Of a stretch of 64,000 nt of DNA, positions 1-64,000 are shown one piece after another. Positions within the stretch are counted from its first letter, which is position 1, and each line of letters starts with the position of its first letter. The notes under the pieces were generated by a model. That model did not search any database. It worked only from the letters and a program-made list of their open reading frames with translations, and was not told where the DNA came from. This DNA comes from Paraphysoderma sedebokerense (lineage: Eukaryota > Blastocladiomycota > Physodermatomycetes > Physodermatales > Physodermataceae). The position numbers and the translations under genes were made by a program. The stretch covers positions 19,719-83,718 of the forward strand of contig JAHLJZ010000099.1 of assembly GCA_025602915.1 (NCBI GenBank), read 5' to 3'.

Positions 1-22
1 TTGCAGACTATGCTATGTTTAA

Positions 23-3000
23 CTACTCTTCTCGCACCCCAACCAAGCTTCGGGCGCCTTCAATGACAGATTCTTTCAAAGATGGAACTGTTCCGCCGAG
101 AGCAACCTTTCCTAATTGTTCATCAGCTTTCATCACAATCTCCTCCACAGTTCTACTAAGCTCTTTTTCAATAGCGGATTTTGCGGCGTAATTGATAATG
201 GGGTGCAGTACTTTGTAGAGCGTTCTATTGCGAAACGGCACAAATAGAAAGAGCCTTTAGACGGAGCCACTATTATCACGAGGTATGACGTCTGGACTTA
301 CTCTGGGGTATGCTTGCTCTTCTTTACATTAATTTCAACATCTGGAATAGATGTCTCGACTTTTAAAACTCGCAAAATGGATGGCGGAGTCTGTGATTGT
401 TTTGCGGATGTTTCTTCTGTCTCATTGAATCCGGTCGCCAGAGGTTGAAGAGTAAGATCTATATCCAGCCCTGGTGCTGGCATGGTGAAATCGACAATAC
501 CAACCTACCCAAAAAAGCCTATTGTCAGTCGCGTTGTAAATTTCTTTTTCTTCTAAAATGCAGGACACCTACATCACCCATATCGAGAAAGCCTTTTTTA
601 TGGTACATGAACACAATATCCGTGGCCTGCGCCTGAATTGATTTGCTATGAAGCGGGTCAGTTTACGAACTGTTCACAGTGGAAATCAAATATCAAATCT
701 TACAATAGGACCCGGATTGTCGCGCTGACAACTGGACCCAAATCAGGGGTAGCTTGCGGACGAATATTTTCACCTGCGGGTTTACCAATAACCGGCTGGT
801 TTGTCACGACCTCGGATTCCGTGCTGACTTTAATATTCTTCGGCAATATAACGCAGTTGAGGAAAATGTTGTCCAAGACTAACGTATACGAATCATCGAT
901 CCTACGACAGTAGACAATTAGAGTAGGTAGAAACCATGCCTTTAATCTGTATTTCATACTTCTCGATTCGGCCGATTGGGATTCCACCGATTGTTTCAAT
1001 CACCTTAGGCACTATCACGCCTAACAAGTCCTTGACCAGTTCTTGCTTAAAAACCATCTTGCCAGTCCGATCCTCAACGAAAAGATCCTGAACTACACGA
1101 TTGAAAGATTCAGCAAACTCGTTGGATGTCCTATCGGTGCGAATGTTTTCCACGAACTTGCTGAGTGAAGCTGTTAATGGGTCTAAAATAGAGTAAAGAT
1201 TGCGTTCTCCCAGAAGATAATTGGTATGCGACAGAAGGCGCTTCGATTGTTCCTTCACACGGTCCCAGTATTTGGTCGGTTCTTTATCAGCTTGGTAGTC
1301 GAACAGACTAAAAACATAATCGATCCAGTCATTCAGCTCGTTCCCCCACTCGTTAAAATCTTCGTCTCCCTGTATATGATCTTTGACTACCCCAAACTTC
1401 TCAATGACATCATCAAGTGTCCCTTCGCTAGCTACAGCAAACGACTGACCACCAGACGCAAAATTGTTAACTAATTGCTTCGCCTTGTCAACAGCAATCT
1501 TGGCATTTTCAGATTCCGTGACTTCACTGCCGACGGTCCCCAATTGTTCGGAAACTTTTTGCAGACTTTCTTTACTCTTGCGCATCAATTGTACAATAGT
1601 TTGAACTGCGTCTTTGTATTCTGGTCGAGATTGAATGCGACGGAGAAGCGATTGGAAAGACTCCATAAGGTGTGACGTCTGTGGTTCTGGAAGATGCTCG
1701 AGGTGATATTGCATCTTACTGCGAGCTTCGGATATATAATCAGAAGTCGATTCAGGAATGTCGCTAACATGAGATTTTATATCTTCCTTCATTTCTGAGA
1801 GTTTCTGGCTGGCAGTTTCACGACTTTGACCGAAGGTAGACTGAGTCTCTTCACTCAATTTCCCTACTTCACCCTTTTTTAAACTTTTCTCAGCTTTTCG
1901 GCTACCTTTCTTCAACTTTGCGCCTGCTTTGGCCCCGCCCTCTTTGATCATATCACCGGCTTTCTCGGCCATCTCCGCAACAGCGGTACCACTAGTCTCT
2001 CCACCTTCACGGATGATGTCACCTAATTTTTCTCCTTTCTCGCCAACATCAACTCCTTCCTCTTTTAATATTTGCTTCCCAATATCAAGAATATCGCCGA
2101 GAACATCACGAAATTCTGGGGATCCGACTATGAGGCGAGAGAGTGCGATGATTCTTTCGGTAGTAAGGTTAATCGATTGTCGAACTTCGGTGTCTTCAAG
2201 CGAGGATTTCCCAAAAGTTTTCGTTATTGCGGACATGGTTTCAGCATGGGCTAAAAACAGGAGAGTCAGAATGCTATCTCAGATACTTCGTACCCGAGGT
2301 ACAAACCAGCTTCTTCTTCAATCGCTCTTGCACCATATTTCAAGACATCTTGCGCCAGGTTTCCTGCGTTCTTTTCCTCAATTACTCGCTGGGTAGCTTC
2401 CAGTAGTGTTTGGGTGTCCTTGACCAATTTCTGCAAATTACAGGCGGAGCCATTCGTTGTCAGTTGAGATAAAACATGTTGATAATAAAAGGAACACCAC
2501 CTCGCCTGTTGAACTTATACCACTATCCTTAGTAGTCAAGTTTTCAAAAATCCCGGAGGATTGAATTGTATTAATGGAAGATGTAACTAGAGCTCAATGT
2601 TAGATAATGCGTACATGTGGCAGGCGACATACAAATTCTTACCAGACTCATTACTGGGGACTTGGCCATCCTTCACCATTGATGTAACCGTTTCCAGCGT
2701 ACTACGAACTTGGGATTTGTCCTGACTTTCATGTTCGGGTAATTGCTCCGGAATAATAGGAGTATGTCTAGTTCAATGTAATTGAGCAACTATGACAATC
2801 AATATTAAGAAATCAAATGTCAATACCTGGCCGCTTTACGCCCCGATTCGATGCTTAATGCCTCCATTTGTTTGCTGACTTCTTCAATTTCATGGGGAGG
2901 AACAATCTCTGCAACTGGCATTTGAACTCCCGAGGGCGGGACTTCAGGTAAAGTAGTGAGCTGCTCACGGAGAGGCGACTCCGTCGAAGGAGTGTAGAAT

Positions 3001-3579
3001 TGGTCTGTTTCCGTCTCAGCGTCCTCCACTCGGAATCTGGGGATCCGAGATTGTTCGGTGCCCGAATTCGGTTTGAATCCGATCACCTTCGACGGTTCTT
3101 CTACCTCTTTCTTGCCTTTGCCCTTTCTCGTTTTCTCAGCGGTCTGCTTTGGCTCTTTCTTTGCTTCCGTCGCCTTGGAATCAGTTGCGCCAGGTTTCAC
3201 TCGAATATCTGGCTGCTCTCTGTTAGGAAGTGTCGTAATTTCTTCCACTTGTGTCGAGGAATGTGAAGAAGCGCGTTGCGTCTTTCCGTGTGATTTTGGT
3301 TCCTGGGTACTGGCTTCCACTTTCGAGCTTTTAGAGGAACCGCTGCGTGCAGAAGTTGTTGCGTTCATTTCTTCAGATGGGTCTTGAAAAATGTCATCAA
3401 TCAATAACAGTACAGTTAGCAACATCATTTTGCTGAAGGAAGAGAAAAGTACGCTAACCTTTTAAGCTTTGCGAATGAACAGTGCCTTTCTCTTTTTCGC
3501 TGAAGACTGATTTGTCGTGGGTATCAGGTCTCGGGGCAGTGGATGGTTTAGATTTAGAAGTTTTCTTTTTAGACGGCAT
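23..3579 (-). CDS. HAM1-like protein (HAM1 N- and C-terminal domains, BPI-like fold)
   Basis: Ten exons on the minus strand: 3579-3459, 3382-2827, 2767-2643, 2586-2501, 2430-2307, 2250-960, 901-704, 645-573, 504-302, 254-23. All phases agree and give about 1,002 residues. Residues 1-225 are Lys/Ser/Thr/Pro-rich and look disordered. The long sixth exon carries the helical HAM1 N-terminal region, with an apolipoprotein-like Lys/Glu/Ala stretch. The last four exons (about 765-1002) resemble the HAM1 C-terminal BPI/LBP-type beta region, for example IPIGRIEKIDDSYTLVLDNI. The family is fungal; a role in lipid binding or transfer is inferred from the fold and is not shown here. The long charged N-terminus seems extended compared with relatives I recall. 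The start is the ATG at 3579, which opens exon 1 in frame. The family call is firm; the first exon is less certain. Confidence 0.8.
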
Positions 3580-3899
3580 GGCGATGTTATAATAAAATAG
3601 GGATACCTAATATTTAAGTCGCTAAATGCTCCCATCTTAAAGTTGAAGACTGAATGGTATGAGGTATCACAATCAAATTAGCTCAAAATGACGTCAATCC
3701 TTATGCTCTATTTGAAGTTGGAACAAATTTACGCGCCGCAGACCTCAGAAAGCTGGTTACTCTTATTCCGTTTAGAGACGAATACCATAGAATTTGATTC
3801 GAGCGCAAAGAGACAAATTTATCTTTTACAAAGGATGCTACAATGATTTTAAACTAATCATCCAGAATATATGAAAGAGCTATTCTCGTACACCAGCCA

Positions 3900-4216
3900 T
3901 CATTCAGGATCTGTTTCACTCGGTTCCTTTGATTTGAAAAACCTATCAATATCAATCTCTTCCGTCATGGATTCCTCGTCAATGCGACTTCCTTCCTCTG
4001 GCTCGGGTTGATGATGTGACTTCCTATGGCCTGAAAGTTCTTCATGTGCTTCGGCTATTTAAACGTCCTAATTTGTTATTAAGAGAGCAACTAAAGATAC
4101 CAATATGACATACCCTTGTCAGTTCGTTGTGAATTTGAATCTTGCACTGCGGCAGTAACCTCCAATCTGGCTACACTCGGAATTCCTTTCTTTGTTTGCT
4201 CTTTTCCAGAAGACAT
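3900..4216 (-). CDS. small acidic hypothetical protein
   Basis: Two exons on the minus strand (4216-4114 and 4054-3900) joined by a 59-bp intron with a GTATGT donor and TAG acceptor. Phase is kept and gives 85 residues. The protein starts MSSGKEQTKKG and ends in a strongly acidic tail containing EEIDIDRFF. There are no membrane segments, no signal peptide and no domain I recognise. It lies about 320 bp upstream of the HAM1-like gene in the same orientation. The clean intron and the biased composition support a real gene. No function can be assigned. Confidence 0.5.
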
Positions 4217-4868
4217 TTTGCTTGTGAAGTGAGGAAATTATGAGGATAGTCGGATATCAGTCCGCTCCCACTAACGTTTGGCTAAGTGACGTCATTTAAA
4301 TCTGCTAAAATATCGGTTTGAAGACATTCGACATCCACTCTCCCGGTTATCGCATCCCAGGATTGGGCACCTGCAAGGCACCGGATTTGAAATTGAATGC
4401 GGCCACCATTCAATACTATCCTTGATGAAGTTTATACGAGAAGCAATAACTGTCGCGCCAGGATGTCTGGACGAGTCAATGCATTGGATATATACCTTAC
4501 TGCCTTGACGGCTTATAGATTGAAATCCACAGATCCTTCTACCTTATTTTATTTTTCCAATATGGATCTTTTGTCGGCGTTATCTCTTGTCTGGAAAGCA
4601 AATGATGAATACAATGCAGATGTGTAGTATTCCAGACAATACCAACATATCCGTATACTATGTTATGGTAATTCTGCAGTGATGCAACTGGGCCATATAG
4701 GCTTAATTATGCGCCTGCCACTGTAGGCTCTAAAGGTTAATAAAATAAGATTGAAAAAACCGGTGTTTCATTCTTCGGTAGCATGGGCCGGGTTCAATTG
4801 ACGACTGCTTTAAACCATCCAAAACACAAATTAATTCATTCGAATTATACTCACATTAGCGACGGTAT
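4217..4868. other. divergent intergenic region with one small unassigned ORF
   Basis: This 650-bp region separates the minus-strand small acidic gene from plus-strand BST1, so it should hold both promoters. It contains an open frame at 4397-4627 (+) of 76 codons starting MRPPFNTILDEVY. That frame has plausible amino-acid composition but no recognisable domain and no clear partner exons. It may be a short gene or chance. Confidence 0.3.
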
Positions 4869-7800
4869 ATGGAGAATGACTTCTCAATTGATAATGTCAC
4901 TGTACCATTAGAGGAGGACCCAACGATAGAGATGCCGCCCTCACCACTAGATTCAACTCGATTAACAACCTTTCGATTGCGACGATGCCGCCTTTATCTA
5001 CAGATAAGTTTAGCCGTCTGCACCATTATTGGCACCGTCATTCTCGGATTTGCTGTTCATACATATTTATTTCGAGATGTTGATTCGCAACTATGTGAAA
5101 TGACATACACTTATACCAACTTTTTCCCACTCGGCGGGTTCGATACATCACATTCCAGATTGGCCAAGAAATATGGACTCTGGCTGTACAGAGAAGGAGC
5201 AGGCTACAGTAACTTAGAAATAAACGGGATTCCTGTGTTGTTTGTACCTGGGTAAGCACGTTGAACCGCTCTTGGTTTAAATCTGAATTCATGGTTTACT
5301 GACGTTGGTTGGACTCAGCAACGCCGGAAGTTATAGACAAGGACGAAGTCTCGCGAGCAAAGCAGCTCAAGGATATTGGCATACTTATCGCAATTCAGAC
5401 TTGAAGGACAGAATACTGCATTTTGATTTTTTCTCCGGTAACCCGTCTTACTTTTGTTCCGCGAAGATATTATCGAAACTCATAATGAACGTCCATTTGA
5501 ATTAGTTGATTTTAACGAAGAACTGTCTGCTTTTCATTCAACATTATTGCTTGAGCAGGCCGAATACGTCAATGATGCTATAATGTACATTTTATCGTTG
5601 TACGCTGATCCGAAGTCACCGGACAAAAGGCAATCTTCTTCTCTTCCGGCACCCACGAGTGTTATTCTTATTGGTCATTCAATGGGTGGTTTGGTAACCA
5701 GGGCGATCTTTGCTTTACCGAATTATGTAGAAGGGAGTGTAAACAGTTTAATTACTTGGTCCAGTCCTCATACATTCTCTCCTGTACCTCTCTATTGGGG
5801 CGTGACCAGCCTTTACGAATATGTCAATGAAATGTGGAAAGGTGTTTGGGACAATAGGCTCCCAAAAGGAGAAAAGAGCACCGAGAAGTTGGATAGATGT
5901 GAATTCCTGACTGAGCGGAATGCAGGAAAGAACATGAGCGAACTAGATTCCCGGCTTATGTCGCTTTCGGTGATTTCTATTGCTGGAGGCACCCTTGATT
6001 CAACAGTGCCGTCGTCGTTATGCGACATTTCGTCCCTCGTTCCCCCAACGCACGGATTTACAGTGTTTGCATCAAGTATTTCGAATTCATGGACTAGCGC
6101 AGATCATAACTCAATTCTTTGGTGTCAGCAATTCTTGTCGAAAATTGCCCAGGCAATGTTTGAGAGCGTTGATATAAACAGACCTGAGCAGACGCTGCGA
6201 ATGGCTGAACGCCTCAGAGTGTGGAAGAGAGTTCTTATCGGTGGTGATACATATGGGTATACAATGCGAAAGGAGAATTGTAGCCAGCCATTAGAAGATG
6301 GTGGCAACAAGCCTATCGTCAGTGAGACTTTTAATCTCACTCAATTTCAGTATACACTTGTGGAAAACCAGACCATCGGTGTTGCAAATTCCTCCACCAA
6401 TACTTCACTCTTAGTAATGCTGTTACCGACTGAAAGAATGGCTGACTTCAAATTGGAAGTTATGACTTCCCTTTACAATTTATATGACTTTAACATGTAC
6501 CAATGCTATGATGCAGAACCGCCATCCGCAACCGTGTTATCTTGTGTTAAATTTGACTCAGATATATTTACCGCAATTCCTTCTTCGCTACCGCCAAACG
6601 ATAAAATTGATTATCAGCGTGAATTTCACTTCGCGCAGTTTGCTCTGCCCTTGAAGTTCAATTCGTCGGACATTATAGCTTCTCATGTTCTCATACAACC
6701 TCGCTTCACTCTTCATAGTTCACAATTCATATGGTCAAAATTGTCCAGGATAACGGACGCTGTTTTCGTACGGTCGGATTCAATGGCTTCAATGGTTCAT
6801 AATGGTTTAGAATTCGAACTTCCGCTGAAGGCTATTAAGCCCCAAATATTCATTGAAGGAATGAAAGACAGTTTGAGTGTTTGGTCAGTGGGTGCGCGAT
6901 TTACCCGAAGGTGCAAATACCCCAATGGAACTGGTAAGCTGCTAAAATATTTGACCCGAGGCGATTTCTTTTCTCATTCAAGTGCATCTAGTTACAGAAC
7001 AGGATCTGTCGGTGTCAGATGATGTTCCTTATTATCCGATTTTACTGCAGTCACTTCCTTACCTAAACGAACATAAATTCACAGTCCATCCTTCTTCGAA
7101 ATCCAACATTCTGATGAGTATTCACGGGCTCGGTTATCCTAACCCAAACGCCATAAATACCGACCGAATTGTACTTCCGTCCGAATATAGGTCTCCGTAC
7201 GATTTATTCCAGTCCAATCAAGAGGATTCATTTAGTCCGAAGACTGTGTCTCTTCATATGTTTTCGCCTTTCGATCAAAGCTCGTATTCCCAGACGGAAG
7301 CGACATGCGAGATTGTTGGAAGATTTTCGCTGAGAATTGATTGGCGGCGTACGCCTGGGCAAATTCTGACACGATACCCAATGTCTCTAGTAGCATTTCC
7401 TGTGGCGGTCATATGGGCCGTATGGGGCAAACAAATACGAGTATACAACGACACCGGTAAGTTTTCTCGTCAATGTCAGTGTAGTGCTTCTGTAGTCGAG
7501 GTTAATTCATGCTGCCTTTCCCAGGGGTATTTCCGACATTTATCGCCTCCCTAGCTTCAATATTACCTTATCTACCAATTCATTTTCTTCTTTTATTCCT
7601 GATTTGTGTCATCCAATCCACTATCCCATCCTCTCGAAATCATTTACCTCCATTCCTTCATCCACCTTCGGAATTTTACTTGTCATTTTTATTACCCACG
7701 TTTTGGCTTATCGGTATCTCATTATCACTCATCTACTACATCATTTCTTACTTCATTTTCTCCGCCTCCAAGTTAATCGTCCGCAGTTTTCGCTCGTTAC

Positions 7801-8609
7801 CGCTGATCCGGAACATTTCACCTTCACTGTACCAAAAGCGAAATTTCAAAAAACGATTTATCGTCATGGTGATACTCTGGGTCAGCACACTGTTATTTCT
7901 CCCCTACAGTTTCGGAATTCTTGTAGTCTTGTTACTTCAGCTTTCCAATACAGTCGCACTTGCTCGTCGTCTTGGGTACTTTCAATCCCAAGGAAACCCG
8001 TACCCTAATTTAAGCCTAACAGTCCGAGACCGACAGATATCCAGCCAAAACTCGAATTTAAATTTTAATCTCTCTTTCTTTTATATTTTATTTATTCAAC
8101 TTCCATTTTGGGCTCCAAGTTTACTCGTTTGGATACGAAATTTAGATATCAGTTATTATCCTTTCCCTGAATCTAAAATCGGATTATACATACCTTCTAT
8201 CCCTACTTCATCCCCGTTCGAGGTTTCTCCGGGACAGGGGGAAATCAAATTTATCAAATTCTCAACCGACTTGACAATTTACCCTTTACTTCCGTTATCA
8301 TCTGCCGTGCTGCTCTTTGGTCAGAATTGTATTCCAAGGATAGATACCAATATTAATAAGTTTGGAAGTTACTTTTCAGTGTTGATTTGTTGGGTGAATT
8401 GTTTGATTTGTTTAGGATGGGGTGTGAAATATACGTGGGTAGTATTTTGGACTGTTCAATTTTGGTGTGGGTGGTATGCAGTGGTTAAGATTTGGTGTAC
8501 GGTGACAAAGACGAGTTTTGGGGTGAGTTCAGAATCTGTGGATCAGTATGAGATGGTTGCAGATGATGAAGTCGACAATGAAGGTGAAGGGAAAGCTAAA
8601 GTATATTAA
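4869..8609 (+). CDS. BST1: GPI inositol-deacylase (PGAP1/Bst1)
   Basis: Five exons: 4869-5251, 5320-5437 with its first coding base at 5319, 5506-6933, 6998-7456, 7525-8609; about 1,157 residues. The fourth exon could instead start at 6992, adding two residues. The enzyme removes the acyl chain from inositol of GPI anchors in the ER, before ER exit of GPI proteins. Evidence: an N-terminal signal anchor (about residues 45-65), the conserved VPGNAGSYRQGRSLA block across the first intron, DFNEEL, and the lipase elbow GHSMGG with Ser about residue 226. The last third has several strongly hydrophobic segments, as expected for the multi-pass C-terminus. Its length matches fungal Bst1 (about 1,000-1,150). 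Its 3' end converges on the VAC8-like gene. Confident assignment. Confidence 0.93.
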
Positions 8610-8816
8610 AGGTGGTGAGAGAATGACGGAGAGTGATCAAATTTGCTATCTTGTATTTATGATTACGATTGTCTATTATACAGTACAGCAATTCAAGATA
8701 TTGGGAAGGATATGTATAAATATACAGGAATTCCGTTGTCTCTTTTTTCAATTTCACGTATTGCGATGTTCCTACACACGAACTTGCTATAGAGTAATAT
8801 TCCCCCAAGACAGTTT

Positions 8817-11800
8817 CTACAGAAACAATTCGACCACTTTCTTTGCCAAACTTTTTACTTCTCGCACCAATTCTCCTTCCAACATATAGTTGCTTCCACC
8901 CTCATCATTCCATTTCTCTTCTTGCAACTGTTCTATCTCTAGAGATTTAATAATCGGACGAGAAGGAGATTGGGGAGGTGATCTGGGCGGTGAAGAGAAA
9001 ACAGGAGAAGAGGGAGCCATTCCAAATCCACCCGGAATCACTGAATCTCGAGATTTAATTCTCTGATGTTTTGATTCTTTCTCTTTTTCATTTTCCCTTT
9101 CCTTTTGTTTCTCTTTTCCTTTTTCAACCGCCTCTGATTTCTTTTTACTTTGATTCTGTAACAACGGTGAAGACGAATCTTTACCGAATTTCTCATGATC
9201 CGTATCATCATCTTCTTCGTCAACAAGATTGGCTTCAACGTGATCCTCAATTTTAAATTCTGATTCCTGTACACTGATATTGCGATCTCGTTTGCGATCT
9301 CGACTTTTATATGGATCAGGTGTAAAACTCCCACCTCGTTTTCTATTGGCTTTACCTTTTTGTTTTCCTTGTCTGTCTACGTTTCCAGTTGTTAATTCAT
9401 CTTCGTCTTTCAAAAATTCAAGGGAAGGAGTCGTAGGTCGAGCTTCGGATTTTGAACGATCTCGAGATTTTGATCGTACTTGAGATTGAGAAGAGTCGGT
9501 TCGATCTTGTCGTGATGAGGATAATTCTCGTTCCGGCGAAGGGACAATTGGACGTCGTGGAGAAGGGTTGGCAGATGTTGATACTGAAGCGGAGACAGAA
9601 GGGGTCGTAGATGAAGACGATAAAATGGTTTGTATCTGAGAGTGAAGGGCCGGGTAGGAGTTGAGTGAATTGCGGATATGAGAGTCTTAAGAATTTACAT
9701 TCGTGATGTGTAGTGTAATGAGAAGGAATGATATGTCATTATGGGTTCTGAGATTACCCTCAAACCATGATACATTATCGTGAATTGGCAACTTACCTGC
9801 ACTTTCCAAAAACTGCAACAAACAATAAACTCCCACTTGTTTTAAAGTCCAGTCGCTACTCTGCAAAAATTTCAATATAAATTCATTCATACTCCTCTTG
9901 CTATCGATTTGAGGCGTTGGCGGCGTCGAAGTACCATCGGAAGATTGAATAGGGAAGTAGGGATAAAATACGGCATACGAAGGTACTAAATCGCCGAAGA
10001 CCGAAAAAGGGATAAAAATTGGAAAGAAAAATGTATAAGCAAAGATCCTTGAGTTGAAAGACAAACGGTTAAAAACATACATCCGGCAACCAAATTTCCT
10101 ATCACCGCCCCTGCATTCACCAGTACTTCCTTTACGCCTTCTAACACTTCGATACCCTCTGTGGGGGTTACTCCTCCCACTGATGTTTGGTTGAAATCCT
10201 GGGATATCCTGGTAAACCCTACGGCTAAAACTTTTACCAAAACATCCAGTACTCCTATTTCAATCAAGAATGATTTTGATTCGCGATGTAAAGAGAGTAC
10301 AGATAAAAACGCTAGAATTTCAGAAATGATCGGAAGGGGGAGTAATCGTGTGTTTATTGTAGGGTAATGCGTTCGAGCGGAATCAACTAGAGTTTTGGAT
10401 TTAGGAGATGTTGATTCCGACACAGAGGAAGAGACGGCGGATGATACCGTCTTTTCCGGGAGAGGTGAGAAAGTAGGAGAAATCAATGGATCCATGAACT
10501 GAGATGATAAAACTGAGATTACAATGCCGACGATATTGTCCCTTACTACCAACCCTTTAAACACGTCCGAACTAGCAGACAGATTTCGTAAGATGCAAAT
10601 AACATGATTTACTATTTCGTCAAACAGATGTAGTAATAGCTGACTTTCTATACTATACTGTTGCGTTGAAGGTGTTGGAGAGGATGAACGAGAGGGTTCG
10701 AATGAGCGGGGAGAGTAAGGAGACGACGGGTTTGGAGAAGACGCAATTGAATATTTCAACAGTTCCGTAAGCGAAGTAAGCAAAAGTAAACATTTCGGTG
10801 ACGGTTGTGTCGGTGTTGGAGTTGGTAAGGGTTCTGAATCTTGAGCGGATCCTTTGATGGAAGAAGCAGGGGAAGTTGTCGAAGATGGAGCAGGGGGGAG
10901 AATAAATCTTACGAATTCCTCGTTAATACTTAAATTTCTTAAACAGGCTGTCGAACCTGCAAGCAAAGCCACTATGTCGACTTCTTTTTCTCTTTCAGTT
11001 CCTTTGTCTACATTTCCTTGGCCCATACCGCTCCAAAGTTCTTTTTCCCTTTCTGTAATATCTTTGTCCCTGGAGAAGGAGGAAGACGGAAACGGATAGC
11101 TTGAATATCCGTAAGTGGATGGAAACAATATTGTACAATTGTGAATGAGTATGTCTAGAATTCTTCCTTTATTATATTGCATAATCTTCGATTGCCAAGT
11201 CGAATCGGAAGCTAAGTTACGCAGACAGAGTGCAGATTGCATGGTGAGTTTCATTTTGAATGAATGTTGGTGAGGATACGTGATAGTGTTCTTTGAGAGG
11301 ATCGAATAGAAGATGTGCAGAATTGCCGAGGTGGAAAGGAACGGAGAAGATCGGGATAGCGGTTCGACAAATAGATTGCTCAATGAAGTCAAAATGTAGT
11401 ATACCTGAATTTTTGTCGCTAGTTAAGGGGGGAAATACGGAATAGTTCGAAAGAATTAAAGAACTTACAATTTCATCATCTACACCCTCCACCTTTTCAT
11501 TCAAACTTTCCTCTCCAATACCTTCAAACTTTCGCGGAGCCGTTTCTCCTGTTTTGACCGTCCCAACCCCCAAACCCGACATTTCCTTTTCCAAGCTGGC
11601 GTATCGCCCCAACAATTCGACCAGCGTTTTTAAACCGTCATTTTCTAAGAGTTGAAGTCTAGTTTCCGTTGTATGTGTTAAATTCAAGATAGCACCTGTC
11701 GTATTTCGTAAGACAAGTGGGTGGGTATTTGAATCGGCAAGATGAAGGAGAGTAGAAAGCGCTGGAGACTGGGAGACGTAGGCTTTGGTAGTGTCAGAGG

Positions 11801-13642
11801 CGGCTGGAGCGAACAAGAATAGTTGAAGTGAGATAAAAATGGTACATAAACAGAAATATCAATAGAGAGCGTCGTAAAATTGAAAATCTCGTTAGTTAAG
11901 AATCATCCACAATCGGATTTATGATAGGGCAGAAGGCGAGAAAAGAAGACCGAAAACCAGGACAAAACAGATAATAATAATGTGCGCTGAGTCTAGAAAA
12001 TATAAATATGCTCTAATGCGTACCTAAGTTAGTGATGCAGCCAACAGCATTACATTGTATATCAAAGTTTTTAGATTCGCACAGTTGAATAAGCGGTTGT
12101 AATCCGCCGACAGTAACAATCGGGTATTTGTTCTCCGCTATGAGTCCACCAATATCCACAGACAAATAGTATGTTAAAGCAGTCAGTATAAATATATCAA
12201 AATTCTAAACAAGCAAGTAGAAAAAGGACAAATAGCGATAGGAAAGCACGAAAGGAGAAATCGATAATCAGGAAAGCGGCAACATACGAACGACGGCTAA
12301 GTTTGACACTCCCGCACTAGCAAATTTCACAACCTCTTCGTCAGTTTCTGATAACAATTCTACCAGCGATTTCAAGTATACATCCGGAATCGGTATCGGA
12401 TCGAATTCTGTCACCTCGGCCCAAACCTTTGCCAGCAATAGCTTGAGTTTGTATAAATCATTTCGGTTTTCGACGGATTTAGGTGATAGGGAGGATGAGG
12501 GTGAAATAGGATGTGACATTATAAGCGTCTTGGAATATGTGAGTAACGAGAGGCCTTGCTCGGTCAGGAAATACGAAGGGGGAAGGTGAGTCGAGGAGGG
12601 CGGAAGGGTAACATCTAAGGTTTAGAAAGATCGACAAAAATTCGTTTCATATAAGGAGCGAACGTAATTGGGGGCGTAAGTGTGTAGACGGAGCAATAAC
12701 ATTGAGTTGAGAAAGACACATCGAAGCGATAGATGAGGTTGGGGAAACGTTCAATATTTCACGTTGCAAAGAAATATGATTGTTAGCATTTCAACGTATA
12801 AGCAATTACATGATAAGTAGTCAAATCCGGGTGAATGGGAGTTGAAAGGAAATTTGCTTCAGAATACTGCACTACATTTGAGAGCGGGCTATCGAAATCT
12901 GACCGAACGATTTTGTCGCCTTGACAGTATCATTGGAGGGGGAAGAATGTCGCTCTAGTGAAACTGATTTATGATTGATAGTATGTTTGGTATTGCCATA
13001 TAATGTCATACGATAAGCCATGGTTGGTAGATGCAGGTTGTCGGACTCGGAATGGTTTCGTCGCGGGCGAGAGGTTAATTTAAGGTCTCATTGGTTGGCA
13101 CCGATCAGTATTGTTGACGATAGCTGCCAAGCGTCCATGATATGCCTCTTCACACTTGATATCGAGGTATCTTATTCGCTTGATTGCAGAGTTCTATCGG
13201 TCGACTGGGTAGATTAAGTTACGTGGAAGTGGTTTCGTCATTTGCGCTTGACGTGAGATAGTCGAGTAGCGGTTTTTCTATGTTGCTCCCATTCACCGAT
13301 CCGACGAGTAGAAGGCAAGGCAAGATTAAAAAATTTAGAATAAACTCAAATTTCCTTACCGTCGTTAGGAAGAGGACCGCCGCCCGTGGAAGATTTCAAG
13401 ACTTCTTTGAGGAGGTCGACAAAGTCATCACCTGTTCTCCATTCCTGGATCAGCTTTTTGTCGGCTTGGTCCCACGGGAGGTCGTCGTCGCTCTGGTCGA
13501 GAGGTTCGTAGAGGCCATAGGGAGTTCTCCTGGTTCTGAAGGTTCTCCTGCAGCAGGGGATGCAGGGGCAGAGGAAGGCGAGGAGGGAGGAAGGGAGGGA
13601 GGAGGAGAGGGGCCGACGGCGGGCAGAGAAGCAGAGGCCCAT
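8817..13642 (-). CDS. VAC8: divergent Vac8-like armadillo-repeat protein
   Basis: Seven exons: 13642-13360, 12614-12288, 12137-12024, 11803-11469, 11404-10081, 9985-9797, 9685-8817; phases agree, about 1,146 residues. Vac8 is a vacuolar-membrane armadillo protein acting in vacuole inheritance, fusion and nucleus-vacuole contacts. The N-terminus MGLCFS fits N-myristoylation (Gly2, Ser6), followed by a Cys cluster near LCPCIPCC suited to palmitoylation. Armadillo repeats match Vac8 in order: [60 protein letters not shown]. It is twice the length of yeast Vac8 because Ser/Pro-rich loops interrupt the repeats and a charged tail of about 290 residues (Lys/Glu and Arg/Ser rich) follows them. Intron 1 is unusually long (745 bp). 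The ATG inside exon 2 (12519) could give an isoform without the lipid anchor. Confidence 0.8.
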
Positions 13643-13898
13643 ATAGTCTAGTCTTATGTATTAAGTGGTAATACGGTGTATTATTAAGTAACAAGTGGTA
13701 GTAATTGAAAGAGGGAATTTATCAAAGTATTAAAGTGCGTAAGTGCATGCACAAGGAACGGCCCTCGCTCCGACGCCGTGACTGGTTGATTCAACCGATA
13801 TATTACATTCCCCTACAGAGTATATGAATTGTAATCCCATTCCACAAGTCACATGACCTTATCTCTATGAGTCTACCCAAATGCCGTCTCATCCAACC

Positions 13899-14572
13899 TC
13901 ACTCTGCCAGCAACACAATGTCCACATCATCGTGCGCAGGCGACAGCAACAGCTCGCCCTTAAAGTCCACTATCTTTCGCTTCTTGGCGGCCTTCAGCGT
14001 CCCTACATACAGCATCGCCATCCCAGATACACACACAGACAGACACAGAATTACCAGCAGTTGTATTGATTTGAAGTGAAAACCAAAAATATATCAGTCA
14101 AGGATCCCAAACCCAGTGGATATCGTACAATTCAAAATAGATAATAATATTGACAAATGAGAAAGGATAATAAAAGACGAAAACATACCAAATACTCCCT
14201 CCAACGTTTGCACCACTTTGTCATCTTTTACAAGCTTGCCGTACTTGACGGTATACTTGTTTCCATGTGCGGGCGACTTTGCACCCTGTTCATTTCGTCA
14301 AGTGAAACCGTGAAATAATAATAACGTATCGATAAAGTGTATAAATATCGGTACAGTGTAATTCGTTTTAAAGTAAATTCTGGTCAGTAGATAATAAAGA
14401 CACCGAGAAAAGAAAAATCTGCAATCAAAATTCATCGACAAAAGAAACAACCCGCTCAACGTCCTCACACAGGTAACGATATAAGAACTGGTGCGGAAAC
14501 CGTTTCCATTCAACATACAATAACTTTAATATATTCCACGAGGAATTTGATTTCTTCGTCTACATTCACCAT
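13899..14572 (-). CDS. ABRACL: costars domain protein (ABRACL-like)
   Basis: Three exons (14572-14519, 14285-14189, 14002-13899) give 84 residues against 81 in human ABRACL. Conserved blocks are NVDEEIKFLVEYI, YTVKYGKLVKDDK, GTLKAAKKRKIV and a terminal PAHDDVDIVLLAE. The family is a small winged-helix-like domain linked in Dictyostelium and animals to actin dynamics; its fungal role is inferred only. The start is the ATG giving MVNVDEEI, aligned with MNVD of the human protein. It lies just upstream of the VAC8-like gene in the same orientation. Confidence 0.92.
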
Positions 14573-14869
14573 ATTGTCGTCTTATAATGGGTAGTTTACG
14601 GATAGTCAAAAGGGATATCTGTTACCAGAAGCGCGAAGTGACACTGAATTGTCGCTATCCGTCATCACGTGCAAAAAGAGGAAGGGTTATCTAACCCTTT
14701 GATTCAACCAAATTTCAATTTAAACATTTCTGTTATTCAAATTATGCTAAACAGCAGAAGCAGCTGCAGGGCTAACGGCACATAGTGTACAAGTCTGTAA
14801 GAATAGTGAAAAACATCATTTAAATCTACACCCACAAGAATCCACCTTCCATCCCCAATAATAAGAAAC

Positions 14870-16251
14870 TCACAACCAAAACTTCTTCCTCCCTCCCATT
14901 TCACTTTCCCTAAACACCCACTCCCATTCCCCATGCTTTCCATCGAACACTCCCTTCTGAAGCCACTGTAACTTCAACGTAAACCTCGGACCCAATTCTT
15001 GCATCCTAACTTTCTCCCGATTATCAAAAATATACCGATGTCTTCTTACAAATATAAAATCTCGTTGATTATGAAAGGTGACGACTTGTCGGGCTATAAA
15101 TTCGGGTGCGGGTGGGAATAATGTTGCAAAGAACCGACCAATGGTGTGTCCGAGTCGCGTGGAAAAATTGTTGAGAATAAGTTCGGGATGATGAGGAGTG
15201 GGGTTGCCATGTGCCTGTAGGAGTTGATCAAGTGAAATTATAATACAACAGTGGTAGATAAAATTGTTAATATCTTTCCATAGACACAACGGGAACAAGC
15301 AATTATTGGAACAAAAAGTAAAAGAAAAACAAACCTCAATCTCTTTACACATTTTAATCGACGACAGTTTAAAACAAGCCGTGGGACCCTCCGGTAAATG
15401 AATCATCGTAATGGCATCTATTCAAAACCACATCGAAAAAATCAGCCTCAGACTCATCCTTTCCTTCCTCTCACAAATATAAATCAATACGTACTGGGTT
15501 GCTTTCGATCTTCGTTAATGACAATCAATGTTGTATAATCTCTTTTTACGCAAAATTCTGATATTTGTTTAATACTGAATGTTCCTCGCTTTCGTAACTC
15601 CGCAGAAGGAAATATCGAGATAAAATCTTGTGCAAATGTGTAGGTGTTCTGTCATCATCCAAATGTACAACAAAATCGTCAGCTTTCATTCTTTCCCAAA
15701 TTCGAGAGGATCCTTCCCTCTCCCAATGTTGTGACATCTAAACCAAACTCGGAAAACGACAAACTCCTCATAAAATGTAGCTATACAGTACCTTTGAACA
15801 TCTCATGCTAGTCGTCACGCAAATCTTTGGTTCTCTTCCACCCACAAAATAACTAGCAAATTCATCTATACTTTCATCATTCAACAATTCAGGATCATTC
15901 TGAACAAACGTTTCGTCTGTTTCTCGAGTATTTTCGATCGTCCGAGGTACATTCGTCTGTAGCCGTTTCTAGAGAATGCCATGTACATGTCAATTTCATT
16001 TTCTCAACATTTAATTGATTCCTACTATTTCCAAACTTCAAGATCTACTCTGGACAGATCCAGAAAAAAAAAGAAAATCGAATAGATATAAACCAACTAA
16101 CCAGTTTCAACTCTTCATCCTGATCCTCTTCTTTCTTCCTTTGCCGTCTCTTATCTCGTTTTTCTTTAGCTTTTTCAGCTTTTTGCTGTCTATAAACTAT
16201 TTCACGCTTTTGTTTATTCGGTATAGAAGACGGCTGAACCTTGGAAGTCAT
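14870..16251 (-). CDS. RPF1: ribosome production factor 1 (Brix domain)
   Basis: Five exons: 16251-16102, 15968-15792, 15648-15495, 15417-15335, 15214-14870; 302 residues (yeast Rpf1 295). Rpf1 is a nucleolar Brix-domain protein needed for 60S pre-ribosome assembly and 27S/25S rRNA maturation. Evidence: a basic coiled N-terminus ([20 protein letters not shown]), then [73 protein letters not shown] and [18 protein letters not shown], all Rpf1 signatures. Intron 4 uses a GTTTGT donor and is in frame, so read-through would not create a stop. Confident. Confidence 0.95.
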
Positions 16252-16549
16252 TATGATTTAAATAAGTTATGTGCTTCTTGATTGATCTGGAGAAGGTATC
16301 AGACTGGTAGATTAACCATGTTTACTCTGTCACGTGCTCATTGCTGTGCTGTTACCGCGTTCTCTCTCAGTAGTAGTAGGATATAATATTATCGCAATTT
16401 TACTTCTCACATCAGAATGACTATATCTTATGATCTATAGATGAATTAAATTTACATCTTTTCGAACACCCTAAATGTGGTCCAATAAGGCGACCATGTT
16501 GGCATAAGACTTGCAGAGCTCGAAAATCTGTTTGGCAGAAATTGAAGAT

Positions 16550-17614
16550 TTATTGGTTGGATTTCGTATGTACCAACGATGACGACCATTGTAGTCCTAA
16601 AGCAAACGTATAAACTTTAGAATCGAATATAATTTGTGGATATTTACTCGAAATTTCTGATCCATGGCGCGGTGGTTGAATATCAAGATTGTCGAATTTC
16701 AATCAGTCCGTTCTTATAAAGAAACAAGAATTGATAAGTAGTAGGTACCTTGTATTTTGGAATATAATTTATCAACAGGGAGAAAAAGTACTCGCATACT
16801 CCATTCGTCGTCGTCTAGCTGTTGTGTCGGTTTAGCGTTTTGAGGGGAGTCTAAATCGACCTTTGAATACATCGATACCATAATAGATGTTTGATTAATT
16901 TCACTTAAAAATATTGGTCTACAAGGAAAACGGACAAAGAAGGAATGTACATACCGTCACTTCTACTAACCATCCACAACTACTCTGGACACTGGCGTCA
17001 TAAGAACCCATTTTCCTGACCGTATCTACCCCCTTACACTCACTATTTGGATTAGGTTTTACCTTCAGGATTTCCCCGACGTATCCTGTTTCTTCCATTA
17101 ATTCTCGCAACGCTGTTTCCTCGACACTAATGTCAGTTGGATCGATACATCCCGAAGGAAACTCTATGACAAAAGCATGTACTGGAGGCCGATATTGTAC
17201 GGTACAGATAATACGGTTTGATTTTGTTGGGTCCAATTTTGAGGACGTCAATGCGAGAACGTCGACGGCTTTTGTAATGAATGATGAAAGGGTCAACTGG
17301 TTAAATCGAATTCCGAATCATGATGTCGTAGTTCATTTGGATAGCGAAGACCCTTCAAACTTACCATCAAACTTTGCTCTTCCACCCGTTTTATCCAAAC
17401 TCACTGCTTTTTTCCGATGACACATTTCGTAACTTCTTTCCCTCGAAAACTTTGTTTCCGAGTGTGAACTATTGTCCACACGGACCTCCTTAGGAATGGT
17501 ATATTTCAAGGTCTCCAGTTCTAACCAATTGGTCGGGGCTGCATGTTTTGTCGACGAGTTGATGGTCGGGAGTGGGGGTAAAGAAGATAAGATTGAGTCT
17601 ATTTGAGTAGTCAT
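16550..17614 (-). CDS. YSA1: Nudix hydrolase, ADP-ribose pyrophosphatase (Ysa1/NUDT5-like)
   Basis: Four exons: 17614-17365, 17268-16955, 16860-16749, 16656-16550; 260 residues. It probably hydrolyses ADP-ribose and related ADP-sugars to AMP plus sugar phosphate. The Nudix box (residues 123-146) ends in RELMEETGY, with the catalytic Glu pair kept. It has one extra residue between its Gly and Arg, and Asp (129) at or near the usual first Glu. QYRPPVHAFVIEFPSG precedes it, as in NUDT5, and IIFDSKVYTFALGL near the C-terminus matches the NUDT5 final helix. An overlapping frame over the last exon is a decoy. The first 60 residues are poorly conserved, so the start at 17614 is the least certain part. 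Confidence 0.88.
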
Positions 17615-17971
17615 TGAATAATAGAAGTGTTTGTTGGGAAGGAATGATTAAGGATGTAAGATTCGACAGATGAAATGAGCGGCTTAAATTATACCTCTGG
17701 CCGGTTCGCGACGCGGACGGTTGGAACTCTTGTGGAGGTTGAGTTTCATTTATTCCGATGATATATTATTATATGGGACTTCTTATTCTGTGATTCCAAT
17801 TTAGAACGGTCACTATTCAAATCTTTGTCTGTATGCAACTCAAAAACCAGCCACTCCGTTCAATTTCAAAAACTCAAAACTCTCTGAAAGACTCGATCGA
17901 GCACAAGCACACTGCTTCGTGGCTGCCCTAGCTAGCAATAATATATTATTTTAATTCAATATTCTCATACA
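17615..17971. other. intergenic region upstream of the Nudix gene
   Basis: About 360 bp between the Nudix start and the 3' end of the first F-box gene, both on the minus strand. It is AT-rich and should contain the Nudix promoter. No open frame, tRNA or repeat was seen. Confidence 0.4.
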
Positions 17972-19606
17972 TCAAATACGCACGTCAAATATTTTGACAC
18001 GATTCCTCAACGCATCATGCGTATTCACAAAAGCAGATAAAGTTGAAATCGACAAATTATCATCGCAATGAATTAAGATTTCAGGACCCTTCTTCCATTT
18101 GGTAAACAAACATCGATTCAATCGTTCCAAAAAAACCTCTTCCGGCAGATTCAAATGTAATCCTCTATATTCATGCGCGAAATGCTCTACCACAATTCGT
18201 CCTTGGTAACTTGTTTTTGAGACGGCAGCCAAAAATTCGTCAGAGACAACGGAGTCCCTGGGTAACATTATTGATTTGAGTGATTTTGTATGATTCAAAA
18301 AGCGTAGAAATATCGAGCTTGAAGATACATCAGTAGTCCATGTTTTAAATTTTTGTAATGTAGGATGACCAGACAACCTGGTCACCAGATAATCCAAGTG
18401 ACCTATTGGATAATCCAAGTAACTGATTTTGGCGCTTACTTCGATTTCCTTTAAATTGACGTTATTGGCTAAACTTAGCACTACGTCAGCAAAGTTTTTG
18501 GGTGGCTCATATATTGAAAGAGACTCCAAGTGGGTTGCTATCTCTGCTAGCGCGGGGTAACTGACTTTATGAAAGCCATGAAATGATAACCTTGATAAAC
18601 CAGGGATGGATTTGAGCAATATATGAAGAGCTTCATTTGATAAATTGTCAATGTAAAATAAACCAAGATTTCTTAACTCCAGATTTCTAAGCACATGAGA
18701 GGGGCTGCTATCGTCGGAATTAAAATCGAAATTTGCAAGTTCTAATTTTTGAAGCGATCCCCCGTTTAACAGTAACATATTCCATAAATCGAATGTCATA
18801 ATTTGATGATTGGTATTGTGAAGACTTTTTTCCGCTCCCATATAAAACTCTTTCATGTTTGGAAACTTTTTCAGAAAAAATAGTAAACCGGATGTATCAC
18901 TGGTTCCATGGGCATCCAGTATAATCGAGTCTAACCGAACGTTGATTGCATTACATGACGGAAAGTTCGCACCAACTAAATAACATTGCACAAAAAGTTG
19001 GAAATCAAGATATGGTAGTCGTAGGTATTTTAATTTCTTCAAAGGCATGATTTTGCGGGACAGAAGAATAGCAATGCTCTCCAACACGCTACGAGTCATC
19101 CCACTTGAATTAATTGGAACCCAACTTTGAATATCAAGCAGCTGCAAATTAGGAAATTCGTATTCGTATAAAAAGTCATAAATAGCAGTTGTATATTCTA
19201 CTTTCATTTCAGTTATAATTCTTTGAAAATATTGCATATCGGATTGAATGAGTTTTGCCATAATTTTGACTGTTGCAGTTTCAGCTTTACGATTGCGTAA
19301 AACTATTCTTGACTGCCAAATAGAATACGCAATTGCGTGATAACGTTTCGAAACAAGCATCCATGAATAAAGCGAGTTCTTGTCGAGGTAGCGAAATATC
19401 AATTCGAGTAATTCATTCGGGAGTTGGGTTAGGATATGCCAGCGACTCTTTTCTGAGGCCTTGGATGCCCTTTAAAAATCCAGAGAAATAAAATGGAGGT
19501 AAGTAGAAGATTAGACTTGACTATACTTCTAAAATACAATCTTGAAAATTTCAACCGACTTGGAGAAGAATAATCGGCTGACGGACAGCCTGTTAGTCGC
19601 ATTCAT
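17972..19606 (-). CDS. F-box protein with degenerate leucine-rich region (copy 1)
   Basis: Two exons (19606-19539 and 19469-17972) give 521 residues. The F-box starts near residue 30: ILTQLPNELLELIFRYLDKN followed by SWMLVSKRYHAIAYSIW, a standard F-box pattern. The rest has irregular leucine-rich repeats (LKYLRLPYLDF, LQKLELANFDFN, LSRLSFHGFH, LKEIEVSAKI). It probably serves as a substrate receptor in an SCF ubiquitin ligase; the target is unknown. It has the same layout and 5' exon structure as the next gene, but the two are clearly diverged. The short first exon rests only on phase and on similarity to its neighbour. Confidence 0.7.
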
Positions 19607-20077
19607 TATATATTCTTATTGCTTTGTAATCTATCTTATAAAGAAACCATTAAGAGCTGTATGGCCGAATTTAACTCTTTATCAGAATCTAATTTAGTTG
19701 AACTGACAAGTAATATCTGACTACTCTAATTATTGATTCAAATTTGAGCAATTAATCTTGCTGGAGGCAAACGGCGACCAGACAAATAGGAGGAATAGCG
19801 CAGGCAATACGATGAAACTTGAATTAATAAGTGTCTCTGGATACTTAAAATGTATTTGTTAAGTTTGAAATGTGACAATTTTTATTCTTGCAATAAGCGA
19901 TAGCACCGAAAATAGAGGATACATTTTCCACTCAACTGCGGGCTGTGATCACTCGTGGATTATTGTCGTGGGTGAATCAAACGAAGTCTCGACGTGCTAC
20001 ATTATATGACATTCTTCCTTTCCTCTAGCTGTTTATGGTAGTAGTAATGATCTGAATAACCCAGATATTTATTATGA
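19607..20077. other. intergenic region between the two F-box genes
   Basis: About 470 bp of AT-rich sequence that should hold the promoter of F-box copy 1 and the 3' region of copy 2. No convincing gene or repeat was seen. Confidence 0.4.
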
Positions 20078-21659
20078 TTAATATTTGTCCGCGACGAGGT
20101 CGAAAGAATTTTTCCAATCGCGGTTATCTACAATAAATCGACGATCATACAGAATCTGAACTCGTTCCTTCAAAACTGGGAACTTTCTAAATATGTCTCT
20201 TAATTTGTCGGCAGAATTTTTGTTGTCACATAGTACTTTAGTCTTTGGCACAGGTAATCCTATGTTCATACTTGCATGAGCCAACATCTTTAAGAATCTG
20301 TCTTCGCGGGATCCATTTGGTCGTAAAAAATCGGATGCGTTATGGTTAACACAGAGTTCTCCCTTATATTTTGATTTCACTATCCCATTGAAGAAATTGG
20401 CACTGACGTTGTAATCTTGCACTAGGCATACTTGCTTGATTGAATCCGTTAAATTAAAAAAGCGGAAAAAAGAGACCTCAGCAGCATCTGTTGACCAAAA
20501 TACAATCTTTTCTAAAATTGGGTGAGCAGTGAGAGATTCTAATAGTATGTTCAGGCGTGTTGCGCCGATTTCTATGTGCCTAAGATTAATGCTTGAACTT
20601 AATGTTGCTGCGATTTCGGTGAAATTTTCTATTTGATCGAAACATGCAAACTTTTCGAGTTGACCCACAGTATGATTCAAACTATGATACGTCCGGTCGG
20701 CTGCCAAACCAAACATTGTCAATTTGGAGAGTGCCGGTAGCGTTGCAAAAATCGCACTAAGGTTATAATCAGTACATCCTCCGAATATTTTCAATTCTTC
20801 AATAAGGAAGTTTTGATAAGGTGCAGCTTCATTTGGCAAAATTTCATTGAGATCGAAATTCAGTAACGCGATCCGACGTAAGTTTCGGGTCATCAGTACT
20901 TCCGTCCACATTTCAATAGACATCACAGCGGTACCGAGCCATGTCCTCCCACCAAGCAGAATATTATTTAGTAATTCACATTTTGATAGGAACAATTTGA
21001 GTTGATGCGAGTCACCTAGCACGACTTGATCGAATCGCAAGGTTCGCAAGGAAGATAAAGAAAAATTATGTAAATTTTCAGCCGATATCGCTCGAAAATC
21101 AAAGTAAGGAAATTCTAGGTGCTTTAATCGCTGAATTTTGGGTAACATATTGAGAATGTATGTGCTACAATCATGACATCCTTCTTCAAAGTCTGAAGCA
21201 CTCGTTGGGTCAACTGAAAATGATATTTGCATCATCTCTAAATTCACAAAGTTCACTTCTTTGAAAATGCACCAGTCTTGAGGCCTTATAATTAATTTCA
21301 AATTGCAGAACCGATGGCTATTCGAAAGCAATTCGTTAATTGTAGCCACGAATTTGTTGCTGTGTTCGAAGTAATCTCGAGGGAGAGGATTGATCACAAT
21401 ATCGGACCACCAAAGCGGAGTGGCAATGTTTCGCAAACGTCGTGAACTATTTTTGCAAGCTTGAAGAGAGCGGAGATCCAAGTACGTTAAAATTTGGCCG
21501 AGTATTTCGTTTGGTAGGTTGTGCAGTTTACAGTTATCATTCCATTTGTCCCTTGACCCGCTGTAAAGCCTGCATAAACATATTAACCAACAAGAAATAA
21601 AGTAGGAGAATAATATATATTGCTTACCGAGGGAAGAAAAATTTTTTCAACTGCTGCAT
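20078..21659 (-). CDS. F-box protein with degenerate leucine-rich region (copy 2)
   Basis: Two exons (21659-21628 and 21569-20078) give 507 residues. It begins MQQLKKFFFPRLYSG and has an F-box at LHNLPNEILGQILTYLDLRS, followed by an LRR-like region (LKHLEFPYFDFRA, LRRIALLNFDLN, LSKLTMFGL). It is a paralogue of the upstream F-box gene with the same intron position before the F-box. Its 5' end and upstream region are duplicated at 24021-24655, where the copy is broken. Probable SCF substrate receptor with unknown target. Confidence 0.7.
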
Positions 21660-22252
21660 GCTTTTTCTGTAATTGATGCTCACAAATATGTCTTTGGATT
21701 CTATGAGTGGTGTAGTGGCGTGTCCCCATCCTGGCGAAAGACAATAATGCTAATCAACATGTTAACCCTTGATTTAGCCCAATACTTGCAGAAAGCGTAA
21801 TGCACAATTATGGGAATCATAAGCACTTGTTATGAAGTTTGTTAACCGCAACCGTAGTGATGGACGATCTGAATCCACTGCTGTATAACTAATGTTATGC
21901 TATTGGCCCACGCTCAATTACATGGGGATATTGACCAGAACATAAACAAACTATTAATGGTTTTGTTGCCACAATAAACCTGGTGGTTGTGACTGCTCCA
22001 ATGACGGATTGAATGCAGTAATTGGTTTATTGATTATTTAGGATTGTTTCGAGTCAATTTTGCTCGTCTGATTTCCGAGACTGGGCAGATTCCGAACAGA
22101 ACATTCGAACACCGCGGGTGCTCTTAAAGTCTGAATGAGTCGGCTGATAGGGTGGTTGCGATAAAGTCTCACATTTCTCCTCTGCTCTCAAAGCCGTTCC
22201 AGCGAAGTGTAGTCCAAAGTCTAGCATTCACATTTCATGGCTATACTGTCAA
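21660..22252. other. bidirectional intergenic region
   Basis: About 590 bp between the divergent F-box copy 2 (-) and membrane protein copy 1 (+). It should hold both promoters. It is part of the duplicated block; no gene of its own was seen. Confidence 0.45.
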
Positions 22253-23853
22253 ATGAGCGTAAAAACGTACGAATTTCTTTGTTCTTGTGCTTCTTCAAGC
22301 CCCAGCTCTAAAACCGACCACACCAGGCCAACCAACGATATTGTCGCATATGGACAGGCATTTTTATTTCGGCACTGATTATCGCATGTCTGTTGATGAT
22401 TGTTCATAATGTTAAGCCGTTGCTGGTTCAAGACCTATCAATTCTGCAGAACGAGATAGCTAAATGGGAAACCGGAAAAGCTAAATTGGAACAATCGACA
22501 TGGACGGCAACTGTAAATATTCAAGATAAGTCAACGTCTAATGTTACTGCAACGCTTCAACAGCAGCTTTCCAAGAGCAACTCCGAGGGTTGGGTTTGTA
22601 CATTTGTATGGTTCTTTCTATTTTCAAGCAACGGTGAACTAAATGTACCAAATGCCTTAACAGTCTGAAATACTCTATCGCACGCAAAATGCGGATAAAA
22701 CAATTCCTAATTTCGGTTATCAACGACAAGAAGGACAGATCTTGTTAAATGAAAGTGATTTTGAGCGGGGCAGGAATGTTGACGAATTGGTTGTCGTTAA
22801 CTTGACCTGGTCAGTTGGAAATGGCGCTTCATCCTCTCAAACAGTTCAGGTTCCGTACAAGATCGTACAGACCAGAGATAGGGCATCACTCGGCTGCGGT
22901 ACAACAGCTCAATGATTATGGCGTGCGTATATTCATATTGTTACTTCACTCATCTTCTTTGAAATAGTAAAGTAATAATGTCATTTATCCGTTTAGGATG
23001 CACCGATTCTCATGCCATTCGAGCTTATTATCGCGGCGCCTGGAATGATGTGAAAGGGTTATGCACTTATACCTACTATCTTGGGTATATTTGTCTGAAA
23101 GCTGCCTTCGTGGACGGCAATTATGTCTTGTAAGTATTTCTAGATTTGCAGGATTTCCACGTAAATCTAATATCTTCGTCCTTTCCCAGTAATCCGAGCG
23201 ACATAAGTTGTTTCAACAACATGCCCACTAAAATTGATTCTTTGGACTGTAAAAATTTTGATACTGAGCTTGCGAAACTGTCCTACATCCAGGCGGCTTC
23301 AAACATACCAGGATATTATCGCACTTCTCAAAAAAATCTGACTGTTGAAGTCAAGGACTCAACTGATCCTATCATTTGGGTTGAAAAGGAGACGAAAGGA
23401 ACCTTTAAAATTTCGTTTCAAGGAGCCAGGGTATGTTTTCTGTACAACTTAATCTGGTGTTTCTGCGAAACAGCTTACGAAATAGTTTTCTCTTCAACAC
23501 AGTCTCCTGTTTTTATATCTAGTGTGGTATTCTTCTCACTTGCTGGTGTTTCTGCGTTTATGATTTTATTTTACCGAAGAAAAGTTATTTCCTCGAGAGC
23601 AGATGAAAGGTAAGTGAAGATTAATTTATCTTTTAATGTAAACGCATGCGGAATAACTTACAATGAAATCGTCTGTAGTGTTTGGCCCTACGGTCGATCG
23701 AACACGTACGTCTCTTTCGAACATCCTAAGTCTACTCATGTGATGCCAATATTAATTCTTCTTTATAGGTCTAGCACCGGAATACAACAACACAACCCGC
23801 CCCCACCGTATTCCCTGCAAGCGCCACCTTCTGCACCTCCATTGTATTCATAG
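22253..23853 (+). CDS. unrecognised two-pass membrane protein with PPPY/PSAP tail (copy 1)
   Basis: Proposed exons: 22253-22258, 22327-22593, 22664-22898, 22997-23129, 23190-23430, 23503-23609, 23769-23853; about 357 residues. From exon 2 on, phases agree and the same exons exist in copy 2. Layout: signal anchor (GIFISALIIACLLMIV), an extracytosolic domain of about 260 residues with several N-glycosylation sites and scattered Cys, a second membrane helix (FISSVVFFSLAGVSAFMILF), and a short cytosolic tail. The tail contains PPPPYS and PPSAPPLYS, that is PPxY motifs for Nedd4/Rsp5 WW domains and a PSAP motif of the ESCRT-I type. The 5' end is uncertain: copy 2's ATG is lost here, and the ATG at 22253 spliced through GTAAAA is only one option. 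Family and ligand unknown. Confidence 0.6.
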
Positions 23854-24705
23854 TAGATCTACTTATTTAATACACAAAACTGATATTGTACATTAATAAC
23901 TGGGTATTGTTAATATATATAATCATCGAGAGCTTATAAATTGGTTGGCACATATTCTTTGTGCTGATAATCAGTTTCGAATTGCAGCACTGATCACTAT
24001 TCGAATACATATCAGTAATTGTGAAGTATTTCTGCAAGCTTGAAGAGAGCGAAGATGTAGTACGTTTAAAGTTAAACAAGTATTTCATTTGGTAGATTGT
24101 GCAGTATACAGTTATCATTCCATTGGTCCCTTGACCGCTGTGGACCCTGCATAAAAATATGAACTAGCAATAATCAAAGTAAGTGGGCAACATATATTTG
24201 CTTACCGAGAGAATGACATTTTTTCAACTGCGGCATGCTTTTTGTATGTTGATACTCATATATATGCCTTTGGGTTCCACAAGTGGCCAGGAGTGTCCCC
24301 ATCCAGCTGGTGAAAGACAATAATGCTAATAAACATGTTAACCCTTAATTTAACACAATACTTGCAGAAAGCGTAGTGCACAATTATGGAAATTATAAGC
24401 ACATGCTATCATGTGTGTTAACCGCAACCGTAGTATTGGAAGATATGCCACTGCCGTTGTATAACTAATTAAAGCTAGCGGCCCCGCACCAAATTACATG
24501 GAGATATCAGAGCATAAAGAAACTATAAATAGTTTTGTTGCCACAATAAAATAGGTGTTTGTGCCTGCTCCGATATTGAATTGAATGCAGTAATTGGTTA
24601 ATTGATTATTTAGATTTGTTTCAAGTTAATTTTGCTCATGTGATTCCGAGACTTGTTTGAGTCTGGTCCGTTTTGCGGCAGTTGCGCACAAAAGCGTCCA
24701 GCTTA
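23854..24705. other. intergenic region containing the duplicated F-box upstream sequence
   Basis: 23854-24020 is the downstream region of membrane protein copy 1. 24021-24655 is a diverged copy of 21450-22085. The remaining 50 bp up to the insertion at 24706 has no match in the left copy of the duplication. No intact gene. Confidence 0.6.
24021..24260 (-). pseudogene. broken 5' fragment of F-box copy 2
   Basis: This matches 21450-21690, including GCAAGCTTGAAGAGAGCG, the intron, and a first exon now starting ATG CCG CAG TTG. Small indels disrupt the frame: the exon 1 end reads CTCG before GTAAGC where the intact gene has CCTCG, and the F-box segment carries further changes. The rest of the gene is absent. 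It is a by-product of the segmental duplication, not a functional gene. Confidence 0.7.
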
Positions 24706-27647
24706 CCCACTAAGGGGGACGTTCAAACTGTACTTCACCATAGGTCGCAGTACGTAAACGTTTGCGTTGATACAAAATGACAGATGTTACGTGATAGTTT
24801 TGTCCTTAGAGACTGCTGACCTGACAACAAAAAGCCAATGGATTATATCAATTTTCAGTTACATGCAGGAGCTCAAAGCAAATTATACAATTCAAACAGC
24901 CGGAAGAAATTTCGCTCTGCTGGACTTCCATTTTCCTCCGTTCACGTCACAGTTACTATAAATCGTGTCGAAAAACGATACTAAGTAGCATGCACAATGT
25001 AGGTGACGGCAAGTATAAAGAAATTTTGTGAAAGGAAAAGAAATGGAAAGAATTGCAATTACTGAAGCCATTGAGCCGCCTGATGAACTGAAAGATGTCG
25101 GAACCAACGTTGAGCCGTTAAGAATTAAATTCCGGTCGAAATAAGAAGCAACATTTGAAGGAGAAATGCAGCGCCTGCGCTACAACCTCCGCCCAGTGCA
25201 ATCCCACTTTTTTTGCTTTTCTCTTGCTCTCATTCACCTCTGTGGTCGTAGGAGAAGAAGATGATAGTTGATGTATTCTTTCCAATCCTTTCCGTTGGAC
25301 AGGCTGCGAACAAAGAATTCACCAGTCACCACGACGAGTACACAAATTACTGACAAGGCTAAATTTCTTCTTGATTCGTCGAATGCAGAGCCCAGATGTA
25401 TCACTTACTTTTACAGTGACGGATATATCTTGAAAATGTTCTTGCGGCCCGTACGTATTATGGTTTGACTATATCACATACGAATATCGTCTTACGGAGC
25501 TCAATTTATAGCACCACGAGTATTAAGTATCAAATCTCCTGGATCGAGCTTTGAGTACCACCCTTTAAAAGGCAATTAATTTGGATCGAAAACAGTGGGA
25601 GACGTCGCAGACAAGCAAGGAGCAGATTCCATGAGTTTATAAACCAGAATTCCGTGCATTGAAGATAATAAAATTTAATTTTCTAAATGTGGTGAAGCAT
25701 TTTCAATCTGCTAAGAGCAGTTCCGACTGTGACTACAAATACGAATGCACGCGAGAGCCGACTTTACTGTAATCGGATATTCAGGATATATTGAGCGAGA
25801 ACTGACTTTAGACAAATCGGCATCGGGATCATTTGTTTCGTCGATGATCGCCTAATTTTGTTTGTAAATGAGGATATTGAGAATAGTTAATATTTAATTT
25901 CTATTCTCTATCAATGGTTTTTTACTTCCTATTTTGCTGTCGCTGTATTATTACAATTGAGTTACTTGTATATATATATGTAATATGTGTATAAGCTTTG
26001 CGATTTTATCCGACACAATATAATTCATCTAAACAAATTAGTCGGCAAACTTGTGTTTGAATGTGCGTGAGGTCCTCCGGGCAATCGGACTATAGATTAA
26101 GAAGGTGGTACAGCATGGAGTAGATAGCTGCCACAAACATAAGCAATACTATCACACAAGACGAACTTCAATTGATTGTAGATAGTTTTAATCATCCACT
26201 TCACCCGGCAATAGCTGCAAGCAAAGTCCGCCTTGTCAAGCCACTTGGTTATGCCACCACCGTTTTCCCATTTATTTTAATTTTTAACCATCGACGACGA
26301 TGATGACGATACTTACGATAATATTGAGCCAAACGGGAAAATTCCCAGAAATAAGTCTTTCTCGCGTCCGTGGAGTTCAAGTAAGCTTCAGAGTTCAGAT
26401 TCAATGACATCCTGCATCTATCATTAATCAACTTACATTCAAAAACTCCGAAGATATCCCCCCATTAGGGACATATGGAAACTATAGCCGAGCCAGCGAT
26501 AAGATTAGCTTCTCGGCAAATGTTTTAGAACTCTCCTTGCATCTAACTTGCTGAATTGTAATCATATCCGATGGATGTTACACTGATCAAGATTGGCATG
26601 CATTACGAGAAGAATCGGAATATATTGACAAGACAGCAGAGTAAGGGGGCAAAGAGGTGTATGAATCTGTCCGCTTTCAGACTCCAAAAAAACCAAATTC
26701 GCACAGCTCACGGTTCTTTGCAATGTCATGGTTTCTCGGCACGATCGTTTAATACTCCTTCCCTTCCTCGCGGGAGTGGTGGATGGCAATGAACCTGTCA
26801 TACCAGTAAAAGACCCCGAAGAATTCTTCACGACGGCCCAAGAAATGCCGTTGCAGATGGCAGCTTCACGCCATCGTTTCTGGGACCTATGTCAAGCGAC
26901 GGCACTAGACCCGCGATTGATCCAAGCACTCTCGCCCAAGGTGACGTTGTCGATCTTCTGTTATTACCAAGAGCTTATCTCAGACGCCTGAGACGCAAGG
27001 AAGCGGAAGCATCTGTGGGTTTTATGTGGACCTGAAAAAGCGGTGCTGAAATTAGGACGGTTAGAAGTAGATAGTCGATGGCCGGCGACTCCACAAAAAA
27101 GGGCACATTCCGGTGTCTTGTCCGAGCTATCCACCAAACGGACCCCAATGGAAACTTTATTAATTGATTCATAAGAAATAAGAATGTAGACGTGAAGCAC
27201 TGATTAATAGGAATAGTTGTAATTTGCAGAAATTAGCATAAATTTGATTAAGTCTATAACATAATGTCCTCATAGTTAAAATCAACTACCCTGCGCTTGC
27301 CAATTGCCCTCGACCCTTATAATAATGACCCAAGAAACGTCGGACTTAATTAATTAAGACAGCGCACTTCTGCGCATGAAACGATAGAGTACGTAACCAT
27401 ACGTTTGACATATCGGACTTGAGACTGCGCATCTTTGTAAAGGGCCTTGGCACTGCCTTGGCAGGCCCTTGAGCTGAACAGTGTACGCAAGACATCGCAC
27501 ATTGTGAGATCGGCGATGCAGGAGTTAGAAACCACCGACTTGGAACCTCCAAGGGGGGAACCGACAATGTGTGACGTGAAACTTGCCGGACCGGTCCTTA
27601 CACGAAAAATCGAGGAAAAACCCAGTCGGAACAAGTTCCTTAGTGGG
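24706..27647. mobile_element. about 2.9-kb insertion with short inverted ends (possible non-autonomous DNA transposon)
   Basis: The segmental duplication is interrupted here; its left part stops near 24655 and its right part resumes near 27650. The interrupting DNA begins CCCACTAAGG (24706-24715) and ends CCTTAGTGGG (27638-27647), an exact 10-bp inverted pair whose similarity extends weakly inward. No transposase, reverse transcriptase or integrase was recognised. Inside are only short open frames, for example 26728-26991 (+) and 27447-27710 (+), in DNA that seems more GC-rich than its surroundings, plus coding-like scraps on the minus strand near 25140-25460. No clear target-site duplication was found. 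It could equally be non-mobile DNA lost from the left copy. Confidence 0.4.
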
Positions 27648-27649
27648 TC

Positions 27650-29540
27650 ACTGGGCAGAATTGAGAATTCCGAACAGAATATTCGAACAGCGCGGGTTCT
27701 TAAAAACTGAATAAGTCTACTAATAATATGGATGCAATAAACATTCCAATTTTCCCTCTGCTCACAAAGCCTTTACAGCGAAGTGTAGTCCTAAGCCTAG
27801 TGTTAACATTTTTCGGCAATATTGCCAATTCAAATTGAGCGCGAAATGGTATGGATTTCTCACTTCTTCTGCGTTTTGGGACATCGGCTTAAATATCGAC
27901 CACACCAGGCCAACCAACGATGCCGTCGATTAACGGGATGCATCTTTATTACGGCACTGATTATCGCCTGTCTGTTGATGACTGTTCATAACGTTAGGCC
28001 ATTGCTGGTTCAAGACCTATCAATTCTGCAGAACGAGATAGCTAAATGGGAAACAGGAAAAGTGAAATTGGAACAATCGACATGGACGGCAATTGTAAAT
28101 ATTCAAGATAAGTCAACATCCAATGTTACCGCAACGTTTCAACAACAGCTTGCTAAGAGCAACTCCGAGGGTTGGGTTTGTATATTTGTATGGTGTTTTC
28201 TATTTTCAAGTAACGGTGAACTAATGTACCAAATGTCTGTACAGTCTGAAATCCTCTATCGCACGCAGAATGAGGATAAAACAATTCCTAATTTCGGTTA
28301 TCAACGACAAGAAGGACAGATCTTGTTAAATGAAAGTGATTTTGAGCGGGGCAGGAATGTTGACGAATTGGTTGTCGTTAACTTGACCTGGTCAGTTGGA
28401 AATGGCGCTTCATCCTCTCAAACAGTTCAGGTTCCGTACAAGATCGTACAGACCAGAGATAGGGCATCACTCGGCTGCGGTACAACAGCTCAATGATTAT
28501 GGCGTGCGTATATTCATATTGTTACTTCACTCATCTTCTTTGAAATAGTAAAGTAATAATGTCATTTATCCGTTTAGGATGCACCGATTCTCATGCCATT
28601 CGAGCTTATTATCGCGGCGCCTGGAATGATGTGAAAGGGTTATGCACTTATACCTACTATCTTGGGTATATTTGTCTGCAAGCTGTCTTCGTGGACGGCA
28701 ATTATGTCTTGTAAGTATTTCTAGATTTCCCGGATTTCCACGTAAATCGAATATCTTCGTCCTTTCCCAGAAATCCGAGCGACATAAGTTGTTTCAATAA
28801 CATGCGCACTAAAATTGGTTCCTTGGATAATAAAGATTATGATACCGGGCTATCGGTGCTGTCCTACGTCCAGACGGGTTCAAACGTACCGGGATATTAT
28901 TGGACTTTTCAAAGAAATCTGACTGTTGAAGTCAAGGACTCAACTGATCCCATCATTTGGGTTGAAAAGGAAACGAAGGGAACCTTTAAAATTTTGTTTC
29001 AAGGAGCCAGGGTATATTTTCTGTACAGATGTCTCTTAGAGTACTGTTGAAACCGCTTACGAAATAAGTTTTTTCTTCAACGTAGTCACCTGTTTTTATA
29101 TCTAATGTGGTATTATTCTCACTTGCTGGCGTTTCTGCATTTATGGATTATTGCCGGAAAAAAGTTATTTCCTCGAGAGCAGATGAAAGGTAAGTGAAGA
29201 TTTATTTACCTGTAAATACAGACGCCTGTGGGATAACTTACAATGACCTCGTCTGCAGTGTTTCGCCCAATGTTCCATCGTTCACGTACGTCACTCTCGA
29301 ATATCTTAAGTCTAATGAAGTGATTCAAATAATAATTCTATTCTGTAGATCCAATATCGGAATACAGCAACACAACCCCCCACCCCCGCCGTATTCTCTT
29401 CAAGCGCCACCTTCTGCACCTCCGTTGTACTCACTGTAGACTACTTGTTTATTTGCTGTTGACAAAATTTATATAGTACATTAAAAACTGGTGATTGTAT
29501 ATATATATAAATTCGTCACTGAGAGTTAACAGATCGGTTG
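27650..29540. repeat. segmental duplication, right copy (second part)
   Basis: This matches about 22070-23950, beginning near ATTCCGAACAGAA and running past the membrane-gene stop to a shared TATATATAA-rich 3' region. Together with 24021-24655 it is the second copy of the 21450-23950 block. Confidence 0.7.
27846..29439 (+). CDS. unrecognised two-pass membrane protein with PPPY/PSAP tail (copy 2)
   Basis: Exons: 27846-28175, 28245-28479, 28578-28710, 28771-29011, 29086-29189, 29349-29439; about 377 residues. If GTATGG after the ATG acts as a donor to the acceptor before 27909, the start is spliced as in copy 1 and the protein is about 357 residues. It is a paralogue of 22253-23853 with the same exon borders. 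Features: signal anchor (CIFITALIIACLLMTV), glycosylation-rich ectodomain, second hydrophobic segment (FISNVVLFSLAGVSAFM), and a tail with PPPPPYS and PPSAPPLYSL. The second helix has lost one codon and is followed at once by DYCRKK, so it may be a weaker membrane segment. Middle exons are almost identical between copies while the ends differ, suggesting gene conversion or selection. Function unknown. Confidence 0.65.
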
Positions 29541-30499
29541 GCTCATATTCATTGTGTGATTCTTCTGTGTTCTACAAAAGAATGCCCAGGCGGGCCACTG
29601 CTGCATTCCAACCGTTAAATAGCAGACAACATAAACATATTAGCCCCGTAGTATTGTAGCGACTCGATACACTGCATTTGCTGAGTAAGTCATATCAGCA
29701 TTACTGTAAACGAATGCTGTTCTGCTGTTCAACTGTATCGTTGTCGCTTCATCCACAACCTTGACACGACCCAAAACGTTTTTGCTTAATTTGAACACTG
29801 CGAACTATGCAAATTCGGATACCTCCAGTGAAACCTATTTTCCACTTCATTTCTTCGTTATGTCTCTTATCCATCGTCTTTTCGTTTGCATCCCTGGATA
29901 TAGGACTATTTAATGTTTTCGGTTTGAGTGAATTCGGCAACTCTGTAGCCCCACCTTCGATTTTCGCCAGCGTTAATAACAAATTAACGACGTTTTTTTC
30001 ATCTTTATTGAGACCATCTTCTATTGAATTTATGAAATGTGTAAATTATGCAGCTCCCGGTCGAAATTTTATTTCCATTGAAAGTTACTGGGAACTATTA
30101 CGTATTTATTCATTATCCGTTTATCATCTTGGAAGAACATGTATACCCATGCTCGCTGTGTGTATTGCGAGCATTTATGTTCCGACAATGATCTTATGAA
30201 TCTCTGATGATATGATACATATTATTGAAACTACACTAGCGGGGCCAAACCCGAACTGATGCCATATCTCATGACAAGACAATTTTAACAGAAGCATGTA
30301 TATAACCTTCAACTAAAATTCGATATTACAGCTTTATTTGTACAACATACTTGCATACTTCTGCACGTTTCAATAGTAAAATAAACATTGCATGACAAGC
30401 CTGACAACCCGAGTTCAGCAATAAAATGAAATAGTGGTATCAGTTCGGGGGCTTCTTGGTCCACCTTCCCTATTCCCTCCTTATGATTTGTCAGTTACT
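29440..30499. other. intergenic region with an unassigned ORF at 29807-30199
   Basis: The first 100 bp is the tail of the duplication. An open frame at 29807-30199 (+), 130 codons starting MQIRIPPVKPIF, has a hydrophobic N-terminal stretch (FISSLCLLSIVFSF) and a second hydrophobic patch at its end. It could be a small secreted or membrane protein, or chance. No homology is recognised and no splice partner is clear. The rest is AT-rich. Confidence 0.3.
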
Positions 30500-30757
30500 A
30501 TGACTGTGGCATCATCGACCGAACCTTCGAAATCAGAATGTACCATCCTTCCTATCCTAAATTATCAATGTGACATCCACTCAACGCAGATTATTTGTCA
30601 TCCTCTCCTTCGCCTTTTTCGGAAATGTAAAAACTTGCCTGCTGTCGAGATAACAAAAGAAAAACAGAAAGCCGAGTTTCTGGAAGCATTAGGAGTCTAT
30701 AATGAGAATCTGGAAGACCATGACCGGGGATTTTGGAGAAGTCTCGATAGGAGGTAG
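30500..30757 (+). CDS. SOM1: mitochondrial inner membrane peptidase complex subunit Som1
   Basis: Single exon, 85 residues from the ATG at 30500. An upstream in-frame codon at 30434 is not needed. The protein carries a twin CX9C motif, Cys14/Cys24 and Cys33/Cys43, spelled CTILPILNYQC and CHPLLRLFRKC, followed by KNLPAVEITKEK. This matches fungal Som1, a small intermembrane-space protein that supports the Imp1/Imp2 inner membrane peptidase; twin CX9C proteins are typically imported and oxidised by Mia40. The C-terminal part after KNLPAVEIT is longer than in yeast Som1 (74 residues). Confidence 0.85.
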   Translation: MTVASSTEPSKSECTILPILNYQCDIHSTQIICHPLLRLFRKCKNLPAVEITKEKQKAEFLEALGVYNENLEDHDRGFWRSLDRR

Positions 30758-31269
30758 CGATATTTATAAGCAAAACAAAGTTAACAAAACAAGCCGACTT
30801 GATATCTAAGGAAGATGGTTCGTCAAACATTCTGTCCAAATTTGTTGATTTCCTTATCTAATGTTCTCAACAGTATTTTTACCGTCTATACCAGACATTT
30901 GCATTAGAATCATGTTATCCAGCGGATAACTCTGCCCGCTAGTGCTACAGTCGTTACCCAACGGTACGATCTGGACTGAATGGACAGATTCACTCTTTGC
31001 AGAAAATGGATATTCGCAATGACATTATTACAGTGTATTGATGGGATATTGTACATTGAGAAACTATATGCGATGGAGTTTTTACACTCGAGATCAAGTT
31101 TATTTATCTTTTGCCGTTTCCCGACGTCGGATGAGAGAAAGAGCACAATTGGATCGAAACGAGAAATGGCGGCACACTGTCGGGACCCGAAAGGACGAAA
31201 AAGCATTTACGTTGGTTTGTTAATAAGCTTAATATTCTAAAGTAAAGAGAAAAAAAATATAAAAAGAAG
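30758..31269. other. intergenic region between SOM1 and tRNA-Lys
   Basis: About 510 bp. Overlapping short frames at 30980-31240 (+) have some charged composition, including RRRMRERAQLDRNEKW. No start, intron pattern or family makes a gene call safe. T-runs next to 31270 are the tRNA terminator. Confidence 0.3.
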
Positions 31270-31342
31270 CGCCCAATGTGGGGCTCGAACCCACGACATT
31301 GCGGTTAAGAGCCGCACACTCTACCGACTGAGTTAACCGGGC
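31270..31342 (-). tRNA. tRNA-Lys (anticodon CTT)
   Basis: A 73-nt cloverleaf on the minus strand. Acceptor stem GCCCGGT pairs with ATTGGGC, anticodon arm TGCGG-CTCTTAA-CCGCA, T-loop TTCGAGC, discriminator G. There is no intron. Two T-runs just downstream in the direction of transcription (plus-strand A-runs at about 31248-31266) fit RNA polymerase III termination. It is identical to the gene at 40777-40849. Confidence 0.96.
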
Positions 31343-31873
31343 TACTGTTAAAGAAGGATTCATAATTATTATCAAGCACAACTCCAAATAGCAACAATTC
31401 TAATAGCCGGCTAATGTACTACTTGACTCTTGATTCATTCCTCAGTTAATGGAAGTACTCATACACTAAGTGTGAAAGTATCATATTTGGATTGCCTATT
31501 ATTCGAATCAGACGGTTCACGAAGTGGCATTTCAGATTTCGTTTGGTTGATTTTCCAGATCAATTTTCATTCAGCAGCTCGCTTGTATTTGTTGGCGCCA
31601 AACGCTGCTAACCGATTGCAATTAAGCGAACAGGACCAAAGAAGAAGTGATCGACGGATGTTGGCTGACGGAGAACATGTAGCAATTTGTAATAGAATGT
31701 GACTTTTTATTTTGTGAAAATACATACATGAACGGCTTCTCTATACAAAAAGAAACCGTCAAACATCCATTAATCTACATTGTTGAAGTCATCTGTGCTC
31801 TCCCATTATTCCAAAAGAAACCACTCCAGCTCATCCGATTGTCCGAGCTGTCTAAATCCTAATCGTATGAACT
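31343..31873. other. intergenic region between tRNA-Lys and CDC45
   Basis: About 530 bp. It contains an open frame at 31430-31702 (+), 90 codons, with no recognisable domain. It probably contains the 3' untranslated region of CDC45. No other feature was seen. Confidence 0.3.
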
Positions 31874-34800
31874 TCAGTATCCAACCCTGGCAATTTCAAC
31901 GCACAATCTTTCCACCCAGTCGACCAGGTCATCTTTATTAATTTCTAACCACCAAGATTCAAACGCATCGTGCTTGACTCGAGCTGAAGTGTAGGATGTT
32001 GTCGATTGGAATGCCAGTGGGAAGATACTAAAAGTAAAGTCATTCGGACAAACCAATATAAAAATCAATTCATTAAGTAGTAAGTCATGTCAATTTTAAT
32101 AATTATGTAGTTCAATCATGAAAGAAACACAAACTTCCGCCTAACAACTCCCCATTCCATGCCAATCATATGTGCCATGACCATGAACGTTTGACTGTGA
32201 GCGTTATAAACTGCAACGACAAGCGGCAAATGCGACGGTTGATTCTGTGAGGTGGACATTCGTTTCATTTCCTAATAATCGCAACAAAATGCCAGCCAAC
32301 CAAGGGAATTCAGAGAGTTTCAGAACAGGAAAGTGCAACAGGGAGAAATAGAGAGACCAAAGTCAGATACGAAGATTGAGATTTCGATATAAAAACAAAA
32401 GACGGAATGAAGGCATACCCGGACTACGCCCCCAACCCAAGTGCCCAAACGTTCCAAACTCTTCACTCTGCCTTCATTACCAAAAACGCCAATATCAGGC
32501 CCATCTTTGATCAAAACGAATCTGAAACCTTTCATTGTTTTGACTGACTGATTTTCGATGAGTGAAGTCGCTGTTCGAAGGATGCAGGAATGAAGGTGAC
32601 GAGAGAGACTGATGCCATGTAAGAGAAGGTCGCGACTGTATTTTAGTGAGATAAATTGGGAACAGGTCAGATTTAGAAACAGATAGAGTCAATGTAAAAC
32701 GAAAATTGAGTATAGAAAACGTACTCATCCAATGCATCATATCCAGCAAACCAACCTCTCTCCCATACCTTCGTCCCATCTTCTTCGTCACCCATTCCCC
32801 CGCCAAAACCCAACCCCAATCCAACACCTCCCTCCAACCCTTCCCACCCTCTGCAACTTGCCTCCAATAATGCGCTGACAGCGTAAACAACATCACTGGC
32901 TGAAACTACGAAATTGAATCCATAAGATTTTGTAAATGAAGGGAAGGTGATGTTCGGCAGATTATATTGTGGTCCAATCTCAACCAATTTCTTTGGAAGT
33001 GAGGACTTGATGGAGGACGGTAAAGAATGATGGAGTTGAAGTGATTGTTTGAATGGCATGCTGCAGTCAAGGAGTTGGTATCAAGAAATGGGTAATGAGC
33101 AAAACGATTCGCAAGCTACAAATTGAATAGAATACAAACCCCATTTTGGCCAACATATTTCGAACCCTACTTTTGCCTTTTTCATTCCAGCCTGAGACGC
33201 GGCAGCAAACATAATCGCTGTGAATCAGAGAATCATACAGATTCCAATGCCGATAATGAATGAATCGTAATTCTTCAGCTTCAAACTTCACGTATCCCTT
33301 TCCAGGATCGACTGCCACTCCGGAAATCGTTAGGTCCTCCTCCGTCGAATGTGCGTTTCCGTTTGTAGGCATCGGTTCGAGGGAAGGATCGTCTAAATCA
33401 GGGTCGGTCGAAGAAGTAGCGTTTGAAGTAGAGGAAGTTGGAGGTGTGGGAAAGTATTTGCGGACCAGCGTTTGATATACTTCTGTTTGTTGAAGGTATC
33501 GGGTATGCGAGATGCGATGGTGAATATACTGGTCCGTTAAACCGAGAATCGCCAACCTATACCCAAAGGCAATCCAGGATTAATTTCTCGATTTATGAGT
33601 GTCGAGCCTTTGATGAGGAAATCAATGGGTCAAATACATACCACACGGTATCACCCTTAACTCTGTCCAATGCATCGCACAGCAAAAAAGCCATCTCAGC
33701 AACCGAGAATCCAAAGTAATATCCACCCTGGTAATAGTCCAAGATAAGTGTTTGCGCCTGCGCTCTTTTCACTCTTTTTTCTCTCCTACTTTCTCCAGAA
33801 GATTTCTTTGGCCTTTTCCGTTTCTTTGATTTCGGGGAGGAAGGAGAATTAGGAGGAGAGTTCTCTTTGGATGAAGACATTTCAGTATCGGAATCGTGAT
33901 CTGGAGGCGAAGATTCTTCATCCGAATCCATTTCCTCGTCTGCCTCGTCCTCTCCATCACTATCGCCCTCTGAATCGGAGTCCTCATCGTCATCCACATC
34001 GTACTTTTAAGTAGAATGATGTTAAGTAAAACGAGTGCCACAGATTACAGAATGAATAAACTCAATGTTAGCATTTGAGAAGTAAACTTACCATACTCTC
34101 AATCCATGCATCCTTGATTTCGCCCATGTCGTTTTCAATTTCGCCATCGTCGAAAACAATGATCTGAATTTGATACGATGCATAGTACATTTAAGCAGCA
34201 ATGAATAGGGAATAGATACAGTTGGTCAGACATTACATATATGCGAACTATTGAAGTTAATACATCACAAAGCAGGAGACTTACATTTGATGAACCCCAT
34301 AAATTTGTTAGATTTAATGGTCGATGGGAATCAAAAACGTAACAGTATAAAGTTTCCCTTATGTCCAAGAGTTCTGATAAATCCACTAAACCGCCGCAAT
34401 TGATAAATATAACTGATTGGAGCTATTATTTGGAAAAAACATGAACATGGACATCGAATTTCATGATGTTGGGGATGCGCGTCAAACCGTGTTTTGTTTT
34501 TGGTAAACCGAGATAAGAGTCGACAATTTAAACAAAGTAATATTTACAGTGGTAATTTATAGTTAGTATATTGTGAGATATCTTTGAAAAGATTAGAATA
34601 CTGAACAACGAAATTGTAACTCAGCCTATTACCTCTTCATTAGGTTGAATCAACTTTTCATTATATTCTGCTAAATCCGAATAACTAGCGACAGGAACAA
34701 TATTATAAGGAATATAATCCGCTTTCAGAAGCGACTAGATTCAATGCAAAGTTGGAGATATCGTTCGACAGTCCGGTCATGTCGTGGGAAAGTGCATTTA

Positions 34801-35004
34801 AGAAGGCGAATTAGCTGCCGCCGAGGTTTAGCAATTCTGAATGTCACAGATAGTTACCACTATAATTTTGCACGCACACACAGCATCTACATCGTTTGCA
34901 ACGAACAGAAGAACAGCTTGTGCACCATCTTGAGAATTCGACTGAGCATGCTCTCGTATCTGGGAGTAAGCTTGTTCGTAGGAATCGATTGACTGGACAA
35001 CCAT
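31874..35004 (-). CDS. CDC45: DNA replication initiation protein Cdc45
   Basis: Ten exons: 35004-34858, 34734-34633, 34422-34285, 34163-34092, 34003-33642, 33556-33140, 33060-32725, 32635-32419, 32271-32135, 32027-31874; 693 residues. Cdc45 joins MCM2-7 and GINS to form the replicative helicase. Evidence: N-terminal AVLLFVANDVDAVCACKII, DYIPYNIVPVASYSDL, GGLVDLSELLD, FDSHRPLNLTNLW, VFDDGEIENDM, DYYQGGYYFG, LAILGLTDQYIH, FPSFTKSYGF, SASDVVYAVSALLEAS and a terminal ARVKHDAFESWWLEI. After residue 153 comes a strongly acidic and serine-rich linker, then a basic KSKKRKRPKK stretch that may be a nuclear signal. Two introns use GTTTGT donors. Confident. Confidence 0.95.
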
Positions 35005-35461
35005 TTAGAAGGAGTGGTTGTAAATCGATAGATTTAACTTCCAGACTATATAGACACTATAAATCAGCGGTTGTGGTTATGTCTGGATCGGCTGATGGTG
35101 TGTTCTATCTGATTAGTACAGGGGAGAGAATGTCACGAAGTTTTGAACGGGAACATGCGCCAAAACAAGGGCCGCACAATACAGAGGCTTTAGCAATTAC
35201 AAATTTCCATTTTATTTTTACTATAACGGCACTTCCCTCACAGTTAATTACTGAATATAAAACATAGTGGGCCCAATATCTGCTAAATGTTAATCAGGGT
35301 GTTTAGGGATCGAAAAGTTTATTCCTGTTCTGAAACTGGAGGTTTACCACATTAAGGTGAGATTATTATGAGCGCAGAAATTAACAATTTTCTCAAAGTA
35401 TTTCCATCATAAATTAGAATCACAAAAGAAATACTATTTCCCATTGCAGTGTGAAGCAAAA
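35005..35461. other. intergenic region upstream of CDC45
   Basis: About 460 bp between the CDC45 start and a tRNA-Asn gene. It should hold the CDC45 promoter. Short frames here are not convincing. Confidence 0.4.
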
Positions 35462-35561
35462 CGCTCCAGGGTGGACTCGAACCACCAACCTTTTGGTAAC
35501 AGTCAATTCGATGCACTTCGCCTTTAACAGCCAAACGCGCTAACCATTGCGCCACTAGAGC
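35462..35561 (-). tRNA. tRNA-Asn (anticodon GTT) with 27-nt intron
   Basis: 100 nt on the minus strand. Acceptor stem GCTCTAG/CTGGAGC, anticodon stem TTTGG/CCAAA with loop CTGTTAA after intron removal, T-arm GGTGG-TTCGAGT-CCACC, discriminator G. The intron sits in the usual place, just 3' of the anticodon. A TTTT terminator follows immediately. The mature sequence matches the genes at 59809 and 62021, but their intron is shorter and different. Confidence 0.93.
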
Positions 35562-36208
35562 AGTTGTTTCAAATTCTCCCTATTTTTTTGATATACATTT
35601 CGTCAATTCAGTCTGTCTAATGAATTCACTGTCCGCCATGGGGAATCAAAATTTGTGCTGAGTTGCAAGCTGTCAACGGCAATAGGATGTCGCAATTATT
35701 GAAGTCGAATTACTAGGGAATCAGGTCAGGCATCGTAAATATGTCTGCATTAGCCTTACCGCACCTACACCTATACACACTTCAATCAGCACGTTAATTC
35801 CTCGTGCCCCAGACAGAAATGAACGAAATCAATAAATATGGCATAAGTGAAAGCCTTTCGATTCATATATCTTTCTATATTTAACAGTGGACAAAATTAT
35901 GCGGTGAAAGCCCTACGCTCGGGACGCGATGCACATGAACCTGAAAATAAATCATTTTATTATTTTTACTTTTCATAATTTACACCGCCCATTGTGCCAG
36001 CCTAAAACAACAGTTATTTGAGTTTCTAGAAATACAAAGGTATTAGACCTGCGAAGGAATGTGTTTAACAGAGATCAATTGGAATGCCCCTTGGTGCAAA
36101 GAACGGGCCGGGCGTTCTCTGTCTGTGCCCGAGCTTTATCCACCGTCAGACTGAGAACATTTGGTAGCACTGTCCTACATCTTAACTGGAATTTATAGTC
36201 GACCAAAT
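35562..36208. other. intergenic region upstream of the glycosyltransferase
   Basis: About 650 bp of AT-rich DNA that should hold the promoter of the GT2-like gene. The frame runs back in phase from 36209 to 36161 without an ATG. No other gene or repeat was seen. Confidence 0.4.
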
Positions 36209-38528
36209 ATGGGGGTTTCTGTTAAATATCTGCCTCCACCTGAGCCATTGATTCCGAAGGGCAATCCCTTCCATCCTGCTGTGACTGATCTTGTTATTCC
36301 GTCGGCCTTCTTTATATCCCTTGCCTCAATCTTCCTTGGGCCGGTATATTTTCCGTCATGGCATCATCTTTCCCTATTGATGTTGTACACCTATTTCTCT
36401 GGTGTTAGCTTTTTGAATATGGTTAAAAATCTTATTTCTGCTCAGAGGGTTATTCGATGTGTGGCCAACTACAGGCAGAAGTCGGAGAAAGATGGCTCTG
36501 ATGAGGTGGGTTTCTTTTCGCTTTCTGTCACAGTAACCGCAAGTGCTTATGCTTAATACTATTTTGGTGAGTTAGATATTGCAGTACCTTCATGTATTTG
36601 TAATTCCAAATTACGGCGAGTCAGTTTCCCTTCTTCAATCGACAATTCAAAGATTGGCAAGTCACAAAGGCTCTAAATCGAATTATGTAGTTGTCCTCGC
36701 AATGGAGATGCATGATCCAAGTATGTTGTGGACGATATATCTCAAAAAAGTTAGTCTGACTCTACAGCTAAATAAATCTGGAATAGGTCATGAAGAGAGA
36801 GCATCCATCCTTATGGAAATGTTTCAAAAAAAGTTTTTTGCTATGCTTTGTACAAATCATGAAGTTCAACCGCACGAAACAAAGGGTAAGTCCTCATTTT
36901 CTTAATGAAATTGCTTTATGTTTTGCCATATAAGTTAAAATTGTCGATTTCTTAGGAAAAGGATCAAATGTGTCGTACTCAGTTCGTTGCGTTCATCAAT
37001 GGGTGAAATCTCAAAAGTTCGACCAAGAGTATGTGATTGTGACAGTAATGGATGCGGATTCGGACATTCCAGAAGTCTATATCAATGAAGTCGACTCAAC
37101 TGCAACAAAGAAACGAACGGAGATGATCGAATTCTACCGTAACCAGCAGTCCCGTTCTGGGAATTCAAAAAATCCAGTTGAATTTTCACCGCCCAGCCGA
37201 ACTGCGAAACCCGACTTCACTGTTCCTGTATCACAGCCTTATACATTGCTTCAGATTTTTTCACCGTTTATCTTTTTCGCAAAGAATGGTGAGGAAGTCC
37301 CTGCCCCAGTCCGATTGTGTGATGCCATGTGGAGTATGGTAGTGATGCAGAATTTGAGTAATATTCGGGGTATTAATTTTCCAATCAGTACTTATTCTTT
37401 GACGTTGGTTTGTAGTTTTGGCACCGTTCATTTGAGTCCTTTCTAAACAATCGTACTAATTCATTTGGTTCATAAAAGTCTCTTGCCAATCTAGTTCACT
37501 ATTGGGATACCACCCCCAATGCAATTGGTGAGGATTATCACATGTACCTAAAATGCTTCTTCCTCACTCGCACACTTGCCAAAGCAACCCCTATATACGT
37601 CCCCATCAACATCACCAACGTTCAGGCAGTGCAATCTCCTCCGCTGTCTGTTTCTTCAGCATTACCTTACATCAAATGTTATGTCCAAAATATGTACGCT
37701 CGATTCGAGCAAGGAAGGCGACACCTTGACGGTTTACCTGACTCTTCCTACTCTCTACAGTTTTTGCTGTCAATTTTTGGATTGCTTCCATCTATTGACG
37801 CAACTCGTGTTGTTTCTGCCGAAGGCAAACTTCAACCTTCGTCAATCTACGACACCCCGCATAAATCGACAAAAGCAACCAATCAGCCCGGTCTACCATT
37901 GCCACCCTTGCCCTCAAAAAGCTCCATTATTTTTGATCATTTCATGGTGATGACTAATCTCCTCGAAGCTCATTTAATCCTGACATTAAGCTTGTTTATG
38001 ATGTTGGTTGTCCCGATTACTTTGGCACTGTACCCATCGTTTTTTAACGACAATGGTATCGGAACCAATGTGCTGTCCTACATTTCAATGGTGAACGGCT
38101 TAAACGGCATTTGGTTGATTGTAATGATTGTCCAATACGAAATCTTGCATAGATTGCTTGATGCGTCAGGGATATTTTCTTCCCCGTCCTCGCCAACCCG
38201 AAATTCCAAGACTAAAACGAGACACCTAAGATACTTATTGGACTACATGTGGCTGCCTATTACACCTATCATTTACTCCAACTTACCGGCTGCATCGTAC
38301 TGTATAGGATATTTCGTGAAATGGTGGAAAGGGGATTGGAGTGTGAGGTATATCGTGGCCTCGAAAGGAGACCACGGCGGACAAAAAGATAAAATGTGCT
38401 TACATGAAAAATCCGAGATTAAGAAAGATGAAGGTAGAGATGCAGGAGAGAGGACAGATGACGAATGGGTTGTTGTTGGTGACAAAGGAAAGAAAGCTGG
38501 CCTGCGAAGTAGACGAAGGAAGGATTAA
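36209..38528 (+). CDS. membrane GT2-like glycosyltransferase, product unknown
   Basis: Four exons: 36209-36505, 36585-36885, 36956-37407, 37479-38528; 699 residues. Two hydrophobic segments lie near the N-terminus and several more near the C-terminus around a cytosolic catalytic region. Catalytic-type motifs in GT2 order: HVFVIPNYGES at the nucleotide-binding strand, DAD at residues 232-234, Glu368-Asp369 in GEDYHMYLK, and QGRRH (428-432) where processive GT2 enzymes have QxxRW. This suggests a processive or transmembrane sugar transferase using a nucleotide sugar. It is not chitin synthase, whose QRRRW and neighbouring blocks are missing. The basic tail (KSEIKKDEG, GLRSRRRKD) is cytosolic. 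Substrate cannot be told. Confidence 0.75.
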
Positions 38529-38844
38529 TAAAGATTTTCGAATTATGATTAAGTCAATTTTGACGGAGAACATGTCGGGAGTTTCGCAGTACAATTGGAA
38601 TTCGTCACCAATTTCTGCTTATGAATTAGGCATATTTCACCGATTTATTGTAACCCACCTCCGCCCCTTACACTCACCAATGAGCCAGATGCGCAAGCAA
38701 CATAACAAGTAATTCATGTCATTAACCAAGCCGCAACAAGAAGATGTACTGCTTTTCATTGGTTTTATTTCCTTGACAACATATACCTATGCATATTAAA
38801 GCCAAACTGAAAAAGACACAATTCAAAATCATGGTCTCGACGAT

Positions 38845-38970
38845 TCACTCCGGAGTCTGGTTGGGCGCGGGATCATTTGAATCAACTGGCTTTGGCGCCA
38901 GTCCTCCGAATCCTCCAAACATAATCCAATTCTCCTTCAACTCAAGCCACAAATTCGAAATCCATTTCTT
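38845..38970 (-). CDS. possible last exon of a small minus-strand gene
   Basis: After a TAG acceptor, a 42-codon frame reads KKWISNLWLELKENW and continues MFGGFGGLAPKPVDSN to a stop at 38845. The composition looks protein-like: an amphipathic or membrane-proximal start and an acidic proline-rich tail. The upstream exon would lie inside or beyond the 5' end of the LRR gene at 39013 and was not found. It may be a small gene overlapping head-to-head with that LRR gene, or chance. Confidence 0.25.
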   Translation of the reverse strand, partial: KKWISNLWLELKENWIMFGGFGGLAPKPVDSNDPAPNQTPE

Positions 38971-39012
38971 CTAATCAGGAACGCACACTCTAATTGAAGT
39001 AGTATTCAATTT

Positions 39013-40383
39013 ATGCCTCACGATAGCTACATTTGCCCGCTGATCACGACAAAATTTGTAGACATCTTACCATACATCGCCAGGTACCTTGCGTCCAACG
39101 ATCTGAAGGAATTGTCGCTTACGCACAGCGCTTTTCTAAATATTGCGAGACGCTGGCTTTTCCGCACTACAGCTGTTGAAAATGTGTATCTCAAGCAGTT
39201 ATACGAAAACAAAAATATGCTAGGCTTTGTCAAGAAGCTGACCTTCATGGGAGGAGGTGACTGGATTGGTGACTTGGAAGAACTTTTACCAAATCTGTCA
39301 TATCTAGCCTATTCACATTTTCCGAAAGCATTATCGATTTTGAGAGTGACGGTGCCTTATTTGAGGGTGTTTGAATGTATTCAGGTCCCGATCAATTTCC
39401 CGGAATTTTTAGAGCTTCCGGGAACTCTGGAAAAGCTTACATTGGAAATGTGTAGTCTGACCGAGTTGCCGATTCTGCGGGGCAATATTAGAGTCTTGAA
39501 ATGCTCTTTTAATTCCCTTGACTTCTTACCGGAATTGCCGTCAACTTTAGAAGAACTTGATTGTTCGTACAACAGTATCTCGATTATACGCAGATTACCG
39601 AAATCACTCAAGGCTCTGAATTGTTCTTCAAACCTCATGCAATCACTTCCTTCTCTGCCGTCCTCATTAAAAGTCCTTAAAATGCACCATTGTTTCTCCA
39701 TCAAAACTTTAACGGGCTTATGTTCGTCTCTTGAGACCCTCGATTGTGCATATTGTGATATATCCGGAATTCCAGAGAAATTACAGAATCTTCAGTGTCT
39801 CGATTGCTCTCATAACAGCGGCTTAACTTTTCTCCCGAGATTTCCAAACACTCTTGTCAAACTCAACTCTAGTAATTGTGCTCTGTCATCTCTGCCAGAT
39901 CTTCCATCGTCGCTACAAATCTTAGAATGCAGAAATAACAGTCTTGGGTCGCTTCCCGAGTTACCTCCTCACCTTCAAAGGATGAATATTGAAGGTAATA
40001 AACCATAACAATTCCTTATTGGGTACCCAATAATGTACTGACTCTCCTTAGGAAACCGGATACAAACGCTTCCGCAGTTCCCTGAATCGGTTACGTCTAT
40101 AGTTGTTGCAAGGAATCGCGTGTCCTTTCTTCCATCCCTCCCTGCGTCATTGAAGCACCTTGATTGTCGTGACAACCGTATACATTTTCTGCCTGAGCTT
40201 CCTAATACGCTTTATCACCTTGACTGCTGTTACAATGAACTTCAGGATCTTCCGGTTCTACCAGACTCTCTGTCGCTGCTTGATTGTAGTTATAACGAAC
40301 TTAGGCGTTTACCAGTATCGGTTAAGGATGTGGAAGATTTTCGATGTGAGGGAAATACGATGCTAGAAGAGCAATCTACATAA
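39013..40383 (+). CDS. F-box-like protein with bacterial-type (LPxLP) leucine-rich repeats, LRR-A
   Basis: Two exons (39013-39994, 40052-40383) give 437 residues. The N-terminal 50 residues look like an F-box: FVDILPYIARYLASNDLKEL, then LTHSAFLNIARRWLF. From about residue 130 come roughly 20-residue repeats with consensus LPxLPxSLxxLDCSxNxL, for example LPELPSTLEELDCSYNSI and LPSLPASLKHLDCRDNRI. This is the short LRR type best known from IpaH, SspH and YopM effectors (SMART LRR_BAC), not the longer animal or plant types. No NEL E3 domain is present. Inferred role: SCF substrate receptor. The same architecture occurs at 40965-42260 and 60240-61811. Confidence 0.75.
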
Positions 40384-40776
40384 GGGGAGACTTGGCAATT
40401 GTTAAATGAGATTTCTTTGAGGACTCGGAGCGATATGAAGTGTTTGGGTATCTCATTGAGATCGGGAGTATTTCTTTCAACCCAACAAAATTCTATTGCG
40501 TATCTTCTCCATGAAATCCGTTGGTTCATGTGAGGGAGCCCAGTTTATACTGAGCTGTTCGGTTCTGCTGAGAACCGCATCATAGCAAAGATGAAGTATG
40601 CTTAATGTTGGTATAATTTTGGGGATAAATGCCGTGACGCCGAATGTATAAATTTAGGCATCTTGCGAAAGAGAGGACTGTGATGACACAAATATAGTTG
40701 TTATGCGGATAATACAAACTGAAGTCATTAATGAAGTATAAGAATATATGTTTACCAGCGTCGTTTTCGTCGCCAA
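40384..40776. other. region between LRR-A and tRNA-Lys
   Basis: About 390 bp, AT-rich, containing the 3' region of LRR-A. No gene or repeat was seen. Confidence 0.4.
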
Positions 40777-40849
40777 GCCCGGTTAACTCAGTCGGTAGAG
40801 TGTGCGGCTCTTAACCGCAATGTCGTGGGTTCGAGCCCCACATTGGGCG
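40777..40849 (+). tRNA. tRNA-Lys (anticodon CTT)
   Basis: 73 nt, identical to the minus-strand gene at 31270-31342. Acceptor, D, anticodon (CTCTTAA loop) and T arms are all intact, and there is no intron. A run of eight or so T residues follows within a few bases as terminator. It lies between two convergent LPxLP-LRR genes. Confidence 0.97.
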
Positions 40850-40964
40850 AAGCTTTTTTTTCATCGCCATCGCGACATATTCTTTGCAGTGTGATTATAT
40901 CCCAAGTGTCTGAATATACTTTTAGTATTATCATTTTGACCGTTGATTTGATGAAAATTTACTT

Positions 40965-42260
40965 TCATGACAATACATCCATTGCCAAAGAATTGGACGA
41001 ATCTTGATGACCCGACAAGTTAAGTGGATTATTGTAATAATCTATATTTACAACTGATTCAGGTATTTCCGGTAAAAAAACGATATTATTATCACTGCAA
41101 ATCAACCTCTTAAGCGAAGTGGGCAAAATAGGAAGATGAGTCAAGGCATTTCCTCGACAATTCAAACTCCGGAGTGAATTCGGTAACCGCGGAAGGGAAA
41201 TCAGGTCACACTGAATACATGATAAAGTGCTCAATGAATCTGGAAGAGGAGGGAGCTCAAAAAATGTACATTGTTGACAGTATAACAGGATGAGTGAGGT
41301 TGGCAGGTCAGGTAATCGGTCCCAGAACGAGCAATACAATTTTTTCAATGATGGCGGCAGGACAGAAGGGGGAAGTAAAGATGAGCAACCTATACAATTG
41401 AGTATTTCTAGTGACTTCGGAAGCCCTGGAAGAGATTGAAGCCTTTCACTACTGATACAATAAAGCACCTTCAAATTCGGAGGCAAAGATGGTAATGTGA
41501 AGAAATTGGTGCAATTTAAATTTAGCTCCTTCAGGGATGGCGGCAATAGTGAGATTTGAGAGAGACTTTTGCAGCCGCTTAAATTGAGGTATTGTAACTT
41601 TTGTGGTAACGCTGGTAAGACTCTTAATGACCAATTATCAGAGCAATCAAGACGTTGTAGACCATCAGGAAGGGAGGGTAACGTCGTTATTTCATTGATC
41701 CGGCATGTAAGACTGCGCAATGATTGCGGAAAGCGAAAAAATCTTTTGAGACCATTGCCTTCACAATGCAAAGACGTCAAATTATCTGGCAGTGATGGCA
41801 AAGTTTCAAAAGGCGAGTTAATTAGGCTTAATTCTGTTAATGTCTCTGGTAAATCTTGAAATTGTATTCTTGATGACTGAAATTCAAATCTACTCAAATA
41901 TTTCAGCAACTGCAAATCAACTCCCGAACAATCCGTGAAATCAAGTAATATCAACTTTTGAATATTTGGAATTCTCATCACCAACTGTTGTGTGTCGCGA
42001 GTAAACTCGTCAAACCCTTCCATTCCGCGAAGACCTAATGTATGAATATACCGAATCATCACACTTTTACATATGTCAGGTAAATTAACGCAGGGAGTTG
42101 TAAATTCTCGGAATAAAGTAGCCCTAGACGGTTCGAGGAAAGTTTGGTGGGTCAGCGCAAAATTTTTCAAGTCATTTTGGTTCATGAATGTCGCGACGAT
42201 GGGTAAAATGTCCGTAAACTCAGAACATATAATTCTAGTCGAATTCATATTAAATCCCAA
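40965..42260 (-). CDS. F-box-like protein with bacterial-type (LPxLP) leucine-rich repeats, LRR-B
   Basis: Single exon, 431 residues; a second ATG at 42248 could be the start. The F-box-like N-terminus (FTDILPIVATFMNQNDLKNF, then LTHQTFLEPSRATLF) aligns with LRR-A. At least twelve short repeats follow, such as LPSLPDGLQRLDCSDNWSL, LPPLPDSLSTLSCIQCDL and LPRLPNSLRSLNCRGNAL. It points towards LRR-A with the tRNA-Lys between them and looks like an old inverted duplicate. Unlike LRR-A it has no intron in the repeat region. Probable ubiquitin-ligase substrate receptor; target unknown. Confidence 0.75.
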   Translation of the reverse strand: MGFNMNSTRIICSEFTDILPIVATFMNQNDLKNFALTHQTFLEPSRATLFREFTTPCVNLPDICKSVMIRYIHTLGLRGMEGFDEFTRDTQQLVMRIPNIQKLILLDFTDCSGVDLQLLKYLSRFEFQSSRIQFQDLPETLTELSLINSPFETLPSLPDNLTSLHCEGNGLKRFFRFPQSLRSLTCRINEITTLPSLPDGLQRLDCSDNWSLRVLPALPQKLQYLNLSGCKSLSQISLLPPSLKELNLNCTNFFTLPSLPPNLKVLYCISSERLQSLPGLPKSLEILNCIGCSSLLPPSVLPPSLKKLYCSFWDRLPDLPTSLILLYCQQCTFFELPPLPDSLSTLSCIQCDLISLPRLPNSLRSLNCRGNALTHLPILPTSLKRLICSDNNIVFLPEIPESVVNIDYYNNPLNLSGHQDSSNSLAMDVLS

Positions 42261-43323
42261 TATTTATATGGTCCTCGCATAATTCTGTACTGGGTGCTAT
42301 CATACGATATTTTACAACTATGCCCTGAAGTCAGAAGCATTTCAACCAATTGGGCCCAGCTGGTCATAAGCTCACTGATGCGACCGAAATCGCTACTCAA
42401 ACGCCATTAAAGCAGCCGCTGTTACTCCTCTCCTTCGCTTCGTTCATGACAATGAATGATGTGATGATTTCACGTCTTTGAGGAGAGTTTGGGAATCATA
42501 TACAATAATTTGTTGCAAGTTTGGTCAAACTGTGACGACGAGGATGGACGCTGACCACGTAACATATACTTTGATTTGGAAGGCCTAAATCACCTGAAGG
42601 CTAAATGTGGCCAACTCATGTCTCTTATCGCTCACACATAGAAACAGCTTATACAAGATCTAATAGAATAAAACTGTCTAAAACACTCTCTGGATAAAGA
42701 GTCAAGCTATTCCTCCCGGTATCAGACCTATGCCAGAGTCATATATATTGTGAAAGTCAATGCTGTAGCTCAGGCTTCCAATTATACCCAGTAACTTATC
42801 ATGGAGACTCCTAATGGTCGTTTCTGGTATATCTCAACCTCTATTGAGGTACGCATTGAAGCAATTCTCACAGTATTACCATGCCTCGCGGGATATCTTT
42901 CTCAACTCTTAATGCATTCTGGGTTCAACCGAAGTCACTTGGAGGGTCACAATCTCAAGATGTGATTTTGATCAGGTTACCCGCCAATGTCTCGAGAAGA
43001 CAGCCATGGTACACGGAATTTTCGACAAATTGGTGGAGAACCTGGTCAAGATGACATGATGGGAAAGCGAAAGCTCCAAGACAAATTATGTAGCAATAAG
43101 CGATCATTGGGACTTAAATCAGCAATACAGCAAAAGGAAAGTCGCAATAAGAGTGAATTATTTAATATTCTAATAATGTTTGCGTGGCATTCTCGGATGA
43201 GAATCAGTTCATGTGCGCCAAGGCCTCTCAAAAGATCGACACTTTGTGATTCTGACAACATTCCTGTACTCATCACAACGATATACACTCTGAGCCATAT
43301 CTATACCAAATATTGCTGAAAAG
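42261..43323. other. 1-kb region between LRR-B and centrin
   Basis: It should hold the promoters of the divergent LRR-B (-) and CDC31 (+). Opposing open frames at 42987-43319 (+) and 43046-43288 (-) overlap each other; neither shows a domain, codon signature or splice pattern strong enough to call. Confidence 0.35.
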
Positions 43324-44132
43324 ATGATGGTAAACTTTCACCTTCACTTTGTTTTCTTCTATAGACATAACAGTTGACCTCATCGCTCCTGTCAATTGAC
43401 TGATCCATTTCTCCAACCCTTTTTTCGTCTTGTATCACAACACAATAGTCCTCAACCTTCCGCAAACCAACCACCTCCACCTCCAATCGCACAAAACAGT
43501 CTCGTCCTGAACTTACGCCCGAACAGAAACAAGAAATCAGAGAAGCATTCGATCTTTTCGATACAGATGGTTCCGGAACGATTGATTCCAAGGAACTAAA
43601 AGTCGCAATGAGGGCGTTAGGATTTGAACCTAAAAAAGAGGAAATCAAAAGAATGATTAGTGAGATTGATAAAAATGGCACTGGGAGTATCGATTTTAAT
43701 GAATTCTTGGAATTGATGACTGGCAAAATGGTACAATCTGTGGTCTTTATTTTCATCGTCGCAATCAGCAATCATTAAGCCTATTATCTCATTACCTTAA
43801 TTTCTTCCAATTTTGTATTTCTTGGACTCTAACTCTTCTATTCGTACTCTCCTGCCCTTTCGATACTTACATTCTCTTCCACACCCTTAACCACACCACA
43901 AAAGGCCGAACGGGACTCCCGCACTGAAATTCTCAAAGCCTTCAAACTCTTTGACGACGACAACACTGGTTCTATTTCATTCAAAAATTTAAAGCGAGTA
44001 GCCAGAGAGTTAGGCGAAAACCTGACAGACGAAGAGTTACAAGAAATGATTGACGAAGCTGATAGAGACGGGGACGGTGTTGTCAGTGAAGAAGAGTTTT
44101 TAAGGGTAATGAAAAAAACGGGGTTGTATTAA
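43324..44132 (+). CDS. CDC31: centrin (Cdc31)
   Basis: Three exons: 43324-43329 (two codons, ATG ATG), 43449-43730, 43905-44132; 171 residues. Centrin is an EF-hand protein of the spindle pole body and centrosome, needed for its duplication. EF-hand loops lie at residues 40-51 ([12 protein letters not shown]), 76-87 ([12 protein letters not shown]), 113-124 ([12 protein letters not shown]) and 149-160 ([12 protein letters not shown]). The third loop ends in Asn rather than Glu, so it may bind calcium weakly. [20 protein letters not shown] and the C-terminal MKKTGLY are centrin, not calmodulin, signatures. The tiny first exon is inferred because an in-frame stop lies just upstream of exon 2. 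Confidence 0.92.
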
Positions 44133-44966
44133 AAATATTCAACTCCCCTCTTCATACATCATACAACTATCACACAACTATAGTAGACGTACCATGCGGA
44201 CGTTAACGTTGTGAAACGCCTGTAGTTAGACATATTTCCTTCATTTTATTCTTTGGATCGGAAGGAATCAGGCGATAATGGAAGTTAGTTACCTATTACC
44301 TCTTGTCGTGTACATTTGTGTTAAAATCGGAGATTCAAGAAATTCAATAGGGGAAACGATGTAGTCAGTACATCTGTAATTGAATTTCAATGTGTTTATG
44401 GCTTTAAATATACAAAATATACATATTTATGATTTCTTTGCTTAAGTCGATGTCTGAAGATTCCATAAGTGCAAGCCCCCCAATACACAATAATCCTGCG
44501 ATCTGTCTACTCTGTATTAACAACAGTCAATCACATCATTTTGATCTCTCGGAACATCATCGCCCAATCAATCTAACTCTAGTTATATAAACTTTGCACA
44601 AATCTTATTCTGAAGTAACCATCTTATTCTGAATTTATTTACTGTGTGTCTTCTTCTTTTTCACTTTTTCGCTCTACGGTGACTAAATAAAGTTATATAA
44701 TTATACAATATATAAATCCCCGTTTAAACTCACAACTCACGTAATAATAAAACAAAGTGAACAAAGATAAACAAAGTAAACTGTCTGTACAAATTTACAA
44801 ATCCGTCGTAAAGATAATAAAGTCCATCAGGCAATTGATGATTTACAATTTGAATATTTATTTACGGCGACGAAGGGTTCGCGATGGCTGTTGATTCGTT
44901 GAAATCGTGAGGATCGGATGAAATTTGGTTAAAATTGGTTAAATCGAGGATAAAAACGATGATGAA
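44133..44966. other. convergent intergenic region between CDC31 and PDS5
   Basis: About 830 bp of strongly AT-rich DNA taking the 3' ends of both genes. No open frame, tRNA or repeat of note. Confidence 0.5.
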
Positions 44967-47900
44967 TTAAATAGAGGGGTTGAGAGAAAAATGACAAACC
45001 ATTGAATCGACTGAATCTTGGCTAATTGTATTTTCTATTGACTCTGATTTCTTTGGTCGACCACATTTATTTTTGGTAGTTAACAGCTTACTTTTGACAT
45101 CTTCATCTTCATCTTCGCCGTCGTCTTGTGTTGAAATACTTCTAGTTCATTTTGGTTTACAAGTTACTAAATCATCATCAAACCCGCACGAGCAAACACA
45201 TAAGAAAGATAAAAAGAAACTCACAACTTTGAATTCGGTGTCGGAATAGTACTCGATTTTCCTTTTCCTCTTGCATTACCTTTAGCTTTTCCTTTACCGG
45301 ATTCAAAAACATTATCTTCATCAGCGTCGATCGTAGGTAACTCTTGAGGTGTTTGTTCCCGTGATTTACGTTTCTTGGCTGGTGGACTACACGAATACCA
45401 GCAAAATTAGTTCAAGTAAGTATTCAAATTCATTGGTAGAGGTGATAACGAATACAAAGACATGTGACATTACCTCGATTTCTCGAATTCTTGGGCATCA
45501 GAGTTCCCGTCTTCGTCTATTTCCATTTCGGGAGTTTTGGATTTTCTTTTTCGAGAGGTACTAGGTGTATTGGACCGACTTGACCTAATTTTAGGTTGAC
45601 TACACAGTTAACCCAAACGACACAAGAATTCCCAAAACTGAAACAGTTTCGATACGTACTTTCCAGGTGGAAACTCAAACTCATCGTTATCTTCTTCCTC
45701 TTCTTCTTCGTCATGGGATACTTCAGAATCACTAGACTCTTGTTTTCTTCTACCTCGACTGATACCCGGAGTTTTACGTTTCCCAACAACTTTTTTAACT
45801 GAACTCTCCTTTTTTTTCATCGCCACCCCGACTTTCTTCTTCCCCATCACTTTAGCGACCTCTCTCTCCTTTTCCACAGTTTTATTCCAGTCCTCTGGTA
45901 ACCAATTTTTCCGTAAATTAACGGCAGCAGCTGTACCATTTAATTTATGGAAAATATCGGACGGTAATTTAACGTCCCCTGGGTACGAATTCAACGGCCA
46001 CTGATTAGCGGTACATTTTTGACGGAGAAGGAATTGAGTTAAGTCGGAGAGAACGTAAATGTTCTATTCGGAAAAAGAGGTTTTAAATTGATTAATGATT
46101 AATGAAGAAAAAACAGAGTGTGTTAAGAAAGTGTTTATACCTCGTCTAATTTTTGTTGATCGTCAACGGTTTGTACTGTCTTTAATTTTCCGGCGATGTG
46201 GTACAACAAAGGAACGTTTTCCTTGGTGGCGATACAATCCAAGTAGTATTCGAGATACCTAATTTAATTTCCACCCAAATCGATAAAATCCATGAATAAT
46301 TTTCCCAAAACCGTATTAAACACTACTACAGAAATTAGCGGGAAAACTACATACGCCGACAACAGCTTCAAGTCATCTGTGTTTGCCGCGAAATCAGGAT
46401 GTTGAGCAAGCAAATAAACAATACGAGCCAACACCAATTCCAACGTTGTCGACATTTTCGGTTCTAACAAACGTCACATCCAAAATATCATTAGTCATGC
46501 TACTTTCAAACTTCAACACTCAACACTTGATTAACAAAAAAAAACACTACATACGTAATTTTTGAACTTGAACCGCTTTGGCTAAATAATTAGTCACCAA
46601 ATGTTTAATATCTTCTTCAGGTTCATGTGCGACGAGGGCAATCCCGCTGATGTAGCGGGTATGTAACTTCCAAGCACTTAAATACGTGATTAACTTTTTA
46701 GTGAAGGATGATCGAATTTGGTAGACGGGATCCTATAGAGTATTCAACCACAATTAGATCAAACAGGATGAACAGATATGTCAGAAAGTAGGAAATGAGG
46801 TTAAACCTGAACTAGTTTCATGACATTCATGAATAACTCGGTGTGAATCATTTTCTCGAATACAGCGTTCATGGCTAATCGTAATACTGATTTACCAGCC
46901 GTTAATCGAACAGCGGATGCATGCTTTGGTCTGGAATTAGTATGTCACCCCCGTTAGTATATACCCATAATAAACGAAATTAAATGTCGACAGGTTAAAC
47001 GTACAATGAATCCCCTGATCTAGTGAGATCCCCATTTTTACTTAAACAAACACCCAACAACTTTAACACAGGTTTAGCGAATTCTTTACAAGCAACCAAC
47101 ATTTCTTTGGCACCATCGACATCTGGTCCGGACGATCCAATAGCTTCAGAAGACGAGGAAAACAACGGAGTCGTGAATTTCGCGAGTGAAATTAATCGGT
47201 AGACCAAGACTTTGATCGCTTTCACCTATAACCCAAAAACCATCAGCGTACGCTAATCAAATTCAATTTAGAGACCTTATAAAAACAAACCTTAACACGA
47301 CACCCATCCTCCAATTCACACCAATCCACCCATTCTCTCCAATCTTCCTTTTTCTTCCCGGTACTCTCCCCACAAACATTCGTATCCAATAACACCAACT
47401 CATTTACAATCATATCAATGACTTCCTCCCCTTTACTATGTTTCTCGAATAAATCAATCTTGTATTTGACTATTTGAGTCAACACTGTTAATTGGGTAAC
47501 TAGAGTAGAGAACCCAGACGGGGTAGAGTCCAAGTAGAGACACTGACAGGAGGGTTTTAAGTATCGGTTAATGTTGAGTGACGATTGGGAAGGCGAGAAA
47601 GTTAAAGGAAAGGACTTACGTCGAGGTAATCGTTTACTGCTTTTTGACTATTCTCCATGAAACAAAGAATAATCGCCGCGTATTTAGCGTGTACCGGGGA
47701 CCCGGATTTACATAGTTCCTCCAGTACCGTTAAATTCAAACTGACATCACGTATGATGAAAACCGTTAACACAGCTGTTCCAAACTACGTAAATAGAGAA
47801 TAAAATATATGTAAAGTACCTATCGATCTTGACTTTACCTTCCCTCTTCATCGCTAATTTCGCTATGACGCGTAAAGCAACCGTCACATTTTCATCTTCG

Positions 47901-50900
47901 TTTCTCTCTTTGGCTTTACTACTATCTTGACCATCCATATAACTCGAGACAACGTCCAAAAAGCCATCGACGAAATCAACACACATTTCTGGTTCAATTT
48001 CTGAGACGACATTTAACAGATTTCTTGAAGCGAGAGAAAGTTTCGAGGTCCATTGGGTTCCGTCCAATTCGGCGGTAACGAATTCCGATGATTTTAATTT
48101 TTGGTTTTTCTTTGATTTTTGTTTCTGGGGAGGCTTGATGCGATGAATCAAACTCGGGATCATTTCTTTGGACACGATAAAAGGAGAAATACGGCGCGTC
48201 AAGATGGCAAATGTTTCGACAATGGGGGAGGCGAGTGAATCGAGGCGTTTTAGAAAATCTTTCTGTTATCGGTTGAGTACACTCGTTAATTCTTCAAGTC
48301 AAAAGTTAACCAAAAAAAAGTTAACCATAAACGTACCCCGACTTTTCTTACACCTTTTACATCTTTTCCTTCCCAATCCATGCACTCCTCTAAATACTTG
48401 TTGCATTTGGCATCATTCAGTTTAATGAAGCGACTCAGATGGAGAATTGATTTCGCAGGATCCGGGAGTTTATCTAGCAGATTCCATTTCGTTACTTTCA
48501 TGGCATATCGTTCAAGTCAAAATATCCGAAACACTTACTAGCCATGTACTTTAAATGATGGTTCAAACGTTGCTGAATATCGGTTTGCTCTGTCGGTTCG
48601 TTGGACTGTTTAACAATAGCACATTGTGGAATAAGTTAGTCTGCTGATATACGGAAATCATGTTTCATCAGGTTCACAAGTTGATTAAACTTCCTACCTG
48701 ATACTCTGCGCCCAACTCCAACATTTTCTTCACTTCTTTTTTGGTCAACTCTTGTCTATGGAGAATACTCTTGAAAGCTTTTCTAGCCTTTTCTCTCTCC
48801 CTCTCTTCTTCTTTTACTGTTTCTCTGTCTTTTCCTTGATTATTGGTAGAGAACGGTGGTCCTTCCAGACATCCCAAGAAGTATAGGAGACGGGTACACC
48901 TTGTTCCAAAGTCGGAGGGACGAATGTATGGAGCGTGAATGATTGTTTCTATCAGCGAGTTTTCGACAATTGTCCTGGATGTGAACGATTAGTTTTAGTT
49001 CCCTGAGATATGAAAACTGGCAGAAAAAAAAGCCCATCAGAGCGACATTTACATTAACTCGGAGTCGTTCAAATAAACGATATTTAGAATGGCTTCCGGG
49101 ATCCAACCAAATTTGGTTAATATCTCTGTGACCTCTTCTTCCGTCAACATGGATTCACTGTCGTCTTCTTTTCCTTCGACGTCTACAGCCATATCGTCAT
49201 CACGTTCTTGTGTCGTATCATTCTTTGGAGGTAACAATACGCCGCACACAGAACTCCATAATCTGACTAGACTTCGCACGGCTTCCACTCTGACTGTTCC
49301 TTTTTTATCTTTTGTACGTCCACCAAGGGCTTTGAGAGCTTCGGTGTCTACGTATCGTAGTAAACCGTCAAATTCGAATCTGCCAAAGACTCTGCAGGCG
49401 CTCATTCGAACTTTTTCTTCCGGATCCATGAGCTTATTTTTTATCCCTTCGTTGACTTCCTTCACTATCATGGGGTTGGCATGGTGGTTTTTTAACAAGT
49501 CGGGAAGAAACGAAAGCCAGGTGATACGGATGTTGATGTTTTTGTCCTGTTTTCTGGTACACCATGACTTCCAAACAGATGGGTAGCGTTTGGCCAAGGT
49601 GGAGTTGGGTTCACCAAACATTTCTCCCAAGATAGAGGTGGCGAGCGAGCGGATATTAAAGTCGTCCAGTGAAAGTTCTTCTTCTATTTGAGGAATAACG
49701 TTGAGAAGGATACCGGGAGCCACACGATTAATTTGTTGAATGAGGAGATGGGTGGTTTCAAAGTCTTGCATATCGGCAGACTTTTGTTTGGAAGAAGAGA
49801 ATGACGAAGTAGAGGAAGACAGGGATGATTTGTGCGCTGCGATGATGATATCGGTAAAGTATTGACAAACGTATCTCTGAAGGCGATCGGTCGTCTGGTT
49901 ACATAGATCGGTGGCAAGTTTATACGCGACGGGGTTCTCTTCCTGGCGCTTTGGGTAGAACTGTGAAAGCAGGATTTCGATGACTTCTTGAGGTAAGAAA
50001 TTAGACTCTTCGATGAGTTGCTGAAGGATATCGAGGATGCAGAGGTAGACATTTTTAGAGTGGTCGGCGTGAATGGAATCGAAAAAGATGCGAAAGAAAT
50101 CTGTCATGAGGTCATCTGCGTTTGGTAGATCGGCCACCAGAACGACAGATTTTACGGTGGAAAGATTCTCCAAGAGGTAAAAATAGAGCTGAAAGTAAGT
50201 TCCCTCGATTTGTGAGAGATTGGCCAGTTGCTTTACAAACAGTTCAAAGATTTCCTACAGACATAGTATCGGTGGAGGTGATTAATGGTTAGAGAGTGAA
50301 TTTAAATCACAGTCTTTGTCATATTGTTGACATCGGAAGACGACACGACAATAGTTCTCACGACAGGAAGCCAGGAGAACGCGAAAAGCAGCGAGTATCT
50401 TGTAGTTGATTTTATTTTTTACTTTTTTCTTCTGGGTCCTCCTGCACAACAGAACAAAAAAGCAATAGTAGAAATTTACCTTGGTCTCATTGTCACTGAA
50501 GGGGGCATCGGGGGCGTATAGTCTTAATAAATCGGCTAGACAGCAGGCAGTTAAAGCCTTGACGCCTTTATCTCTGTGAGTGATGAGGGAGTGCGAAACC
50601 AATTCGCGGGTGATTTTGTCGAGGGAGGAAGTATCCGTGTTGTCTTGTTCGAGATGGGACAGTTCTTGATGCACTTTCTGCAAAGAGGGATGAATGGTAA
50701 GTGGGGACAGATAATGGGCAAGGCATAGAGATAGAAGGATAGAAATAGATGTGCGGTGGATGATAATTTCAGTTTGAGATGCCTAAAAGTACCTTTAGTC
50801 TCTTGATGAGCTCGGGTGTAGTGTTTTTGTCCTTTGAGAGTAGCTTTTCCTTGAAGGAGAATCTCTGAGGGCCAGGGTTCTTTTGGGGCCTTCTGTTCTT

Positions 50901-50936
50901 CTGCGACTGTGGCGGAGAGGAGTGGGCAGTCAGCAT
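44967..50936 (-). CDS. PDS5: sister chromatid cohesion protein Pds5
   Basis: Eighteen exons from 50936 to 44967: 50936-50793, 50677-50480, 50254-49053, 48974-48698, 48605-48539, 48494-48337, 48262-47820, 47740-47620, 47542-47291, 47225-47005, 46930-46807, 46732-46555, 46463-46355, 46258-46141, 46063-45660, 45599-45474, 45386-45228, 45141-44967. All phases agree; about 1,491 residues. Pds5 is a HEAT-repeat regulator that binds cohesin and controls cohesion maintenance and release. Signatures: N-terminal ELIKRLKVHQELSHLEQD, RLYAPDAPFSDNETKEIF, LFVKQLANLSQIEGTYF, MDPEEKVRMSACRVFGRF and EYYLDCIATKENVPLLYHIA. The tail is basic and acidic in turn, with KRKTPGISRGRRK and an AT-hook-like CGRPKKSE near the end. 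Confidence 0.95.
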
Positions 50937-50967
50937 TTGGGGAGTGGTGTGCGAGGGAGTGGCCAGG

Positions 50968-51053
50968 GTGTGAGTAGAGTAGGGCAGTGAGTAGAGTAGG
51001 GCAGTGAGTAGAGTAGTGACTAGAGCAGTGAGTAGAGTAGTGACTAGAGTAGG
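50968..51053. repeat. minisatellite in the PDS5/WRAP73 promoter
   Basis: About five imperfect copies of a 17-bp unit related to GCAGTGAGTAGAGTAGG, with variant units ending TAGTGACTAGA. It lies inside the 287-bp interval between the divergent PDS5 and WRAP73 starts. A second short repeat of GAGGGAATGGA type follows at 51055-51095. Confidence 0.85.
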
Positions 51054-51223
51054 GAATGAGGGAATGGATCAGATGAGGGAATGGAAAGAGGGAATTCCCC
51101 CTGTTCCCTTCTGTTTGCTTTCTTCCCTTTTCGCGTTCCCTCTCATCTCCACATTCTACACATTCTGTTCATTCTATTCCCTTTAGAATCCATATTCCAT
51201 ATCTACAATCTAAATCTGTATCC

Positions 51224-53484
51224 ATGTCTATGGACTTCACCGAGCTCTACAAGCAGTCCCTCTGCCTCTGCCTCTTCTCCCCAGACAACAACTACCTCGC
51301 CACCACCGTACAGCACCGTCTCGTCATCCGCGACGCTGAATCCCTCCAAATCACCCACCTCTACTCATCTCTCCACCCCATCTCGGACATTGCCTGGTCA
51401 CCAGACGCAAAGTACATCTTGGCAGCTAGCTACCCTCTCGGCCAAATCCAAGTCTGGTCTCTCGACGCAGACGAAAAGGAGTGGACTGCTAAAATCGACC
51501 AAGGAACGGGCGGTTGTGTGAAATGCATCTGGAGTCCCACCGGAAGGGATATCCTCAGTTTCTCTGAATTCGGGGTATGTTATGCCGCTTTGGTTTTCGA
51601 GAAATTGTGCTTGCTCCCTCATTGATTCTGACATGATCCATCCTCAAGTTACGTGTAACGATATGGTCGCTAGTAGACAGATCAGTCCGGTATATACAAT
51701 ACCCAAAACACACGGATAAAGGTTACGCATTCCGAAAAGACGGGAAATATTTCGCCATAGCCGAACGTCGCGATGCCAACGATTACATTGGAATTTACGA
51801 TTGTGAAGATTGGTCTTTGATTAAAGTATGTGCAACGATTCTGTTTTCGTTTTGATTTTTCTTTCTAGGCCCTCCATCCTGAATAGAACGAAAATCTGTG
51901 GTCCATTAACTAACTGCCTTTCCAAACGTAGCATTTCCAAGTAGATACGACAGATCTAGAAGACATTTCATGGTCACCAGACGGTCGATTCATTGCCGTC
52001 TGGAATTCGCTGTTAGAGGTTCGGCACTTCAGTTTGATTTCTTTTCCTTCATTTGCAATTCAATCTGGTCATCCTCCTCATTTTTATCTTACCTTTCTTC
52101 GTATTATATCGTACTTAGTACCAAATTCACATTTACCATCCGGACGGGCGCCTCGTCAAATCCTACAGCCCCTATCCAAATGATCAAAACGGCCAATGCA
52201 TGGGGTTGGGTATCAAATCTGTAAAATGGTCTCCATCCAGTCAGTTTGTTGCTGTGGGAAGTTTTGATCAAAAGGTATATTGATTACCCGTCCGGCAAAT
52301 GTACATGCCTGAATGAGGGATCGAGCAAATGACCGGTTATTTTGATCATTAGGCGAGATTACTCAACCATTATACTTTTAATCCGACTATTGAATTATCT
52401 CATTCTTCGACGGTGACGCTATCGAGAAAAAACGATTTTGTATGCCTTCTATTTTTTTCACGTGGCTAATGATTGCCACTTGCCCACTTTACATCTAACA
52501 AGCTTTATTCTTATTCACCAAATTGCTATCCACAGGTCATATTTCGCGAGACCAACCTCCGCTCCGACTACTCTAATGTCAATCTAAAGGCCAGCGTCAA
52601 CTCAAAGCAAACGGAATGGCCAAAAATGAGTTCTTCCACCAGTGCAAAACCTAGGCTTTATTGTTTGTGTTATTTATACATTCCTGCCGCCAAACTGATT
52701 CAATTTTGCTAATTGCTATCTATGTCAATTTCACTTTACAGTCGAACCTGTTTTTCCGCCGCGTGAAGGTTCTACGACCGTCACATCTCCTTCGACAAAA
52801 GTTGACCCGGATAAGCCCAGTTTAAAAATGGGAATTTCCGTGGTTGAGTTTAATCCCGATGGAAAGCTACTCGCCACTCGAAATGGTATGCATGTTTTTC
52901 AACTTTCAATTCCAAAATTCATCTCTAATCCTGTCTGCTATCTGCTACAAATCATCACGGTTCAAAGACACAACCCCAACGACACTCCACATATTTTCTA
53001 TCCCTTCACTTCGCGTCGTGTCAATCATTCAAACTCTCTCCCCTGTGAAATCTATTCACTGGTGTCCCACCCGCACGAATTTGTTGAGTTGGAGTTGTGG
53101 TAACGGAATGGTGTATCTATGGGACGGCGACAAAAAGATTAGGAGGTTGGTCGACGTTGATACTGATGAAGGGTACCAGGAGAAAAGAACAGAAGGCGAG
53201 GAAGAAGGAAGTACGAGGATTAGAGAAGAAGTCGGGGAAGAAGTATATGGGGGCGTGGCAGTAGGAATTGACGTGGAGGGTGGTATGTTATGAATTCCTT
53301 TTTTTAGAGTTTGACACTGATTCATTGTTTACATTCGTTCTTTTTTGAACCGATTTGTAATAATGTTATTTGAAAATTGATAGTCAACTTTGCGGTTCAT
53401 TCTCTCCGTTGGGCCCCAGATGGAAAGTCAATGGTGGTCATGGATAAAGATAAATTTTGTTTGGGATTTCTGGACGAGTCTTAA
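51224..53484 (+). CDS. WRAP73: WD40 protein WRAP73 (WDR8) of the spindle pole
   Basis: Nine exons: 51224-51574, 51649-51825, 51932-52018, 52119-52274, 52353-52439, 52536-52662, 52742-52885, 52968-53282, 53384-53484; 514 residues. WRAP73/Wdr8 binds centrosomes or spindle pole bodies with SSX2IP/Msd1 and helps anchor spindle microtubules. Evidence: N-terminal [22 protein letters not shown]-like repeats ([46 protein letters not shown]), [19 protein letters not shown] and the C-terminal [20 protein letters not shown], all in the order of human WRAP73. An acidic low-complexity insert ([10 protein letters not shown]) lies in exon 8. It is transcribed divergently from PDS5. Confidence 0.93.
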
Positions 53485-53902
53485 TTTATCATTAACTTTG
53501 TTTTTTGTTTGATTGTGACTGTTTCCCTAAGTTGATTCAGTCATGTTCATTTGTACATACATTTCATGATTGTTCGTGTTCATAACATAAATATCTCAAA
53601 ATCCGTCTCATGGAGATTTGGGCTTTGTTAGAATTATGATACAGACATCAATTATAATAAATGCCAAGAGTATTTATTACTTAAGTATACACACATCCTA
53701 TATTCCACATATTCCATGGCATATATAATTTCCAATTGTCACTGTTTATCTGTTTGTCGCGTCGTTCCCTCATTCCCACTCTAAACATTCCATTCCCTCA
53801 TCCATTGATCCATTCCCTCTCCGATTTGATTCAACCCCACTCCATTCCATCCCATCTTCCCTCCACACATTCTCATCTCCACATCCCATTTATTTCTCAA
53901 AA
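53485..53902. other. intergenic region between WRAP73 and MIS14
   Basis: About 420 bp. The last 170 bp is rich in CCATTCC/TCATTCC pyrimidine motifs, probably promoter or 5' untranslated region of the MIS14 gene. Nothing else seen. Confidence 0.45.
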
Positions 53903-55103
53903 ATGTTATCCTCCACCGACCACGCCTCAACAACGACAACAAATAGTCACCAAACTATCCCCAAAATTCAAACTGAATCTAAAAATGATATATTGTATTT
54001 ACAATCTATCCTTAACGAGTTTGTTTCAAAGGAGTTGGAGAAGGTGTTTCCTTCTTCCAGTGGTGAATCCGGTGTCGGCCGGGATGGTGAAGGGCAAAGT
54101 GAGAAGGAAAAGGAAAGGGAGAAGGTGAAGGAGATACTTGATTTGGTTTGTTTTTTGTTTCCTGTTTTTATTCTTTTTATCTTTTTGTTTTAGTCTACTT
54201 TATTTCCGTGGTTTGTAGTTTTGGTGAAAATGGTAGAGTTTTAATGAAGGATTTAAGATGGTTACATCTACTTGATTTTTTTTTTTTTTTTTGGACTTTT
54301 GGTTAACGTGTGTATACGATTTAGTGGATTCAAGAAACATTTGTGAAAGCTGGACCGAATATTAGCATCAACGGAATCGATTATGAAAGTGCGTTTAAGA
54401 AGGAAGAAGGTATTTTGATTTTATTCTTAACCTTTGATTTCTCGTTTTTGTGGCTTCTTTGGTATGAGTATATTCACATTTTTAACGGATTTTTTGAATT
54501 GGATTTATGGTGGATAGAGTATACCCCTCTTGACTCTTCATTACTTTCGACATTATCCACGCTTGAACAAGAATTAGATCAAGTCAGTGTAAGCGTGATG
54601 AAGAAACGATCAAAATGGGTGGACCAGATTTGTTTAATGTTGGAGGATGTATTAAAAAGGGAGGCAGATGGTGTAGATGGGTTGAGTCCCTTGGATGATG
54701 AAATGGAGGTGGATGAGAATGTGAAGGGTAAGTTTTATGGGAATTTGCTTTTTGGGTGTGTGGGGTACTTGGAGGTGTTGTCGGGGTTATAACGTTTTAT
54801 GTTAATTAATATCTTTTGCTATTGGTTGGATGGGTGTACAGACCAAGAACAACAAGAACAGTCGTCAAAGTTTACGGATATTCAAACTACAGTCCAAGAG
54901 TTGGAAAAGAGTTTAGGATTGTTAAAAGAGTTGGAAAACGTATGTATTGCCCTTTTTTTTCATATTTTCTTTCGTTGACTCTGATTAACCAAATTTCCGT
55001 TTTTTTTCTATCTTTTTGGAAAAACTTGGAATAGAATTTACCGACAAACCTAGCAAAACTAGAACGAGTAAACGACGTGTTAAACCAAGAAATGAATTCA
55101 TAA
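53903..55103 (+). CDS. MIS14: kinetochore protein Mis14/NSL1
   Basis: Five exons: 53903-54145, 54325-54409, 54518-54727, 54842-54939, 55035-55103; 234 residues. Mis14/Nsl1 is one of four subunits of the MIS12/MIND kinetochore complex that links centromeric chromatin to the NDC80 complex. Evidence: WIQETFVKAGPNISINGIDY followed by EEYTPLDSSL and heptad-rich helices (LSTLEQELDQVSVSVMKKR, TTVQELEKSLGLLKELEN), the expected order and length. The first 80 residues are low complexity and acidic. The first intron uses a GTTTGT donor and contains an 18-nt or so poly-T tract near 54275. Family call is by pattern; the sequence is divergent. Confidence 0.8.
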
Positions 55104-55733
55104 TTTGTTTATTGTTTAACCCTCCGTTCTCTAAACTCTAGTAATAACTAAACCTGATCAAAATGGCAATCGATAATGATCACGATATTGTAGAGAGTTT
55201 TTTGAGTCTTGTAAATATGACAAATGATGCATTTTTTTTATTCGGTTTATTTGGTATTGTTTAATACATGATCATTGTGTTTTTTTTCCTTCTTTAATTA
55301 TACATTGTATCTATGTATTGATGGCAAGATATTGGAATAGAAAACTTTTTCGATATTTGATTTCAATTTTTGAGGGTGGCATTGTCATTCGTCGTGATGG
55401 GTGTTCTGATTAGTGTGGAATCGTGGATCAATTGGAATTGAACAAATGGTCAGAATTGTCTGATATGAATTTTAGAACTTTTATTTATCATAGTCTGAAA
55501 GTATGATATTGGTTTGAACAAAGAATTATAGAATCTACAACAGTTTTGGAGAAATATCAGGTGCATTTAATCCAATTCAAGTTTCAGATTTTCAGTTTCG
55601 CGCATCACACGAAATCTCATCCATTCCTTCATTCCTCAAAATCCATTTATATTCCTCTACTTTCTTTCCAAAAACCCCTCAACACTCCAACTCTCTACCA
55701 ACTCTCAAATCTATGTAACACACCCTCACCACA
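55104..55733. other. intergenic region upstream of the coiled-coil gene
   Basis: About 630 bp, AT-rich. The last 140 bp before the start codon is pyrimidine-rich with CATTCC and CTCAA motifs, like the MIS14 upstream region. No gene seen. Confidence 0.4.
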
Positions 55734-58700
55734 ATGTCTACAACCCACTCTAAATCTCACCGTCTCAAACAACTAGAACAAGAACGACTCCGATCATCTA
55801 CGACTTCATCCTCCCGCGACGTATCGTTTAGAGTACAACCCAACACTTCGTACGCTTCTTCTGTTTATAATTCTACACCTAACATCACGAAAGATGTTGA
55901 TGGGGGGTATCAAAAAGATGAGGTAGTGTCCGCGAAATCAAGGTATAATGGGTATACCGGGAGTTCACCGTTTGGGGGTCCGAGGAGTAGACATAGATCT
56001 GAGAAACAAGTTGAATTGGAGGAGGTAAAAGAGAAAAAGAGGGAGAGGAAAAGTAAAAAAGAGATGGAGAGGGAAGAAAAGTTGAAAGGGTTGGTTCAAA
56101 ATCGGAGTCAAAGTCAGAGTCAGATTCAAAGTGGAGGAGGTGGTAATAGTATCGAGGTAGGGTTTGATGGTGGGAATAGAAAGAATGATGGAAATAAAGA
56201 GGGGAAAGGGAATGGTAAAATTGGGAGTGGAGGGGGTGTGAAACAAAGGAAAGGGAATCATCAGAAATTGGATGCTTGGACTAGATTGCTTGAAAGTGAG
56301 AAAAGTGCGAGAGCTAAGGTATGATGATGGATCTTCTGGTTATTTTTTTGTTTTATCTCGTGCATGAAGCTTGATCGCAGTTCTAACATTCCTTTGAAAT
56401 TATCTGCTAATTATATCAGTACTATGAGACTCCGCGATCCCTCTTATTGATGCTTGAAGAGGAACGAACTAAATCTCTTCAACTCGAAACAGAACTTCGT
56501 GACCTCCAAAATGAACTAGTCCAAACTAAACTATCCCACGACGAAACCCTTTCAACCCTCCAACAGCAACACGATCACGATATTCGTAACCTTCAACAAT
56601 CTTTGTACGACAAATCTTCAGAGTGTACGTCACTCACTAAAAAATTGGGCTCCGCAACAACGAAACATGCAGATGACGTCTTGATTTGGTCTAATCGGAC
56701 GGAAACGCTCGATTCACAGGTTTCGAAACTCCAAGCTACACTTTCAGAGACAGAGAAACGATTAGAAAAATCTGAAAAGGTGATCTTGGAGTTGTCTTCC
56801 CAACGTAAGAGTTTACAGGAAAAAGTGAACAGCAGAGAAACAGAGTTGAAGAAGTATATCCAGTTATCCAAAGAACGGGAATCAGACTGGATCAGTGAAA
56901 AAGAATCAAGAATGAAATTAGAAGTTAAAATTTTGGAGTTGGAACATTACCTTTCTTCTAGATCAGACGAGATATCTGATTTAAGAACTCTTCTCGCAAA
57001 AAGGGAAAACGAAGTGAAAGAATTGAATGTTTTGAGGTCTCAAATTGACGGGTTGAAAAATGGATTAAGAGATATGGAGAGTAAAGAAAGAAATTATATC
57101 GATTCAATTGACTCTTGTGAATCCGAAATTCGCAATTTGAACAATCAAATCGAATCTATCAGTTTGCATAACCTAAAGTTAACAAATGACAATCAACTAT
57201 TCCGAAATCGCGAGGCAAATCATTTATCTGAAATTCAGTCTCTGAATCGTACAAATTCTGTTCTTCGGTCTCAGATTTCAGAGTTGTTGTCAAATATTGA
57301 TACCCTCAATCACGATCTCGCAGAATCATCAACAAAACAAAAAGAAAAGGTGTCTGAAATTCAAAATTTACAAAATGAGTTGGTGAAAGTCAAAGAATTA
57401 TTGACAGATACGACCAATTCCTTCAATAATGTATCCGAGTCTCTCTCGAATCTGGAATCAGATCACGCGAAATTGAAATCCGAATTTGACGAAATCCAGG
57501 GTCAACTTGAATCTGTTAATGCGACGTTAGACCAACGTAACGCCAAGATCAACACGTTAAATCAGACTCTCTCCAATCTGAAATCCGAGCTCCAAAATCT
57601 TCAATCTCAAAATTCGGACTTATCGAATCAACTTCACGATAAATCTCTTGAGTTCGTAAATTCCCAAAATTTAGCCTCTTCGTTACAATCTGAAGTCAAG
57701 TTACTCACATCTCAAGTCACCGATCAAAAAGAATTGATCAGTAAATACAAAATACGAGTCGAGGCGTCCAGTAAAACCGATAAAAGAGTGACGGAATTAC
57801 AAATTAAATTGGAAGAATTGACGAACGAGTTATTGTCGAGTCAAGATGAACTTAAGAAATTCGTATCCAAGGAAACAAAATTGCGAGAAATGATGTTGAC
57901 TAAAGATTTAACAATATCGGAGTTAAACTCTAAAGTATCGAATTTGTCGTCAAAGATTAACCAAATTTCTTCCTCCGAAACCGAGACTTATGATTCTCTT
58001 GGTCGCGTAAAATCCGAGTTACAACTCATCAAAAATCAAAGAGACGAAGGTGCTCAGAAGCTACAGGAATCTGAAATCAAAATTGATAAATTAAACAAGA
58101 AAATAGACGGTTTACAAAATCGAATGGAAGATTTGGAACGCGAAAATGAGAATTTACATGGAACTGTGATTAAAGTTCAGAATGACCTTAAAGTCCAGAT
58201 ACTCAAGAACGAAGGATTAAAATCTAGTATCATGGTTTTACAGGATGAACTTGAATCTTATCGTAATTCGAATATATCTGACGCCAAGAAGTTGAGTGAA
58301 GAAAGGAACGAAAAGGAAAAAGCGACAGCTAAAGAAATGGACAAGTTTAAAGAAAAAGTGAATACTGTGACTTCAAAACTGAGATCTCAGATTGCAGAGT
58401 TAGTCGAAAAAGAGAAAAATGTTCGAAATGTTGTCGTAACCGGATTCGAAGAACAAGAAATAGTCGGTAACGAAAATGGAAATGAAATATATAATCATCT
58501 CATGAGCCGGGACGTCAAAGGACGAAAATCTCAAGGTAGCGAGTACGAAAGTCAGCGCCGACAATCAAGTTCCAGTCGAAGCCGAGGAAGAAGTGTAGAA
58601 TCTAAACCAAGAGAGTACAATCCGGAGGCTAAAAATCACATCTCTCAAAATATCGATCCCAGTTACCCTCAAAACTACGATATCTTGAACCGATCTCTCC

Positions 58701-59095
58701 CAATCCCTTCAGATTCGGCACCCTCCATCAACCCGACTCAACACTCCTCGTTTACCAACTACACCTACACGTCCCCATCAAAGATTCAAGCTCCATCACC
58801 TATTCGACCTACTTCAATTTTGAAAAATAAATCGGATTCCTCTCCTTACTCCAATTCAGGTTCTTTCGTGAAACCTCAGTCAACGTTGAACTCTACTGTT
58901 CCGAAATCTTATCAAGAAGAGGATGAGTTTGGGAGTAGCATCTCTTTTGGACAATTTCGATTCGATGATTTTGATGCATCCCGAAATGGGGGTAATAAGA
59001 TTGAAATAGAAACTGATAATAGAGGTGACGCAAAGAGAGAAGTATCGCAAAGAAATGTTAATGTCGGAAAAGCGAGGAAAGTGTGGGTTTCTTGA
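55734..59095 (+). CDS. long coiled-coil protein, possible spindle-pole or cytoskeletal component
   Basis: Two exons (55734-56318, 56420-59095) give 1,086 residues. Residues 1-195 are disordered and charged, with SQSQSQ and poly-Gly tracts. From YETPRSLLLMLEEER (about 200) to about 860 there is one nearly uninterrupted coiled coil with many Asn/Ser/Gln and Leu heptads, such as LQNLQSQNSDLSNQLHDKS. The last 220 residues are disordered and rich in Ser/Pro, with RRQSSSSRSRGRS and IRPTSILKNKSD motifs. I do not recognise a family. Neighbouring centrin, WRAP73 and MIS14 make a spindle-pole or kinetochore role possible, but this is inference only. Confidence 0.75.
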
Positions 59096-59497
59096 ATGCT
59101 TGTGTGACGATATGACTAGATAATTCAATATTTATGTCTTAAAGAATTTTGCGTTGTTATTTTAAATTAACTTATTATTTAGTACTTTTTGGGGCGCGGT
59201 AAGGATGAAATACGTGTATGCTTTAGCCGTGACTGATTGGAATGTTATTATGTCCCTGACTCTGTATATAGAGAAAAAAACTAAATTAATAGATATTTTC
59301 CTTTATTTTCGTAATATGATTCTTTCAATTCCTTGTTTATCATAATCCGTTGTAACAGGGATTTTTTCGTTCTTCCAGTAGCTTCCAACCGGATATATGA
59401 CCGGTAGATAAACTAAGCATTCTAACTTATGGTCTTATTCTGCTACTAGTTCAGGAACCAAAAGTAATTTTGTCTTGTAGAATTCAATAAGGGAGAT
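59096..59497. other. intergenic region before the tRNA and LRR array
   Basis: About 400 bp, AT-rich 3' flank of the coiled-coil gene. No gene or repeat. Confidence 0.45.
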
Positions 59498-59570
59498 CGC
59501 CCAATGTGGGGCTCCAACCCACGACATTGCGGTTAAGAGCCGCACACTCTACCGACTGAGTTAACCGGGC
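59498..59570 (-). pseudogene. tRNA-Lys(CTT) pseudogene
   Basis: 73 nt, identical to the other two tRNA-Lys genes except that the T-loop reads TTGGAGC instead of TTCGAGC. This replaces invariant C56, which pairs with G19 in the tRNA elbow. No T-run follows within about 30 nt in the direction of transcription, so a normal RNA polymerase III terminator is missing. The intact acceptor and anticodon arms show it decayed recently. It lies 6 bp from the left end of the tandem duplication. Confidence 0.75.
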
Positions 59571-59808
59571 TTGGCGGGCTTCCATGGCATGTTTATTGAT
59601 ATTCAAAACCTTCAATTGATTATAAAATCAACTAGGAACGATGAGAAAGGTGCTCTCCAACTAAATCTCTAACCGACCCCAAAACTTTATTCGGACAAAG
59701 TCTTAGTGGTGAATTATTGAATGTACTCACACAGTCCAACAACTCTAGCTTTTGTTTCGTTTCCGCTATTCAATATGATGGAAGTGACAAATTTCAAAAC
59801 ACGTGACT

Positions 59809-59904
59809 GCTCTAGTGGCGCAATGGTTAGCGCGTTTGGCTGTTATTAATAACTGTATAAATACTGTTACCAAAAGGTTGGTGGTTCGAGTCCACCCTGG
59901 AGCG
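59809..59904 (+). tRNA. tRNA-Asn (anticodon GTT) with 23-nt intron
   Basis: 96 nt with the same mature sequence as the gene at 35462-35561. The anticodon arm is TTTGG-CTGTTA, then an AT-rich 23-nt intron, then A-CCAAA. A run of seven or more Ts follows at about 59908. Acceptor and T arms are intact. Confidence 0.94.
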
Positions 59905-60239
59905 ATTCTTTTTTTGCATTCAATTCAGAATAACATCCGATTTTGCAAGGATGAATGAATTTTTAATTATATAGTAGAAGGAGCTGAATGATGTTCTAAG
60001 TTCCGGGCACCGTTGTCAAGTTAAGTATGAAACTCAGTATTCATATATATGGGTCAAATCGTTTTTCAGATTTTCGTCGTCATAGCCGTGGATTCAGCTC
60101 TCATGGAGCGGGAAAGGTATTGCTTTCTAAAACGCGTGACTATAATTTAACACGATTACATTAACAAATCCGCTGATATATCCGAACCCTCTTTACAGAT
60201 ATTTCTATCAAAATACTAAGCAGTTCATAAGATATAAGT
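59905..60239. other. region between tRNA-Asn and LRR-C
   Basis: 335 bp that should hold the promoter of LRR-C. It is repeated exactly at 62117-62451. No other feature. Confidence 0.5.
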
Positions 60240-61811
60240 ATGACTGATAGCTATGTTTCGTCTTCTATTTTCGATTACCCCGATGTATTGCACCACCTTA
60301 CAGTGTACCTGTCAGTGACCGATCTCAAAAGCTTGTCTCTGACACAATCGAGCGTCACGGATCCCTGTCAACAAAGAATATATCAAAGGGTTTCGATAGA
60401 CCAAAGAAATGCAGAGAAATTATGCAAAAGTCGTCTGGCGATAAGTGTTGTCTCATTGACCGTGCTTTTTAGTCACGAGGAAAATGATACTTTAAGTATA
60501 TCTGATCAGGATTACTGGTGTAATTTACATAATCTTCAAAACTTGACTATTAGAAATGAAACCATCGATGCGAAATATTTGATAATCTCCTTTGAATCAT
60601 TTCAAACTTTACTATCATTTCATGGATTTTCTATTCGGATTGTATTTTCTGGGGGTTTACCTTCGACATTGAAAGATATGGCAATCGATGGATGTCAAGT
60701 CAAGAATTTACCGTCATTATCAGGGGGTTGGCAGTCGCAAGCGTGGGAGGAGAGCTATAGCTCGAAATCGCTACCCATATTACCGGATTCGCTCACCTCG
60801 CTTGTCATTTCGAACAGTCGATTAACGTCTCTTCCAGACCCCCTTCCGCCGTCACTATCGCATTTAGATTGTAGAGATAATTACCTCGAAGTTCTTCCAA
60901 AGTCGCTTCCTCCCCGGTTACTACACCTCAATTGCTCCGGGAATCAGTTGTCCTCTATTCCACGGCTCCCTCAATCGCTTAGTGAGCTTATCTGTAAGGA
61001 TAATAATCTCACTTCACTCCCCAACAATGAGTCAACCGAGTTGCCTTCGCATCAAACCGCTCTACCGACGGGATTGAAAACATTAGTATGCTCAAATAAC
61101 AAATTGACTTCTCTTCCATGTAATTTGCCACCAGGATTATTGCACTTAAATTGCAGCTGGAATGAGTTATCGTCGATCCCGCAACTTCCATTCTCCCTTA
61201 ATGAGTTTATATGTGACCGCAACCAGCTTCATTCGCTTCCATTTTTACCGGAATCTTTGACTAGTCTTTCATGTGCTTTTAATTGTATCACGGAATTACT
61301 TCGGCCTCCAAAATGTCTACCAATAGCGTTGAAAGAACTGGATTGCTCAGGTAACCAACTCACATATCTTCCAAGTGCTCTTCCCCCAGGGTTAGTATCG
61401 CTCCATTGCGCTTCGAATAAATTGCCGTCAATTCCGCCACTCCCATCATTATTAGTTGACTTAATATGTGACGATAACCAACTTCAATCACTTCCTGCTT
61501 TACCACAATCATTAACGAAGCTTTCATGCAACCAGAATCAACTGGCGGATTTTTTCTCAGCCTCAAACGTTTTACCGCAATCACTTAACATTTTCCTTTG
61601 TCCAAACAATCAAATTAAATCGCTTCCGACGCTTCCGGGAAAATTACAATATTTCAATTGTTCGGAAAATCAAATTTCGTCAATCCCACAACTCCCGGCA
61701 ACTTTGAAATTCCTTAATTGTCAGAACAATCGACTCCAGAGCCTGCCTTCCTTACCCAAATCATTGACCTCTCTCAATTGTAACGGGAGGCTTCCATGGC
61801 ATGTTTATTGA
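60240..61811 (+). CDS. F-box-like protein with bacterial-type (LPxLP) LRRs, LRR-C (3' end replaced)
   Basis: Single exon, 523 residues. The N-terminus resembles LRR-A and LRR-B (YPDVLHHLTVYLSVTDLKSL, LTQSSVTD), an F-box-like pattern. At least fourteen short repeats follow, e.g. LPPSLSHLDCRDNYLEVLP, LPPGLLHLNCSWNELSSIP and LPATLKFLNCQNNRLQSLP. The last seven residues, RLPWHVY, are read across the junction at 61788/61789 into the start of the second repeat unit, in DNA that is non-coding in unit 1. The original C-terminus is therefore missing. It may still act as a substrate receptor, but capping of the LRR is probably altered. Confidence 0.75.
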   Translation: MTDSYVSSSIFDYPDVLHHLTVYLSVTDLKSLSLTQSSVTDPCQQRIYQRVSIDQRNAEKLCKSRLAISVVSLTVLFSHEENDTLSISDQDYWCNLHNLQNLTIRNETIDAKYLIISFESFQTLLSFHGFSIRIVFSGGLPSTLKDMAIDGCQVKNLPSLSGGWQSQAWEESYSSKSLPILPDSLTSLVISNSRLTSLPDPLPPSLSHLDCRDNYLEVLPKSLPPRLLHLNCSGNQLSSIPRLPQSLSELICKDNNLTSLPNNESTELPSHQTALPTGLKTLVCSNNKLTSLPCNLPPGLLHLNCSWNELSSIPQLPFSLNEFICDRNQLHSLPFLPESLTSLSCAFNCITELLRPPKCLPIALKELDCSGNQLTYLPSALPPGLVSLHCASNKLPSIPPLPSLLVDLICDDNQLQSLPALPQSLTKLSCNQNQLADFFSASNVLPQSLNIFLCPNNQIKSLPTLPGKLQYFNCSENQISSIPQLPATLKFLNCQNNRLQSLPSLPKSLTSLNCNGRLPWHVY

Positions 61812-62020
61812 TATTCAAAACCTTCAATTGATTATAAAATCAACTAGGAACGATGAGAAAGGTGCTCTCCAACTAAATCTCTAACCGACCCCAAAACTTT
61901 ATTCGGACAAAGTCTTAGTGGTGAATTATTGAATGTACTCACACAGTCCAACAACTCTAGCTTTTGTTTCGTTTCCGCTATTCAATATGATGGAAGTGAC
62001 AAATTTCAAAACACGTGACT

Positions 62021-62116
62021 GCTCTAGTGGCGCAATGGTTAGCGCGTTTGGCTGTTATTAATAACTGTATAAATACTGTTACCAAAAGGTTGGTGGTTCG
62101 AGTCCACCCTGGAGCG
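62021..62116 (+). tRNA. tRNA-Asn (anticodon GTT) with 23-nt intron, duplicate
   Basis: An exact copy of 59809-59904, 2,212 bp further on, including the intron and T-run terminator. It should be functional if the duplication is real. Confidence 0.92.
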
Positions 62117-62451
62117 ATTCTTTTTTTGCATTCAATTCAGAATAACATCCGATTTTGCAAGGATGAATGAATTTTTAATTATATAGTAGAAGGAGCTGAA
62201 TGATGTTCTAAGTTCCGGGCACCGTTGTCAAGTTAAGTATGAAACTCAGTATTCATATATATGGGTCAAATCGTTTTTCAGATTTTCGTCGTCATAGCCG
62301 TGGATTCAGCTCTCATGGAGCGGGAAAGGTATTGCTTTCTAAAACGCGTGACTATAATTTAACACGATTACATTAACAAATCCGCTGATATATCCGAACC
62401 CTCTTTACAGATATTTCTATCAAAATACTAAGCAGTTCATAAGATATAAGT
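62117..62451. other. region between duplicate tRNA-Asn and LRR-C copy
   Basis: 335 bp identical to 59905-60239; carries the duplicated promoter region. Confidence 0.5.
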
Positions 62452-64000
62452 ATGACTGATAGCTATGTTTCGTCTTCTATTTTCGATTACCCCGATGTAT
62501 TGCACCACCTTACAGTGTACCTGTCAGTGACCGATCTCAAAAGCTTGTCTCTGACACAATCGAGCGTCACGGATCCCTGTCAACAAAGAATATATCAAAG
62601 GGTTTCGATAGACCAAAGAAATGCAGAGAAATTATGCAAAAGTCGTCTGGCGATAAGTGTTGTCTCATTGACCGTGCTTTTTAGTCACGAGGAAAATGAT
62701 ACTTTAAGTATATCTGATCAGGATTACTGGTGTAATTTACATAATCTTCAAAACTTGACTATTAGAAATGAAACCATCGATGCGAAATATTTGATAATCT
62801 CCTTTGAATCATTTCAAACTTTACTATCATTTCATGGATTTTCTATTCGGATTGTATTTTCTGGGGGTTTACCTTCGACATTGAAAGATATGGCAATCGA
62901 TGGATGTCAAGTCAAGAATTTACCGTCATTATCAGGGGGTTGGCAGTCGCAAGCGTGGGAGGAGAGCTATAGCTCGAAATCGCTACCCATATTACCGGAT
63001 TCGCTCACCTCGCTTGTCATTTCGAACAGTCGATTAACGTCTCTTCCAGACCCCCTTCCGCCGTCACTATCGCATTTAGATTGTAGAGATAATTACCTCG
63101 AAGTTCTTCCAAAGTCGCTTCCTCCCCGGTTACTACACCTCAATTGCTCCGGGAATCAGTTGTCCTCTATTCCACGGCTCCCTCAATCGCTTAGTGAGCT
63201 TATCTGTAAGGATAATAATCTCACTTCACTCCCCAACAATGAGTCAACCGAGTTGCCTTCGCATCAAACCGCTCTACCGACGGGATTGAAAACATTAGTA
63301 TGCTCAAATAACAAATTGACTTCTCTTCCATGTAATTTGCCACCAGGATTATTGCACTTAAATTGCAGCTGGAATGAGTTATCGTCGATCCCGCAACTTC
63401 CATTCTCCCTTAATGAGTTTATATGTGACCGCAACCAGCTTCATTCGCTTCCATTTTTACCGGAATCTTTGACTAGTCTTTCATGTGCTTTTAATTGTAT
63501 CACGGAATTACTTCGGCCTCCAAAATGTCTACCAATAGCGTTGAAAGAACTGGATTGCTCAGGTAACCAACTCACATATCTTCCAAGTGCTCTTCCCCCA
63601 GGGTTAGTATCGCTCCATTGCGCTTCGAATAAATTGCCGTCAATTCCGCCACTCCCATCATTATTAGTTGACTTAATATGTGACGATAACCAACTTCAAT
63701 CACTTCCTGCTTTACCACAATCATTAACGAAGCTTTCATGCAACCAGAATCAACTGGCGGATTTTTTCTCAGCCTCAAACGTTTTACCGCAATCACTTAA
63801 CATTTTCCTTTGTCCAAACAATCAAATTAAATCGCTTCCGACGCTTCCGGGAAAATTACAATATTTCAATTGTTCGGAAAATCAAATTTCGTCAATCCCA
63901 CAACTCCCGGCAACTTTGAAATTCCTTAATTGTCAGAACAATCGACTCCAGAGCCTGCCTTCCTTACCCAAATCATTGACCTCTCTCAATTGTAACGGGA
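62452..64000 (+). CDS. LRR-C second copy, partial at window end
   Basis: The frame is open from the ATG at 62452 to the window edge (516 codons), identical to LRR-C up to SLNCNG. If the sequence continues into the original gene, this copy may be the full-length one; if it continues into a third repeat unit, it ends like copy 1. Same F-box-like start and LPxLP repeats. Confidence 0.75.
   Translation, partial: MTDSYVSSSIFDYPDVLHHLTVYLSVTDLKSLSLTQSSVTDPCQQRIYQRVSIDQRNAEKLCKSRLAISVVSLTVLFSHEENDTLSISDQDYWCNLHNLQNLTIRNETIDAKYLIISFESFQTLLSFHGFSIRIVFSGGLPSTLKDMAIDGCQVKNLPSLSGGWQSQAWEESYSSKSLPILPDSLTSLVISNSRLTSLPDPLPPSLSHLDCRDNYLEVLPKSLPPRLLHLNCSGNQLSSIPRLPQSLSELICKDNNLTSLPNNESTELPSHQTALPTGLKTLVCSNNKLTSLPCNLPPGLLHLNCSWNELSSIPQLPFSLNEFICDRNQLHSLPFLPESLTSLSCAFNCITELLRPPKCLPIALKELDCSGNQLTYLPSALPPGLVSLHCASNKLPSIPPLPSLLVDLICDDNQLQSLPALPQSLTKLSCNQNQLADFFSASNVLPQSLNIFLCPNNQIKSLPTLPGKLQYFNCSENQISSIPQLPATLKFLNCQNNRLQSLPSLPKSLTSLNCNG

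What the first reader, a model, noticed from the sequence alone, without database searches (positions are those of the whole stretch)
59577..64000. Exact 2,212-bp tandem duplication that ends precisely at the window edge
Units 59577-61788 and 61789-64000 match without a visible mismatch, including a tRNA-Asn, a promoter and an LRR gene. The window stops at the last base of unit 2. Either the locus duplicated very recently and may form a longer array, or the contig ends in an assembly-graph repeat. The exact end makes artefact a serious option.
Basis: seen in the sequence. Interest (0 to 1): 0.7.

Follow-up and report, generated by a model that had tools for sequence, protein, structure and literature searches.

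The report
False tandem duplication at contig end
A perfect 2.2-kb repeat at the edge of this eukaryotic DNA stretch is most likely an assembly mistake in which one piece was written twice, so it is probably not a new gene duplication.

Summary
In detail: window 59577-61788 and 61789-64000 are identical at 2212 of 2212 bases, and the window's last base is the last base of contig C99. The best reading is an assembly artefact. A second contig, C101, begins with window 59522-61788 (2267 bases, no mismatch): 55 bases of the same left flank plus ONE unit. It then runs on into a continuous LRR reading frame. Those 55 bases end a 61-base exact repeat shared with another tRNA-Lys copy, and the "duplication" starts at the first base after that repeat. 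So C99 ends as piece E followed by E minus its first 55 bases (E = C101:1-2267), as if a de Bruijn assembler had appended one graph edge to itself. Other contigs carry the same fingerprint: C98 and C75 start with exactly 55 bases repeated elsewhere, and C98:1-7478 is the tail of C34 without a tandem copy. Against it: nothing found explains why C99 stops at 61788. A real recent duplication is not formally excluded, because no reads are held. Low interest.

The parts
59498..59570 (-). tRNA-Lys(CTT), one of three near-identical copies in the window; part of the repeat at which C101 begins
59516..59576 (.). 61-base exact repeat shared (inverted) with window 40771-40831, around the tRNA-Lys copy at 40777-40849; its right end is the base before the 'duplicated' unit
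59522..59576 (+). 55-mer V: first 55 bases of contig C101; exact matches at C99:60489-60543(-), C99:79240-79294(+) and C101:1-55
   Evidence: among all k from 21 to 127, only k=50 and k=55 put an out-branching vertex at 59522, and only 55 also gives the unit start at 59577
59577..61788 (+). unit 1 (2212 bases): the copy in its left context; same sequence as C101:56-2267
59808..59905 (+). tRNA-Asn(GTT) with a 23-base intron
60240..61811 (+). LRR gene cut by the junction (523-aa frame with an out-of-frame tail); the continuous frame in C101 (L009:719-2350) is 543 aa
61788..61789 (.). unit1/unit2 junction, no microhomology; probable false join
61789..64000 (+). unit 2: exact copy ending at the contig end; probable assembly duplicate of piece E (C101:1-2267) minus its first 55 bases

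Best explanation
The tandem duplication is an assembly artefact. The locus probably holds one copy: left flank, tRNA-Lys, one unit (tRNA-Asn and most of an LRR gene), then the sequence that follows in C101. A de Bruijn assembler broke the path at the 55-mer that ends the tRNA-Lys repeat, making an edge E of 2267 bases that begins with that 55-mer. E was used in C101, which continues to the right, and twice at the end of C99; the second time it was appended with the usual 55-base overlap trimmed off, although E does not overlap itself. Shown: the identities, the coordinates, the flanks in C101, the 55-base relation, and the same 55-base start in C98 and C75. Inferred: that the assembler was of the SPAdes kind, the step that appended E twice, and that the copy number in the cell is one.
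For: C101:1-2267 = window 59522-61788 without mismatch, then different sequence in which the LRR frame stays open to 543 aa. 2212 = 2267 - 55. The unit start (59577) is the first base after a 61-base exact repeat with another tRNA-Lys copy. Over all k from 21 to 127, an out-branching vertex falls at C101's first base only for k=50 and k=55, and only 55 also fits the unit start. Recurrence: C98 starts inside a tRNA-Arg; its match to the C22 copy is exact for 55 bases and ends there (the C34 and C102 copies match 54); and C98:1-7478 matches C34:227563-235040, the end of C34, at 100% (checked base by base over the first 1038 and the last 200), with no tandem copy reported. C75's first 55 bases match C75:9902-9956 over 55 bases at 100%. 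Other termini: C125 and C88 starts overlap (inverted) by exactly 99; C122 and C99 starts overlap (inverted) by 77 with one mismatch; C106 and C92 both end in the same 77 bases. The junction has no microhomology and shifts the LRR frame.
Against: Nothing found explains why C99 stops at 61788: the last 55-mer of the unit occurs only in the three unit copies, 200 bases around that point match nothing else, and a single-copy graph of the fetched sequence has no branch there at any of ten k values, whereas a tandem graph has. The C34 end is likewise at a place without other copies, so such ends occur here without a tandem copy, but the cause is unknown. C75 shows the 55-base start but no overlap with another contig. 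The doubling of E inside one contig was seen only in C99. The 77 bases at the C106 and C92 ends lie in a longer similar stretch (92% over 300), so that length could be chance. Not all terminal matches are 55, 77 or 99 (107, 3071 and 34 were also seen). No reads or depth were available.
Confidence: 0.9

Rival explanations
1. A real, very recent head-to-tail duplication of 2212 bases (left flank, unit, unit, right flank), with the assembler failing after the second copy; C101 would then have skipped one copy.
For: Exact identity over 2212 bases. A tandem graph has a branching vertex ending at 61788, which would explain the C99 end; the single-copy graph has none.
Against: The left breakpoint would have to fall exactly at the end of the tRNA-Lys repeat and 55 bases from the start of C101. 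C101 shows 55 bases of left flank, one unit and other sequence, with no second copy. There is no microhomology at the junction, and blastn at E 1e-10 shows no similarity between the unit's end and the repeat before it.
Confidence: 0.07
2. Two alleles or nuclei differ: one with a single unit (C101), one with two (C99).
For: C101 and C99 give different arrangements of the same unit.
Against: 0 differences over the 2267 bases shared by C99 and C101, and the same breakpoint coincidence as for a fixed duplication.
Confidence: 0.03

Closest known systems
Overlapping contig ends and repeat-resolution misassemblies of SPAdes-type de Bruijn assemblers
   Same: [quoted passage not shown] The terminal matches here include 55, 77 and 99 bases, which I recall as steps of the SPAdes k ladder.
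   Different: The assembler of this genome is not known to me. Here one whole piece appears to be appended to itself, which I did not see described in the passages read.
False (homotype) duplications in genome assemblies
   Same: PMC9516828 (passages seen) describes false duplications that are read as gene gains; 7 to 24% of them were on the same scaffold in the three previous assemblies studied.
   Different: There heterozygosity and read errors are the causes named; here the copies have no difference and the cause looks like a k-mer graph edge used twice.

Membership tests
Assembly artefact from a duplicated de Bruijn edge | Repeat boundary coincides with a graph vertex (end of a repeat of length at least k) | tested here: met
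   Unit starts one base after a 61-base exact repeat; 59522-59576 is an out-branching 55-mer
Assembly artefact from a duplicated de Bruijn edge | Unit length = edge length minus k | tested here: met
   2267 - 55 = 2212, with E = C101:1-2267
Assembly artefact from a duplicated de Bruijn edge | Another contig joins the single unit to both flanks | tested here: met
   C101: 55 bases of left flank, unit, other sequence; only 55 bases of the left flank are present
Assembly artefact from a duplicated de Bruijn edge | Right end of the edge is also a vertex | tested here: inconclusive
   Last 55-mer of the unit found only in the three copies of the unit; no branch there in a single-copy graph of the fetched sequence
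Assembly artefact from a duplicated de Bruijn edge | Single-copy read depth, no reads over the junction | not testable with these tools
   no reads held
Real recent tandem duplication | Near-identical head-to-tail copies | tested here: met
   0 of 2212 differences
Real recent tandem duplication | Junction with microhomology or flanking homology (usual, not obligatory; recalled) | tested here: not met
   0 bases on either side
Real recent tandem duplication | Junction supported by reads or an independent assembly | not testable with these tools
   Of the three full unit copies found, only the C99 pair forms the junction; no reads or second assembly at hand

The most novel reading that the evidence does not exclude
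A real tandem duplication whose left breakpoint lies exactly at the edge of a tRNA-Lys repeat, carrying a tRNA-Asn and most of an LRR gene, perhaps the seed of a growing array in a genome with several LRR and F-box genes.
Probability: 0.06. Interest if true: 0.3.

Novelty: not a real feature. Interest (0 to 1): 0.06.

Why it matters
Taken at face value, this would be counted as a recent gene and tRNA duplication and as a chimeric 523-aa gene model. The check shows a cheap way to recognise such cases: compare the unit length with overlaps of other contigs, and look for a repeat that ends at the base before the unit. The same assembly has another duplicated contig end (C34/C98, 7478 bases) that could inflate gene counts.

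Tried and rejected
Recombination between repeats as the cause: 0 bases of homology at the junction, and blastn at E 1e-10 shows no similarity between the unit's end and the repeat before the unit. A repeat elsewhere in the genome to explain the end at 61788: none found for the last 55-mer of the unit (exact search) or for 200 bases around that point. C95 (1-3071 = 3595-6665) and C106 (1-107 = 3087-3193) as further cases of the same artefact: left open, because in both the similarity goes on with differences beyond the exact stretch, as in paralogues. The prediction that C75, whose start looked like a tRNA piece, would also duplicate another contig's tail failed; only its 55-base start was confirmed. 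That C75 starts in a tRNA rests on a B-box-like motif of my own recall; ARAGORN finds no whole tRNA there. Not pursued: the short tandem repeat (GGGACAACC)4 that begins 39 bases after the unit's end in C101. One search was a script that failed on a file name; one search is its working version. Papers: searches were seen as listings with the starts of abstracts; PMC5481147 and PMC9516828 as passages. I did not see the self-appended edge described in those listings and passages; that is no proof that it is not in print.

Full report
What is there. The two units 59577-61788 and 61789-64000 are identical at all 2212 positions, and the identity does not extend by a single base to the left. The window is bases 19719-83718 of contig C99 of a 27.3-Mb assembly in 195 contigs, and C99 is 83718 bases long, so the second unit ends at the contig's last base. 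Each unit carries a tRNA-Asn, read as tRNA-Asn(GTT) with a 23-base intron in unit 1, and an LRR gene. The tRNA intron and the PDS5- and PGAP1-type genes in the window fit a eukaryote. I did not name the species.

What follows the unit elsewhere. A search of the whole assembly found the full unit three times, twice in C99 and once at C101:56-2267; the other seven matches were short, at the tRNA-Asn part. C101:1-2267 equals window 59522-61788 without a mismatch, that is, 55 bases of the same left flank and one unit; C101 then goes on with different sequence. In C101 the LRR frame is continuous to 543 aa; in C99 the junction throws it out of frame after unit 1, and the contig end cuts it in unit 2. 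So one contig gives left flank, unit, other sequence, and the other gives left flank, unit, unit, end.

The 55-base key. The first 55 bases of C101 (window 59522-59576) have three exact matches in the assembly: one at each of two tRNA-Lys copies in C99, and C101's own start. They are the right-hand part of a 61-base exact repeat between the region of the tRNA-Lys at 59498-59570 and that of the one at 40777-40849. The repeat's last base is 59576, and the tandem unit begins at 59577. In a de Bruijn graph of window 1-61788, the vertex that begins at 59522 branches for k=50 and k=55 and for no other k from 21 to 127; of the two, only 55 also gives the unit start. The unit length is the length of the shared piece minus 55 (2267 - 55 = 2212). 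A real duplication has no evident reason to start there, while an assembler that appends an edge to itself with a fixed 55-base overlap must.

Is the signature general? I looked at 81 contig termini (60 starts, of which the C80 start reads N, and 21 ends) out of 390 in the assembly. Matches were sought among the fetched stretches, with whole-assembly searches for a few, so the counts are lower bounds. Three of 60 starts begin with exactly 55 bases repeated elsewhere: C101; C98, inside a tRNA-Arg, whose copy in C22 matches 55 bases and those in C34 and C102 match 54; and C75, whose start matches C75:9902-9956 over 55 bases. C98:1-7478 matches C34:227563-235040, the end of C34, at 100% (exact over the first 1038 and last 200 bases). 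A shared piece at the end of one contig and the start of another thus occurs without any tandem copy being reported. The C125 and C88 starts overlap, inverted, by exactly 99 bases; the C122 and C99 starts overlap, inverted, by 77 with one mismatch; C106 and C92 end in the same 77 bases. From memory, 55, 77 and 99 are steps of the SPAdes k ladder; a paper passage reports SPAdes choosing k21-55 for its read sets (PMC5481147, passage). Matches of other lengths were also seen: C106 start 107, C95 start 3071, and C76 start to C102 end 34.

What does not fit. A branching point at 61788 is needed to end the edge, and I found none in a single-copy model; a real tandem copy would supply one. The C34 end is similarly unexplained, which shows that such ends arise here without tandem copies, but does not say why. 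The doubled edge within one contig was seen only in C99, and C75 has no partner contig. The C106 and C92 ends lie in similar stretches (92% over 300 bases), so their shared 77 bases are weak evidence for k.

Verdict. The decisive data, read depth and reads across the junction, are not held here.

Noticed in passing
G000:C98:1-7478 and C34:227563-235040: 7478-base overlap at 100% identity between the start of one contig and the end of another; C98 starts inside a tRNA-Arg repeat.
   Followed up: yes
G000:C95:1-3071 and 3595-6665: Exact 3071-base direct repeat at a contig start, with similar but diverged sequence beyond it; may be real paralogues with recent conversion.
   Followed up: partly
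window 38998-40005, 40968-42263, 60240-61811: LRR genes at three places in one window (plus the repeat copy in unit 2); two F-box-like genes lie at 17975-19471 and 20081-21646.
   Followed up: partly
window 21442-24653 and 22089-29560: Diverged direct repeats: 86.5% over 1902 bases (22089-23968 / 27667-29560) and 81% over 650 bases (21442-22082 / 24021-24653).
   Followed up: no
L009:719-2347: The LRR protein's best solved-structure matches are bacterial LRR effectors of the YopM/IpaH kind (best E 1.1e-55, query residues 169-513), although it lies in a eukaryotic contig; probably a shared repeat type.
   Followed up: no
window 31269-31342, 40777-40849, 59498-59570: Three near-identical tRNA-Lys(CTT) genes in 28 kb.
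   Followed up: partly
G000:C106 end and C92 end: Two contigs end in the same 77 bases inside a stretch 92% alike over 300 bases.
   Followed up: partly
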